The translations under genes and the position numbers were made by a program. The notes under the pieces are model-generated. The model made no database searches. It had not been told where the DNA came from and saw only the letters and a list, made by a program, of their open reading frames with translations. From positions 1-54,066 of the forward strand of contig PEWX01000009.1 of assembly GCA_002779995.1 (NCBI GenBank): a stretch of 54,066 nt of DNA. Reading direction: 5' to 3'. Below, in pieces: positions 1 to 54,066 of the stretch (position 1 is the stretch's first letter; each line of letters starts with the position of its first letter). The DNA is from Piscirickettsiaceae bacterium CG07_land_8_20_14_0_80_44_28 (GTDB taxonomy: Bacteria; Pseudomonadota; Gammaproteobacteria; Thiomicrospirales; Thiomicrospiraceae).

Positions 1-420
1 AAAGGGATGTTGCATGAGTTACAAGATGAAGCGGTTGAGGCCTTTAATGTATATGAAACCATTGCGTCACCTGCTTTAAAACACATTGCCTTGAAAAAAA
101 TGCTGCCAATTGCAATGACCTTAAAAGACTTTGACGCGGCTTTGATTGTTTTAGAGCGGTTATGTCAAATTTCTTTGGAATATATGGTGTCTTATGCAGA
201 TTTACTGGGATTGCTAGGCAATAAAAAGGCGGCTATTGAAGTGTTGATGATGTATTTGGGGCAATTCCCTGATCGACCTTCTGTTAAAAATAAATTGGCA
301 CAATATTATATTGATGAAGGGCAATTGGATGAGGCCAAAGCACAGCTTGAAGCCGTATTGGCCAAAGATGAGAACAATCGTACGGCTCAGCATCTCATGA
401 ATTTGGTTGCAGAGGCATAA
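1..420 (+). CDS. TPR-repeat protein, C-terminal part (5' end outside window)
   Basis: The reading frame is open from the first base, so the gene very probably begins upstream; the ATG at 7 is only the first in-window methionine. The 140 visible codons are almost entirely helical. The last part (YYIDEGQLDEAKAQLEAVL) has the alternating small/large pattern of a tetratricopeptide repeat, and an earlier helix pair (DFDAALIVLERL) looks like another. TPRs are protein-protein interaction scaffolds; the partner is not evident. The stop codon is followed directly by the ATG of the sialidase-fold gene, so the two are probably co-translated. Confidence 0.65.
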   Translation, partial: KGMLHELQDEAVEAFNVYETIASPALKHIALKKMLPIAMTLKDFDAALIVLERLCQISLEYMVSYADLLGLLGNKKAAIEVLMMYLGQFPDRPSVKNKLAQYYIDEGQLDEAKAQLEAVLAKDENNRTAQHLMNLVAEA

Positions 421-1368
421 ATGACCATTGCATTGTCGTTGGAATCGGTTAAATGTCTGTGGGATAAGGGGGCTCATAATGCTTTCACCGATTTGATAGA
501 GGTGGATGGCATTTGGTATTGTGCTTTTCGACAAGCACAGCACCATATGTCATTTGATGGAAAAATTGTCATTTTGTGTGCTAAAAATGACCAGGCCTGG
601 CAGAAATTTGCTGAAATTTGTTGGGCGGGTGGTGATTGTCGTGATCCTAAATTTGTGCTCACACCGCAAGGTAAGTTAATGTTAATGGCGGGTGTTCGAT
701 GGGCGGTTCCAATCTCAGCCGATTCAGCACTCTTCTCAGTTACCTGGCAGCTTGAAGCGTTGTCACACCCGTTTGTTAGTGAATCGGATCAAGGCACTTG
801 GCGTTGGAGTGGCAGCGCGAATCAAACGCAAATTTTCAGTATCGGCTACGCTGGTAAGGATCTGCAAGGGTGTTTATATACTTCAGACGATGGACGACAC
901 TGGCAAGCGCATTTGAAGCCTTTTTTCCCTGAAGCGGCGTGTTTTAGCAATGAATCTTCATTGGTTTTTTCCGAAGATGGCACGGGTTATTGTTTGTTAC
1001 GACGTGATGGTGAAGACTGCCCCGGTGCTTTAGGAGAATCAAGCCCTCCCTATCAAGATTGGCAGTGGCAAAACCTGTCTTTAGGTATTGGGGGCCCCAA
1101 AATGATTCATTTAAGCACCGGCGAATTGGTTGCAGCTTTTCGGGTTTTTGAAGAAAAACAACCTAAAGTGGTTGTTTATGAAATCTGCCCTAGCAGTGCC
1201 GAATTAAGCTATTTATTAACCTTACCTTCTAAAGGCGATTGTAGTTATCCAGGCCTGGTTGAAAAAGATGGGCAAATTTGGGTGAGTTATTATTCTTCAC
1301 ATCAAGGCAAGTCGGCGATTTATTTAGCAAAATTGAATATTAAATCGCCAAAAGTCTTTTTGGATTAG
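421..1368 (+). CDS. Sialidase-fold (BNR/Asp-box) beta-propeller protein
   Basis: This 315-residue protein has a clear Asp-box (S-x-D-x-G-x-x-W) at about residues 155-161 (SDDGRHW), a degenerate one around 184-189 (SEDGTG), and the RDPKF segment near 74-78 seen in sialidase-like propellers. No signal peptide is visible, so it is probably cytoplasmic, which is unusual for a secreted-sialidase relative. A glycosidase role is possible but not shown: the arginine triad and the nucleophile pair cannot be assigned by eye. It starts immediately after the TPR gene stop and converges on the EAL-HDOD gene with a 4-bp overlap. It carries two copies of the CCAGGCCTGG palindrome (591 and 1249). Confidence 0.6.
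   Translation: MTIALSLESVKCLWDKGAHNAFTDLIEVDGIWYCAFRQAQHHMSFDGKIVILCAKNDQAWQKFAEICWAGGDCRDPKFVLTPQGKLMLMAGVRWAVPISADSALFSVTWQLEALSHPFVSESDQGTWRWSGSANQTQIFSIGYAGKDLQGCLYTSDDGRHWQAHLKPFFPEAACFSNESSLVFSEDGTGYCLLRRDGEDCPGALGESSPPYQDWQWQNLSLGIGGPKMIHLSTGELVAAFRVFEEKQPKVVVYEICPSSAELSYLLTLPSKGDCSYPGLVEKDGQIWVSYYSSHQGKSAIYLAKLNIKSPKVFLD
591..600. repeat. CCAGGCCTGG palindrome, coding copy
   Basis: Exact copy read as Q-A-W inside the sialidase-fold gene. Its surroundings (582-611) match the surroundings of the rnfG copy at 26 of 30 bases. Confidence 0.8.
1249..1258. repeat. CCAGGCCTGG palindrome, coding copy
   Basis: Exact copy read as P-G-L near the end of the sialidase-fold gene, a different reading frame from the copy at 591. 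Confidence 0.8.
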
Positions 1369-2588
1369 GCAGCTGATAAGCTATTGAGCGTTTGGTTTGC
1401 CCAGCCTGTCGCATTCATATAATCATTTGAAATAACCATGATGTCAGCGCCTTCAAATCCGGTCATAATCATGTGCGTATTGCCTTGTTCTAACGCTCTG
1501 GCAATAAAGAGTGCTTGCCCCATCATCCCTTTTTGATCGGTAAGCGCTGCTTTAATGCTGTCTGAAAGTGGCAGCTGGTCAACAATATCAACCATTGGGG
1601 TTTTTAAAAACGCATTTAAAGTTGAAAAGAGTCCAACCATAAAGAAACGTTCTTTAATCACGTCTTGTCCAATACTGGTGGCAAGCGACTCTAAAAATTT
1701 AGCGCGGACTAAAGCGGTGACCAATAGCTCTGTTGGCACTTCACTCACTTCTGAGAGCATCAACATATTCACCCAAAATTTAAGGCGTTTCAGCCCCATA
1801 AAATTGACCGCTTGTTTTAAGCTATCAATGATTTTGGGTAGGTTATTTTGTGGGTGGTTAATCGCTGCCAGCAATTTATGGGTCAGCCCAACATCGCTGC
1901 CGATGGTTTTTGCCAGAACATCAAACTCAATATCAGGGTCATTGACTTCTGCAAGCAGTTTCAACATTGCCAGTTTGTTACTGGCCACTTCTTTTTGAGA
2001 GGAGATAATCGGGTTGGTGAAAAAATACCCTTGGAAGTAATGCGCCCCTTTATTTTTCATTGTGCTATAGGTTTCTTCTGAATCGACACCCGTGATAATG
2101 ACTTTGAAGTTTTTTTGCTGTAGTTTTGTCAAGAGTTCATCGAGTGATTGTTCGTTGAAATCCACGACTTTGAACTTCACAAGTTTGGCAAAGGAAAGCA
2201 GTTTGTCGTGTTCAGGGGTTGGTTGGTAATCCTGAAGCGCTATTTGCACACCCTGTTGTATCATCTCTTTAATGGCCAATAATGCGGCCTTGTCTTTAAG
2301 AATATCGATGTCAATTTCCACAATCAGTTTAGACAGGGACGCTATCGGTGGTAATAAATCCAGCTTTAGAAGTGGAAGGGGGGCTTGATAAAACACAGGC
2401 TTATTGGCGGTCAGTTCATTAAAACCAATATGATCTTGAATGTGTCGCCACTGATCTTTAATGGCAGCTTCCCACTGTTCGGTGGTTAAGTTTTTACCCG
2501 GAGGCGCTTCTACTTTAAGTTGGTAGGCATAAAGCGCCTGGGTTGCATCGAGTACAGGTTGTTTATTAATCAGCAAAGGTAGCGACAT
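1365..2588 (-). CDS. EAL-HDOD two-domain signalling protein, catalytically degenerate EAL
   Basis: The 407 residues match the EAL-HDOD architecture: an N-terminal EAL-like half beginning with the typical KQPVLDATQALYAYQLKVE segment, and a C-terminal HDOD half (about 205-400; AMLKLLAEVNDPDIEFDVLAKTI onward). The catalytic E-A-L triplet and the DDFGTG loop of active phosphodiesterases are absent, so cyclic-di-GMP hydrolysis is unlikely. Related proteins (the YuxH/CdgJ type) act as regulators of motility or attachment through protein contacts. It is a single gene, divergent from nothing nearby, with its own leader after the proS terminator. Placement in this family is firm; the specific role is unknown. 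Confidence 0.8.
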   Translation of the reverse strand: MSLPLLINKQPVLDATQALYAYQLKVEAPPGKNLTTEQWEAAIKDQWRHIQDHIGFNELTANKPVFYQAPLPLLKLDLLPPIASLSKLIVEIDIDILKDKAALLAIKEMIQQGVQIALQDYQPTPEHDKLLSFAKLVKFKVVDFNEQSLDELLTKLQQKNFKVIITGVDSEETYSTMKNKGAHYFQGYFFTNPIISSQKEVASNKLAMLKLLAEVNDPDIEFDVLAKTIGSDVGLTHKLLAAINHPQNNLPKIIDSLKQAVNFMGLKRLKFWVNMLMLSEVSEVPTELLVTALVRAKFLESLATSIGQDVIKERFFMVGLFSTLNAFLKTPMVDIVDQLPLSDSIKAALTDQKGMMGQALFIARALEQGNTHMIMTGFEGADIMVISNDYMNATGWANQTLNSLSAA

Positions 2589-2626
2589 GGTAGTAATTCC
2601 ATTTAAAGCGTTTCAGAGTACAAAAA

Positions 2627-2671
2627 CATGACAACCCCTGCAGTATTTGCTATTTTTCGATGGTTGTCATG
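2627..2671 (-). terminator. Hairpin with perfect 10-bp arms downstream of proS
   Basis: CATGACAACC at 2627-2636 pairs perfectly with GGTTGTCATG at 2662-2671 across a 25-base loop. Read on the minus strand the second arm is followed by GTTTTTG, so it fits a proS terminator. The long loop and its position upstream of the EAL-HDOD start also allow a regulatory leader. Confidence 0.5.
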
Positions 2672-2779
2672 ACCCACACAGTATTATGTTTGATTGCATT
2701 ATAGGGCAAAAAAACCTTTGGGAATAGCCTACATCCAACCGATGTTGATTAGTAATTTTTATCAGAGTAAATAGGTTTT

Positions 2780-4504
2780 TTAAATTCCAAGTTTATTCAG
2801 TAAAAATGGCAGGAGTTCGTCTTGATTAATGTCCTGTGAATCGCTGTCACGGCGATGCTTGTATTCAATTTCACCTTTATCCAACCCGCGCTCGCCAATG
2901 ACGATACGGTGGGGAATGCCAATAAGTTCCATATCGTTAAACATCACCCCAGGACGTTCCTTCCGATCATCTAATAGCACATCGATACCCTTGGATTTTA
3001 ATTCGTTATATAAAGCGATAGTCGCCGTTTCCACGCGAGGGGATTTATGCATTTGCATTGGTACAATACACACTTGGAAAGGGGCAATCGACTCTGGCCA
3101 AATAATGCCTTTTTCATCATGGTTTTGTTCGATGGCAGCAGCTACCACACGAGTCACGCCAATACCATAACAGCCCATTTCTAAAATTTGCGCACGACTG
3201 TTTTCATTTAAGACATTGGCATTCAGTGCTTTTGAATACTTATTGCCAAGCTGGAATATATGACCGACTTCAATGCCGCGACGAATTTCAAGTGTGCCTT
3301 TTCCACAAGGGCTTGGATCGCCTTTAACCACATTGCGAAGATCCGCCACTTCAGTGATTTGAGCATCGCGTTCCCAGTTCGCACCTTGATAGTGGAAGCC
3401 ATCTTTATTCGCGCCACAAATAAAGTCAGCCAGGTGCGCTGCAGAACGATCAACGATCACAGGGATATTTTTTTCAATTAAGTTAACCGGGCCAATTGAG
3501 CCAGCATGACACCCTAATGTCTCCATGATTTCAGCATCCGTTGCCATTTCTAGTGGTGATGCAATTTGTGGCAATTTCTCAGCTTTAATTTCATTTAACT
3601 GATGATCACCACGTAGTACCAACGCAACAATGGGGGTTTCGGGCAAGGCACCTTTGACAATCAGCGTTTTAGCGACTTTTGAGGGGGCAACGGATAAGAA
3701 TTGACAGACTTCATCAATCGTATGTTGGTTGGGGGTGGCAATTTCAGTTAACGCTTCGCATGCCTCCGCACGCGGGGCGGTTGGTGCGATGGCTTCTGCT
3801 AATTCTACATTGGCGGCATAATCTGACTCGGTAGAAAAAGCAATGTCATCTTCCCCTGAATCAGCGAGAACGTGGAATTCATGCGACCCTTCCCCCCCAA
3901 TCGAGCCAGTATCGGCTTGAACGGCTCTAAAATTCAAACCAATACGGCTGAAAATGCGATGGTAGGTTTCAAACATCACCTCATAGGTTTGTTGCAAACT
4001 TTCGGTATCCATGTGGAAAGAATAGGCATCTTTCATAATAAATTCTCGTGACCGCATGACGCCAAAACGTGGACGAATCTCATCACGGAATTTGGTTTGA
4101 ATTTGATAAAAATTGGCGGGTAACTGTTTATAGCTGCGAATTTCTTTACGCACCAAATCAGTAATAATTTCTTCATGGGTGGGGCCTAAAGCGAAATCCC
4201 GATGATGGCGGTCTTTAAATCGCAATAATTCAGGGCCATAATCGTCTGCTCGCCCGGATTCTTCCCACAACTCCATTGGTTGAACCACCGGCATTAAACA
4301 TTCTTGTGCACCCGCCACGTCCATTTCTTGCCGAATAATGGCTTCCACCTTGCGCAAAACTTTGACACCCAGCGGTAGCCAGTTGTAGAGGCCGCCGGCT
4401 AATGGGCGAATCAAGCCGGCTCTCAGCATGAGCTGATGGCTGATAACAACCGCATCAGCAGGGGTTTCACGAGTGGTGGCGAGTAAAAGAGAAGAGGTTT
4501 TCAT
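2780..4504 (-). CDS. proS: Prolyl-tRNA synthetase
   Basis: Charges tRNA-Pro with proline in the cytoplasm. The product is a 574-residue bacterial-type (long) class II enzyme. The N-terminal catalytic core is clear ([25 protein letters not shown], motif 2 around [18 protein letters not shown]). An editing INS domain is inserted at roughly 225-390, and the C-terminal anticodon-binding domain includes [20 protein letters not shown]. The ATG at 4504 is chosen because family members begin with the [15 protein letters not shown]-like segment; an in-frame extension to 4582 encodes an unrelated hydrophobic stretch. Length and motifs are normal. Confidence 0.97.
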
Positions 4505-4606
4505 AGCAAACAGTGGGCCTTTCAAAAATGATAAATCAAAAAAAAAGATTATTTTAGCATGAAATTTTGTGAGCAAAGGCATTGCTGTTGCTTCATGAGC
4601 AGGGGA

Positions 4607-5152
4607 TTAGTCGACCAACCAGTGTCCCACATAAGAGAAGATGCCAATCATAATGCCCGTCACAAATTGCGCATGAACGAGATAAGAAAATTGCTTGAGT
4701 TGGCGCGGAGAAAATCGCCAGCGCAAGAAGAATCCAAACAGTCCTTGCCAAATCAATAAGCCTAAAACAACTTGAAATAACACAATTTCAAGATGCCAAC
4801 CGACTAAAGCGATATGTAAAAAGATCAGTGCTAAAGTGGCAATGCCAACATAGGCATGGGTTTTGTTGAGCGGAATGAGTAGGGTTTGGATGATCGACCG
4901 AGAAAGCCCCTCTAAGGGTTCTGGAATCAATCTTTGGGCAAAGCTGCCTTTGGTGGCAATGAGTTTCAGTAGGGTTCGAGCGTAAATAAATAGCAATAAC
5001 CAAAGCGCCACTTCACCGATTTCCTCACCGATCTCACTTAAAAAAGTTTCAGGATGATCAGGGGGTGAATAGCCCGCCATTGTCCAATAATAGCCAATGG
5101 CCATTAAAAAGGTTATTAAAGTGTAAACAAGGAGTTTATAAAATGACGACAT
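4607..5152 (-). CDS. Multi-pass membrane protein with paired histidines, putative haem-b membrane protein
   Basis: The 181 residues contain about five hydrophobic helices and little soluble sequence. Histidines sit about one helix length apart within consecutive helices: H in NKTHAYVG with H in IFLHIAL, and H in LVHAQF with H in YVGHWL. That pattern is typical of bis-haem cytochrome b or ferric-reductase-like membrane domains, so transmembrane electron transfer is inferred. The start lies inside the end of the upstream haem-sensor GGDEF-EAL gene (17-bp overlap), implying translational coupling. It was not matched to a named family with certainty. Confidence 0.55.
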   Translation of the reverse strand: MSSFYKLLVYTLITFLMAIGYYWTMAGYSPPDHPETFLSEIGEEIGEVALWLLLFIYARTLLKLIATKGSFAQRLIPEPLEGLSRSIIQTLLIPLNKTHAYVGIATLALIFLHIALVGWHLEIVLFQVVLGLLIWQGLFGFFLRWRFSPRQLKQFSYLVHAQFVTGIMIGIFSYVGHWLVD

Positions 5153-7589
5153 GGTTATTTTTTATGAGGGCTTCAAATTCCGCTTGCGGTTGTGGTTTGC
5201 CAAATAGGTAGCCTTGATAGTTTTGACAGCCCATTTCTGCTAGGATTTGCTGATGTTCTAGGGTTTCAACGCCTTCAGCGATGACGCTGAGATTCAAACT
5301 ATCAGATAAGGTAATAATGGTTTGGGCAATGGCTTTATCATTTTCATCGGTCAATAGACCCCGAACAAATCCTTGATCAATTTTTAGTTGATCTAACGGT
5401 AGACGTTTTAAATAGGTTAGTGAAGAATAGCCGGTTCCAAAGTCATCTAATGAAAAGCTGATGCCTTTGGCTTTTAAGCCATCCATTTTTCGAACGGCTT
5501 CATCTACCGATGCAAGGAACAAACTTTCGGTGAGTTCCAGTTTTAGCCGGCGACTGAATTCGGGCTGTAATAGCGATTCAACCTGTGATTCAAATTCAGC
5601 AAGATGAAATTGTTTCGCACTGACATTGACGGCAAGGGTTAAGCCATTTAAATCAGGGTCATTAGACCATTCCTTGAGAATATCGCAGGCTTGGGAGAGT
5701 ACCCAGTGACCGATTGGAATAATGAGCCCGGTCTCTTCTGCCAGGGGAATAAAGTGGATGGGTGAAATCATACCTTTGTCTGGGTGATTCCAACGAATCA
5801 GTGCTTCTGCACCAATGATTTGTGCTTGTGAATTAACCTGGGATTGCATGTACAATTCAAATTCTTGACGATTGATCGCTTGTTTCAAAGCCCGTTCTAA
5901 TTCGGTTCTGGCACTTAATAATTTTTGCATTTTCGGATCAAAAAAGCGTAGATTGTTCCGTCCATTTTCTTTGGCTTGATACATGGCTAGCTCGGCATGT
6001 TTAAAGACTTCTTCTTGAGTATGGGTTTTGCCATTAAACAAGGTGATGCCTAAACTGCAACTGGTTTGATATTCATGTTCGCCAATATAGAAGGCTTGTT
6101 GAATCGAGTGGAGCAGTTTGCGGCCAAATTTTTCAGCTTGATCAAGAGCCGCCGCTTGGGTATGGTTTAACGTTGAAAGTAATACCACAAATTCATCTCC
6201 TCCAAATCGTCCCAACTTGGCATCTTTAGGTAAAATAGCTCGAATCCGTTCGGAGAGGAGTTTTAAAAGGACATCGCCCACTTCATAGCCCTGGGTGTCA
6301 TTTAGCTGCTTAAAATTATCTAAATCAATTAAAATCAAAGAGCCAACTGTTTGTAGTGAGTTACAGTTTTTGATGGCTTCAGTTAAATGGATTTGCATAA
6401 AACGACGATTGGGCAGTTGGGTTAGTACATCGTATTGTGCTAAATATTCGACTTCGGTTTTGGCTTCTTTCAGTTCAGTAATATCCAAACAATGACCAAT
6501 AAATCCTGCGAATTGATTGTTGCTATCATTATGTGGGCTGGCTTCTTCTAATAACCAGCGCACTTCGCCATCATGGCGAATGACTCGATAAACCAAACTA
6601 TACTTTTCTTGTTTTTGATAGGCTTGCGTTAAGGTCTGCTGGTGGAAGTTTTGGTCATCCGTATGGATGATAGATAGGCGATTCTGTGAGAGGGCTTCTT
6701 CAAGGGTCAGTCCTGCAAAATTTAGCCAAGGTTGGTTAAAAAATATATAGTGTTTTGACTGATCTGCTAACCAGATCATTACTTGACCATTATTTGTGAC
6801 CGACCGATAGAGCGCTTCATTTTCTAATAATATCTTTTCTTGAAGTTCTTGTTTGGCTCTGAGTTTGGATTCTTTGCGCCAACCCAATACAAATCCCACT
6901 AACCCCATGAGCCAAACTGAACCGTGAGACAATTGAAGCTCAAATTCACGTTGGACTTCTTGCGCCAAAAAAGGTGCCATTGGCACAAAAGTGCTGATGC
7001 CGCCTCTAATTTGCCCCAGTTGATACCCTTGGTGAGCGTGGCATTTCAGACAGGATTCTTCAATCTTTAACGGTCGAATCAAGCGCATATAGGATTGATC
7101 TTCTATTAAACTGATTTCTTGAATGGGTTCTGCCTTTTGTTCAAATCGTTTGAGAGCAGCAAATTCCCATGTATCGGGTTTATTATCCGGGTTTAACAAG
7201 TTTAAACTGGTGAGGTGAGTTTTAACGCCATATTCATCGCCAAAATGCGTTTGCATGTCTCTCAACATATAGGCTGGATTAATCAATGTTAATTTGATAC
7301 CGCTGGTGGTGATGACATCTCGGTTCGCTATATCAAGATAAGGGTTGGGTGGGGTTTTATCGGTTGGTGGAACATAAACGCCGCCGTGTGAAGCGCCCCA
7401 TCTCCGAAAGCTGACATCTTTGTTGACCGTGGCTAATGCGGCTGAACTGGCAGCTTGCCAGGTTGCTGTTTTTAACCCCTGTAGGTTATAAAACCAAGAG
7501 ACTAAAATTAAAACGCTCCATAAGCCGATGATTAAGCTGTATTTATGAGTGAGTGCGTTTGGTAAACGATTTTGAATCCGCCAGGACAT
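5136..7589 (-). CDS. c-haem sensor (DUF3365/Tll0287-like) PAS-GGDEF-EAL cyclic-di-GMP enzyme
   Basis: 817 residues. An N-terminal membrane helix (about 17-38) is followed by a periplasmic domain containing one CxxCH haem-c site, CLKCH at 180-184. A second membrane helix lies near 221-237, then a PAS domain (about 258-375). The GGDEF domain is intact at 463-467, but the inhibitory I-site position reads LPKD instead of RxxD. The EAL domain is intact (AEALIRW, TES, DDFGTGYSS, EGVE, QGYLF). Both diguanylate cyclase and phosphodiesterase activity are therefore possible, presumably tuned by redox or ligand state at the haem. It overlaps the downstream putative cytochrome b gene. Domain assignment is strong; the signal sensed is inferred. 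Confidence 0.9.
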   Translation of the reverse strand: MSWRIQNRLPNALTHKYSLIIGLWSVLILVSWFYNLQGLKTATWQAASSAALATVNKDVSFRRWGASHGGVYVPPTDKTPPNPYLDIANRDVITTSGIKLTLINPAYMLRDMQTHFGDEYGVKTHLTSLNLLNPDNKPDTWEFAALKRFEQKAEPIQEISLIEDQSYMRLIRPLKIEESCLKCHAHQGYQLGQIRGGISTFVPMAPFLAQEVQREFELQLSHGSVWLMGLVGFVLGWRKESKLRAKQELQEKILLENEALYRSVTNNGQVMIWLADQSKHYIFFNQPWLNFAGLTLEEALSQNRLSIIHTDDQNFHQQTLTQAYQKQEKYSLVYRVIRHDGEVRWLLEEASPHNDSNNQFAGFIGHCLDITELKEAKTEVEYLAQYDVLTQLPNRRFMQIHLTEAIKNCNSLQTVGSLILIDLDNFKQLNDTQGYEVGDVLLKLLSERIRAILPKDAKLGRFGGDEFVVLLSTLNHTQAAALDQAEKFGRKLLHSIQQAFYIGEHEYQTSCSLGITLFNGKTHTQEEVFKHAELAMYQAKENGRNNLRFFDPKMQKLLSARTELERALKQAINRQEFELYMQSQVNSQAQIIGAEALIRWNHPDKGMISPIHFIPLAEETGLIIPIGHWVLSQACDILKEWSNDPDLNGLTLAVNVSAKQFHLAEFESQVESLLQPEFSRRLKLELTESLFLASVDEAVRKMDGLKAKGISFSLDDFGTGYSSLTYLKRLPLDQLKIDQGFVRGLLTDENDKAIAQTIITLSDSLNLSVIAEGVETLEHQQILAEMGCQNYQGYLFGKPQPQAEFEALIKNNHVVIL

Positions 7590-7664
7590 ACCGATTCCTT
7601 AAAAAGTGCCTAAAGTAGGCCTTTGAGAATTACTCAATTCATGTTATTGAACGTTTGGTGAGTG

Positions 7665-7856
7665 CTATTGATACTTTTCTTTGCATTTTTCAATGGCTTG
7701 CCAGTAGGCCGCATTGTTATTGGCGGGGTTTTTACTGTTGTCCCAAAGCGCGCTGGCTTTTTCTTTACAGTCTCTAAGGTCAGCATTTTCACAGCCCGAA
7801 AGCCATAAAAAACTGCTGAATAGGGCGAATAACCAAATTGTATTTAAACGTTTCAT
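7665..7856 (-). CDS. Small lipoprotein, unknown function
   Basis: A 63-residue product with a lysine/arginine start, a hydrophobic stretch and an LSGC lipobox with the acceptor cysteine at about residue 22. The mature part is about 40 residues, hydrophilic, with two further cysteines (DCKE and KCKE) that could form a disulfide. It lies 75 bp upstream of the haem-sensor GGDEF-EAL gene on the same strand. It may be co-transcribed with that gene, but no function is recognised. Confidence 0.6.
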   Translation of the reverse strand: MKRLNTIWLFALFSSFLWLSGCENADLRDCKEKASALWDNSKNPANNNAAYWQAIEKCKEKYQ

Positions 7857-7925
7857 AAAACCTCACTGTTCAACTCCGGGGTAAAAATGTGTGTTTTTGC
7901 AAATGTCAGAGTGCTGTTGGGTGTT

Positions 7926-8066
7926 TTATTCGAGGTGCCCATTTTTTAGAGCTAACTTTTCGTTTGACAGTTTAGCAAATTATCAGCAAAAGCAAAGTAT
8001 TTCCTAACCTCTTGTGATTTCTATAACATCAATTCATAATGAGCAGGGGGTTATTCGAGGTTCCCA
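7926..8066. repeat. Two 16-bp direct repeats upstream of dgt
   Basis: TTATTCGAGGTGCCCA at 7926-7941 recurs as TTATTCGAGGTTCCCA at 8051-8066, differing at one base. The second copy is followed at once by another GGTTCCCA. They lie in the divergent intergenic region between the small lipoprotein and dgt and could be operator-like. Confidence 0.45.
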
Positions 8067-8101
8067 ATAGGTTCCCATTCGCTATTTGGTGAGGAGTAAG
8101 C

Positions 8102-9460
8102 ATGCATCAAGCACAGTCAGAAGCACTAGATTGGACACAACGTTATACCGATTTTTTATCAAGCCAGCCTTCTCGGGAACCGAGGATCGTTTATCAGCGA
8201 GACCGTGCGCGGGTGATTCATTCGGCTTCTTTTCGTCGTTTGCAGGCGAAAACACAAATATTTGGCTTGAACGAATCGGATTTTTATCGAACCCGCCTAA
8301 CGCATTCTATGGAAGTCGCCCAAATTGGCTCAGGATTGGTTGAACAACTGATAACTGTCGGACAAGGGAAGGCTTATATCGACTGGCTGCCCTCATTTTA
8401 TTTGATGGAAGCGATTTGTTTGGCACATGATTTAGGACACCCGCCTTATGGTCATGGCGGGGAGGTCGCGCTGAATTATATGATGCGAAATTATGGTGGG
8501 TTTGAAGGGAATGCGCAAACCTTGCGTATCTTGGCGCGGTTAGGCGAATATACCCCCGAAAATGGTATCGACCTATCGCGTCGCGCCACTTTGGGTGTAT
8601 TAAAATATCCTGCTATTTATGATGACGTCCTATCTCATAACACTGCATATCTGTCCTATTTACAAGCCCCGGATGCGTTTGATTTTAAAACCTTGGATAT
8701 GAGTCGTTGGCATCCGCCAAAAGCCAGCGTTTATCAGGAAGAACAGGCTCAGTTTGAATGGGTGTTGAGTTTATTTTCTGAAGCAGATAGAAAACGCTTT
8801 ACTCAACTGCAAGCTGATGGAAAAGGGTTCCCTAAAACCCAATACAAGGCTCTGGATACCACTTTGATGGAGTTGGCCGATGACATTGCCTATGGGATTC
8901 ACGATTTAGAAGATGCTGTCGCAATGGGAATGGTTTCACGGGATTTGTGGCAAACTGAAGTGATGGAACAGCCTGTCTTTAAAACCTATGCGCTTTGGGA
9001 TGAGGTAATGACGCAACGTTTGTTTAGTGACCGCTCTAAAGACCGTAAACATGCCATTAGCAAAATGGTGGGCATTATGGTGGAAAGCATTTATATGGCT
9101 GAAAATCCTGCCTTTGAGCATCCTTTGTTGCGGTATCAAGCGTGTTTAGGTGAGGCTGAAATGGCGGTGTTGGAGTTATTGAAGCGATTTGTTTATCAGC
9201 ATGTGATTACCCTACCCGAAGTGAAAGGCATGGAATATAAAGGGCAATTGATTGTATTGGATTTGTTTAAGTCCTTAAGAGCCAATCCTCAGGCGTTATT
9301 GCCTAGAAATACCTTTAAGCGGTTTGCACAAGCAGCGTCAGAAAGGGCACAGCATCGCATTTTATCCGACTATATTGCAGGGATGACCAATACTTACGCT
9401 TCGCGCTTGTACGAGAAATTTTTTACCGCTTCTCAAGGCTCGATTTTTGATCGTATTTGA
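8102..9460 (+). CDS. dgt: dGTPase-like deoxynucleotide triphosphohydrolase
   Basis: 452 residues of the HD superfamily. The RDRARVIHSASFRRLQAKTQIF segment, the metal-binding RLTHSMEVAQIG histidine and AHDLGHPPYGHGGE carry the H...HD motif, and a distal ADDIAYGIHDLED supplies the last aspartate. The enzyme cleaves dNTPs to deoxynucleoside and triphosphate, affecting dNTP pools and replication fidelity. A GAGGAG ribosome site lies 5 bases before the ATG. Its 3' end converges with queG and overlaps it by 28 bp, and its terminator candidate lies inside the queG coding region. Confidence 0.93.
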   Translation: MHQAQSEALDWTQRYTDFLSSQPSREPRIVYQRDRARVIHSASFRRLQAKTQIFGLNESDFYRTRLTHSMEVAQIGSGLVEQLITVGQGKAYIDWLPSFYLMEAICLAHDLGHPPYGHGGEVALNYMMRNYGGFEGNAQTLRILARLGEYTPENGIDLSRRATLGVLKYPAIYDDVLSHNTAYLSYLQAPDAFDFKTLDMSRWHPPKASVYQEEQAQFEWVLSLFSEADRKRFTQLQADGKGFPKTQYKALDTTLMELADDIAYGIHDLEDAVAMGMVSRDLWQTEVMEQPVFKTYALWDEVMTQRLFSDRSKDRKHAISKMVGIMVESIYMAENPAFEHPLLRYQACLGEAEMAVLELLKRFVYQHVITLPEVKGMEYKGQLIVLDLFKSLRANPQALLPRNTFKRFAQAASERAQHRILSDYIAGMTNTYASRLYEKFFTASQGSIFDRI

Positions 9461-10665
9461 TGGATCGGAACGGCGTTAATCGGGCTTGCGGATCCAGATT
9501 TAGGTAAATAGTATTTAGCGACCACGGCAGGCCGGTTTGGGGTGCTAAAACGACCAGGCCTGGTCGTTTTTGACGATGTTTTTTGCTTTTGCTTTTGAAC
9601 GTTTAGCGCCCAAAGTCGATGCGTATTCACCATATCGCTATCGATTTGTAATGCGTTGAGGGCATTGATGTTTTCGGCGCGATAGACATCATTGCCAATC
9701 GCAATGCATAAATTTCTCAGCCATTTAACATAGCCAATGCGACGGATGGGAGAGCCTGCCATTTCGGTTAGAAATTGCGCTTCGTCCCAGTGTAGTAATG
9801 TGAGTAAATCGACTTCGTCGAGTGGGGCTTTGGCTTTAAAAGCTTGTTCTTGGGTGGGTTCGGTAAACCGATTCCAAGGACACACCAATTGACAATCATC
9901 ACAGCCATAAATCCGATTGCCGATCAATGGTCGCAAAGACTCTTCAATCACGCCATCATATTCAATGGTTAAATAAGAAATACACCGACGTGCATCGACC
10001 ACTGCATTATCAACAATGGCTTGGGTTGGACACTCGTCCATGCAGGCGGTGCAAGGTCCGCATCCTTGTTGAGTGAAAGGGGGATCAGCGGGGAGTTTAA
10101 GATTGATATAAAGTTCGCCTAAAAAAAACCAAGAGCCTGCTCTGGGGTGAATCAGTAAACTGTTTTTACCAATAAAGCCTAGGCCTGCTTTTTCGGCAAT
10201 CGGCCTTTCAAGAACGGGTGCTGAATCGCAAAAGGCGCGATATCGAAAGGATTCATCACTTTGAGGGTTAAGTGTTGCGATGGCGGTTTCAATTTTTTGC
10301 GCTAGTTGCGCAAGCCGTTTTCGCATGAGTTTATGATAATCTTTGTGTAGCGCGTAACGCGAAATATAGGCTTTGTTTGAAGATTGTAATTGTGAAATAG
10401 CCGAATAGGCTTCGCCATCAAAATAATTCATACGCACGGAAATTAAGCTGAGTGTACCCGGTTCAAGCTCGTCGGGACGAGACCGTTTGCGCCCATGTTT
10501 GGCCATATAATCCATGCTGCCGTGATATTGGTGAGATAACCAGTCTTCAAAAAAAGGTTCATAATGCGATAGGTCCGTGTTCGAAATGCCAATGTCGGCA
10601 AATCCCAGGGATTGACCCCATTGCTTGATTTGTTCCGTTAGCTGGTATAAAGCGTGGTTATCCAC
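9433..10665 (-). CDS. queG: Epoxyqueuosine reductase with C-terminal extension
   Basis: QueG catalyses the last step of queuosine tRNA modification, reducing epoxyqueuosine with cobalamin and two [4Fe-4S] clusters. The clusters are visible as CGPCTACMDECP (about 199-210) and CDDCQLVCPW (about 255-264), and the core (AFCDSAPVLERPIAEKAGLGFIGKNSLLI) is typical. The start is GTG at 10665 with AGGAATC upstream. The protein has 410 residues against about 380 in well-known members. The last 50 or so residues (from about KQKQKTSSK) are basic and Pro/Ser-rich, and contain the 24-bp palindrome at 9547-9570 read as TTRPGRFS. Confidence 0.95.
   Translation of the reverse strand: MDNHALYQLTEQIKQWGQSLGFADIGISNTDLSHYEPFFEDWLSHQYHGSMDYMAKHGRKRSRPDELEPGTLSLISVRMNYFDGEAYSAISQLQSSNKAYISRYALHKDYHKLMRKRLAQLAQKIETAIATLNPQSDESFRYRAFCDSAPVLERPIAEKAGLGFIGKNSLLIHPRAGSWFFLGELYINLKLPADPPFTQQGCGPCTACMDECPTQAIVDNAVVDARRCISYLTIEYDGVIEESLRPLIGNRIYGCDDCQLVCPWNRFTEPTQEQAFKAKAPLDEVDLLTLLHWDEAQFLTEMAGSPIRRIGYVKWLRNLCIAIGNDVYRAENINALNALQIDSDMVNTHRLWALNVQKQKQKTSSKTTRPGRFSTPNRPAVVAKYYLPKSGSASPINAVPIHQIRSKIEP
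9547..9570. terminator. 24-bp perfect palindrome with A/T tails inside the queG 3' end
   Basis: AAAACGACCAGG is followed by its exact reverse complement CCTGGTCGTTTT and then further T. It is a CCAGGCCTGG-tipped hairpin suited to terminate dgt on the plus strand and, by symmetry, able to slow transcription of queG before its stop codon. Confidence 0.7.
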
Positions 10666-10766
10666 TAAAATGATTCCTAAATTCGAAAAATCTTTCCCGC
10701 TTTGAGCGGAATCATCATCTTACCAAATCCACTTATATTTCGCTTAACCATTGCATAGAGGTAACC

Positions 10767-11288
10767 ATGACCCTGAAACCATCTTTTCAAATGCAGCTCT
10801 TGAGTGAAGCAGATACCCTTTGGGTCGCTCAACAGTTTGCTCAGCTCGTGGCTAAGAGTCCGTTATGTGAATCTGGGTTGATGGTGTATTTGGAAGGCGA
10901 TTTAGGTGCGGGAAAATCGTTTTTTTGTCGAGCACTTATTCAAACTTTTTTGCCTAAGCAAAGGGTCAAAAGTCCGACCTATACTCTGATTGAATGTTAT
11001 GAAAGTCCATTTGCGACCCTATTGCATTTTGACCTCTATCGTTTGTGTGATGCAGAAGAACTGGAATTTCTGGGTATTCGTGAATTATTAACACCGCCTT
11101 ATTTAGCCTTGGTAGAGTGGCCGTCAAAAGGGCGAGGAAGTTTACCGGATGCAGATATCCGGCTGCAGTTTGAGGTACTTCCTCAGGGGCGTTATCTGAC
11201 TCTGGATTGCCTAAATGACCGCGCTGAAACTTTCGTCAATAACTTGACAAAACAAATTGGCACAAAACTTGATAAGAACCCAACATAA
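10767..11288 (+). CDS. tsaE: tRNA threonylcarbamoyladenosine biosynthesis ATPase
   Basis: 173 residues. TsaE is the ATPase that supports the TsaB/TsaD enzymes making t6A37 in ANN-decoding tRNAs. The Walker A motif is GDLGAGKS (about 44-51), followed by SPTYTLIECYE and LHFDLYRL, which are family signatures, and LVEWPSKG near 116-123. Length is slightly above the usual 150-160 residues. It leads a plus-strand series with amiB, mutL and miaA, an arrangement common in gammaproteobacteria. Confidence 0.95.
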   Translation: MTLKPSFQMQLLSEADTLWVAQQFAQLVAKSPLCESGLMVYLEGDLGAGKSFFCRALIQTFLPKQRVKSPTYTLIECYESPFATLLHFDLYRLCDAEELEFLGIRELLTPPYLALVEWPSKGRGSLPDADIRLQFEVLPQGRYLTLDCLNDRAETFVNNLTKQIGTKLDKNPT

Positions 11289-11323
11289 AATATAAATCAA
11301 GTGAAACTCCGATGAGGTGTGCG

Positions 11324-12799
11324 ATGATTAAAAAACAAAACAATAATTGGGTTCCGTTATGTTCAATGACGATACTGGTGTTGCTATTGAGCTTATTGCC
11401 AACCAGTGCTTGGTCGAAGATGTCATTAGAAAAAATGCGTTTGGGTCAAGGTAAAGAGCAGACTCGAGTCGTTTTTGAAATAAAAGAAAATCATCGGTTT
11501 AAAATTTCCACCTTAAAAAATCCTGCGCGAATTGTGGTCGATTTTTATCAGTCTGAAAATAAATTAACCTTTTCAAAAATGAAGTTTTTGGATGCGCGTT
11601 TAAAGCAAGCAAGGGTCAAAAATCAATCCAATCGCACACGTGTTGTGCTGGATCTTCGCGATGATTTTGAGTGGGGGTACTTTACCCTAGCCAAAAATAA
11701 CGCGGGTAATGAGCGGGTTGTTATTGATATTAAAAACACGCCAGCAAAACCTGAGATTGCAAAAACGCCCAGGAAGCCTCATACCATTACCAAAGCGGCC
11801 GTCCCTAAAAAGCAACCAGCCAAGCCGGCCATCAAAGCGGCGGTTAAGCCAAAATCGGATATTTCTCAAAATACCCATACACAAGCCAAAATGGATAAAA
11901 GCAGTGATATCTTTGTTTATAAAAATAAAGACCTGGTGGTGGCGATTGATGCCGGACATGGCGGAAAAGATACCGGAGCGATTGGTTATGGCGGGCTTTA
12001 TGAAAAAGACGTGATATTGAATTTGGCATTTCAATTAAAAAAACGCATTGATGCTCAGCCGGGTATGCGCGCCGTATTAACGCGTGATAAAGATGTTTTT
12101 ATCCCTTTACATAAGCGTGTTCGTAAAGCACGAGAGCAGGATGCGGATATTTTCTTATCACTCCATGCCGATGCTTTTCATGATAAGCGAGCGCGTGGTG
12201 GGTCTGTCTATATATTATCGACTTCAGGGGCGAGTAGTGTGATGGCCAGACTGTTGGCAAAATCAGAAAATGCTTCTTTACAGGATGTTAAGTTAAAGGG
12301 GCGCGATGCAGATGTCGCTTTTGTGTTATCTGATTTAACGCGATCAGCCAATATTCGCGCTAGCCGAAAACTGGCCAAAGCGGTTTTAGGGGAAATGGGT
12401 CAGGCAGTTTATTTACATAAAAAATCTGTGCAATCAGCAGACTTTACGGTGTTGAAGTCGATTGATATGCCTTCTTTATTGATTGAGACTGCCTTTATTT
12501 CGAATCCGAGTGAAGCGAAAAAATTAAAGTCAGTTCAATTTCAGGCACAAATGGCGCAATCCATTGTTGAGGGTTTGGAAAAGTTTGTAAGCCAAAATGG
12601 TTCAAAACCCCGTTGGGGGGAACAGCTTTATGTACATTATCGAGTACAAAGAGGGGATACCTTATCTGAAATTGCCGCCAACTATAACCTATCCACTTAC
12701 CAGTTAAAAAAGCTGAATCATATTCGTAAAGCCAATGATTTAAAAGTGGGTCAAAAGTTGCGTATCCCATTGTCTGAAGAGCTGGTTGCCGGTTTGTAA
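11324..12799 (+). CDS. amiB: N-acetylmuramoyl-L-alanine amidase, AmiB/AmiC type with LysM
   Basis: Periplasmic zinc amidase that cleaves the peptide stem from N-acetylmuramate during cell separation. About 491 residues: signal peptide (about 1-32), AMIN domain (about 35-130), a Lys/Pro/Ala linker, Amidase_3 catalytic domain (DAGHGGKDTGA supplies the first zinc histidine and EKDV the glutamate; SLHADAF the later histidine; LIETAFISNPSEA the C-terminal glutamate), and one LysM repeat (YRVQRGDTLSEIA) at the end. The ATG at 11324 is preferred because GAGGTG lies just upstream; a 12-bp longer start exists at 11312. Follows tsaE and precedes mutL. Confidence 0.93.
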   Translation: MIKKQNNNWVPLCSMTILVLLLSLLPTSAWSKMSLEKMRLGQGKEQTRVVFEIKENHRFKISTLKNPARIVVDFYQSENKLTFSKMKFLDARLKQARVKNQSNRTRVVLDLRDDFEWGYFTLAKNNAGNERVVIDIKNTPAKPEIAKTPRKPHTITKAAVPKKQPAKPAIKAAVKPKSDISQNTHTQAKMDKSSDIFVYKNKDLVVAIDAGHGGKDTGAIGYGGLYEKDVILNLAFQLKKRIDAQPGMRAVLTRDKDVFIPLHKRVRKAREQDADIFLSLHADAFHDKRARGGSVYILSTSGASSVMARLLAKSENASLQDVKLKGRDADVAFVLSDLTRSANIRASRKLAKAVLGEMGQAVYLHKKSVQSADFTVLKSIDMPSLLIETAFISNPSEAKKLKSVQFQAQMAQSIVEGLEKFVSQNGSKPRWGEQLYVHYRVQRGDTLSEIAANYNLSTYQLKKLNHIRKANDLKVGQKLRIPLSEELVAGL

Positions 12800-12922
12800 G
12801 GCATTTCTTTTTCAAGTGTGCAACGGGTTAAGCCTTTTGCACCTCAATTCAAAACAAGCGGATGAAGCCACCGCTATAAAACGTTATAATGCTATTTTGT
12901 TAATGATACAAAGATAAATGCT

Positions 12923-14770
12923 GTGCCAATTTCTGAAACTGAATTTCCATTGTCCAACGAATCGTCATCCGACGAGATCTATCCTGAAATCGCGTTATTA
13001 CCCGCTCACCTTGCAGATCAAATTGCGGCTGGCGAAGTGGTGGAAAGACCCGCCTCGGTGGTCAAAGAATTGTTAGAGAATGCCTTAGATTCCGGAGCCA
13101 CCCAGATTGAAATCCAGATAGAAGATGGTGGTGGAAAGCTTATTCGCGTATTGGATGATGGCCGTGGTATTCGTTCTACACAACTTTTATTGGCCGTCAG
13201 CCGACATGCCACCAGCAAGATACACTCAGCGGCTGATTTAACAGCAGTCACCTCTTTAGGGTTTCGAGGAGAGGCATTAGCCAGTATTGCTTCGGTATCC
13301 AGACTAACTTTGACCAGCCATAGTTTTGAAGAAAGCCACGCTTGGCAAATTCGCGGCGAAGGCGAGGGACTTTGGCAGGATCCGCAGCCGGTGGCACATC
13401 CAAAAGGCACTCAAGTTGAGGTTAAAGACTTATTTTTTAATACGCCTGCACGCAAAAAGTTTTTAAGAACGCCGCGAACAGAGTTTATGCAAATAGATCA
13501 ATTGGTGAAACGTGTCATGCTCAGTCGTTTTGATGTGGGATTTAAGTTGATTCACAATCAAAAACTGGTGCGTCAAGTTCATATTGCTGAAGACGATTCA
13601 GCAACAAAATTGCGTTTGCAACAGCTGTTGGGCGAGGCTTTTGTTGACCAAAGTTTGGCCGTCAATTTTACGGCTCAAGATATTCAACTGACGGGATGGG
13701 TTGCCCAGGCGACATTTAACCGCAGTCAAACCGACATGCAATATTTATTTGTTAACGGCCGAATTGTGCGTGATCGTCAACTGTCTTATGCCGTGAAACA
13801 AGCCTATGCAGATGTGTTATATCACGGTCGTCATCCTGCCTATTGTTTGTTTTTAGACATTCCGCATTCTTTCGTTGATGTAAATGTCCATCCAGCCAAA
13901 TATGAAGTGCGCTTTGCCAATGGTCGCTGGGTTTATGATTTTTTAAGACGGTCGGTGCGAGAAGCCGTCACCCAGCCGTTAGGGAGAGCTTTTACACCAA
14001 TAGCCAACGCAGAGCCGGCAATCGGCAAAGGGGGTGATGAAAATGACTTCCAAGCGGCCATGCGTTTTCAGCAACAGGTGCCGCAAACGCTCAATCAAGA
14101 TCCTTCTCCAATGACGCCTGTGCAACTGGCAGAGTCTACCAAAGATTATTCCACGACAGAATATTCTCGGTCGCCTTCAATAGAAATCCCGCCATTGGGC
14201 TACGCTAAAGCGCAAATAAAAGGCATTTTTATTTTAGCTGAGAATGCCAATGGATTGGTTATGGTTGATATGCATGCGGCCCATGAACGAATTGTTTATG
14301 AGCGTTTAAAGCAGCAATGGCAGCAGAATCGATTGGTTTGTCAACCATTGTTGGTGCCAATGGTGATTCCATTACAAGGTTCAGAATTAAGTGTGTGGCA
14401 AACTCACCAAGCCGAGATTGAAAAACTCGGATTTGAAGCCGTGCCATTTGGCCCCGAACAGATTAAGTTAACCAGTGTTCCCAGTTTATTGGCAAAGTCC
14501 AATGTGGTTCAGCTTTTTCAGGATATGTTGGCAGACTTTGCGGTGATGGGGCGCTCTCAAAGAGTAGAAGAGCACTTAAATGCAATCTTAAGCACTATGG
14601 CGTGCCATGGCTCGGTGCGCGCTAACCGGCAATTAACAGTCAACGAAATGAATGCCTTATTAAGGGATATGGAAGCCACTGAGGGATCCGCACAATGCAA
14701 TCATGGTCGGCCGACTTGGGTACAGTTATCAATGAGTCAATTAGATAACCTATTTATGAGAGGGCAGTAA
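12923..14770 (+). CDS. mutL: DNA mismatch repair protein MutL, endonuclease type
   Basis: 615 residues. The GHKL ATPase N-terminus is intact (LLENALDSGATQIEI, DDGRGI, SLGFRGEALASI). The C-terminal dimerisation domain carries the endonuclease motif DMHAAHERIVYE (about 449-460), with ACHGSVRANR and CNHGRP further on. That motif is present in MutL proteins that nick DNA themselves and absent from the MutH-dependent enterobacterial form, so repair here is probably MutH-independent. The start is GTG at 12923, a little upstream of the conserved EIALLPAHLADQIAAGEVV. MiaA begins directly after the stop codon. Confidence 0.96.
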   Translation: MPISETEFPLSNESSSDEIYPEIALLPAHLADQIAAGEVVERPASVVKELLENALDSGATQIEIQIEDGGGKLIRVLDDGRGIRSTQLLLAVSRHATSKIHSAADLTAVTSLGFRGEALASIASVSRLTLTSHSFEESHAWQIRGEGEGLWQDPQPVAHPKGTQVEVKDLFFNTPARKKFLRTPRTEFMQIDQLVKRVMLSRFDVGFKLIHNQKLVRQVHIAEDDSATKLRLQQLLGEAFVDQSLAVNFTAQDIQLTGWVAQATFNRSQTDMQYLFVNGRIVRDRQLSYAVKQAYADVLYHGRHPAYCLFLDIPHSFVDVNVHPAKYEVRFANGRWVYDFLRRSVREAVTQPLGRAFTPIANAEPAIGKGGDENDFQAAMRFQQQVPQTLNQDPSPMTPVQLAESTKDYSTTEYSRSPSIEIPPLGYAKAQIKGIFILAENANGLVMVDMHAAHERIVYERLKQQWQQNRLVCQPLLVPMVIPLQGSELSVWQTHQAEIEKLGFEAVPFGPEQIKLTSVPSLLAKSNVVQLFQDMLADFAVMGRSQRVEEHLNAILSTMACHGSVRANRQLTVNEMNALLRDMEATEGSAQCNHGRPTWVQLSMSQLDNLFMRGQ

Positions 14771-15742
14771 GTGGCGATGGCATTTTCAGTGGCGCAACTC
14801 ATCAATCAGAAGGTGTGTCTGGCCATTATGGGGCCGACGGCTTCGGGTAAAAGTGGTTTGTCGATGGCGTTGGCGGAGCAACTACCGATTGAAATTATCA
14901 GTGTGGATTCAGCGCTGATTTATCGCGGAATGGATATTGGTACGGCCAAACCTTCTCCGGCAGAGTTAGCGGCTGTGCCGCATCACTTAATTGATATTCT
15001 TGAACCGACTGAGCATTATTCAGCCGCTGACTTTATTGAGGATGTCACCCGTTTGGTGGCAGACATTTTTGAGAGAGGGCGATTGCCGGTTTTGGTGGGC
15101 GGCACCATGATGTACTTTAACGCTTTACAAAAGGGGATTGCACAATTACCTTCTGCTAATGCTGAGATTCGTCAAAAAATTTACCAGGCCTGGCAACAAA
15201 ATCCACAATCGGTACATGAACAATTACAAGCCATTGACCCTAAAGCGGCAAAGCGGATTCATGCTAACGATTCGCAACGGTTGGTTAGGGCGTTAGAAGT
15301 CTATGAGTTGACAGGTCAATCCCTAACTGAGGCGCAACAATCTGGTCAGCAGAGTTTACTTTCTGCCTTTCATTTAGCCAAAGTGGCTTTGCTACCGGAA
15401 GACCGCAAACAGTTACATGAAAAAATTGCACAAAGATTTCAGCAGATGCTGACAGCGGGTTTCTTAAAAGAGGCCGAAACGGTATTTTCAAGGCCGGGTA
15501 TGTATGCTGATTTACCCGCTGTTCGCAGTGTGGGTTATCGCCAGGCCTGGTTGTTTTTTGAGCAGATTTACGATTATGAAACCTTTGTGGAAAAAAGCAT
15601 TGTTGCGACCCGTCAGTTAGCCAAGCGGCAGATAACGTGGTTGCGCAAAGAAACTGAATTGTTAACATTAGATCCCTTTTATCTGTCAGAACAACAGCAG
15701 CTTGAGCAGCTGTTAAATCATCTTCAAACGCAAGTTGGTTAA
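14771..15742 (+). CDS. miaA: tRNA dimethylallyltransferase
   Basis: Transfers a dimethylallyl group from DMAPP to A37 of UNN-decoding tRNAs. 323 residues with P-loop GPTASGKS (about 21-28), DSALIYRGMDIGTAKPS, VGGTMMYFNAL and the conserved GYRQAW...TRQLAKRQITWLR tail. GTG at 14771 abuts the mutL stop and has GAGGG seven bases upstream; an ATG six bases later is possible. Two CCAGGCCTGG copies fall inside it (15184 and 15541), both read as QAW; the second lies at the conserved GYRQAW position, so there it is native coding sequence rather than an obvious insertion. Hfq follows, as in many gammaproteobacteria. Confidence 0.97.
   Translation: MAMAFSVAQLINQKVCLAIMGPTASGKSGLSMALAEQLPIEIISVDSALIYRGMDIGTAKPSPAELAAVPHHLIDILEPTEHYSAADFIEDVTRLVADIFERGRLPVLVGGTMMYFNALQKGIAQLPSANAEIRQKIYQAWQQNPQSVHEQLQAIDPKAAKRIHANDSQRLVRALEVYELTGQSLTEAQQSGQQSLLSAFHLAKVALLPEDRKQLHEKIAQRFQQMLTAGFLKEAETVFSRPGMYADLPAVRSVGYRQAWLFFEQIYDYETFVEKSIVATRQLAKRQITWLRKETELLTLDPFYLSEQQQLEQLLNHLQTQVG
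15184..15193. repeat. CCAGGCCTGG palindrome, coding copy
   Basis: Exact copy in miaA, read as Q-A-W in a weakly conserved region. Confidence 0.8.
15541..15550. repeat. CCAGGCCTGG palindrome, coding copy
   Basis: Exact copy in miaA, read as Q-A-W at the conserved GYRQAW position. Confidence 0.8.
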
Positions 15743-15921
15743 TGAAAAGGTGCTCATGTAATATCCATGCTTTATCGGGTTGCTGTTTTAAAAAAGCATT
15801 ATCTGAAGGGCCATTATGGTATGATTTATCGGTGTTAAAATATCGATATGACGATTATGACGATGCTGTGTGCGCCGATTATGCAAAGGGCTTACATAGG
15901 TATCGTAAATAACAAAAAAAT

Positions 15922-15937
15922 AGCTGAAAAATCAGCT
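15922..15937 (+). promoter_or_regulatory. Small hairpin in the hfq leader
   Basis: AGCTGA (15922-15927) and TCAGCT (15932-15937) pair perfectly across AAAA, 28 bases before the hfq start codon and followed by an AT-rich single-stranded stretch. It could influence hfq translation; this is inference. Confidence 0.35.
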
Positions 15938-15965
15938 TAAATAAATAAATTTTTAGGGGATAAAA

Positions 15966-16235
15966 ATGGATAATAAAAAGCCTGCAAAGGCATTACCGAT
16001 TCAAGATCCGTATTTAAATGCGTTGAGAAAAGAGCGGATTAATGTGGCAATTTACTTGGTTAATGGCGTTAAATTACAAGGCAGAGTCGATTCTTTTGAC
16101 CAGTTTGTGGTTTTATTGCGCAGTAATGTAACGCAAATGGTCTATAAACACGCGATTTCGACCATCGTCCCGGCGAGAGATCCAAAAGCCTATGAGTTTG
16201 AAACAGCTCACTCAGATGAGAATGCCGCTGGATAA
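15966..16235 (+). CDS. hfq: RNA chaperone Hfq
   Basis: 89 residues, forming a hexameric Sm-like ring that helps small RNAs pair with mRNAs. The N-terminal Sm1 motif ([26 protein letters not shown] region), [10 protein letters not shown] and the Sm2 motif [10 protein letters not shown] are all present, followed by a short acidic tail, shorter than that of E. coli. The ribosome site TAGGGGAT lies just upstream. A 223-bp gap separates it from miaA, so it probably also has its own promoter; hflX follows after 127 bp. Confidence 0.98.
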
Positions 16236-16262
16236 CCTGTCTTTATATACGCATCTAAACCC

Positions 16263-16291
16263 CCATCGTTTACGCAGCAGATGAACGGTGG
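16263..16291 (+). terminator. Possible hairpin after hfq
   Basis: CCATCGTT (16263-16270) pairs with AACGGTGG (16284-16291), with one G-T wobble. The following sequence is only moderately T-rich, so termination would be partial and readthrough into hflX is likely. Confidence 0.35.
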
Positions 16292-16362
16292 TTGGTTTCT
16301 TCTATTAAAACGCGCTCTGTCTCTTTTACCGCTTCAAACCAAGGTCTTATGTAATTTAATCT

Positions 16363-17688
16363 ATGGAATTATTTGGAAAACTCGAACAAAAAAAGCTCGA
16401 TAAAGCGGTGTTGGTGCATGTTGATTTCTATCATTCAGCCGATCAAGAAGTGCTGGCCGAGTTCTATGAGTTAGTCGATTCAGCGGGTGCAGAAGTGGTT
16501 GAATTGATAACCACTAAGCGTGATACGCCGGATGCAAAGCTTTTTGTTGGCAAGGGAAAAGCAGAAGAAATCAAAGAGGCGGTGATGACGCATGAAGCGG
16601 ATGTGGTGATTGTCAATCATGCATTAAGTCCGGCTCAAGAGCGTAATCTCAGTCAGCTTTTGGAATGTCAGGTATTGGATCGAGTGGGATTGATTTTAGA
16701 TATCTTTGCACAAAGAGCCCGTTCTCATGAAGGGAAATTGCAAGTTGAGTTGGCGCAGTTACGCCGTATGTCGACGCGGTTGGTTAAAGGGTGGACTCAC
16801 TTGGATCGACAAGGCGGAATTGGGGCAAGAGGTCCGGGTGAAACGCAACTTGAAACTGATAGACGATTGGTTCAAGCTAAAATCAAACAATTGGAAGCGC
16901 GGATTGAAAAGGTTCGTAAGCAACGTAGTTTAGGTCGTCGTTCTCGCCAAAAATCAGATTATCCAACGGTCACGATTGTGGGTTACACCAATGCCGGTAA
17001 ATCAACCCTGTTTAACCTGCTGACACAAGCCAGTGTTTATGCTGAAGATCGTTTGTTTGCTACCTTGGATTCAACGCTGCGAAAAGTCCATTTACCCGGT
17101 GCTGGGCCGATCATTTTAGCGGACACGGTTGGGTTTATTCGCCATATCCCGCACGATTTGGTTGCTGCATTTCGTTCAACTTTGGAAGAAACAAGAGAGG
17201 CCGATTTACTTATTCACTTAGTGGATGCAGCGGATTCATATCGTGCTGAAAAAATGGCGGATGTGGCAGAAGTCATTGAAGAAGTTGGCGCAGATGAGGT
17301 GCCACAATTAACCGTGTTTAATAAAATTGATTTGATTACTGAGGGATCTGTTGTGCCTCATTTGGATATGAATGAATCCGGTTTACCTGAAAGGGTTTGG
17401 ATATCGGCAAAGTCTAAACAAGGGATGCCTTTGTTATTGGAAGCGATTGCCGCACATTTTAGAGGGCGATTTATTACGGTTAGATTGACTTTGGCGATGC
17501 ATGCAGGCAAACGTCGATCACAGCTTTATCAGTTAGGAACGATTTTGTTAGAAGGCTTTGATGATTTAGGTAACAGCGAGTTTGAAATGTGTTTGACTGA
17601 AAAGGCGTGGCATCAGGTTCGGCAGTGGCAAGAAGTATTGCGTTATGAAGAAGTCGATAATGGGGGGCGTTCTGAACAAATTGAATAA
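16363..17688 (+). CDS. hflX: Ribosome-associated GTPase HflX
   Basis: 441 residues. HflX splits stalled or heat-damaged ribosomes. The N-terminal HflX domain includes VGKGKAEEI and the GGIGARGPGETQLETDRR segment. The G domain has G1 GYTNAGKST, G3 DTVGFIRHIPHDLVAAF and G4 NKID. A coiled segment (LEARIEKVRKQR) links them. Length is normal, and hflKC follow at once as in E. coli relatives. The start has no strong ribosome site. Confidence 0.97.
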   Translation: MELFGKLEQKKLDKAVLVHVDFYHSADQEVLAEFYELVDSAGAEVVELITTKRDTPDAKLFVGKGKAEEIKEAVMTHEADVVIVNHALSPAQERNLSQLLECQVLDRVGLILDIFAQRARSHEGKLQVELAQLRRMSTRLVKGWTHLDRQGGIGARGPGETQLETDRRLVQAKIKQLEARIEKVRKQRSLGRRSRQKSDYPTVTIVGYTNAGKSTLFNLLTQASVYAEDRLFATLDSTLRKVHLPGAGPIILADTVGFIRHIPHDLVAAFRSTLEETREADLLIHLVDAADSYRAEKMADVAEVIEEVGADEVPQLTVFNKIDLITEGSVVPHLDMNESGLPERVWISAKSKQGMPLLLEAIAAHFRGRFITVRLTLAMHAGKRRSQLYQLGTILLEGFDDLGNSEFEMCLTEKAWHQVRQWQEVLRYEEVDNGGRSEQIE

Positions 17689-17773
17689 AGGCTTCTTTTC
17701 GGTGATTAAAGGATGACTTTTAACGAGATAAAATTTAAAATGATATATTCGATTTTAACCTTTGGAGAAAATA

Positions 17774-18991
17774 ATGGCGTGGAATGAGCCGGGCAAACCA
17801 GGGCAAGACCCGTGGGGAAATTCAGGTGGTGATAACCGTCCGAATGGTTCCAAAAAACCCAGTGGATCAAACCAGGATCCAGATTTAAAAGAACTCTTGA
17901 AAAAGGCACAAGATTTTTTAGGGGGGAGCAATAATCAATTTGGTAGTGGCAAAAATACCTGGATTGGCGCAGTTGTTTTACTGATTATTTGGTTGCTCAG
18001 TGGTATTTACACGGTAGATTCTCCAGAGAGAGGTGTGGTTAAACGCTTTGGTGCCTATGCAGAAGAAACGAAAGCTGGTTTGCACTGGCATCTTCCTTGG
18101 CCCATTGAATCGGTCACGATTGTTAACGTGGATCGTATTCGTACTGCGGAAATCGGGTATCGTTCCGATGCCCAAAATCGTAGTGGCAGTGTCTTGTCTG
18201 AATCTTTAATGTTGTCTAAAGATGAAAATATTGTTGATATCCGTATTGCGGTTCAATATAAAGTGTCTGATGCTAAAAAGTATCTATATGATGTGGCCAT
18301 GCCGGATATGACATTACGGAGCCTAACGGAAAGCGCACTCAGGGAAGTTGTTGGGCGCAATAAAATGGATTTTGTCCTGACAGAAGGCCGTGATGAAGTG
18401 GTTTCTAAAGTTAAAATCATTGCTCAGGAAAATTTGAATTTATATAACGCCGGCCTATTCATTACCTCACTGAACTTACAAGATGCTCAACCCCCTGAGC
18501 AGGTTCAAGGTGCCTTCTCTGATGTGGTAAAAGCACGTGAAGATAGAGTTAGATTGATTAGTGAAGCAGAAGCTTATGCAAATGATATTTTGCCAAAAGC
18601 AAGAGGGATGGCGGCTCGTCAAATCGAAGAAGCGCGCGCTTATCGTGATCAAGTCATTGCTCGGGCAACGGGTCAAGCCAGCCGATTTGAAAGTGTGATG
18701 ACAGAGTACCAAAAGGCACCTGCTGTAACGCGCGAACGTTTATATTTGGATACCATGACGCGTGTTCTTGGCGCAACGTCTAAAGTTTTTGTGGGGTCTG
18801 ATAGTGGTACTAATTTGCTCTATTTGCCTTTGGATAAGATGATGTCTAATCAATCGAATGTCCCTTTTGTAGCACCGGATCAGCGTCAGAACCCGACACC
18901 AAATAGTGCCGGAAATACGCCCAATTCGACATCTGGCTCCGGAAAGGGGTCCAATATTCGTGATCTATTAAGAACAAGGGAGCTTCGTTAA
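17774..18991 (+). CDS. hflK: HflK, membrane subunit regulating FtsH
   Basis: About 405 residues. HflK and HflC form a large inner-membrane assembly around the FtsH protease and modulate its proteolysis of membrane proteins. A Gly/Pro/Asn-rich N-terminus (WNEPGKPGQDPWG) is followed by one transmembrane helix (about 61-80) and a SPFH/band 7 domain beginning TVDSPERGVVKRFG. ATG at 17774 is chosen because GGAGA lies eight bases upstream; a TTG 12 bp earlier is in frame. The stop is one base before the hflC start, so the two are co-translated. Confidence 0.97.
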   Translation: MAWNEPGKPGQDPWGNSGGDNRPNGSKKPSGSNQDPDLKELLKKAQDFLGGSNNQFGSGKNTWIGAVVLLIIWLLSGIYTVDSPERGVVKRFGAYAEETKAGLHWHLPWPIESVTIVNVDRIRTAEIGYRSDAQNRSGSVLSESLMLSKDENIVDIRIAVQYKVSDAKKYLYDVAMPDMTLRSLTESALREVVGRNKMDFVLTEGRDEVVSKVKIIAQENLNLYNAGLFITSLNLQDAQPPEQVQGAFSDVVKAREDRVRLISEAEAYANDILPKARGMAARQIEEARAYRDQVIARATGQASRFESVMTEYQKAPAVTRERLYLDTMTRVLGATSKVFVGSDSGTNLLYLPLDKMMSNQSNVPFVAPDQRQNPTPNSAGNTPNSTSGSGKGSNIRDLLRTRELR

Positions 18992-18992
18992 G

Positions 18993-19850
18993 ATGAAAGC
19001 TGTATTATCTATTTTAGTTGCCGCACTCTTGTTATTGGGCGGCAACGCCCTTTTTACCATTCAGCAGGGTGAAACGGGCGTGGTTTTCCGTTTCGGTGAA
19101 ATTGTTAAAACCGATTTGGAACCGGGGTTGCATTTTAAAATGCCTTTTGTTAACAATGTTCGTAAGTTTGATGCTCGGTTACAAACTTTAGATTCCAGTG
19201 CAGAACGTTATTTAACCAGTGAAAAGAAAAACCTTTTGGTCGATTCTTTTGTTGAATGGAGAATTCGTGATACCAAGAAGTTTTATACTTCAATGAATGG
19301 GGATATTCGGTTAGCAAATCTGCGTTTGGCACAAATTATTAAAGATGGCTTAAGATCTGAAGTGGGTAACCGGACAGTTCAAGAGGTGATTTCACAGGAT
19401 CGAAAAGTGATTGTTAATAAAATCATTGAGCAGACGAGAGTTTCAGTTTCTGACTTTGGGATAGATGTTGTCGATATTAAAGTTAAACGGGTAGATCTAC
19501 CACAAAATGTCAGTGAATCTGTTTACCAAAGAATGGAAGCAGAACGAAACCGTGTTGCAAAAGACCTTCGTTCTCAAGGGGCTGAGGCTGCTGAAAGAAT
19601 CCGAGCGGATGCTGACCGTCAGAGAACGATTATTATTGCAGATGCCTATCGAGATGCGGAGATTGTTCGAGGGGAAGGGGATGCTAAATCCGCTGAAATT
19701 TATGCGAATGCGTACTCGAAAGATTCTGAATTTTATTCGTTTTATCAAAGTTTAAATGCCTATCAGGAGTCGTTTAACAATAAATCCGACATGATGATTG
19801 TTGATCCGAAATCTGATTTCTTTAAGTTTTTTAATCAGAAAAATAAGTAA
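18993..19850 (+). CDS. hflC: HflC, membrane subunit regulating FtsH
   Basis: 285 residues, partner of HflK. One N-terminal membrane anchor (about 4-20) precedes the SPFH domain (FTIQQGETGVVFRFGEI onward), and the helical region near 165-245 contains the usual SQGAEAAERIRADADRQR segment. Length is normal. A hairpin with T-run follows at 19876. Confidence 0.97.
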   Translation: MKAVLSILVAALLLLGGNALFTIQQGETGVVFRFGEIVKTDLEPGLHFKMPFVNNVRKFDARLQTLDSSAERYLTSEKKNLLVDSFVEWRIRDTKKFYTSMNGDIRLANLRLAQIIKDGLRSEVGNRTVQEVISQDRKVIVNKIIEQTRVSVSDFGIDVVDIKVKRVDLPQNVSESVYQRMEAERNRVAKDLRSQGAEAAERIRADADRQRTIIIADAYRDAEIVRGEGDAKSAEIYANAYSKDSEFYSFYQSLNAYQESFNNKSDMMIVDPKSDFFKFFNQKNK

Positions 19851-19875
19851 AGAGCCGTTTTAAACAGCATAAATA

Positions 19876-19899
19876 AAGGTGGTGATAGCCACCTTTTTT
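19876..19899 (+). terminator. Rho-independent terminator after hflC
   Basis: AAGGTGG and CCACCTT form a 7-bp stem with a 6-base loop, followed by a run of T. Confidence 0.85.
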
Positions 19900-19929
19900 G
19901 TGTCAACGTCATTTGATTAGGAGTCTTAG

Positions 19930-20115
19930 ATGATAGAGTCATTTGTAAGTGCCATTGCACTGGTTTTTGTCATTGAAGGCTTGTTACCGTTTGCTTTGCC
20001 TTCAGTCTGGCGCAAAGGCATGGTAGAGCTGATTAAAATGAGTGATGGAAAATTGCGGGTGATGGGATTGTTGAGTATTGCCATCGGAATAATTTTATTA
20101 ATGATGTTTAAGTAA
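19930..20115 (+). CDS. DUF2065 small membrane protein (YjeT type)
   Basis: 61 residues with two hydrophobic helices (about 4-24 and 41-59) joined by a short loop containing LPSVWRKGM, matching the DUF2065/YjeT family found between hflC and purA or hisZ in gammaproteobacteria. Function is unknown. AGGAG lies just before the ATG. HisZ starts 10 bp after the stop. Confidence 0.85.
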   Translation: MIESFVSAIALVFVIEGLLPFALPSVWRKGMVELIKMSDGKLRVMGLLSIAIGIILLMMFK

Positions 20116-20125
20116 GAAGCGTTTT

Positions 20126-21313
20126 ATGCAACAAAATATTTGGTTTACCCCGGAGGGGATTGAAGATTTATTACCGGATGCAGCCAAGAAGCTAGAGTTT
20201 TATCGTCGTCAATTGCTCGATCAATTTGAATTGGCGGGATATGATCTGGTTTTACCCCCATTGGCGGAATTTACCGATTCATTGTTAACGGGTAAAGGTC
20301 AACATCTTGCCGTGGATACCTGTCGTTTTACTGATCAAGAAAGTGGCAAAATGATGGGGGTTCGCGCTGATATGACGCCACAAGTGGCTCGTATTGCGAT
20401 TAATCGTTTGAAACAACATGGCATTATTCGTTTATGTTATGTTGGTGAGGTGCTAAAGACTCGTAATAATAAAGCTAAAGGTTCTAGGAGTCCGATTGAA
20501 GTGGGTGCAGAATTATTTGGCCACTCGGGTGTGGAAAGTGATATTGAAGTCATTGAGTTGATGCTAGCGTCTTTGCGCAGCATAGGATTAGATGACCTGA
20601 CTTTGAGTCTTGGTCATGTTGCAATTGTTGATGAATTAATGACATTAGCCAATTTGTCGGTTTCAGAAAAGCAAACACTCGTTGAAATCTTGCTTAGAAA
20701 GTCTATTCCGGAATACCAAGATTTTATTGCTGAACGACCTCTTTCTAATGACCTGAAACAGGTTTTTGATCGTTTACCGTCCTTATGTGGTGATGCACAA
20801 ACGGTTCTTCAAGAAATGCAACGTTTAAAAACCCTTTCCACAACGATGCAGGCACATGTGAATTATTTGGAAAATGTTTTGCAGTGGTTTGGTGCATTTT
20901 CAAACTTAAATATTCATGTGGATCTGGCTGATTTGCGCGGCTATCAATACCATACCGGTATGATTTTTAGTTGTTATGCCGCTGGGCGTAAGTTATATCA
21001 GTTAGCTCGCGGTGGACGTTATGACGGCATTGGTTCAGAGTTTGGCTCAGCGCAATTAGCGACTGGATTTAGTCTTGATTTGCGTGGTATGTTGGATTTA
21101 CTGGCCTTTCCTAAAACACAAGAAAAACGCGTGATTTATGCTCCGAATTGCTATGACCCAGTGTTGATTGACGCTATTAGTGCGCTAAAAAAACAACAGT
21201 GTGTTGTGAAGCATATGTACCAACTATCAGATTGTCCTGTGGGCAGTGAGTATTTAATGCTAAAAGCAGATGAGTGGGTTTTGCAGATAAAGGAATCGGC
21301 AATAGAATCTTAA
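20126..21313 (+). CDS. hisZ: ATP phosphoribosyltransferase regulatory subunit HisZ
   Basis: 395 residues. HisZ is a histidyl-tRNA synthetase paralogue that, with short-form HisG, makes the first enzyme of histidine synthesis. The class II synthetase fold is visible: an N-terminus WFTPEGIEDLLPDAAKKLE, motif 2-like FRFTDQESGKMMGVRADMTPQVARI region, and LARGGRYDGIGSEFG near the end of the core. The C-terminal anticodon domain is reduced, as expected of HisZ rather than HisS. HisG is not in the window. It lies between the DUF2065 gene and purA, a common arrangement. Confidence 0.95.
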   Translation: MQQNIWFTPEGIEDLLPDAAKKLEFYRRQLLDQFELAGYDLVLPPLAEFTDSLLTGKGQHLAVDTCRFTDQESGKMMGVRADMTPQVARIAINRLKQHGIIRLCYVGEVLKTRNNKAKGSRSPIEVGAELFGHSGVESDIEVIELMLASLRSIGLDDLTLSLGHVAIVDELMTLANLSVSEKQTLVEILLRKSIPEYQDFIAERPLSNDLKQVFDRLPSLCGDAQTVLQEMQRLKTLSTTMQAHVNYLENVLQWFGAFSNLNIHVDLADLRGYQYHTGMIFSCYAAGRKLYQLARGGRYDGIGSEFGSAQLATGFSLDLRGMLDLLAFPKTQEKRVIYAPNCYDPVLIDAISALKKQQCVVKHMYQLSDCPVGSEYLMLKADEWVLQIKESAIES

Positions 21314-21338
21314 CGGTTGTCAAAAAGCATAAAAATAA

Positions 21339-22670
<1,332 letters not shown>

Positions 22671-22692
22671 GGTTTTGTCTTGGTTTAATCAA

Positions 22693-22716
22693 AAAACCAC
22701 CAGGCCTGGTAGTTTT
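22693..22716. terminator. CCAGGCCTGG-tipped bidirectional terminator between purA and the CheY-like gene
   Basis: AAAACCACCAGG is followed by CCTGGTAGTTTT: 12-base arms with one mismatch and A/T tails on both sides. It is placed to stop both convergent genes. Confidence 0.75.
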
Positions 22717-22725
22717 GGGTGTGAA

Positions 22726-23082
22726 TTACATCAGTTTGCGGATAATGTCAGGCAGTTTAATGGGGTCAAAAGGTTTAACTAACCAGCCGGTTGCGCCAAA
22801 GGATTTGCCTTGTGATTTCATTTCAGGGCTGGCTTCTGTGGTCATCATTAAAATCGGTGTAAATTTATAATTTTCCAAAGATCGGGCTTTTTGTAAAAAG
22901 GTTAAACCATTCATTATTGGCATATTAATGTCAGAGATGATTAAATCAAATTGAGCAGTTTGCAACTGTGCTAATCCTTCAGCGCCATTTTCAGCAAGCG
23001 CCAAATCAAATTGTTTTCCCAGTACCATTTTTACAAGCTTACGCATGGATGAAGCATCATCAATATACAGTATTTTCTTCAT
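22726..23082 (-). CDS. Stand-alone CheY-like response regulator
   Basis: 118 residues consisting only of a receiver domain. The acidic pair is at D8-D9, the phosphoacceptor is D51 (ISDINMP), the switch threonine is in MTTEAS (81-82) and the conserved lysine is K103 (LVKPFDP). With no output domain, it would act by protein binding, as chemotaxis CheY or pilus regulators do. The ATG at 23082 gives the usual MKKILYIDDASSMRK start; the upstream in-frame extension is AT-rich and does not resemble the family. No kinase is adjacent, and a mobile repeat lies just upstream of it. Confidence 0.88.
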   Translation of the reverse strand: MKKILYIDDASSMRKLVKMVLGKQFDLALAENGAEGLAQLQTAQFDLIISDINMPIMNGLTFLQKARSLENYKFTPILMMTTEASPEMKSQGKSFGATGWLVKPFDPIKLPDIIRKLM

Positions 23083-23198
23083 GTTGTTTGCTCTTCGAGT
23101 TATTTGATCAACTTTAGCATAAATTTGTAAATATAGACGCACAAATATTAAAAATTGTCTGAAAGCAATCACAGAGATTGATACAATAAATTTTTTAT

Positions 23199-23285
23199 GA
23201 GATCTTTGCATGAGTGGGACGCGAAAGAAAAATGTGGAAAATTTTAACCCTTTTTATTCGTGTAGCCATCTCGTGCAAAGGTCTC
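23199..23285. mobile_element. MITE-like repeat, copy A
   Basis: An 87-bp element with ends GAGATCTTTGCA and TGCAAAGGTCTC. It is flanked on both sides by TTTAT (23194-23198 and 23286-23290), a 5-bp target duplication. It sits between the divergent CheY-like and ppiD genes and ends 25 bp before the ppiD start, so it may affect their promoters. No transposase is encoded. Confidence 0.8.
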
Positions 23286-23310
23286 TTTATATTTTACGGG
23301 TTAGAAACTT

Positions 23311-25221
23311 ATGTTACAAAGTATTAGAGACCATGCTCAGGGCTGGATTGCCTGGGTGATTGTGAGTTTGATTATTTTAACGTTTGCGTTGTTTGGTATC
23401 GATCAATATGCTCAAGGAGATAAGATTACTGTTGTCGCAGAAGTGAATGGTGAAGACGTGACTGCTAACGAATTTTTAACGCTATATGATCGTCAAAAGA
23501 ATCGTCTTAAAAATCAATTTGGTGAGATGTATGAGCAAATCGTTAATGATGATGAATTGCGTGATCAGGTCATGGATGCGTTGATTGAATCTAAAGTCAT
23601 TCAACAATGGTCGGCAGATCACAATATGCGTGTTTCTGATGCGCAAGTGTTTGCTATGATTGAATCGGCACCTGTTTTTCAGAAAGATGGAAGGTTTGAT
23701 AAACAGGTTTATCAGGATATTTTGATGCGAAATGGTTTGAATATTGCACGATTCGAATATGAACAACGCCGATTTATGGTTGAAAATCAAAACCGTCAAT
23801 TAACGATGGCATCGGCGATATCAACAGATCAACAGGTTAAAAATCTTGCCGCATTACAGTTCCAGCAGCGCCAAGTGAATACACTGCGTGTGGATCAGCG
23901 TCCTTTTATAGAAGAAGCCAAACCGACTGAAGCCGCTATTGAGGCTTATTATCAGTCTCATCAAGACCAGTATAGAATTCCAGAAAAGGTGCGTATAAAG
24001 TACCTGTTGCTTTCTCAGGACGATTTAGCGAAACAACTGACTGTGACGGATGCAGAAAAGAAAGCATTTTATGATGCGAATAAAGACCAGTTTATCCAAC
24101 CAGAACAGCGTCAAGCCAGTCATATTTTGATTCAAATTGATGAAACAACAACCGAAGCAGAAGCCAAACAGAAAATAACCGATATTGCTGCCAAAATTGC
24201 GGCGGGTAACGCTTTTGAAGACTTAGCAAAAAAACACTCTCAAGACCCGGGGTCGGCTAAGATTGGCGGCGATTTAGGTATGTTTCAACAAGGCATGATG
24301 GTGCCAGAGTTTGATCAAGCGGTGTTTTCGATGCAACCCGGAGAAGTGAGTGAGCCGATTAAAACCGATTTTGGCTATCACATTATTAAGCTAACGAACA
24401 TTCAACCCAAGCGAACGCCTGACTATGCTGAGGTGCAGTCAGATGTAGAAAAACAATTACGTCGTCAACTTGCTGAAAAAGCTTATTTTGAGAAGTTGGA
24501 AGAAATCAGCACAGTGGCTTATGAACAAGCCGATTCAATTGAACCTGCAGCTGAAGTGGTTGGGCTTCAAGTGTCGATGTCAGAATTATTTACACAGCAA
24601 GGTGGTGCAGATGAAGTCACGTCGAACCCCAAAGTCATTACAGCGGCTTTTTCTGATGAGGTTAAAAATAACAAGCTTAACAGTGCAGCCATTGAGTTAT
24701 CTCCAACCAAGTCAGTGGTGCTTAGAGTCGACGAAGTTGTTGCAGCGAAGCAACAATCTTTGGCTGAGGTCAAAGCCAATATTGAATCTGATCTAAAGCG
24801 CCAAGAAGGCATAAAAGCGTCTGCTGAGAAGGCTGAAAAGTTACAGGCGCAATTGCAGTTAGGTGAGGTTAAGATGGCAGAATTGGAAGAAGAGGGGATT
24901 GAGTTTGCTGAACTGGGCTGGTTGACTCGTGAAAATCAATCGGTATTACCCCAGGTAACAGAAGCGATTTTTAAAGCCCCAAAACCAACGGGTCAGCCTG
25001 TTTATACAACCTTTAGGATGTCGACAGGAGATTCAATGGTGTTGGAATTAACGGCCGTCAAAGAAGGGGCATTACCCGAACAAAAGCAAGCGGTCTCGCA
25101 ATTAAAATCGGCTTTAGTGGAAGTGTCTAGTGTGGCAGAAGTAGAAGCCCGTATTAAAGCAATGGTGGCTTCCGCGGATGTGGATGTTCGTCAAAACTAC
25201 AAAACACTCAATTTAAGATAA
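23311..25221 (+). CDS. ppiD: Periplasmic folding chaperone PpiD (SurA N-terminal/PpiC type)
   Basis: 636 residues. An N-terminal inner-membrane anchor (about 12-32: GWIAWVIVSLIILTFALFGI) leads into a periplasmic SurA-like helical region, one parvulin domain (about 265-375, RQASHILIQIDE...FGYHIIKL with GGDLGMFQQGMMVPEFD) and a C-terminal helical part. PpiD assists newly exported outer-membrane and periplasmic proteins near the Sec translocon. Length matches E. coli PpiD. Transcription ends at the perfect palindrome at 25300. Confidence 0.95.
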   Translation: MLQSIRDHAQGWIAWVIVSLIILTFALFGIDQYAQGDKITVVAEVNGEDVTANEFLTLYDRQKNRLKNQFGEMYEQIVNDDELRDQVMDALIESKVIQQWSADHNMRVSDAQVFAMIESAPVFQKDGRFDKQVYQDILMRNGLNIARFEYEQRRFMVENQNRQLTMASAISTDQQVKNLAALQFQQRQVNTLRVDQRPFIEEAKPTEAAIEAYYQSHQDQYRIPEKVRIKYLLLSQDDLAKQLTVTDAEKKAFYDANKDQFIQPEQRQASHILIQIDETTTEAEAKQKITDIAAKIAAGNAFEDLAKKHSQDPGSAKIGGDLGMFQQGMMVPEFDQAVFSMQPGEVSEPIKTDFGYHIIKLTNIQPKRTPDYAEVQSDVEKQLRRQLAEKAYFEKLEEISTVAYEQADSIEPAAEVVGLQVSMSELFTQQGGADEVTSNPKVITAAFSDEVKNNKLNSAAIELSPTKSVVLRVDEVVAAKQQSLAEVKANIESDLKRQEGIKASAEKAEKLQAQLQLGEVKMAELEEEGIEFAELGWLTRENQSVLPQVTEAIFKAPKPTGQPVYTTFRMSTGDSMVLELTAVKEGALPEQKQAVSQLKSALVEVSSVAEVEARIKAMVASADVDVRQNYKTLNLR

Positions 25222-25299
25222 TAACCGTTTCATGAAATAAAGATACGGGTGTCGCGTTTTAAGTCAAATCTATAGTGTCACCCGATATGCCTTTATTGA

Positions 25300-25333
25300 G
25301 CCTAAAAACCCCCAGGCCTGGGGGTTTTTAGGC
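25300..25333. terminator. 34-bp perfect palindrome, bidirectional terminator
   Basis: The two 17-base halves are exact reverse complements, centred on the AGG/CCT of a CCAGGCCTGG core, with five G-C pairs and runs of A and T on the sides. It overlaps the stop codon of the kinase-Rieske gene (25328-25330) and serves ppiD from the other side. Confidence 0.9.
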
Positions 25334-26536
25334 CTCCGCAAGGAAAATATCCCCTTTTGCATCCACTTTGATAGGGACGGGGGTTAACGCATCCTGTAAG
25401 CAAGGCCCTTCAACACAGATACCCTCTTTAATGGTAAAAAATGCATCGTGTACTGAGCATTTCATGGTTTTTTCAAAGGGGTTGATGTCAATTTTATAGG
25501 CTTCATCGAGTGGAACATCTTGGTGGGGACAATTATTTTGGTAAGCCTTAATGTCCTCTTGATATCGAATCAAAATCACTGAATGAGGTAGGGCATCACA
25601 GGGAACGATAGTGGCTTTAGAATTATTCAGTTGTTTTACATTAGCCAGTGGGCGTTTTGCGGGTGGCGTCGACATTAGATTATCTAAGCCTTGTTGCTGG
25701 CATTTTCGTGCGGCAAGTGCCGATGCTGAGAGAATGGCTTCATTTAACGGTTGTTGGTTGATTAAGGCGTCAATCACACCTGCATTAAAGGTATCTCCTG
25801 CACCCAATGTATCAATCGTATGGTCAATGGTGATGGCCGGTTGATGCTGTATTTGGCCACCAGCGGATTGATACCAGGCACCTTCTGTTCCCCAGGTACA
25901 GATTAGCTGGCTTTTTGGCGCTAGCGACTGCACAGACTTTATCAAGACTTCAGCTGATTGATAGCCTTTTTGGCGGGCATAATGATGGGAAAAGAATAAG
26001 ACATTTGCCAAAGGAAACAAGGCTTCTATGCCTTCACGTGCTTTTTCGACCTCAAGTGAGATGGGTTGATGAGTCAAAAATGTTCGAGCAATCTTCAGCA
26101 TACCCGATAAATTTTCAATATTACGACCTTCAAAGTGAAGCCAGTCATATTGTTCGATTTCGGCTTTGGCAAAATAATCGAAACTGAGTTCTTCTAAGTC
26201 TCGAAAATGGGTAATGGTACGACTACCGGTTTGACGACTTTGTAAAACATAAGAAATTGGGGTTTGACCTTTGATAAAACGTTGAATATGGTCAGTGCTG
26301 ATCTGTTTAGCTTTCAAGCCTTGTAGAAGTTGTTTTGCGGCTGTATCAGCTGCAAGGGTCGCCATAATCGTGGTGTCGTGTCCGAGTTGTTGTAATACAT
26401 AGAGGCTATTACAAACATTTCCACCCACTTCATATCGTTGCGATTCTGCACGCAATTCTTCATCTTCGTGTGGGAAATGAGGGGTTTGTAGAATAATGTC
26501 TAACACCACATTACCAATGCCAAGAATTTTCGCCAT
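25328..26536 (-). CDS. Ketohexokinase-like PfkB sugar kinase fused to a Rieske [2Fe-2S] domain
   Basis: One uninterrupted 402-residue frame. Residues about 1-300 are a PfkB kinase closely resembling ketohexokinase: N-terminal VGGNVCNSLYVLQQLG, FEGRNIEN (about 135-142), SLEVEKAREG (about 160-169), CTWGTEGAWY, and the catalytic DTLGAGDTFNAG with the base at D248. Residues about 308-402 are a Rieske ferredoxin domain with the cluster ligands C336-x-H338 and C360-x-x-H363. AGGATAT lies eight bases before the chosen ATG; a longer start at 26569 is less likely. Fructose or a related ketose as substrate is inferred from the family. Why a kinase should carry an iron-sulfur cluster is unknown; redox control or electron transfer is speculative. 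Confidence 0.9.
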   Translation of the reverse strand: MAKILGIGNVVLDIILQTPHFPHEDEELRAESQRYEVGGNVCNSLYVLQQLGHDTTIMATLAADTAAKQLLQGLKAKQISTDHIQRFIKGQTPISYVLQSRQTGSRTITHFRDLEELSFDYFAKAEIEQYDWLHFEGRNIENLSGMLKIARTFLTHQPISLEVEKAREGIEALFPLANVLFFSHHYARQKGYQSAEVLIKSVQSLAPKSQLICTWGTEGAWYQSAGGQIQHQPAITIDHTIDTLGAGDTFNAGVIDALINQQPLNEAILSASALAARKCQQQGLDNLMSTPPAKRPLANVKQLNNSKATIVPCDALPHSVILIRYQEDIKAYQNNCPHQDVPLDEAYKIDINPFEKTMKCSVHDAFFTIKEGICVEGPCLQDALTPVPIKVDAKGDIFLAEA

Positions 26537-27080
26537 TTTTATATCCTGTGTTGGTCTGTCCAAATTCAATTAACCAATTTTATCATAAAGTGTTTCGGAG
26601 ACGATTAAAGCATGGACTTGCTTAAAGTCGACTCTGGGGAAGCGATTAATTTTCTAAGAGATGGCTTTTCGAGGGTTATGCAAAGTTAAAAATTAAAAGT
26701 GAATAATTTTAAAAAACCCTTGACAAGGCCAAGTTGTCGATTACTTTTTTATATTAGCTTTATAGGTTAAGAGTGTTATTTAACGTGTTGTTAATAAAGA
26801 GTAAATTGGTACTTTTGTATCAAAATGCTAATATTTTTTAGCCTTGTTTATAATCCACAGAAGTTGTGGATAACTTTGTGAGCAGTTTTATTGGTTAGGG
26901 GGTAAATGCTTTATATGTCGTGGGGTTTTTTAGAATGATTAAAATTTAAGCACACTCAACAATGTGACTATTAGATGAATTTTTTCTTGTGGTTTTTAGA
27001 ATAAATTGTGCATTCTGGGTGTGTCTAAAATATTTTTTGTTAAAATGATTCAAATTTAGCTAAAAGTTGATCTTTAAACG
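26537..27080. other. AT-rich divergent intergenic region upstream of fnr
   Basis: No gene is seen in these 544 bases. A possible sigma-70 promoter toward fnr is TTGACA (26720-26725) and TACTTT (26742-26747), overlapping an imperfect inverted repeat TGACAA/TTGTCG. Two inverted DnaA-box-like sequences lie at 26851-26859 (TAATCCACA) and 26865-26873 (TGTGGATAA). A TTGAT half-site resembling an Fnr box lies about ten bases before the fnr start, without a matching second half. Confidence 0.5.
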
Positions 27081-27821
27081 ATGACAGAAAAATATTCAAG
27101 CTTTCAAGCCAGCTGTGCAAATTGTGGATTAAAAGGCATTTGTTTTCCCCAGGGGTTGCAAGACGCGGAAATGCAATTGTTGAATGAGCTTGTAGATCGT
27201 TCTCCTTGTGCCATCAAAGGTGAACTGTTATATTCGGCTGGGGATCGTGTTACTGCCCTCTATGCGATTCGTGCAGGGATTGTAAAAATTTATTCCTATT
27301 CTGAAGGTGGTGAGGAGATGATTCATGGTTTTTATTTACCGGGTGATATTATCGGGATGGAATCCATGGCTTTTGAGTGCCATCAATACAATGCGGTTGC
27401 ATTGGATACCACATCGGTCTGTGGGTTGCCTTATCACCGCTTGACAGAATTGGGTATTAAAATACCAAACTTTAATACCCAACTCTTTAGTTTAATGAGT
27501 CTTGAAATTGTTTCCAGCCGCAAACATGCTATGTTATTAACCCAAAAATCCGCAGAACAACGATTGGCAGAATTCCTATGGAATATGTCCCAGAAGTTCC
27601 AATCTAGGGGGTATGAACATCTTCAATTTAGATTGAATGTTCTACATAGAGAAGTCGCCAATTTTTTAAATTTAACGCCTGAAACCATTTCTAGAATACT
27701 CGGTAAGTTTCATCAAGCACAGATTTTGACATGGAAAAGAAAAGAAGTTGTTATTCATCAAGAGGCTCTATTAAGAGCTTGTGCAACTGGGCAAGAAACC
27801 AAAGCTTGCACAGGAGGATAA
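27081..27821 (+). CDS. fnr: Fnr-type oxygen-responsive transcription regulator
   Basis: 246 residues of the Crp/Fnr family. Cysteines C12, C15 and C21 near the N-terminus (SCANCGLKGIC) and C114 (TSVCGLPY) match the four ligands of the oxygen-labile [4Fe-4S] cluster. The cyclic-nucleotide-like beta-roll follows, then a dimerisation helix and a helix-turn-helix (about 190-212) with recognition sequence LTPETISRIL, matching Fnr residues that read TTGAT...ATCAA. It should switch genes for low-oxygen respiration. No clear Fnr box was found elsewhere in the window. Confidence 0.93.
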   Translation: MTEKYSSFQASCANCGLKGICFPQGLQDAEMQLLNELVDRSPCAIKGELLYSAGDRVTALYAIRAGIVKIYSYSEGGEEMIHGFYLPGDIIGMESMAFECHQYNAVALDTTSVCGLPYHRLTELGIKIPNFNTQLFSLMSLEIVSSRKHAMLLTQKSAEQRLAEFLWNMSQKFQSRGYEHLQFRLNVLHREVANFLNLTPETISRILGKFHQAQILTWKRKEVVIHQEALLRACATGQETKACTGG

Positions 27822-27946
27822 CGCTTTTACAGTCTATGGAAAATCCGGGTAAAAATATTCTTTACTTAAAGCTTTCAATCTTGCGAGATATCTTTTAGAA
27901 TTAAGGGCATTACATTAAATTAATAAAATTAAAGAGGGTTTACCAT

Positions 27947-28534
27947 ATGTCTTTATCTGGTCTTAAGCAGTTATTCTTTGTTGGTATTTTAGGTGTCACT
28001 TTAGTGGGGTGTAGTTCAACACCCTCTAACGAAGATAGTGCGTCAAGTGCTGCTGCAACGCAAACGAATGAAGATAAAGCTGCGGCTGAAGCTGAAGCGG
28101 CAAAACTTGCTGCTGAAGAAGCCGAAGCGGCAAAACTTGCTGAAGCTGAAGCCAATGCTGTGCCAACAAATGCAGCGGGTATGACGGCGGATGATTTATT
28201 TGCAGCTTTACAAGGTAAAGTGGTGAATTTTGAATTTGACCGTTCTGAAGTGCGTTCGGAATTTTATAATGTCATTAAGTTGAATGCTGACTATATGGCT
28301 TTAAATAGCCGTGCGAACATTACGATTGAAGGGCACTGTGATGAGCGTGGTACCAGAGAATATAACTTGGCTTTAGGTGAACGTCGAGCGAATGCCGTGA
28401 AAAATGCTTTGATTGCTGAAGGGATTAGTCCAAGTCGCATCAGTGTGATTTCTTATGGTGAAGAACGTCCTGTAGATGCCGCACACAACGAACGTGCTTG
28501 GTCGAAAAACCGTCGCGCGGAATTTAATTATTAA
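27947..28534 (+). CDS. pal: Peptidoglycan-associated lipoprotein Pal
   Basis: 195 residues: signal peptide with lipobox LVGC (acceptor cysteine at about 22), an Ala/Glu/Lys-rich helical linker with a near-duplicated AEAAKLA unit (about 44-70), and an OmpA-like domain with the TIEGHCDERGTREYNLALGERRA peptidoglycan-binding core. Pal anchors the outer membrane to the wall and works with Tol proteins in constriction. TolB and the other tol genes are not adjacent upstream (fnr is), which is less usual for gammaproteobacteria. A strong terminator follows. Confidence 0.93.
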   Translation: MSLSGLKQLFFVGILGVTLVGCSSTPSNEDSASSAAATQTNEDKAAAEAEAAKLAAEEAEAAKLAEAEANAVPTNAAGMTADDLFAALQGKVVNFEFDRSEVRSEFYNVIKLNADYMALNSRANITIEGHCDERGTREYNLALGERRANAVKNALIAEGISPSRISVISYGEERPVDAAHNERAWSKNRRAEFNY

Positions 28535-28554
28535 TTATTGATTCTAGCGTTGGT

Positions 28555-28593
28555 AAAAAGCCTTTCTGCCTAGGGTAGAAAGGCTTTTTTTTT
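28555..28593 (+). terminator. Rho-independent terminator after pal
   Basis: AGCCTTTCT and AGAAAGGCT form a perfect 9-bp stem with a nine-base loop, preceded by A and followed by nine T. Confidence 0.93.
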
Positions 28594-28682
28594 ATCTATA
28601 GATTGGTACCATGCCTAAAAATGACACTAATCAGTTAAAAGCGTGCTGTAATAATTTAACAATTGGAATATAACAAACCGAT

Positions 28683-31337
28683 ATGATTTCTCGACCTACT
28701 GAAAAATTTTTGAAAGACTATCAACCTCCCGGTTTTGCAATAGACTCAGTGTCTTTAACCTTTGTACTCAAACCTGAAAAAACGCAAGTTTATAATTGTA
28801 TGAAAATTACACCATTAACAAATGCCACAGAATTGGTTTTGGATGGTGAACATCTTCGTTTAATATCCGTTTCAATTGATGGCGTTGACTTGACTGATAA
28901 ACAGTATCAATTGACTCAAACAAGCTTGATATTAAAGTCACCACTGAGCTCATTTGAATTGGAAGTGATCACAGAAGTCGATCCCGAAAAAAATACTCGT
29001 TTAGAAGGTCTTTATCGAACGAATGGTATTTATTGTACTCAGTGTGAAGCAGAAGGTTTCCGATCGATCACCTATTATTTAGATCGCCCGGATGTATTAA
29101 GTTATTTTACAACCAAAGTGATTGCCAGTAAGTCGGACGTTCCTGTGTTGTTATCGAATGGAAATCTCATTGAATCAGGAGAGTTGGATTCTGAAAAACA
29201 TTACGCTATTTGGCATGATCCATTTAAAAAACCGAGTTATTTATTTGCTTTGGTGGCAGGGGATCTAAAAAAACTTGAAGATACTTTTTTAACGCATGAA
29301 GGGCGACAGGTTAATTTAGAGATTTATGTAGAGCCACATAATATTGATAAATGTTCTCATGCGATGACATCACTTAAAAAAGCGATGGTTTGGGATGAGA
29401 AACGCTTTGGGCTGAGTTATGACTTAGATCGATATATGATCGTTGCCGTAGATGATTTTAATATGGGGGCAATGGAAAATAAAGGGTTGAATGTTTTTAA
29501 CTCAAAGTTTGTATTAGCGGATTCAGCCTCAGCAACGGATCATGACTACGAAGGCATAGAATCGGTTATAGGCCATGAGTACTTCCATAACTGGACGGGT
29601 AACCGCATTACTTGTCGTGACTGGTTCCAGTTGACTTTAAAAGAAGGGCTGACGGTATTTAGGGATCAAGAGTTCAGCGCAGATATGTTATCTGCTTCGG
29701 TAAAAAGAATTGAAGATGTTCGTCAGTTAAGAAGTTACCAGTTCCCGGAAGATGCAGGACCAATGGCTCATCCCATACAGCCCCAGTCCTATATAGAAAT
29801 GAATAATTTTTATACGCTAACTGTCTATGAGAAAGGCGCTGAGGTTGTTCGCTTGTACCATACGTTATTAGGTGAGTCCGGATTCCAAAAGGGAATGCAA
29901 CTATATGTCGAACGCTATGATGGTCAAGCCGTCACCATAGAAAACTTTAGAAGCGCTATGGCCGATGCCAATCATCAAGATTTATCACAGATGCACAATT
30001 GGTATATTCAAGCCGGAACGCCCCGATTAACCGTACGTGAAGAATTTGATGCGTCTTCGCAAAGTTATCAATTGCACTTTTCTCAGTATTTGAAAGATCA
30101 ACAATCTCATTTACCTTTTTTAATTCCTGTATTGATTAATTTTATGGATAAATCAGGAAAATCATTAACCATTCAATTGAAAAATGCTTCTAATCAGTCA
30201 TATATAACTGAAAAAGGATTTTTGTTAAAAATAACAGAAATGAATCAATCGTTTGAATTTGTTGGTTTGACTGAAATGCCTATCGTTTCGTTGCTAAGAA
30301 ATTTTTCTGCCCCAGTTCAACTTGATTTTTTTAGAGATTCAGACGCGTTGATGACGCTGGCTAGCTTTGATGATGATCCTTTTGTTCGATGGGAATCCAT
30401 TCAAGTGCTGGCAATGAATAATTTTAAAGCTTGTGTTGAATGTTATGAAACAAATCAACCAATGCAGTTATCGGATCCGTATCAAGTTGCCTTTTCTCAG
30501 GTATTGCAAGATGAAACCCTTGATAAGGCACTAAAGGCGTTGGCAGTTTCTCTACCTGAACTCAGTTATTTGGCTGAGCAGTATCGCACAAAGAACATTG
30601 ATGCACTCTTGGCTGCGCATAATTTTTTAAAAAAGGCTTTGGCGGAAACCTTTGAAAAAGAACTTAAACACCTCTACCTGAAATTACAAGCAGAAGAAGA
30701 GGAAAGCTACCACTATACTGAGGTGTCCATTGCTCGGCGAAAGCTAAAAAATATTTGCTTGAAATATTTATTGCAATTGACGCATAATCAATCTTTGGCT
30801 GTTGAACAATATCAATCTGGTCATAATATGACTGATATATTGGCGGCCTTAGAATCGATGAACCAAGTTGACTCCTCTGCGAGAGATGCGTGTTTATCAG
30901 ATTTTTATCAAAACTGGCAGGGTGAACAACGGGTTCTTGATAAGTGGTTTGCGCTACAGGCAAGTGCGCCCCTTGATAATATTATTGAAATTATCAAAGG
31001 GTTGACGAAGCATCTGCACTTCTCATATCAAACACCTAATCGCGTCAGAAGTGTACTTGGGGTCTTTGGTCGACAAAATTGGGAAGGCTTTCATCGTGCT
31101 TCGGGCGAAGGTTATCAGTTTTTTGCGCAACAAGTTTTGCACGTGGATGTCATTAACCCTCAAGTGGCAGCAAGACTGGTTGGCGCATTTTCTGGGTGGC
31201 GTAGTATTTCCGAGCCGAGAAGGACTAAAATGAAAAAGGCGCTCATGTATATCTTGGCTCAAGAAACCCTATCAAAAGATGTGTATGAAATTGTAACGAA
31301 AACACTTGGAGATCAAAGTGAGGCGAATGATGGATGA
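28683..31337 (+). CDS. pepN: Aminopeptidase N (M1 family)
   Basis: 884 residues. A broad cytosolic zinc aminopeptidase that clips N-terminal residues from peptides. The substrate-binding GAMENKG lies near 262-268 and the zinc site HEYFHNWTGNR with the distal glutamate in LKEGLT near 298-320. A beta-rich N-terminal domain (RPTEKFLKDYQPPGFAIDSV) and a long helical C-terminal domain are as in E. coli PepN, whose length is similar. It stands alone after the pal terminator. Confidence 0.96.
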   Translation: MISRPTEKFLKDYQPPGFAIDSVSLTFVLKPEKTQVYNCMKITPLTNATELVLDGEHLRLISVSIDGVDLTDKQYQLTQTSLILKSPLSSFELEVITEVDPEKNTRLEGLYRTNGIYCTQCEAEGFRSITYYLDRPDVLSYFTTKVIASKSDVPVLLSNGNLIESGELDSEKHYAIWHDPFKKPSYLFALVAGDLKKLEDTFLTHEGRQVNLEIYVEPHNIDKCSHAMTSLKKAMVWDEKRFGLSYDLDRYMIVAVDDFNMGAMENKGLNVFNSKFVLADSASATDHDYEGIESVIGHEYFHNWTGNRITCRDWFQLTLKEGLTVFRDQEFSADMLSASVKRIEDVRQLRSYQFPEDAGPMAHPIQPQSYIEMNNFYTLTVYEKGAEVVRLYHTLLGESGFQKGMQLYVERYDGQAVTIENFRSAMADANHQDLSQMHNWYIQAGTPRLTVREEFDASSQSYQLHFSQYLKDQQSHLPFLIPVLINFMDKSGKSLTIQLKNASNQSYITEKGFLLKITEMNQSFEFVGLTEMPIVSLLRNFSAPVQLDFFRDSDALMTLASFDDDPFVRWESIQVLAMNNFKACVECYETNQPMQLSDPYQVAFSQVLQDETLDKALKALAVSLPELSYLAEQYRTKNIDALLAAHNFLKKALAETFEKELKHLYLKLQAEEEESYHYTEVSIARRKLKNICLKYLLQLTHNQSLAVEQYQSGHNMTDILAALESMNQVDSSARDACLSDFYQNWQGEQRVLDKWFALQASAPLDNIIEIIKGLTKHLHFSYQTPNRVRSVLGVFGRQNWEGFHRASGEGYQFFAQQVLHVDVINPQVAARLVGAFSGWRSISEPRRTKMKKALMYILAQETLSKDVYEIVTKTLGDQSEANDG

Positions 31338-31401
31338 ATTTTCTCCATAGGTTGCGTTATCTTTTGGCATAAAGTTCAATCTAACCGGTGAGTAATCAAC
31401 C

Positions 31402-32793
31402 GTGATAAATAAAACCGTTAACCTTTATATCAAGACGTTTGTGTTTTTGTTGGTGGCAATAATTGCCCAAACAGTTATTGCAGACCCTGTTCAGAATCAG
31501 GATATAACGCATCAAACACAACTTGATCAGCAGATTCAGTTGATCGATGCTGAAATATGGTTGTTAAAAGCGGAGCTAGCACAAAAAAATGGAGATATAG
31601 ACGAAGTTAAAAGTCATTTGCAACATCTTGATTCTTTATATCCTAATCAAACATTCCCCAGCCAGTTTGTTCATAGGGTTGAGAAAATAAAACGCTACTT
31701 GTCTCTAACGGCTGAAACACGTCTTCCACAAGATTTTACGGGCTACCAGTTTAACCCCAATCGAATGTTGGCATTGTTGCCTATGTCAGGTGACTATGCT
31801 GAGGCGGGTCAGACAATTTATCAGGCGATGATGTCTGAGTTGTCTGCTATTTCCCCATCATTTTCTTTAGAGGTATTGGATACGAATATCTATGATTCTA
31901 TGCTCGATGTATGGGATTGGGTTAGGCTATATCAACCTTCATTTATCTTTGGCCCCTTGCAAAAAGAGCATGTTTTACAATTGGCATCATTGCCGATTGA
32001 AACGCCTATGTTAGTCTTTAATGAAACGAAACTGTCAAATCCGTATGTTAAATTTCTGACACCTCATTCCTCTCAAAGTTTGGTTAATAAACTTGTTGAT
32101 CTGATGGGGAGTGGTGTTTACCGGAGGGTTGTTGTTTTTACGGATGATTCTCGTCGATCGCAAACGATGCTGAAACAGTTGAAACAGACATGGAAATTGA
32201 ATCATGACTTGGATGATGAAGAAATTGCACAAGTTTTTACTGACCGCCAAGTCAATTCTCATGTCGATAAGGCTTTAGAGTCTGTTGTACATGGTCAGAA
32301 ATTTGAAGTCAGGATGGGGTGGTTACAAAAGGTCATTCAAACCCCTATTCATTCTGTCGCGCGAGCAAGAAAGGATGTTGACTTGATTGTGAGTTTTTTA
32401 CCTTATCGCTTAGCGATGCAGGTGACACCGTTGTTAGCCTTCTATCGCCTCAATCAGATATCCCATTATTGGATTCCTTCAAAGCTTCCAACGACTGATG
32501 CCTTGACACGTAGTTTACCGTTTTGGCAGGGCACAACTGCAATTTTACCTTCCTACTATACTGAGCAACTAAAGAGAAAAAGTGACAAAGCAGAATCACT
32601 AAGTGATCTAGTTGGCATTTTTCATGCTTTAGGAACTTCAGCAATAAAAGCCGTTACTCGGTTATCTTTTGATGAGCCTAATTGGGTTCAGACAGAGTTG
32701 GGTATTTTAAGTTTAGATGCATTCGGAAGATTACATCTATCACCTGACTTGGTCTGGATTGATATGGGCAGCCTTGAAAAGCTTGAAAATTAA
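31402..32793 (+). CDS. LpoA-like (YraM/LppC family) periplasmic protein, not lipidated
   Basis: 463 residues. A signal peptide (about 1-27, ending VIADP) is followed by a helical part and a periplasmic-binding-protein-like fold: RMLALLPMSGDYAEAGQTIYQAMM, FIFGPLQKEHVLQLAS, and LIVSFLPYRLAMQVTPLLAFYRL resemble the C-terminal domain of LpoA, the outer-membrane activator of penicillin-binding protein 1A. No lipobox cysteine is present, so outer-membrane anchoring is doubtful. The start is GTG at 31402. It lies directly upstream of the flagellar envelope genes, so it could be a specialised relative; the role is inferred. Confidence 0.7.
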   Translation: MINKTVNLYIKTFVFLLVAIIAQTVIADPVQNQDITHQTQLDQQIQLIDAEIWLLKAELAQKNGDIDEVKSHLQHLDSLYPNQTFPSQFVHRVEKIKRYLSLTAETRLPQDFTGYQFNPNRMLALLPMSGDYAEAGQTIYQAMMSELSAISPSFSLEVLDTNIYDSMLDVWDWVRLYQPSFIFGPLQKEHVLQLASLPIETPMLVFNETKLSNPYVKFLTPHSSQSLVNKLVDLMGSGVYRRVVVFTDDSRRSQTMLKQLKQTWKLNHDLDDEEIAQVFTDRQVNSHVDKALESVVHGQKFEVRMGWLQKVIQTPIHSVARARKDVDLIVSFLPYRLAMQVTPLLAFYRLNQISHYWIPSKLPTTDALTRSLPFWQGTTAILPSYYTEQLKRKSDKAESLSDLVGIFHALGTSAIKAVTRLSFDEPNWVQTELGILSLDAFGRLHLSPDLVWIDMGSLEKLEN

Positions 32794-32898
32794 CCTTTTC
32801 TATAGATAGACAGTTTAACGATTATTTTGAGTAGATATTCATCAAAAACCTAGGTTTATTAAAGATGTTTTTAAGAATTCTGTTTGAGGAGTGTGAGC

Positions 32899-34068
32899 GT
32901 GGCTGATTCAGGCGGCACAATTGACCCGAATGATTTGGACAGTATCGATGCTCTGCTTGATGAAGCGGAACTTGAGGCAGCGGAAGAAGAACCGACCGTT
33001 GAAGACTTGTCAGAATCTGATTCGGATGACAACTTTGAAGGGGATGATCGCAAATCAACCTCTGATGATGAGTTGGATTCAATTCCTGAAGAACCTAAAG
33101 AGAATGTAACAGAAGAAAAGAGCTTGGATGAATTTGACGAGGATTTAGAGCCTCGGACAGAACCGGAACCGGAATCGGATATTGATTTAGCTCAGCAGAA
33201 AGAAATAAATGAAAACCCTGTAGAGAAAGTTGCTGAACCCGGATCCGTCGAAAACGATTCTAAAAAACCGGTAGAAGCGTCCGTAACTGAAGATCATGCA
33301 GAACATTTTTTACAAAAACGCGCCTCAGTGCAGAAAAAAGAACCTAGTAATTTAACGGTGGCAGAAATGGATTCAATTAAGAAACTTATCATTATTTTTA
33401 GTTCAACCATTATTTTTCTAGTGGTAGCGGCCATAGGCATTGGTCTATGGGGGGCGCTTTCATCCGGTGGGGGTCTTGATGACGAAACCATGACCCTAAT
33501 GAAGGATACTCATGAAGGGGCAATGCAAAGCATGGTCAAGTCTTCTGCTACTGAAGAGGCGGTTAAGCAAGTTGGTAAAAAATTAGATGCATTAAGTTTT
33601 CAATTGGAACAGTTAAATTCAGACTTGTTGCAAGTCAAAGATGTGGTGACGGTTGCGCCAATGGGTTCAAAATCAACAGCAGCTGTGCTTGACCTACAAA
33701 ATGAACAGACCGGTAAATCAAGTAATACAACTGTGTCGAATGCCGCGCCAATAACAACGAACCAAGTGGCGGTTGATTCGGGGGTTAGCAAAAAAATTGA
33801 TAAAGTTAATGCACAAGTTGTCGTTACACAGCGCAGGCTTTCTGAGGTAAATGATCGAGTGAAACAGTTGCAAAAACAATATCAAACCTTTCTGAAGAGT
33901 TTAAAAGAATTGGAGAAAGCACAATTAAAAGGGCAATCAAATATGAGTGATCTACTTGAAGCAACTAAAGCTCAGATTGAGGCAGATAAATTGAAACAGC
34001 AAACGATGCAGAAGTCTCGTTATGAGTATAGCGCGCCCAACAGTCCTTTTTTTGACTATGTCCGTTAG
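32899..34068 (+). CDS. Acidic single-pass membrane protein with periplasmic coiled coil
   Basis: 389 residues, not matched to a named family. The first 155 residues are acidic and probably disordered, opening with a DLDSIDALLDEAE segment (about 12-24) that resembles the CheY-binding EIDALL motif of FliM. A membrane helix lies at about 163-186 (LIIIFSSTIIFLVVAAIGIGL), and the rest contains coiled-coil segments (about 205-250 and 295-370). Topology is probably inside-to-outside. GTG at 32899 is chosen because GAGGAG lies seven bases upstream. It leads the small lipoprotein and flgP-like genes and may belong to flagellar assembly or polar placement (inference). Confidence 0.6.
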   Translation: MADSGGTIDPNDLDSIDALLDEAELEAAEEEPTVEDLSESDSDDNFEGDDRKSTSDDELDSIPEEPKENVTEEKSLDEFDEDLEPRTEPEPESDIDLAQQKEINENPVEKVAEPGSVENDSKKPVEASVTEDHAEHFLQKRASVQKKEPSNLTVAEMDSIKKLIIIFSSTIIFLVVAAIGIGLWGALSSGGGLDDETMTLMKDTHEGAMQSMVKSSATEEAVKQVGKKLDALSFQLEQLNSDLLQVKDVVTVAPMGSKSTAAVLDLQNEQTGKSSNTTVSNAAPITTNQVAVDSGVSKKIDKVNAQVVVTQRRLSEVNDRVKQLQKQYQTFLKSLKELEKAQLKGQSNMSDLLEATKAQIEADKLKQQTMQKSRYEYSAPNSPFFDYVR

Positions 34069-34100
34069 GGGGATGCAAAACTCAGCTATAAGGAGTCGTT

Positions 34101-34352
34101 ATGTCAAGAATTGAGAAGACGCTTTTGATTGGTTTGGGGTTAGTGGTTACCGGTTGTTCTTCGCAATACCAAAGGCCGGATTATTATGCGTCACAAAATC
34201 TCGCTGTTACAGACTATCAGGCGGGTGAAATTTATGATGTAGATGATTTGCGCTGTAGCGAAAGCGGTAGTCAATGTATTGAAGACAAAAGAAATTTACC
34301 GGATGGTTGGGTGGCACACCGTGCCTATAAAAAAGCATATTATTTTGAGTAA
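34101..34352 (+). CDS. Small lipoprotein in flagellar cluster
   Basis: 83 residues with signal peptide and lipobox VTGC (cysteine at about 19). The mature part is short and has two cysteines (LRCSESGSQCIED) that could form a disulfide. AAGGAG precedes the ATG. It is 9 bp upstream of the flgP-like gene, so probably co-transcribed. No family recognised; an outer-membrane flagellar accessory role is guessed from position. Confidence 0.65.
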   Translation: MSRIEKTLLIGLGLVVTGCSSQYQRPDYYASQNLAVTDYQAGEIYDVDDLRCSESGSQCIEDKRNLPDGWVAHRAYKKAYYFE

Positions 34353-34367
34353 AACGGAGAAATGGTC

Positions 34368-34946
34368 ATGAAAAAACCAATTATATTAATGAGTGCATTA
34401 TCAAGCGCAATGTTTTTGTCTGCTTGTACTATTACCCCGGCTGGACATCAGGCGGCTTATCAACCACAAGCTGTTCAAACGCAGGAAAAGGTCAAAGAAG
34501 TCATACCGATGCCTGTCAAAAAAGTAGAAGCACCTAAACCTGAGCTCATTAAAATTTCAGGGGTTGGCTATGGTGCAGAAAGTACTTTTGAAGGCTATAC
34601 GCCAGGTCAAAGACGTTTAATGGCTATTCGTTCAGCGAAATTAGATGCTTATCGTTCCCTAGCGGAACAGCTGTATGGTATTAAAATTGACAGTAATACC
34701 TCTGTTGCAACGCTAACCGCACAGAATGATAGCTTTCGAGCTCGAGTGAATGCGTTAGTGAGAGGTGCCCGTATTGTGAGTATTACCCCTATGTCAGATA
34801 ATAACTATGAAACGGTTTTAGAAGTTTATGTAGATAAAAGCTTCTTTGATAATGCCTTTGTCTATACCCATCAAGAAGCTAAAACAACCATATCTACTGA
34901 TGACTTATGCCAATCTCTGAACTGCACTTCGGCCAGTAATCGTTAA
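34368..34946 (+). CDS. flgP: FlgP-like LPP20 lipoprotein
   Basis: About 192 residues: signal peptide with lipobox LSAC (cysteine near 20), a short linker, then an LPP20-type domain (ISGVGYG...GQRRLMAIRSAKLDAYRSLAEQLYGIKI...YETVLEVYVDK). In Vibrio, FlgP is an outer-membrane lipoprotein that surrounds the flagellar basal body and is needed for stable sheathed or outer-membrane-disc flagella. The ATG at 34368 has GGAGA at a normal distance; an ATG two codons earlier is too close. The nearby flgN, flgM, flgA, cheV and flgT genes support the flagellar call. Confidence 0.75.
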   Translation: MKKPIILMSALSSAMFLSACTITPAGHQAAYQPQAVQTQEKVKEVIPMPVKKVEAPKPELIKISGVGYGAESTFEGYTPGQRRLMAIRSAKLDAYRSLAEQLYGIKIDSNTSVATLTAQNDSFRARVNALVRGARIVSITPMSDNNYETVLEVYVDKSFFDNAFVYTHQEAKTTISTDDLCQSLNCTSASNR

Positions 34947-34986
34947 TTCTGTATTTGGTTCACAGAGAGGCTATGAGGAGAATAGG

Positions 34987-35286
34987 ATGATAAAAATTGT
35001 CAATATGGTTACGGTGACGTTATTGCTTGCCTTTACTTTGCAATCAACGGCCTATGCAGCCAGTATCAGCACACGTGTGCGTATATTGGAAGGGAAGGTC
35101 TATAAGCAAAGTAAACTGTTAGAGCAACAGTCTAGCCAAACCCAATCCTATTCGAAAGAATTGAAAAGAGGGCTTCAAGAACTTGAAATCCTTAAACGTG
35201 AAGTAGAAAGTCTAAAGCAAAAACAGCAGAAAGAAGTTAAGAAAAAACCGGATCAGGAAGGGGTCAAGTCCTATTCCTTTCCATGA
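34987..35286 (+). CDS. Small exported coiled-coil protein
   Basis: 99 residues: signal peptide (about 1-23, ending TAYAAS) and one long lysine/glutamate-rich coiled coil (about 30-85). Not lipidated. Follows the flgP-like gene by 40 bp and ends before a strong bidirectional terminator, closing the unit. No family recognised; a periplasmic flagellar scaffold is one possibility. Confidence 0.6.
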   Translation: MIKIVNMVTVTLLLAFTLQSTAYAASISTRVRILEGKVYKQSKLLEQQSSQTQSYSKELKRGLQELEILKREVESLKQKQQKEVKKKPDQEGVKSYSFP

Positions 35287-35320
35287 CAATTCTTCAGCAA
35301 ATTTGAATTACTCAAAAGCA

Positions 35321-35346
35321 AAAAAACCGGCAATTGCCGGTTTTTT
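35321..35346. terminator. 26-bp perfect palindromic bidirectional terminator
   Basis: AAAAAACCGGCAA is followed by its exact reverse complement TTGCCGGTTTTTT, giving a strong stem with A/T tails on both strands. It ends the flgP unit and could also stop the PilZ gene. Confidence 0.93.
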
Positions 35347-35368
35347 GTTGAAAGAAAAATAATTTAAT

Positions 35369-35455
35369 GAGACCTTTGCATGAGTGGGACGCGAAAGAAA
35401 AATATGGGGAATTTTAACCATTTTTATTCGTGACGCCATCTCGTGCAAAGGTCTC
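35369..35455. mobile_element. MITE-like repeat, copy B
   Basis: 87 bp with GAGACCTTTGCA and TGCAAAGGTCTC ends, flanked by TTAAT on each side (35364-35368 and 35456-35460), a 5-bp target duplication. Differs from copy A at few positions, mostly internal. Located 12 bp past the PilZ stop codon. Confidence 0.85.
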
Positions 35456-35466
35456 TTAATGTCAAT

Positions 35467-36051
35467 TTAATGGCTAGTTTTGTTCTGCTGCCTTGCCATT
35501 TCGATTTCTTTATTTTGAATAAAATACACAAGCTTGCGTCGATCTTCTTCTGATAGATTTTCATACTCTAAGGCAACCGTTGTGTCATTAGAACCGTCTT
35601 CGCTACTAAAAATCTTAACGATTTTACAACGAACTAAAATTGGCGCATCATTGTGTGTTAATTGAAATAGCAAATCAACCTTATCTTTCGGGTTTATATT
35701 AGCTTTTCGAATGTTAATGGCAACTCCGCCAGCACTTATGTTGACCATTTGGTGCGGTATAGCATGACCCAGTTGCTTTTTATCGATGGTTTGTAGGACA
35801 AAGTTTAATTTACTGTTTAATGTCGTTAATGCATTTGCCAAAACAACACTCTTTTGGCCGATTTGTATAATATAATCATGGAGTTGTTCATCAAGCTGGT
35901 TTAGATTTTCCATAAAGTATTGTTCAATATAGGCAGCATCCGGTGCGGAAGGTAACGGCGTGTCTTCAATACGGTCTTCCGGAATAATGCGATAACTGCA
36001 TGGAAGCATGACATCAATTCTAAAAAAAGAGCGACCCTTTTCTAAATACAT
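35467..36051 (-). CDS. PilZ cyclic-di-GMP receptor with helical insertion
   Basis: 194 residues. The PilZ arginine motif is R7-S-F-F-R11 and the second motif is N104-I-S-A-G-G109, both needed for cyclic-di-GMP binding. Between them lies an unusually long, mainly helical insertion (about 35-95). That layout resembles tetrameric PilZ proteins of the Xanthomonas XC6012 type, in which inserted helices form a coiled coil; this comparison is from memory. It lies among flagellar genes and is a candidate link between cyclic-di-GMP and motility. Two MITE copies flank it. Confidence 0.75.
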   Translation of the reverse strand: MYLEKGRSFFRIDVMLPCSYRIIPEDRIEDTPLPSAPDAAYIEQYFMENLNQLDEQLHDYIIQIGQKSVVLANALTTLNSKLNFVLQTIDKKQLGHAIPHQMVNISAGGVAINIRKANINPKDKVDLLFQLTHNDAPILVRCKIVKIFSSEDGSNDTTVALEYENLSEEDRRKLVYFIQNKEIEMARQQNKTSH

Positions 36052-36164
36052 TCTAATTCTCTCTTTAGTGAAAATAGCACTTTAATTTGGCAGTTATTGC
36101 CGACCAAAGTGTCTTTTAAAATTTAAATGATTGCAGATTTAGTATAAAAACGTGTCGTTGTAAT

Positions 36165-36244
36165 GAGACCTTTACATGAGTGGGACGCGAAAGAAAAATG
36201 TGAAAAAAATTTTTATTCGTGACACCATCTCGTGCAAAGGTTTC
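36165..36244. mobile_element. MITE-like repeat, copy C
   Basis: 80 bp, same orientation as copies A and B, ends GAGACCTTTACA and TGCAAAGGTTTC with a shortened centre. Only three bases (AAT) match at the borders, so the duplication is decayed; probably the oldest of the full-length copies. Located in the 361-bp gap between the PilZ gene and flgN, which otherwise shows no gene. Confidence 0.75.
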
Positions 36245-36394
36245 AATGACTTTAATTATCCATGGCTGCTAAATCAACTATGGCAGTTTATTCCTCAAAC
36301 ACAATAAATAGGCTAATAGTAAACCATCTCTATTGGCTAAACAATAAAATTGACTGGTTTGCCGTATCCAATCATAAAGCAGAAACCACGCCAG

Positions 36395-36410
36395 AAAAGC
36401 CGTTGGCTAA
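36395..36410 (-). terminator. Short hairpin after flgN
   Basis: On the minus strand, AGCC and GGCT pair across a three-base loop and are followed by TTTT. The stem is short, so confidence is limited. Confidence 0.4.
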
Positions 36411-36412
36411 GT

Positions 36413-36901
36413 TTAAGCTTTACCTAATGGTGATGTGGTGACCTGAGTCTGGGAGGGCTTTCCTGATGCGCTATAAGTTTGATTGTTTTGAGGTTGCCCC
36501 TTCAAAAGATTTAACACAGATTGGTTCATATTGCTCAAAGCATGAACCGCAACGCCATTGGCGGTATTTTTTTTGTAGCATTTAACGGCTTGCTCGTTGG
36601 CAGTTTCCAGTTTTTGAATAGTTTTTCTGGGCAAAGACTGGATAATATCAATTAATAACAGTTCTTTTAATGAAAGCGTTTCATTTGCATTTGGGGAAAG
36701 TGTATTGGACAGTGCTTCAAATTGGCTTGAGACCTTTTCTGATAAAGCTTCTTTTTTTTCTAATAAAGCTAATAAAGATTCAGGATCAACCTTGTGTAAG
36801 TGCTTGGCTTCTTGATCTAAAAGGGTTTCAAACTGGGATAAATTTTCCAGCAGTTGATCAAGATTTTGGGAAATGTCTTCGGGATTCACTGCTGGATTCA
36901 T
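36413..36901 (-). CDS. flgN: Flagellar export chaperone FlgN
   Basis: 162 residues, nearly all helical with heptads, matching FlgN-type chaperones for the hook-filament junction proteins FlgK and FlgL. Visible pattern: LDQLLENLSQFETLLDQEAKHL near the N-terminus and ALLEKKEALSEKVSSQFEAL in the middle. The tail (about 145-162) is Gln/Ser/Thr-rich. The call relies on its place directly after flgM and flgA as well as on the helix pattern. ATG at 36901 chosen over a longer in-frame start because the FlgM stop lies at 36924. Confidence 0.8.
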   Translation of the reverse strand: MNPAVNPEDISQNLDQLLENLSQFETLLDQEAKHLHKVDPESLLALLEKKEALSEKVSSQFEALSNTLSPNANETLSLKELLLIDIIQSLPRKTIQKLETANEQAVKCYKKNTANGVAVHALSNMNQSVLNLLKGQPQNNQTYSASGKPSQTQVTTSPLGKA

Positions 36902-36923
36902 ATATTGCACTTCTAGTTTTGAA

Positions 36924-37229
36924 TTAAGGGGTAGCGAAAAGCACCTCGGTTTGAATGAGCTTATTCGCGACACTTTGGGCATTTACTTGATAAGATCCAT
37001 CTTTAATAGCGGCTTTCAATGCTTCAATACGACCTTGATTGTCAATTGAGCTGTTGGCTGCTTTTTCTTCCAAGTTTTTAACTTGCGAAGAAACACTGGT
37101 TAAAGTAACTTGATCCGCTGATTTATCAGATGTTTTTAAGTTTGCAGAACTTGGATTTTTCGCAGCTTGTTGGCTGGAATCATTTAATCGATTATTCACC
37201 AAGCTTGTATTAATATTTTTAATATCCAT
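36924..37229 (-). CDS. flgM: Anti-sigma-28 factor FlgM
   Basis: 101 residues. FlgM holds sigma-28 (FliA) inactive until the hook is complete and it is exported. The N-terminus (MDIKNINTSLVNN) is disordered and the C-terminus (DQVTLTSVSSQVKNLEEKAAN...RIEALKAAIKDGSYQVNAQSVANKLIQTE) is the sigma-binding region. A match to the sigma-28 promoter lies at 37295-37320 upstream, as expected. GGGGAA precedes the ATG at 37229. Confidence 0.93.
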   Translation of the reverse strand: MDIKNINTSLVNNRLNDSSQQAAKNPSSANLKTSDKSADQVTLTSVSSQVKNLEEKAANSSIDNQGRIEALKAAIKDGSYQVNAQSVANKLIQTEVLFATP

Positions 37230-37294
37230 GACGACATTCCCCAATAATCATATTGTCAATATTTTAGCAATTAAATATGCTTTTTATAATAAAT

Positions 37295-37320
37295 ATAACG
37301 GCTGTTTTTTAAAAACTTTA
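37295..37320 (-). promoter_or_regulatory. Candidate sigma-28 (FliA) promoter of flgM-flgN
   Basis: On the minus strand: TAAAGTTT, a ten-base spacer and GCCGTTAT, against the E. coli FliA consensus TAAAGTTT-N11-GCCGATAA. It lies about 66 bases before the flgM start. Confidence 0.7.
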
Positions 37321-37341
37321 GATATTTTTGTAAAATAGGCT

Positions 37342-37447
37342 CCTCGATTAACTTCTGCTGGACTTAAACGCGACTTATTTGTCGTTTCCGCAGCCGAGGA
37401 ATTCGTGTGGATAACGTGATATTGCCAGAAGACATTCCGGGTTAATC
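37342..37447. other. Structured intergenic segment between flgM and flgA
   Basis: Nested complementary blocks: CCTCG (37342-37346) with CGAGG (37395-37399), CTGC (37355-37358) with GCAG (37390-37393), and CGAC (37371-37374) with GTCG (37381-37384). In addition GATTAAC (37346-37352) is the exact inverse of GTTAATC (37441-37447). It could be a small RNA, a leader, or a mobile-element remnant. No known RNA family is recognised. Confidence 0.35.
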
Positions 37448-37470
37448 AAGGAATCCAAATATTAATTGCT

Positions 37471-38196
37471 TTAATAAACCGATACCGTATTTGGAGCAAT
37501 AACTGTGCCTTTTATTTCTTTTTTAGAAGAAAGATTTTTAACGGTGATTTGTTGATTCAATGTGCCACTTTCCAATGCCGTTCCGATAGAACGAACCTGA
37601 ATGCTGCCAATTTTTGTCACAATTTTAACGCGATTCCCTTTAAAAACAAGATAAGGGGGTTGTAACTGTCGAACGGTCAACAGGGTATTGGGTGCAATGC
37701 CTCGTTTAGCGCGCATCCCCACAGCGCTTTCAACTTGAACAAGCGTTCCTTTACGTACGCTTTTATAGGGCAGGTAAACCAATTTAATATCTTCTTTAGT
37801 AATAACGGCCTGATCCAGAATGGCTTTAGTGGTTATCACCGCAGGCAAGTCGCCTTCAACAAAGGCGGTTATATAGATTTTCCATGCCGGCTCTTCACAA
37901 TTGGCTTCAAACGTCATACGCCCAAAAAATTTTTCAGGGGATTTATCTTCAATAGTTACGGGGGTTTTGCAGCGAGGAAGTTGTAGTCGATCACTTAATT
38001 CCCTAACTTCTATTCGAGCGTTAAAGACTTTTTGGTCAGCTTTTTGCTTTAGTTGCGCTAAAACCTGTTGATAAACTTCTTTCATCGGGTGTAATTGTGT
38101 CGGAGAAGGCTGTGCAACTGTTTTCTGAGCACTGACGGACAGGAAAAAAATGAAAATAACCCGGTGATAAAAACTGAGCGGTTTTTTGAAGAGCAT
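37471..38196 (-). CDS. flgA: Flagellar P-ring chaperone FlgA
   Basis: 241 residues with a signal peptide (about 1-28, ending TVAQP). FlgA helps FlgI form the periplasmic P-ring. The C-terminal SAF domain is visible (PAVITTKAILDQAVITKEDIKLVYL...VGMRAKRGIAPNTLLTVRQLQPPYLVFKGNRV). AAGGAA lies just before the ATG at 38196. It is divergent from cheV and upstream of flgM, the usual order flgA-flgM-flgN. Confidence 0.93.
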   Translation of the reverse strand: MLFKKPLSFYHRVIFIFFLSVSAQKTVAQPSPTQLHPMKEVYQQVLAQLKQKADQKVFNARIEVRELSDRLQLPRCKTPVTIEDKSPEKFFGRMTFEANCEEPAWKIYITAFVEGDLPAVITTKAILDQAVITKEDIKLVYLPYKSVRKGTLVQVESAVGMRAKRGIAPNTLLTVRQLQPPYLVFKGNRVKIVTKIGSIQVRSIGTALESGTLNQQITVKNLSSKKEIKGTVIAPNTVSVY

Positions 38197-38240
38197 AGAT
38201 TCCTTTTTAATTCCGTTGGTTTTTGCTTGCACTATCGTTT

Positions 38241-38296
38241 TCAGTTATATTAACTGATATTGTTTTGTTTATCATGTGTTGAGCACAGTTTCTGTG
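38241..38296. promoter_or_regulatory. Two inverted repeats in the flgA/cheV divergent region
   Basis: TCAGTTA-TAT-TAACTGA (38241-38257, perfect 7-bp arms) and CACAG-TTT-CTGTG (38284-38296, perfect 5-bp arms). Placed between two divergent flagellar genes, they could be operators for a shared regulator. Neither matches a known consensus. Confidence 0.4.
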
Positions 38297-38343
38297 TTAA
38301 ACAACGATTTAGACTCTTTATAGAAGGGTGAAGGTGGCTTTTA

Positions 38344-39321
38344 ATGTCAAGTTTTTTAAAAGGGGTTGATCAGCGAACGTCCTTAGCAGGCATGAACCGC
38401 ATGGAGCTGTTGCTGTTTAAAATTCATGGTGATCAATTATTTGGTATCAATGTTTTTAAAGTTCGGGAGGTTATACGGACGCCTTTTATTTCACCCGTGC
38501 CAAAATCAGATTCTCGAGTAGTTGGGGTGTCTGATATTCGTGGTCATACAATGCCAATGATTGATTTGGCCAAGTCACTTGGATTACCGCCAGTTCCACT
38601 TGAAAGATATCGAGATTCTCTAACGATCGTGACAGAATTTAACAGTTCAGTGCAAGGGTTTTTAGTTGAAGATGTGGATCGTATTGTGCATTTACGTTGG
38701 GAAGATATTTTACCACCGCCAGATACCTTAATGAATGTCAATTACTTAACGGGGATTACTCGGGCGCAAAATCAAATTGTTGAAATTGTGGATGTTGAAA
38801 AAGTTCTCGCAGAAGTCTCGGGTATGCAAGAAGAAATGTCTGATGAGTTTTTATCACAAAATCAATCGAAAACAAAAGGACATGATTTTTTTGTTTTGGC
38901 AGCTGATGATTCTGTGGTTGCTCGCAATCAAGTGAAAACGACTTTAGAAAAATTAGGCATAACCAATAAGATTGTCAACAATGGTAAACAAGCCTTAGAG
39001 TTTTTAAAAAAATGGGCTGACGATGCTGATAAAGAAATTAGCCCGCCTGTGTCGGATCGCGTTCTAATGGTCATTTCGGATATCGAAATGCCTGAAATGG
39101 ATGGGTATACCTTAACCACGAATATTCGAAAAGACCCTCGATTGAGTGACTTATATGTCATTTTAAGTTCCTCTCTGAGTGGCGGGTTTAATGATTCATT
39201 AACAGAAAAAGTGGGTGCCAATAAATTTATGTCTAAATGGCATCCTGAAGAATTGGCACAGGCCATTGTTGATCGGATTGATTCTGTCACACAAGAAAGG
39301 AAGCAAAAACAAGCTTCGTAA
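38344..39321 (+). CDS. cheV: Chemotaxis coupling protein CheV
   Basis: 325 residues: an N-terminal CheW-like domain (about 18-160; FKIHGDQLFGINVFKVREVI, VGVSDIRGHTMPMIDLAKSLG) and a C-terminal receiver domain (about 178-320) with acidic pair DD (ADDS), phosphoacceptor aspartate in VISDIEMPEMDGYTL and the usual SSS and K-containing MSKWHPEEL. CheV couples chemoreceptors to CheA, modulated by phosphorylation. It sits beside flgA and before flgT as in Vibrio-type clusters. Confidence 0.95.
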   Translation: MSSFLKGVDQRTSLAGMNRMELLLFKIHGDQLFGINVFKVREVIRTPFISPVPKSDSRVVGVSDIRGHTMPMIDLAKSLGLPPVPLERYRDSLTIVTEFNSSVQGFLVEDVDRIVHLRWEDILPPPDTLMNVNYLTGITRAQNQIVEIVDVEKVLAEVSGMQEEMSDEFLSQNQSKTKGHDFFVLAADDSVVARNQVKTTLEKLGITNKIVNNGKQALEFLKKWADDADKEISPPVSDRVLMVISDIEMPEMDGYTLTTNIRKDPRLSDLYVILSSSLSGGFNDSLTEKVGANKFMSKWHPEELAQAIVDRIDSVTQERKQKQAS

Positions 39322-39415
39322 AGATGCGACTTAAAGGAAGTTTTGTGGTGACCTAGTTTATAAAAAAACATGTCAACTGATTAATCCGTTTTTGCAACAG
39401 GAATAGAATAAATAT

Positions 39416-40690
39416 ATGAATTTAAAAAGTCGTCAGGGGTGGTTGATCTGGAGCTGGTGTTTCATTTCTTGGTTGGGATATGCTCATGCTGAAACCTCTC
39501 AGCAACAGTGTGTTTTAGTGACAGGGACGGCTTCATTGGATGGCGTTTCAGAAGATTTTGCACGACAAATGGCTATCCGCAATGGCTTGAAACTGGCCAG
39601 TATGCAAAACAATCTAAGTATTTCATCAGATCAAGTGGTCACAAACTATACCTTGCATAAGGATATGACGCATTTTACCAGCCAAAGTAAAGTGTCAAAC
39701 TTTGCTATTGTTGAGGAGGGGATCAAACCACCAGCGTTTGATGATTTATTTGATCGTGACGGCAAAAAGATTCAAGACCCTGAAGCGATAAGAAAACTCA
39801 ACACTTACCAAGTCAAGTTAGAAGTCTGTCTAACAGAAGATCCACGAGCCTGTAATAAGGTGCCGGGGAATCATTTACAGCCTAAGTTAGCCGTAGCAAG
39901 ACCTGTTATCGCTGACAGTTATCAAGGACGCGATATTTCAAATTTATTGACAGGGTATCATACTGAATTAGAGCGGCGTTTAAAGTTGCAAGGCTATCAA
40001 AACTTAGTCGCCTTAGAAGAATCGACCGTCATTGATACCCGTCAGCCGATAGCGCCTAATTTATCTCCAGAGGTGATGGAGCCGATCAGAGAAACAACCG
40101 GTGCCCAATATGTGTTATTGACCGTCATCCGTTCTATATCAGCACATAATGAAGATTCAGCCGCTTGGAATAAGATAAAACGTTTTTATAATCATGAGAT
40201 TAAACCAAATGTGCGCTATTTAGAAGTTGAGTTTTTTGTTGTTGACTTGATTCATAATGAAGTGGTATCACAGCAACGAGAAGGATTTGATGTCAAAGGA
40301 GATGTTGAAGTCGGTCGTGACAGGCCATTTGGAACCAGTGCCTTTTTTGCCACCGATACCGGAATGGTTTTTGATGCCATTTTACGTCTTCAAACCCAAG
40401 GGGTTTATAACAGCTTAAAATGCCAACCAGTCGAATCACAAATTATTGATATCCGGGATGGTGAGTATGTACTTTATTTAACGCGTGCATCTGGCGCCCG
40501 GGTTGGAGATGAATTTGCAGTGTATCATCGTCAAGGTCGTCCAGTACGCTATCAAGGCGTACGATTAGGCTCTGATTCGACTCCGACAGGCTTTTTGAAA
40601 ATCATCCGCCTTCATTCAAAGTTTGCTGTTGCAGAGGTGCTGGCAAAAGAAGGTTTAATGGAAGTCGGGGATTCGGTGCGTTCTTGGTGA
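39416..40690 (+). CDS. flgT: Flagellar assembly protein FlgT
   Basis: 424 residues with a signal peptide (about 1-25, YAHAET). FlgT in Vibrio forms the H-ring that supports motor stability. The N-terminal domain (VTGTASLDGVSEDFARQMAIRNGLKLASMQNNLSI) and the segments GAQYVLLTVIRSIS and GARVGDEFAVYHRQGRPVRYQGVRLG fit the family. Follows cheV by 94 bp with AGGAAT upstream. Together with the flgP-like gene it predicts a complex, reinforced basal body. Confidence 0.85.
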   Translation: MNLKSRQGWLIWSWCFISWLGYAHAETSQQQCVLVTGTASLDGVSEDFARQMAIRNGLKLASMQNNLSISSDQVVTNYTLHKDMTHFTSQSKVSNFAIVEEGIKPPAFDDLFDRDGKKIQDPEAIRKLNTYQVKLEVCLTEDPRACNKVPGNHLQPKLAVARPVIADSYQGRDISNLLTGYHTELERRLKLQGYQNLVALEESTVIDTRQPIAPNLSPEVMEPIRETTGAQYVLLTVIRSISAHNEDSAAWNKIKRFYNHEIKPNVRYLEVEFFVVDLIHNEVVSQQREGFDVKGDVEVGRDRPFGTSAFFATDTGMVFDAILRLQTQGVYNSLKCQPVESQIIDIRDGEYVLYLTRASGARVGDEFAVYHRQGRPVRYQGVRLGSDSTPTGFLKIIRLHSKFAVAEVLAKEGLMEVGDSVRSW

Positions 40691-40734
40691 TTTAGCCTCA
40701 ACTCGCTTTTAAAATCACCAGGTCTGGCTAAAAT

Positions 40735-41367
40735 TTATTCAGTTTTGTCGGAATATTCACACAAATCATAGATGCAGCAGGCACCGCACCTTGGTTTACG
40801 AGCTGTACAGGTGTAACGGCCATGTAAAATCAGTAAATGATGTGCGGGTATCAGATAGGGTTTTGGGATATTTTTAACCAACTTTTTTTCGACTTCAATC
40901 ACATTTTTCCCTTTCGCTAAATGGGTACGATTGGCAACGCGAAATATATGCGTATCGACGGCAATGGTTGGATGTCCAAAAGCGGTGTTTAGAATAACAT
41001 TTGCGGTTTTTCGACCCACACCAGGTAGGGCTTCTAGTTCAGAGCGGGTGTTAGGAACGACACTTTGATGTCGTTCAATTAAGGATTGGCAAGTTCGAAT
41101 AATATTTGCCGCTTTGGTATTGAAAAGTCCAATGGTTTTAATATAGGTTTTTAACCCACTTTCGCCAAGCGCCAGAATGGCTTCAGGGGTATTAGCCACG
41201 GCAAAGAGTTTATCGGTGGCTAAATTAACGCCCTTATCGGTTGCTTGCGCAGACAAAATGACCGCAATTAACAGTTCAAAGTTGGAATGATAGTTCAATT
41301 CTGTTTCGGCAACCGGAATGGCTTTCGATAATCTTTCAAAAATTTCCAGACGCTTTTGCTTATTCAT
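40735..41367 (-). CDS. nth: Endonuclease III
   Basis: 210 residues. Removes oxidised pyrimidines from DNA and cleaves at abasic sites. The helix-hairpin-helix LPGVGRKTANVIL with catalytic Asp in HPTIAVDTHIFRVANR and the [4Fe-4S] cysteines (CTARKPRCGACCIYDLC) are clear. The ATG at 41367 starts the usual MNKQKRLEIFERL; a longer in-frame start would run into rnfE. It follows rnfE by 7 bp, the arrangement rnfABCDGE-nth known from E. coli. Near its end (40718-40727) lies a one-base variant of the palindrome, CCAGGTCTGG. Confidence 0.97.
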   Translation of the reverse strand: MNKQKRLEIFERLSKAIPVAETELNYHSNFELLIAVILSAQATDKGVNLATDKLFAVANTPEAILALGESGLKTYIKTIGLFNTKAANIIRTCQSLIERHQSVVPNTRSELEALPGVGRKTANVILNTAFGHPTIAVDTHIFRVANRTHLAKGKNVIEVEKKLVKNIPKPYLIPAHHLLILHGRYTCTARKPRCGACCIYDLCEYSDKTE

Positions 41368-41374
41368 CTTAATG

Positions 41375-42124
41375 TTAAGACGCAGAAATGGGCTTAATGT
41401 CAGCAGACACTTCTGTAATGTCAAGGGGTTGTCTGTTAAGTTCGGATTTTCGTTGCTCAAACATATTTTTCAGCGCTACCAAAAGCCCTAGGCCAATGAA
41501 AGCTCCGGGGGGTAAAATCGCCATCAGTATCGGATGAAAATCATCCGGCATGCTCAGTTTCAGGGATTTTGCCGCTTCACCAAACAATAAATCCATTTGT
41601 GCAAATAAGGTGCCGCTACCCATTAATTCACGAAAGCTGCCTAAAATAACTAACACCAACAGAAACCCTAAACCAACAAAAAAAGCATCCACTAAAGATT
41701 GGTCTACCGGATTTTTAGAAGCAAAGGCTTCGGCTCGACCCAAAATGGCACAATTGGTGACAATCAGTGGAATAAAAATTCCTAAAATACCATGTAATGT
41801 ATATAAATAGGCTTCCATCCATAAATCAATTGCCGTGACCGCTGAGGCGATAATCGCAACAAAAACCGGGATACGAATTTCGGAAGCAACATGATTTCGA
41901 ACCAATGAAACCAGTAAGTTTGATGTTAACAACACGGTCATGGTTGCCAGCCCTAACCCTAACCCATTGACAGTGTTATTGGTCACCGCAAGCAGTGGGC
42001 AGAGACCAAGCAAGGCAACCAGCGCTTGGTTGTTTTCCCAAACGCCGTTTCGGGCGATTTGTCGATATTGACTGAGTTTAGCAGAAAGGCTAAAGCGGAG
42101 GTTAGTTTGATTGAGTTGAGTCAT
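41375..42124 (-). CDS. rnfE: Rnf complex membrane subunit E
   Basis: 249 residues with six predicted membrane helices, homologous to RnfA. Part of the ion-translocating ferredoxin:NAD+ oxidoreductase. Visible signatures: NNQALVALLGLCPLLAVTNNTVNGLGLGLATM, TNCAILGRAEAFASKNP. The start at 42124 has GGAG upstream and overlaps the rnfG end by 23 bp. Confidence 0.94.
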   Translation of the reverse strand: MTQLNQTNLRFSLSAKLSQYRQIARNGVWENNQALVALLGLCPLLAVTNNTVNGLGLGLATMTVLLTSNLLVSLVRNHVASEIRIPVFVAIIASAVTAIDLWMEAYLYTLHGILGIFIPLIVTNCAILGRAEAFASKNPVDQSLVDAFFVGLGFLLVLVILGSFRELMGSGTLFAQMDLLFGEAAKSLKLSMPDDFHPILMAILPPGAFIGLGLLVALKNMFEQRKSELNRQPLDITEVSADIKPISAS

Positions 42125-42779
42125 ATAGCCGATCTCCGTTTTGTTGATAAAAATCAAGCGCAGTTTTCACTGCTTTTACAATGGCTCTTGGGGTAATGGT
42201 TGCGCCGGTAAATTGATCAAAATGGCCACCATCTTTTTTAACCCGCCAATAGCGTTTCTGATCAGGTTGAAGCCTTTCTCCTGAGAATCCCAATACCCAA
42301 TCCGTTTTGCGAGTTTCAATTTTATCCCCTAATCCAGGCGTTTCTCGGTGCTTTAGCACACGAACACCCGATAAGGTACCATCTTGGTAAATACCGGTAA
42401 TAATTTCAATGTTGCCACTGTAACCGTTGGTTGCAATGACTTTAAAGATAACAGCAACCGGCTTTTTATTAAATCGCGCTCTATAGATGGTCACTGGATC
42501 TGTCGTGCCCAAATAATCAGGTGACGTCACCGTAATGGTATCGGTAAAAAGGTCATTATTATATTGTGTTGTTGGCAATATTTGGTCAATGGTTTTTAAT
42601 AGGACTTGTTTTTCCGCTTGCTTGATCGGCTCAGCAGTTATGTGTTGAGTAACGAGTAAAAAACTGATACCTGCAAGGGTAAATAGCGATAAATAAAATG
42701 CGGACTGAATCATTTTCCGGCGTAAATTTCCACCAGGCCTGGTCATTTTTGAGGGGGTTGAAGGCGTGTTTTGATCCAT
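42102..42779 (-). CDS. rnfG: Rnf complex FMN-binding subunit G
   Basis: 225 residues, one N-terminal membrane helix (about 26-46) and a periplasmic FMN-binding domain; the covalent flavin threonine lies in FTGATITP near 197-204. The first 20 residues (MDQNTPSTPSKMTRPGG) are an unusual hydrophilic extension encoded partly by a CCAGGCCTGG palindrome (42733). It starts 2 bp after the rnfD stop. Confidence 0.93.
   Translation of the reverse strand: MDQNTPSTPSKMTRPGGNLRRKMIQSAFYLSLFTLAGISFLLVTQHITAEPIKQAEKQVLLKTIDQILPTTQYNNDLFTDTITVTSPDYLGTTDPVTIYRARFNKKPVAVIFKVIATNGYSGNIEIITGIYQDGTLSGVRVLKHRETPGLGDKIETRKTDWVLGFSGERLQPDQKRYWRVKKDGGHFDQFTGATITPRAIVKAVKTALDFYQQNGDRLYDSTQSN
42733..42742. repeat. CCAGGCCTGG palindrome, coding copy in the rnfG start region
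   Basis: Exact copy, read as T-R-P-G in the N-terminal extension of RnfG. Context 42722-42751 matches 582-611 (inverse strand) at 26 of 30 bases. Confidence 0.8.
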
Positions 42780-42781
42780 GG

Positions 42782-43807
42782 TTATTTCCGGTATCCGACG
42801 ACTCTGGGTTGAGTGTATTGGTCAATAATAGGCACAAACATATTCATAATTAACACGGCAAAAGCAATGCCTTCCGGGAAGGCTCCCCAGTTACGAATGA
42901 TATAGACGAGCACCGCAATCCCCGAGGCATAAATAAACCGTCCCATTGGGGTTGTACTTGATGAGACAGGATCCGTGATAATAAAGAATGCAGCCAGCAT
43001 CAGTCCACCTGTTAATAAGTGAAAGCGAACCGGGGCATAGGTTTCAGGGTCAAACCAGTTAAATGCCGCAGATAAAATAATCATCGTTAATAAAAAACCA
43101 ACCGGATATTGCCAGCGAATACTTCGACTGATTAACATCCAAGTCCCCCCAATAAAAAAAGCAATATTAACCGCCGCCCAACCATAAGGGATGCGAAAAG
43201 CATTAAAACTATCGCTCATGAGACTTGTCGGAACGGTAACGCCTGTTGATAAAGCTGTTTTAACCTCATCCAAAGGGGTGGCACCGGTAATTTGATCTAA
43301 GGGCACACTGTGGATTTGGCCGCTGAAAATTAAATAAAAAGAGTCTATAAAAGAAAGGTAATAACCTGAAACCTGAGTAGGGAGCGTCCACTGGGTCATT
43401 TCATATGGAAATGAAATCAATAAAAATGCAAAACCTAACATGGCCGGATTAAAGGGGTTATAGCCGAGACCGCCATAAAGGTGTTTGCCAAAGATAATGG
43501 CAAAGGTGATACCGCTGACAATCACCCACCAAGGGGCTTCGGGGGGGATGCAAAATACCAGCCCTGTGACCGTGATGAGTCCGCTAAAATCGGTTAAATA
43601 AGGCCAAATCGGTCTGTTTCTCAGTTTCAGCATAATGGTTTCAACCACTAACAGCGTAATCAGCGCCAAGGTCCATTGAATGGTAATGCCAAACCCAAAA
43701 AAGTAGATGTGCGTGAATAAGGCTGGCAAAGCAGCAAGCTGAACATTCAACATCACCTTGCGAACGCTATTATTGTTGTGAGTGAAAGGCGAAGAGACCT
43801 GAATCAT
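42782..43807 (-). CDS. rnfD: Rnf complex membrane subunit D
   Basis: 341 residues with about nine membrane helices. The covalent FMN motif is ITGATPLDEV near 182-191, and GGLGYNPFNPAMLGFAFLLISFP and FHLLTGGLMLAAFFIITDPVSSSTTPMGR are family signatures. AGGAAA lies before the ATG. Located between rnfC and rnfG as usual. Confidence 0.96.
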   Translation of the reverse strand: MIQVSSPFTHNNNSVRKVMLNVQLAALPALFTHIYFFGFGITIQWTLALITLLVVETIMLKLRNRPIWPYLTDFSGLITVTGLVFCIPPEAPWWVIVSGITFAIIFGKHLYGGLGYNPFNPAMLGFAFLLISFPYEMTQWTLPTQVSGYYLSFIDSFYLIFSGQIHSVPLDQITGATPLDEVKTALSTGVTVPTSLMSDSFNAFRIPYGWAAVNIAFFIGGTWMLISRSIRWQYPVGFLLTMIILSAAFNWFDPETYAPVRFHLLTGGLMLAAFFIITDPVSSSTTPMGRFIYASGIAVLVYIIRNWGAFPEGIAFAVLIMNMFVPIIDQYTQPRVVGYRK

Positions 43808-43861
43808 AATAAACGATTTCCTAATAATCTAGCGGGAATCTTTGTCATGCAGTTTATCCGG

Positions 43862-45772
43862 TTAGGCTTCATGTAAGTCTTCCTGTTTTTGAGCGGATTT
43901 TTTTGCTTTTTGCCTGGCTGCTGCGATAGCTGCCGCCCGTCTTTTTGAAGCGTCATCTGTTGTTGAGGACTTGTCTTTAGGCACTTCAGTGCCGGCTTCT
44001 GAGGGTTTAGTGTTTTTGTCCATTTGACGATCGGCTTCAATGGTTTTTTGTCGTGTAACCTGAGTCGGTTTATGCGGTATCTGCGGCGTCTTTTTTGAAG
44101 AATCTTTAGCAGCTTGAGCGCGTTTCTTTGCCAGAGCAATGGCATTATCTCTAGCGGATAGGACTGTTTCGGTTCCGGATTCTGAGGCTGCTTGTTTTTT
44201 TTGTTTCATCGCCGCAGCTTTCGCTGCTGCGGCGGCTGACGCAGAGCCTTTGGTTGAAGCTGACTGTGCCGTTTTTTGTTTAACAGCAGCTTTTTTGGCT
44301 TTAATTTTGGCATCACGTTCGGCTTTTTCTCTTGCTAAGCGTTCAAGTTTAAACTCATGTCGTTTTTGTGCCAATTTAGCGATGGCTTCTTTGTGCTTGA
44401 TTTCTTTTATGGCTGATTTTGCGTGACGATAATACTGTACCAAGGGGATATGGCTAGGGCAGACAAAACTGCAGCAACCACATTCAATGCAATCAAAAAC
44501 TTTGAGTTTTTCAACACGATCAAATTCATGGTTACGACTGTGCCAGTAAAGCTGTTGGGGTAATAGATTAATTGGACAAGCATCCATACATTCCCCACAA
44601 CGAATACACGGCATGACGGGCTCAACTGGCTCAGGTGGGTTGGCTAAAACACAATTCGTGGTTTTAATAATGGGGACATTGTTTTCGTGCAATGCCATTC
44701 CCATCATAGGCCCCCCTTGAATAAGGGGATAGTTAATAGGTTGTTTGGGGGCAGCCATTTCTGCGAGTTCTAGAAAAGAGGTGCCTAACAAGGCTTCTGC
44801 ATTAAAAGGTTCTTCAAGTCCCAGACCCGAGATGGTAACAAAACGTGAAATCAAGGGGGATCCATGAATCACTGCATGGTAGATGGCTCTAAGTGTCGCC
44901 ACATTCATCATCAATACACCCACATCAATCGCATGATGTTCACTTGGCACTTCCATCCCCAGTAACTCTTGAATAAGTTGGGTTTGTCCACCCATTGGGT
45001 AAACGGTCATCACGGGTCTGATTTCGATATGGGTGTTTTCGCAAGCTTTGGTAACGGCTTGAATGGCTTTTTGTTTATTATCTTCAATGCCGAAGAGAAT
45101 TCGCTCAATTCCCAATGCTTGACCAACAATTTGTGCGCCTTTGATGATTTCATCAGCATGGGTTTGCATGAGCATATCATCACAGGTAATAAAGGGTTCA
45201 CATTCAGCACCATTGATTAACAAGTTCTTGACGATGCCCGGTTTCTCGGGCAGTTTGGCAAAGGTCGGGAACCCCGCACCGCCCATGCCAACAATACCTG
45301 CGCGATGGACGATTTCTTTCAGTGCCAAAGGGTCGTTGGGTATATTTCCCTTTACGTCTAAAACATTGTCTATGCATTCATCCAAACCATCTGTTTCTAT
45401 AACAATAGACAATTTTTTAAGCCCTGAAGGGTGAGGTTTGTACCGAGGCTCTATAGCAATCACTTTCCCTGAAGTGGGCGCATGTATCGGAGCGGATAAC
45501 CCTTTTTTTGTGTCCGCAATACATTGGTTTTTTAAAACACGGTCGCCCACTTTAACTTTGGCTTCTGTTCGAATGCCAAGGTGTTGACGTAAAGGAAGCA
45601 CCAATATCTTAGGGATAATGCCTCTTTTAAGGGGATGAGATAAAGAGAGTTCCTTGTGGTATTGAGGAAAAATACCCCCATGGAAATGGTATAGATTACG
45701 TTTCGCCATGGGGTAAAAGCGAGCGAACCATTTAATCAAACTGACTTTTAAGGCACTTAGGGTTTGAATCAT
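43862..45772 (-). CDS. rnfC: Rnf complex iron-sulfur/NADH-binding subunit C
   Basis: 636 residues. The N-terminal barrel (LYHFHGGIFPQYHKELS), the NADH-binding region with GMGGAGFPTFAKL (about 160), and two [4Fe-4S] sites CIRCGECMDACP (near 387-398) and CIECGCCSFVCP (near 425-436). The C-terminal 180 residues are Lys/Ala-rich and low-complexity, as in many RnfC proteins, and vary between species. The ATG overlaps the rnfB stop (ATGA), so the genes are co-translated. RnfC accepts or donates electrons to NAD(H). Confidence 0.95.
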   Translation of the reverse strand: MIQTLSALKVSLIKWFARFYPMAKRNLYHFHGGIFPQYHKELSLSHPLKRGIIPKILVLPLRQHLGIRTEAKVKVGDRVLKNQCIADTKKGLSAPIHAPTSGKVIAIEPRYKPHPSGLKKLSIVIETDGLDECIDNVLDVKGNIPNDPLALKEIVHRAGIVGMGGAGFPTFAKLPEKPGIVKNLLINGAECEPFITCDDMLMQTHADEIIKGAQIVGQALGIERILFGIEDNKQKAIQAVTKACENTHIEIRPVMTVYPMGGQTQLIQELLGMEVPSEHHAIDVGVLMMNVATLRAIYHAVIHGSPLISRFVTISGLGLEEPFNAEALLGTSFLELAEMAAPKQPINYPLIQGGPMMGMALHENNVPIIKTTNCVLANPPEPVEPVMPCIRCGECMDACPINLLPQQLYWHSRNHEFDRVEKLKVFDCIECGCCSFVCPSHIPLVQYYRHAKSAIKEIKHKEAIAKLAQKRHEFKLERLAREKAERDAKIKAKKAAVKQKTAQSASTKGSASAAAAAKAAAMKQKKQAASESGTETVLSARDNAIALAKKRAQAAKDSSKKTPQIPHKPTQVTRQKTIEADRQMDKNTKPSEAGTEVPKDKSSTTDDASKRRAAAIAAARQKAKKSAQKQEDLHEA

Positions 45773-46383
45773 TTATTTTCCCCAGCCGCGTTTTTGAGTA
45801 ATAAGTGAGCATTTTCGGTTGAGCCATAGCGATTTAAATCACCTCGAGTTTGTTGAGAGGGTTCAGGCCAAGACCAATTATGAAGTGCAATGGGTTCGGG
45901 AATCATTTCGATACAGTCGACAGGGCAAACGGGAACACACAGTTCGCAGCCAGTGCATTCTTGTTCAATAACGGTATGCATTTTTTTAGTTGCACCAACA
46001 ATGGCATCAACAGGGCAAGCCTTGATGCAATGGACGCAGCCGATACAAAGCGATTCATCAATTTTAGCGACCAGTTTTTGATGGGTTTCCGAGGGTGTTT
46101 CAGCTAATTCTTTTGGCTCTCGATGGGTGATTTCAGCAATTTCGATCATGGTTTTGTGACCACCGGGAATACACAAGTTAACTTCTGATTCACCGGCTGC
46201 CAAAGCTTCTGCATAAGGTTTGCAGCCCGGGAAACCACATTGGCCACATTGGGTTTGTGGTAAAACTTGGTTGATTTGTTCAGCTAATGGATTGCCTTCT
46301 ACTTTTAACCGAACAGAGGCATATCCCAGTAAAAAACCAAACAGGATCGACATGGCAAGAAAGATGATTAAAGCTGCTATCAT
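45769..46383 (-). CDS. rnfB: Rnf complex ferredoxin-like subunit B
   Basis: 204 residues: an N-terminal membrane helix (about 3-22), a four-cysteine cluster site CGQCGFPGC near 48-56, and two bacterial ferredoxin sites [16 protein letters not shown] and [16 protein letters not shown]. It relays electrons from ferredoxin to the membrane subunits. The ATG overlaps the rnfA stop by 4 bp. Confidence 0.97.
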
Positions 46384-46958
46384 TTAACCAGACCACCAAA
46401 TCCCATAAATGCAATAGACATCAAGCCTGCTGTGATAAGCGCAATGGGTGCGCCTTGAAAGGGCTTCGGAATATCAGCAAATGCCAAGCGTTCACGAATC
46501 GAAGCAAATAGAATCATCACTAAGGTGAAGCCCACTGCTGCCCCAAAGCCATAAAAAGCCGATTCAACTAACGTATGCTTTTCACCTACATTTAACAAGG
46601 CGACGCCTAAGACCGCACAATTAGTGGTAATCAATGGAATATAAATACCCAATACTTGGTACAACACAGGACTGCTTTTGTGGATTGCCATCTCTGTAAA
46701 ACCAACGATGACCGCGATGGCAAGGATAAACCCAATGGTTTGTAAAAATTCTAGTCCGAAAGGAACGAGTAGATAGGTGTAAATTAAATAACTTAATATG
46801 GATGACAGTGTCATAACAAAGGTCGTCGCCAACCCCATGCCAAGTGCCGCATCGGATTTTTTCGAGACCCCCATAAAAGGGCAAAGACCCAAAAACTTGA
46901 CCAAAACAAAATTATTGACCAATACGGTACTGATAAGAATAAGAATGTAATCTGTCAT
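46380..46958 (-). CDS. rnfA: Rnf complex membrane subunit A
   Basis: 192 residues with six membrane helices. Signatures: [40 protein letters not shown]. First gene of the minus-strand operon rnfABCDGE-nth, 21 bp after the metG stop. Only a short intergenic space separates it from metG, so readthrough from metG is likely. Confidence 0.97.
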
Positions 46959-46979
46959 TTAAGTTATAAAACTCTTCTG

Positions 46980-49040
46980 TTAGTTAACGCGCATCCCCGG
47001 GGTTGCTCCATCATCAGGGTTCAGCAAGAATAAATCTTTTCCACCTGGCCCTGCAGCCAACACCATGCCTTCTGAAAGACCAAAACGCATTTTTCTGGGC
47101 TTTAAATTCGCGACCATTACGGTATGTTTACCAATCAACTTGCTTGGATCATAGGCGGATTTGATGCCTGCAAATACCTGACGTTGACCTAACCCAATAT
47201 CTAATGTCAGTTTAAGGAGTTTATTCGCTTCAGGAACGGTTTCTGCATTGACAATTTTAGCAATTCTAAGATCAATTTTGGCAAAGTCATCAAATTCTAT
47301 TTCCGTAGCAACCGGATCCGGCGCACTCGCCGGATTAGCCTTCGTGGCCTCTGTAGAACCCAGTGTTGATTTAGGCGCTTGGGCGGCAATATCGCCCTTA
47401 GACGCATCCATCATTTTGATTAAGGTTTCAGCTTCGATACGCGTCATTAACGGTTTGAATTTTTTAATGATATGTCCAACCAGTGGTTGCTCAATATCAC
47501 GCCATTGCAGAGAGGTTAATTGTAAAAAATCAGCCGATTTTAATGCGGTATCCGGCAATACAGGGGCTAGATAAGTGATTAAAACTCGAAACAAATTGAT
47601 GCCCAAGCTAACGGACTCGTGCAATGCTGCTTGTTGATTAGGTTGTTTGGCCAGAACCCAAGGCGCAGTGTCATCAATATATTCATTGGCTTTATCTGCC
47701 AATGCCATGATGTCACGCATGGCTTGAACGTATTCGCGTCTTTCATACAGCTCAGCAATACTTTCTGACTTATCCAAGAAGGACTGATAAAGTGCAAGCG
47801 CAATTGGAGACCAGTCCTCGCAAAGTTTCCCATCAAATTTCTTCACCACAAATCCGGCGCAACGACTGGCAATATTGACAACCTTGCCAATTAAATCGGA
47901 ATTAACGCGCTGAGCGAAGTCTTCTAAGTTTAAATCAATATCATCAATACGGCTATTCAACTTAGCGGCAAAATAATAGCGCAAGTGTTCGGGGTTGAGG
48001 TGATCTAAGTAGGTTTTAGCCATAATAAAGGTGCCGCGTGACTTTGACATCTTTTGGCCGTCTATTGTTAAAAACCCATGTGCATAAATGGCGGATGGCG
48101 TTCTAAAATTAGCGCCGGAAAGCATGGCCGGCCAAAATAGCGCGTGGAAGTAAATGATGTCTTTACCGATAAAATGGTATAACTCTGTGTCAGCATCTTT
48201 CCCCCAATAGTCATCAAAATCTAAGCCTTTGCGATCACAAAGCGCCTTGAAACTTGCCATATAGCCAATGGGGGCATCCAACCAAACATAAAAAAACTTA
48301 TCTTTTTCGCCTGGAATTTCAAACCCGAAATAAGGCGCATCCCTGGAAATATCCCAAGCCCGTAACCCGGATTCAAACCATTCATCCAGTTTGTTGGCAA
48401 TTTGTGTTTGTAAATGGCCTTGATGTGTCCAGGCTTTAAGTTCATCATTAAAATGCGCTAATTCAAAGAAAAGGTGTTCTGTTTCCTTTTCAATTGGCGT
48501 AGCCCCGGAGATAACCGATTTTGGATCAATAAGATCGGTAGGACTATAGGTTGCGCCGCAGGCTTCACAGTTATCCCCATATTGATCCGTTGCTTTACAT
48601 TTCGGGCAGGTGCCTTTGATAAAACGATCCGGCAAAAACATCGATTTTTCAGGATCGAAAAACTGTTTAATGGTTTTTCGCGAAATATGGTTTTGGGCTT
48701 TTAACCGCTCATAAATAGTTGTTGCAAAATATTGATTTTCAACAGAGTGCGTGCTGTGATAGTGATCAAAGCCAATATTAAAGCCGGCAAAGTCTTGTTG
48801 ATGCTCTTTAGAAATTCTGGCAATTAACGTTTCCGGGGTAATCCCTTCTGCCTGTGCTCTCAGCATAATGGGTGTGCCATGTGCATCATCCGCACAGACA
48901 TAGTAGCATTCGTGTCCGCGCATCTTTTGAAACCGAGACCAAATATCCGTTTGAATATATTCAACAAGATGCCCTAAATGAATAGGACCATTTGCGTAGG
49001 GTAAAGCACTGGTAATGACGATTTTTCTAGGTTGCGGCAT
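46980..49040 (-). CDS. metG: Methionyl-tRNA synthetase
   Basis: 686 residues. Class I synthetase with HIGH-type GPIHLGH (about 18-24), zinc knuckle [18 protein letters not shown] (about 145-162), KMSKS (about 330-334) and a C-terminal EMAP-like tRNA-binding domain (about 585-686, [15 protein letters not shown]). The linker before that domain is Ala/Pro/Asp-rich. Length is normal for the long bacterial form. The start is preceded by CGCAAGAG upstream. Confidence 0.98.
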
Positions 49041-49331
49041 GATCTAACTCTTGCGGTAAAAATAATCGAGACATTATATGCCTTTTAAAGTCATTTCGCT
49101 TGTATTATCGAAAAAAGAGCGCTAAAAAATACCCATAAAAGTTCTTAATTTATTTAGTTAGAAAATGCCCTAAATCCAATGTGGGTTTTGTTAGGTGTGA
49201 AAACCCATAATGCCTTTTCCGTAAAAGCAATTTATCTCAATGATCGAATATATCGTTATTGTTCCACTGTCTTTAAATACGTATTATTAGGGTTTATTTA
49301 TCAGAGGAAGCAATTCTAATAACATCGTTGT

Positions 49332-49370
49332 AACACCAAGATGGTGCAATTAACTCACCTATTTTGTTCA
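49332..49370 (+). promoter_or_regulatory. Candidate tandem NtrC-type enhancer sites
   Basis: AACACC-N5-GGTGCA (49332-49348) agrees with the NtrC consensus TGCACC-N5-GGTGCA at 10 of 12 positions. A weaker CTCACC-N5-TGTTCA (49354-49370, 8 of 12) lies 22 bp further, two helical turns, a spacing typical of such enhancers. Confidence 0.45.
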
Positions 49371-49443
49371 TTTTACATATCTATTTACTATGAGAAACCC
49401 AAAAAAAATAATAACTTTATGAAAATAATAGTTTTAATGGTTT

Positions 49444-49459
49444 TAGCTCTTAAATTGCT
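49444..49459 (+). promoter_or_regulatory. Weak candidate sigma-54 promoter
   Basis: TAGCTC-N5-TTGCT against TGGCAC-N5-TTGCA. The -12 GC and the spacing are right, but one of the -24 GG bases is A, so the match is uncertain. The inferred transcript start would be about 17 bases before the ATP-grasp start codon, leaving room for GCGAGG. Confidence 0.3.
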
Positions 49460-49486
49460 TTTAAATACTGTCTAGCGAGGTAAACC

Positions 49487-50935
49487 ATGAAAATACAAGC
49501 CAACTACCCATACCAATCTTATTACGATGAAGCCATTGCCGATAATGACCAGCCTAGAGCATCCGCTAAAGATTTGTTTGAACATTTAAATTTAATGGGA
49601 ATGGATGATTTAAAAGAGCGCCAAAAAACTGCTGAAAAAACCATTGCACAAATGGGAATCTCATTTACTGTCTATAGTGATAAAGGCAATATTGACCGAC
49701 TCTGGCCGTTTGACTTAATCCCCAGAACGATTGATGCGACCGAATGGATGAAAGTTTCCGCCGGTTTAAAACAGCGCTTAAAAGCGCTTAATTTATTTAT
49801 TGAAGACATCTATAACGAGCAAAACATTCTAAAAGATCAAGTGGTACCCGAAGAGATGATCTTAAGTTCAAAAGATTATCGTAAAGAAAGCCGAGGTATG
49901 AAGCTAAAGCACCAGGCGTGGGCTTGTATTTGTGGATCAGATTTGGTGCGTGATCAACAAGGCAAGTTTTATGTACTGGAGGACAATTTGCGGGTTCCTT
50001 CCGGTGTGTCTTATATGCTAGAAAATCGTGCGGTATCGAAAGCGACCATGCCGGAAGCTTTTCAAGACATTAATATTCAGCCCATGCACCAATATCCTTA
50101 CGAACTTTTAAAGATGTTACGTTCTATTTGCCCAACCGATTGTGATGATCCAGAAATTGTGGTGTTAACGCCGGGTATATTTAATTCCGCTTACTACGAG
50201 CACGCTTATTTAGCACATGAAATGGGCATTGAGTTGGTCGAGGGGAGCGATTTATTTGTTGATGAAAACAACTGTGTTTATATGCGTAACGTTGGGGGTT
50301 TACAAAAAGTGGATGTAATTTATCGGCGCATTGATGATGCCTTTTTAGACCCCGAAGTGTTTAGAGAAGATTCAGCACTAGGGGTAGCCGGTTTAATGCG
50401 TGCTTGGCGAGCCGGCAATGTCGGGATCGCTAATGCCCCTGGGTGTGGTGTCGCCGATGATAAGGTGTTGTACGCTTATGTGCCGGATATTATTCGTTAT
50501 TATTTAAGTGAAGAGCCGCTGATTAATAATGTACCCACTTATATGTGTAGCAATCCGGATGACCAAGAATATGTGCTTAAACATTTAAGTGAGCTGGTGG
50601 TGAAACCTGCTAATGAGTCGGGTGGTTATGGTTTGTTGATTGGCCCTAAAGCCTCTAAAGAGGCGTTAGAAACTTTTTGTCAATTGATTCAAGATGCCCC
50701 CAGAAATTATGTGGCACAACCCACTTTAAATCTATCGACGGTTCCAACGATTTGCCAAGATGGGTTAGAGCCTCGCCATGTCGATTTAAGACCTTTTATT
50801 TTACAAGGAGCTGAACACTATGTAACCGCCGGAGGATTAACGCGCGTGGCTTTTGTTAAAGGGTCTTTAGTGGTTAACTCCTCCCAAGGGGGGGGGAGCA
50901 AAGACACTTGGGTTATTGAACTGGAGGATAAATAA
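49487..50935 (+). CDS. Circularly permuted ATP-grasp protein
   Basis: 482 residues matching the circularly permuted (type 2) ATP-grasp family (formerly DUF404/DUF407). Seen: an N-terminal RWP-like segment (DKGNIDRLWPFDLIPRTID), the ATP-binding FYVLEDNLRVPSGVSYMLENR (about 165-185), PGCGVADDKVLYAYVPDIIRYYL and VVKPANESGGYGLLIGP. Relatives were predicted by comparative genomics to make amide or peptide bonds on small peptides. The alpha-E gene overlaps it by 1 bp. No substrate is known here. Confidence 0.93.
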   Translation: MKIQANYPYQSYYDEAIADNDQPRASAKDLFEHLNLMGMDDLKERQKTAEKTIAQMGISFTVYSDKGNIDRLWPFDLIPRTIDATEWMKVSAGLKQRLKALNLFIEDIYNEQNILKDQVVPEEMILSSKDYRKESRGMKLKHQAWACICGSDLVRDQQGKFYVLEDNLRVPSGVSYMLENRAVSKATMPEAFQDINIQPMHQYPYELLKMLRSICPTDCDDPEIVVLTPGIFNSAYYEHAYLAHEMGIELVEGSDLFVDENNCVYMRNVGGLQKVDVIYRRIDDAFLDPEVFREDSALGVAGLMRAWRAGNVGIANAPGCGVADDKVLYAYVPDIIRYYLSEEPLINNVPTYMCSNPDDQEYVLKHLSELVVKPANESGGYGLLIGPKASKEALETFCQLIQDAPRNYVAQPTLNLSTVPTICQDGLEPRHVDLRPFILQGAEHYVTAGGLTRVAFVKGSLVVNSSQGGGSKDTWVIELEDK

Positions 50936-51900
50936 TGCTATCCAAAGTTGCAGAAAGGCTTTATTGGTTTGCGCGTTACATAGAACGGATAGAAAATACC
51001 GCAAGATTGGCGCAAGTGCATTCTCAGTTAATGCTAGACATGCCTAAGTCGGTTAAGCTTTCTTGGTACACCTTGATTGAAATTACCAGTAATGAAGCAT
51101 TTTTTGACAAACACTACGACATCAAAACCGAAAAAAACTGTTGCTGGGCGCTTTTAGGGGAACGTAAAAATTCAACCTCTTTGATTTCAACCTTGTGGGC
51201 CGCGCGTGAAAATGTTCGTACCACACGTGACAGCTTACCTAGGGAAGCCTGGATTTATGTCAACGAACTGTATTTATTGGTGAATGAAAATCAACAAGAT
51301 TTTTATGTTAGAAGTAAACGTAACGCATTATTAGAGCAAATTATTCGTTCTTGCCAAGCAATTGAGGGCATGTTGGAAGGTACTATGCGCATGAATACCA
51401 CTTTTCAGTTTTTGCGTTTAGGCATGGCGATTGAGCGTGCAGATATGACTTCTCGTATTTTGGATGTGGGGGCATTCTTTGTTGCTCAAGAGACCGAAGC
51501 GCAAGAGATGAAACAGTTTGAAAGCATATTATGGGCAAATATTTTGAAATCCATTAGTGCCTATTTTATGTACCGCCAGGAGGTACAAATGGAAATTAAT
51601 GGCAAATCCGTGATTCGTTTTTTAGTAAATGATCCCCATTTGTTTCGGTCAATTAAGCACTGTGTTGTTATGATGCAAGCGCAAATAGCCGTTTTGCCAG
51701 CGTCACCGCAAATGACAAAAGCCATTGGTGATTTGGATATCTTAATTGAACAAAAAAATCCGTTTGAATTAGGCTCTTCAATCTTGCATGATTATTTAGA
51801 TGAAATACAAATGCAACTCTCAAAAGTTCATAATGAGTTTTATAATACTTGGTTTTATCCAACGATTACTCAAGAAACCGTTAGTCAACAAAACCAATGA
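50935..51900 (+). CDS. Alpha-E domain protein (DUF403)
   Basis: 321 residues, almost all alpha-helical, starting with the family signature MLSKVAERLYWFARYIERIENTARL and containing WAARENVRTTRDSLPREAW and RLGMAIERADMTSRILDVG. Partner of the ATP-grasp protein in most genomes that have it; catalytic role unresolved. Its ATG overlaps the last base of the preceding stop codon (TAATG), so the pair is co-translated. Confidence 0.94.
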   Translation: MLSKVAERLYWFARYIERIENTARLAQVHSQLMLDMPKSVKLSWYTLIEITSNEAFFDKHYDIKTEKNCCWALLGERKNSTSLISTLWAARENVRTTRDSLPREAWIYVNELYLLVNENQQDFYVRSKRNALLEQIIRSCQAIEGMLEGTMRMNTTFQFLRLGMAIERADMTSRILDVGAFFVAQETEAQEMKQFESILWANILKSISAYFMYRQEVQMEINGKSVIRFLVNDPHLFRSIKHCVVMMQAQIAVLPASPQMTKAIGDLDILIEQKNPFELGSSILHDYLDEIQMQLSKVHNEFYNTWFYPTITQETVSQQNQ

Positions 51901-51912
51901 AGGTAAACTAAA

Positions 51913-52965
51913 TTGAAGCGTTTTTACTGCCTGTGTGGACAAGAAATTTTTGTAAATAACGCTTTTTGTGATAAGTGTGGACGAGACCTCATTTTTGACC
52001 CCATGGCACAAACTATGTGGAGCGGCGTGTTAATGGATAATCAATTTATTGCCCACACCAAGCCACTAGCGGGTGAAAGCCCAGCGCAAAAAAATAACAT
52101 GCTGTTGCACCCCTGTTCAAATCGTTATTCAGCCATTAAATGCAACTGGAGCACATCCAGTAGCGATGATACACAGTGCATTTCTTGTAAAAGTACGCGC
52201 ATGATCCCCGACCAAAACGACCCAAAAAATGCCCATCGTTGGATGGTGTTGGAACGTGCCAAGCGTCAGTTATTTATGACCCTCTTAAGTCTTAAGTTAC
52301 CGATAGAAGATTTTCACCAAACCCCAGGCGGATTGGCTTTTGAATTTTTAGAAGACAAACGTAGTAATCCCAATATTATGCTAGATCATGTGTTAACAGG
52401 CCATAGTAATGGCACCATTACGTTAAATGCTGCCGAAGCTGATGAGGGGTTCTTGCATGTAATGAAAGAGCAGATGGGGGAAACCTATCGAACTATCTTA
52501 GGTCACTTTCGGCACGAAGTAGGTCACTATTACTGGGGTATCGTGATTAACGATGATTATAAATTGAGTCAGTTTAGAGAACTGTTTGGCGATGAACGTC
52601 AAGATTATGGCGAGGCATTAGAGCGCTATTACAATCAACCCAAACGCAATTTTAAAAGCAGTCAATTTATTACCCAATATGCCAGTAGCCATCCTCTCGA
52701 AGACTGGGCAGAAAGTTGGGCGCATTATTTACACATAGTCGATACGCTTGAGACAGCCGTCAGCTATGGGTTGAGTGCTTATGAACCAAAAATTAACGAC
52801 TTTGATAACTGGTATTCCGAATGGGCAAGAGTGGCGCAAACTATGAATGCACTCAATCGCAGCATGGGACTTTCAGATGCTTATCCTTTTATCCTTACCG
52901 AAATTGTCCGCGCAAAATTGCACTTCATAGACTATTTAATTGATGGGTTTGCCAAGAAGGGTTAG
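51913..52965 (+). CDS. Putative zinc-binding metallopeptidase with zinc ribbon
   Basis: 350 residues. The N-terminus has cysteine pairs CLCG and CDKCG (about 7-25) and a second set CNWSTSSSDDTQCISCK (about 77-93), suggesting zinc ribbon(s). A HEVGH zinc-protease motif is at about 204-208 (FRHEVGHYYWG). The family is a putative zinc peptidase linked in genomes to ATP-grasp/alpha-E genes. The start is TTG at 51913, 12 bp after the alpha-E stop, with AAGG upstream. It could process or release the product of the first two enzymes; this is inference. Confidence 0.88.
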   Translation: MKRFYCLCGQEIFVNNAFCDKCGRDLIFDPMAQTMWSGVLMDNQFIAHTKPLAGESPAQKNNMLLHPCSNRYSAIKCNWSTSSSDDTQCISCKSTRMIPDQNDPKNAHRWMVLERAKRQLFMTLLSLKLPIEDFHQTPGGLAFEFLEDKRSNPNIMLDHVLTGHSNGTITLNAAEADEGFLHVMKEQMGETYRTILGHFRHEVGHYYWGIVINDDYKLSQFRELFGDERQDYGEALERYYNQPKRNFKSSQFITQYASSHPLEDWAESWAHYLHIVDTLETAVSYGLSAYEPKINDFDNWYSEWARVAQTMNALNRSMGLSDAYPFILTEIVRAKLHFIDYLIDGFAKKG

Positions 52966-53046
52966 TCTTATTGTTTCAGTCTGTAGAGACAAGTAGTCAA
53001 GTTTTATTGGCCACAACTTCAGACTAATGCTAAACTTGCTGCGGGA

Positions 53047-53081
53047 TTTTTATGGGTGTATCCATTTCGTGTAAAGGTCTC
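53047..53081. mobile_element. MITE-like repeat, right-end fragment (copy D)
   Basis: TTTTTATGGGTGTATCCATT at the left and CGTGTAAAGGTCTC at the right match the right third of copies A to C with several changes. The left arm is not recognisable. It lies in the 194-bp gap before the DjlA-like gene. Confidence 0.55.
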
Positions 53082-53159
53082 GAAACATCAAAAAATTGAA
53101 TATAAATTGCGTCCAAAAGCTGTGGTGCTTCAAAAATTAACCTCTAAAAAGGATTGAGT

Positions 53160-53975
53160 TTGAAAATTATCAAGGCCATTTTAATGGTCATTGCCTTTAT
53201 TATTATTAAGCTATTCGGTTGGCTATTTATCAGTACCCGCAAAACCATTGACGTTGGCGCAGATGCATTTCATTCCGTTAAAAACAGTGACAGTTTTGAC
53301 GAAGCCTATCGGAACTTTGCTTCCAATAAATATGCCAAAGCACGGTTAAGTATTCCAGAAGAAATTATCGCTTTAATGGCCAAAATCGCATCCAGTGACG
53401 GCAAAATCAGTGAGTTGGAAGTGGAATATATGAGCGATACCATTCTGTCAATCGCTAAAGCCATGATTGCTGCGGGTTTAAATGAAAGACTGGTGGAACA
53501 GGTCAAGAAAAAGCTATTCCGTCTTGCCAATCAAGCAAAACGCGATGATAAGCCTGTTTGCTATTATGGTCATTTACTGTCCAAATCCAGCGTTCAAGTC
53601 AGAACGGGTGCCATGCTGCAAATGATTTCGTTTGCCTATTTGGATGGCTTATCAGACAAAACGAAAGCCACCTTATTTGAAATCGGCGCTTGTTTGCATT
53701 TTTCACAATCGCAAATTGAACATTTTTTCGAAGAAGTTCATGGTGCCTCACGGCCTGGTTATGATTTACAAAAAAATCCTTATGAAATCCTTGGTTGTGA
53801 CGAATCGGACGACTTTTCAAAAATTAAAAAAGCCTACCGCCAACAGGTCAAGCAAAATCACCCAGACTATATGCACGGCAAAGGCTTAAACGACGTTGAA
53901 ATTAAAAAAGCGACCGAAAAAATGCAAGAAATCAATGCTGCTTATGAAGAAGTTAAGCGGCGCAATAATCTCTAA
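53160..53975 (+). CDS. djlA: DjlA-like membrane co-chaperone (TerB-like plus J domain)
   Basis: About 271 residues. A hydrophobic N-terminal helix (about 4-25) anchors the protein; the middle (about 60-180) is a TerB-like helical domain with the acidic AKIASSDGKISELEVEYM; the end is a J domain (about 205-265) with the HPD signature KQNHPDY at about 233-239. It should stimulate DnaK ATPase at the membrane. TTG at 53160 is preferred, six bases after AAAGGA; another TTG lies two codons earlier. Follows the zinc-peptidase gene on the same strand after a MITE fragment. Confidence 0.85.
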   Translation: MKIIKAILMVIAFIIIKLFGWLFISTRKTIDVGADAFHSVKNSDSFDEAYRNFASNKYAKARLSIPEEIIALMAKIASSDGKISELEVEYMSDTILSIAKAMIAAGLNERLVEQVKKKLFRLANQAKRDDKPVCYYGHLLSKSSVQVRTGAMLQMISFAYLDGLSDKTKATLFEIGACLHFSQSQIEHFFEEVHGASRPGYDLQKNPYEILGCDESDDFSKIKKAYRQQVKQNHPDYMHGKGLNDVEIKKATEKMQEINAAYEEVKRRNNL

Positions 53976-54000
53976 AACCCGACCAATAACACCCAGATAC

Positions 54001-54027
54001 CGTGTTTGATTTATAAAATCAAGCACG
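54001..54027. terminator. Hairpin between djlA and the next gene
   Basis: CGTGTTTGATTT and AAATCAAGCACG pair (one G-T wobble) across ATA. Neither side has a long T-run, but it lies between two convergent gene ends and overlaps the stop codon of the partial gene at the edge. Confidence 0.5.
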
Positions 54028-54066
54028 AATCTCATATTCTCGATCAAACGGTTTGCCGCTCTTCAA
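54019..54066 (-). CDS. C-terminal end of a minus-strand gene (rest outside window)
   Basis: Only 15 sense codons and TGA are visible (ending KPFDREYEIRA). The peptide looks like real coding sequence and the stop coincides with a hairpin, but the product cannot be identified. Confidence 0.35.
   Translation of the reverse strand: MKSGKPFDREYEIRA

Follow-up and report, generated by a model that had tools for sequence, protein, structure and literature searches.

Human ketohexokinase (KHK; EC 2.7.1.3, structures 2hqq and 3nbv) shares its kinase fold and all six tested pocket and catalytic residues with the protein described here, but the ten listed KHK chains, of 298-318 residues, have the size of a kinase alone and hence lack the Rieske domain that our protein carries. 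According to PMC11332825 and PMC2651755, activity of the human enzyme is abolished when D15, N42 or N45 is replaced by alanine, mutation of R141 or K174 lowers it (K174A slightly, to 92%), and the catalytic residue is D258. PMC11519228 describes the ketohexokinases of haloarchaea as only distant relatives of the eukaryotic KHKs. Sulfofructose kinase YihV (7ag6, 7agk) belongs to the same superfamily and forms the second-best structure family (Z about 35), but it is only 22% identical to the kinase studied here, and its chains are also kinase-sized (295-302 residues), without a Rieske domain. On the other side of the comparison, the Rieske-type ferredoxins of dioxygenases (3gce, 2i7f and 1fqt) and the NirD small subunit (3c0d, 2jo6) share the fold of our Rieske domain and its CxH...CxxH ligand set. 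Their identity to it is 15-23%, however, and only in the present protein is the Rieske domain fused to a kinase.

A pairing of a PfkB protein with a redox protein is known from plants, where the fructokinase-like proteins FLN1/2 have thioredoxin z as partner, as reported in PMC4036507 and PMC3409070. That partner is a thioredoxin acting in plastid transcription, whereas the present one is a covalently attached Rieske domain. Moreover, according to the title of PMC4036507, autotrophic growth does not require the redox activity, which makes this a weak precedent. Among the matches listed in a search of the open-licence PMC literature, judged by titles and the starts of abstracts, we found no description of a ketohexokinase- or PfkB-Rieske architecture. 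The PfkB kinases and the Rieske proteins are both known families, and it is their combination for which these matches hold no description. Rieske domains carry electrons and sugar kinases perform no redox chemistry. A conserved kinase-Rieske pair, either fused or adjacent, in bacteria most of which fix CO2 is therefore unexpected, and this conserved pairing suggests that sugar phosphorylation is tied to redox state.

The gene was found in a contig of Piscirickettsiaceae bacterium CG07_land_8_20_14_0_80_44_28. The whole stretch of 54,066 nucleotides that was analyzed is referred to below as the window. A preliminary description, made from the DNA letters, had reported a single uninterrupted frame at 25328-26536 that encodes a ketohexokinase-like PfkB kinase fused to a Rieske domain. 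The frame is indeed uninterrupted over 402 codons and lies on the minus strand; translation of the plus-strand frame from 25328 gave many stops. The features to which the text refers are the following:

25328..26536, minus strand: KHK-Rieske fusion gene, with ATG at 26536, last codon at 25331 and stop at 25328-25330; 402 amino acids
25673..26536, minus strand: kinase domain of the ketohexokinase-type PfkB kind, residues 1-288 (PF00294, alignment to human KHK, model match to 2hqq)
within 25673..26536, minus strand: kinase pocket residues D13, N40, N43, R138 and K165, and catalytic D248
25649..25672, minus strand: variable linker, residues 289-296 (mean pairwise identity 0.25, zero invariant columns)
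25331..25648, minus strand: Rieske domain, residues 297-402 (PF00355, ligands invariant in 34 of 34, model match to 2i7f)
within 25331..25648, minus strand: Rieske ligand set C336/H338 and C360/H363, and the additional invariant C374 and C379
27081..27821, plus strand: Fnr/Crp-type regulator gene, divergent neighbour, named by eye

A Pfam-A scan of the 402-residue protein, which accepted E values up to 0.1, found two domains. The PfkB match (PF00294) covers residues 1-288 with an E value of 1.3e-36 and 126.9 bits against a curated cut-off of 25.8, and the Rieske match (PF00355) covers residues 297-382 with an E value of 6.7e-10 and 39.2 bits against a cut-off of 20.3. Both of the domains that had been read by eye in this one protein are thus above the Pfam cut-offs, and the motif positions were also given correctly (GAGD with D248, C336-P-H338 and C360-S-V-H363). 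The start methionine is aligned in all 34 fusion proteins of the window's family, Thiomicrospiraceae.

Human ketohexokinase is the best solved relative of the kinase half by sequence (E value 6.5e-48, residues 3-287), with sulfofructose kinase and ribokinase far behind. Its residues D15, N42, N45, R141, K174 and D258 align to D13, N40, N43, R138, K165 and D248, and these six positions are invariant in the 34 family fusions as well as in all 38 rows of an alignment of fused and split relatives. Within the GAGD motif, D248 is present in 34/34 and G245 in 33/34 of the family fusions. An AlphaFold model of the whole fusion, based on the 38-row alignment A4 (obtained by dropping one apparently misaligned stand-alone Rieske row from A3), had a mean pLDDT of 93.7 and a pTM of 0.76. 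The kinase half of this model superimposes on human KHK (2hqq) with a Z score of 41.5 and an rmsd of 1.3 Å over 288 residues at 35% identity, and Foldseek gave a TM score, by target length, of 0.93 against human KHK. With all six tested KHK residues matched and the KHK fold predicted, the earlier assignment of the kinase as ketohexokinase-like is well supported, and the enzyme is a putative ketose 1-kinase.

For the Rieske half, the four ligands C336, H338, C360 and H363 are invariant in the 34 family fusions and throughout a 15-row alignment of fused and stand-alone partners. In the same 15 rows, a motif G-x-C-x-x-G-P-C, which contributes C374 and C379 here, invariably follows the ligand loops; 3gce retains only the second of its cysteines. 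When modelled alone, this half gave a pLDDT of 93.5 and a pTM of 0.86, and the best structural match was the Rieske ferredoxin 2i7f (Z score 14.5, 2.0 Å over 100 residues), with Z scores of 13.6 to 3gce and 13.3 to 3c0d. The closest solved relatives are the ferredoxins of dioxygenases and of toluene monooxygenase. Respiratory Rieske proteins of the bc1/b6f type have extra disulfide cysteines in both ligand loops (CTHLGC and CPCH). Those cysteines are absent from the loops CPHQDV and CSVH of our protein, and the respiratory class was rejected. From the ligands and the fold, we infer that the C-terminal domain binds a [2Fe-2S] cluster.

We then determined how well the fusion is conserved. A match spanning both D248 and the Rieske ligands was present in 62/62 genomes of the window's family, covering seven of its seven genera, and a search at the order level returned the same 62 fusion genomes. 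Two of these matches are partial (residues 1-375 in G055 and 72-400 in G065). Eight family rows flag one internal stop; for the four that were extracted (G003, G004, G011 and G017), an open frame covers both domains, and the other four are G055, G059, G060 and G065. Among eight close pairs, dN/dS was 0.028-0.097 for the kinase half (six pairs) and 0.009-0.048 for the Rieske half (five pairs); the remaining pair estimates were saturated, and several of the dS values, at about 2, are rough. In 7/8 pairs the Rieske half had the lower dN. Purifying selection thus acts on both halves.

These results bear on the possibility that a stop codon between two genes had been lost in the sequence data. An arrangement from which such an artefact could arise does exist: in the relative G035 the kinase gene ends in a stop codon that is followed at once by the in-frame ATG of the Rieske gene. 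However, the presence of the fusion in every one of the 62 family genomes and the low dN/dS in both halves rule out a sequencing error, and we regard the chance of a sequencing or assembly artefact as negligible. The preliminary description had named separate halves together with a sequencing error as what would speak against the fusion. Separate halves were found, as adjacent genes in other families, but the error part is excluded, and the check that it had proposed, a conserved PfkB-Rieske architecture with intact sites, came out positive, with both active sites invariant in 34/34.

To place the pair in a wider context, 369 genomes sampled evenly from the class Gammaproteobacteria were searched. 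An E value of 1e-40 or better was taken as a kinase match, and 1e-13 or better as a match to a Rieske profile derived from the fused and the adjacent partners. Kinase matches were found in 101 genomes and Rieske matches in 142. The Rieske domain is on the same strand as the kinase and either fused to it (9) or immediately 3' of it (28) in 37 of the 101 kinase genomes, with at most 95 bases between the two matches where the downstream frame is separate. Another 22 kinase genomes have the Rieske elsewhere, 21 of them unlinked and one (G304) directly upstream of the kinase. Counting the latter, the pair is fused or linked in 38/101. The locus of G304 (L095) has the order reversed, with the Rieske gene directly 5' of the kinase, and the linkage is retained. 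The remaining 42 kinase genomes have no matching Rieske, and 83 of the 268 kinase-less genomes have a Rieske match. When one genome per family was taken, 19 of 43 kinase families had the pair fused or linked downstream. Because 42/101 kinase genomes do without the Rieske and 21 more have it unlinked, it is unnecessary for kinase catalysis, and its presence in 83/268 genomes without the kinase indicates that it can act alone.

A scan of named genomes, in which 64 loci among the best 80 matches were classed by profile, overlaps the 369-genome sample and is neither a census nor independent of it. It gave at least 18 fused loci (Hydrogenovibrio, Thiomicrorhabdus, Thiomicrospira, Halothiobacillus, Guyparkeria and metagenome-assembled genomes), at least 17 in which the two genes are separate neighbours (including four labelled Methylophaga, Candidatus Thiodiazotropha taylori and Thiogranum), and at least 29 whose fetched stretch contained no Rieske, some of which reach a contig end and three of which are only distant PfkB kinases (E value about 1e-20). 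One record labelled Spirochaetaceae, a metagenome-assembled genome (L159), has a kinase of this type with 41% identity to the query and no Rieske; this occurrence outside the gammaproteobacteria could be due to transfer or to a binning error.

The distribution of the fusion was followed on a kinase-domain tree of 111 rows, built by a quick method and unrooted, which leaves out 24 thinned family rows, duplicates, and rows shorter than 240 residues or weaker than 1e-60. The fused state requires three changes on this tree, of which two are forced by starred branches, against a mean of 22.8 when the states were shuffled. The three fused groups are the window's family, Halothiobacillaceae together with Guyparkeria and G206, and G115 alone. 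The linked and unlinked states interleave, with 19 changes each and shuffled means of 33.0 and 35.2. As the tree is unrooted, changes may be gains or losses, and we do not claim a number of fusions. The adjacent gene pairs of other families are likely to represent the state before fusion, and in what we consider the simplest reading, which is likely, an ancestral gene pair fused on separate occasions. The clearest intermediate is the arrangement in G035, where loss of the single stop codon would produce a fusion.

We also investigated which metabolism accompanies the kinase. The RuBisCO large chain (PF00016, E value at most 1e-30, all RuBisCO forms pooled) was found in 176 of the 369 sampled genomes: in 93/101 with the kinase against 83/268 others, in 33 of the 38 with a linked pair and in all nine sampled fused genomes. 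With one genome per family, by which kinship was handled in place of a species tree, RuBisCO was present in 40/43 kinase families and 36/115 others (Fisher p 5.7e-13). It was present in 18/37 families with a Rieske but no kinase, and in 18/78 with neither. Among the eight kinase genomes that lack RuBisCO, three have hexulose-phosphate synthase HxlA of the RuMP cycle above cut-off, compared with 0/12 controls lacking both RuBisCO and the kinase; HxlA was found neither in the window's genome nor in G218. All three HxlA-positive genomes belong to one family (f3), whose kinases sit among those of Methylophaga on the kinase tree. The five kinase genomes with neither RuBisCO nor HxlA include three that are 72-88% complete and two, G269 and G418, that are 98-100% complete. 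In 5 of 50 neighbourhoods (L039, L069, L077, L081 and L085), a gene recognised by eye as phosphoribulokinase is close to the kinase. By the RuBisCO, HxlA and phosphoribulokinase data, the kinase thus goes together with cycles in which ketose phosphates are turned over.

As a control, a sugar kinase of the ribokinase type (TIGR02152, E value at most 1e-60) was found in 7 of 158 one-per-family genomes, with two of the seven over the curated cut-off. Two of these seven have RuBisCO and none has the ketohexokinase-like kinase; by this small control, the idea that association with RuBisCO is a general trait of sugar kinases was rejected. Sucrose synthase (PF00862) was present in 56/369 genomes, with 36/101 among kinase genomes and 20/268 among the others; within RuBisCO genomes the figures were 34/93 with and 19/83 without the kinase, a small difference (p 0.07). 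It is absent from 65/101 kinase genomes and from 9/9 sampled fused genomes, and sucrose-derived fructose was accordingly rejected as a general source of substrate. Some of the relatives that have sucrose synthase may nevertheless use plain fructose. Some of the matches lie in very long open frames: a RuBisCO large chain in one of 1482 residues (G326:C47:34201-35127), and sucrose synthase in frames of 1791 (G121:C1:231264-232133) and 1618 residues (G413:C242:1998-2867). These may be fusions or merely long open frames.

As a whole, the explanation that we consider best, at somewhat short of an even chance, is that of a ketose 1-kinase which a Rieske cluster gates or to which it is electrically coupled. 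In it, an ATP-dependent ketose 1-kinase of the ketohexokinase type would carry a C-terminal Rieske ferredoxin domain with a [2Fe-2S] cluster, and would serve ketose metabolism around the Calvin (CBB) cycle, or around the RuMP cycle in some relatives, for example by rephosphorylating free ketoses. The cluster would be a redox sensor or an electron relay that sets kinase activity to the redox state of the cell. The computed observations are two intact domains in one frame, their conservation, purifying selection, recurrent gene linkage and the RuBisCO association. A redox gate on the kinase, and the exact ketose, are what we infer beyond these, and the gate is our first choice because the linkage recurs, because none of the neighbouring genes was recognised as coding for an oxygenase or reductase, and because carbon assimilation must follow redox supply. 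More specifically, the Rieske cluster, perhaps together with C374/C379, might read the redox state and thereby turn the phosphorylation of ketoses on or off in gammaproteobacteria that fix carbon or use the RuMP cycle, which we think possible but doubtful. The Calvin cycle of plants is controlled by thioredoxin, and an iron-sulfur-gated sugar kinase would, if true, be the bacterial iron-sulfur counterpart of that control. If the cluster does control the kinase, central carbon metabolism would have a redox switch of a new kind, and the eukaryote-like ketohexokinases of autotrophic bacteria would gain a role.

Since each part also exists without the other, a strong rival is that a kinase for ketoses and a Rieske protein of general electron transfer are made from one message simply to be co-expressed, and that the two domains do not influence each other. 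Besides the 42/101 kinase genomes without a Rieske and the 83/268 kinase-less genomes with one, this is favoured by the variable linker and by the fusion model, whose pTM of 0.76 leaves the mutual orientation of the kinase and Rieske domains unfixed. It accounts less well for a pair that is adjacent or fused in 38/101 genomes, with the linked state dispersed over the kinase tree, and one may argue that retention of the fusion in 62/62 genomes goes beyond the needs of co-expression; we rate it as rather unlikely. A protein working in two steps, in which the Rieske domain supplies a separate oxygenase or reductase with electrons and this enzyme produces or consumes the sugar that the kinase phosphorylates, would suit the kinship to dioxygenase and toluene monooxygenase ferredoxins. 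However, inspection by eye of the frames at 22000-30000 of the window revealed no oxygenase or ferredoxin-reductase gene, and neither did the gene clusters common to at least three of 50 neighbourhoods, where most single genes are unannotated; such a role seems decidedly unlikely. That the Rieske fold has lost its cluster and has a structural or dimer-stabilising role only is very improbable, as the four ligands are invariant in 34/34 fusions and in 15/15 fused and split rows, and dN is lower in the Rieske half in 7/8 pairs.

The preliminary description had placed the gene one gene away from fnr, another iron-sulfur redox sensor. The Fnr-like gene is in fact directly adjacent, as the next listed upstream frame, and there is no open reading frame of 80 or more residues between the two. 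The window and the upstream stretches of relatives were scanned with the Fnr-box consensus. The best match between the fusion gene and the Fnr-like gene has two mismatches and is located at 26844. Sites with up to two mismatches occur 0.74 times per 500 bases in the window, and 17 were found in the 500-base upstream stretches of 28 relatives (0.61), so that they are no commoner upstream than in the window at large. This absence of enrichment does not support Fnr control of the fusion gene, nor does it disprove it. On the other hand, the reverse complement of the window's single Fnr-box-like site there is present in L003 and, almost unchanged, in L004, and the upstream region of L021 has a site with one mismatch. 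Beside the site of the window, within 26844-26873, the sequence TTGTGGATAA at 26864 resembles a DnaA box.

Other neighbourhoods show arrangements of their own. In 10 of 50, the gene just 5' of the kinase codes for a protein that combines cyclic-nucleotide-binding and rhodanese domains with a very long coiled coil, as judged by eye (L072, at 6658-11499 on the minus strand, and L039, L070, L076, L077, L081, L085, L086, L087 and L090); the protein has about 1600 residues or more in most of these loci, and Pfam was run on that of L072 alone. At four loci with only the kinase (L101, L102, L104 and L105), a pentapeptide-repeat-like gene, recognised by eye, is located directly 3', in the position where others have the Rieske gene. 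In family f3 (L035, L071 and L083), the pair follows adk, behind an HDOD-domain gene, sppA and a HAD phosphatase gene, all by eye, and in L035 these three genes are in turn preceded by rluC.
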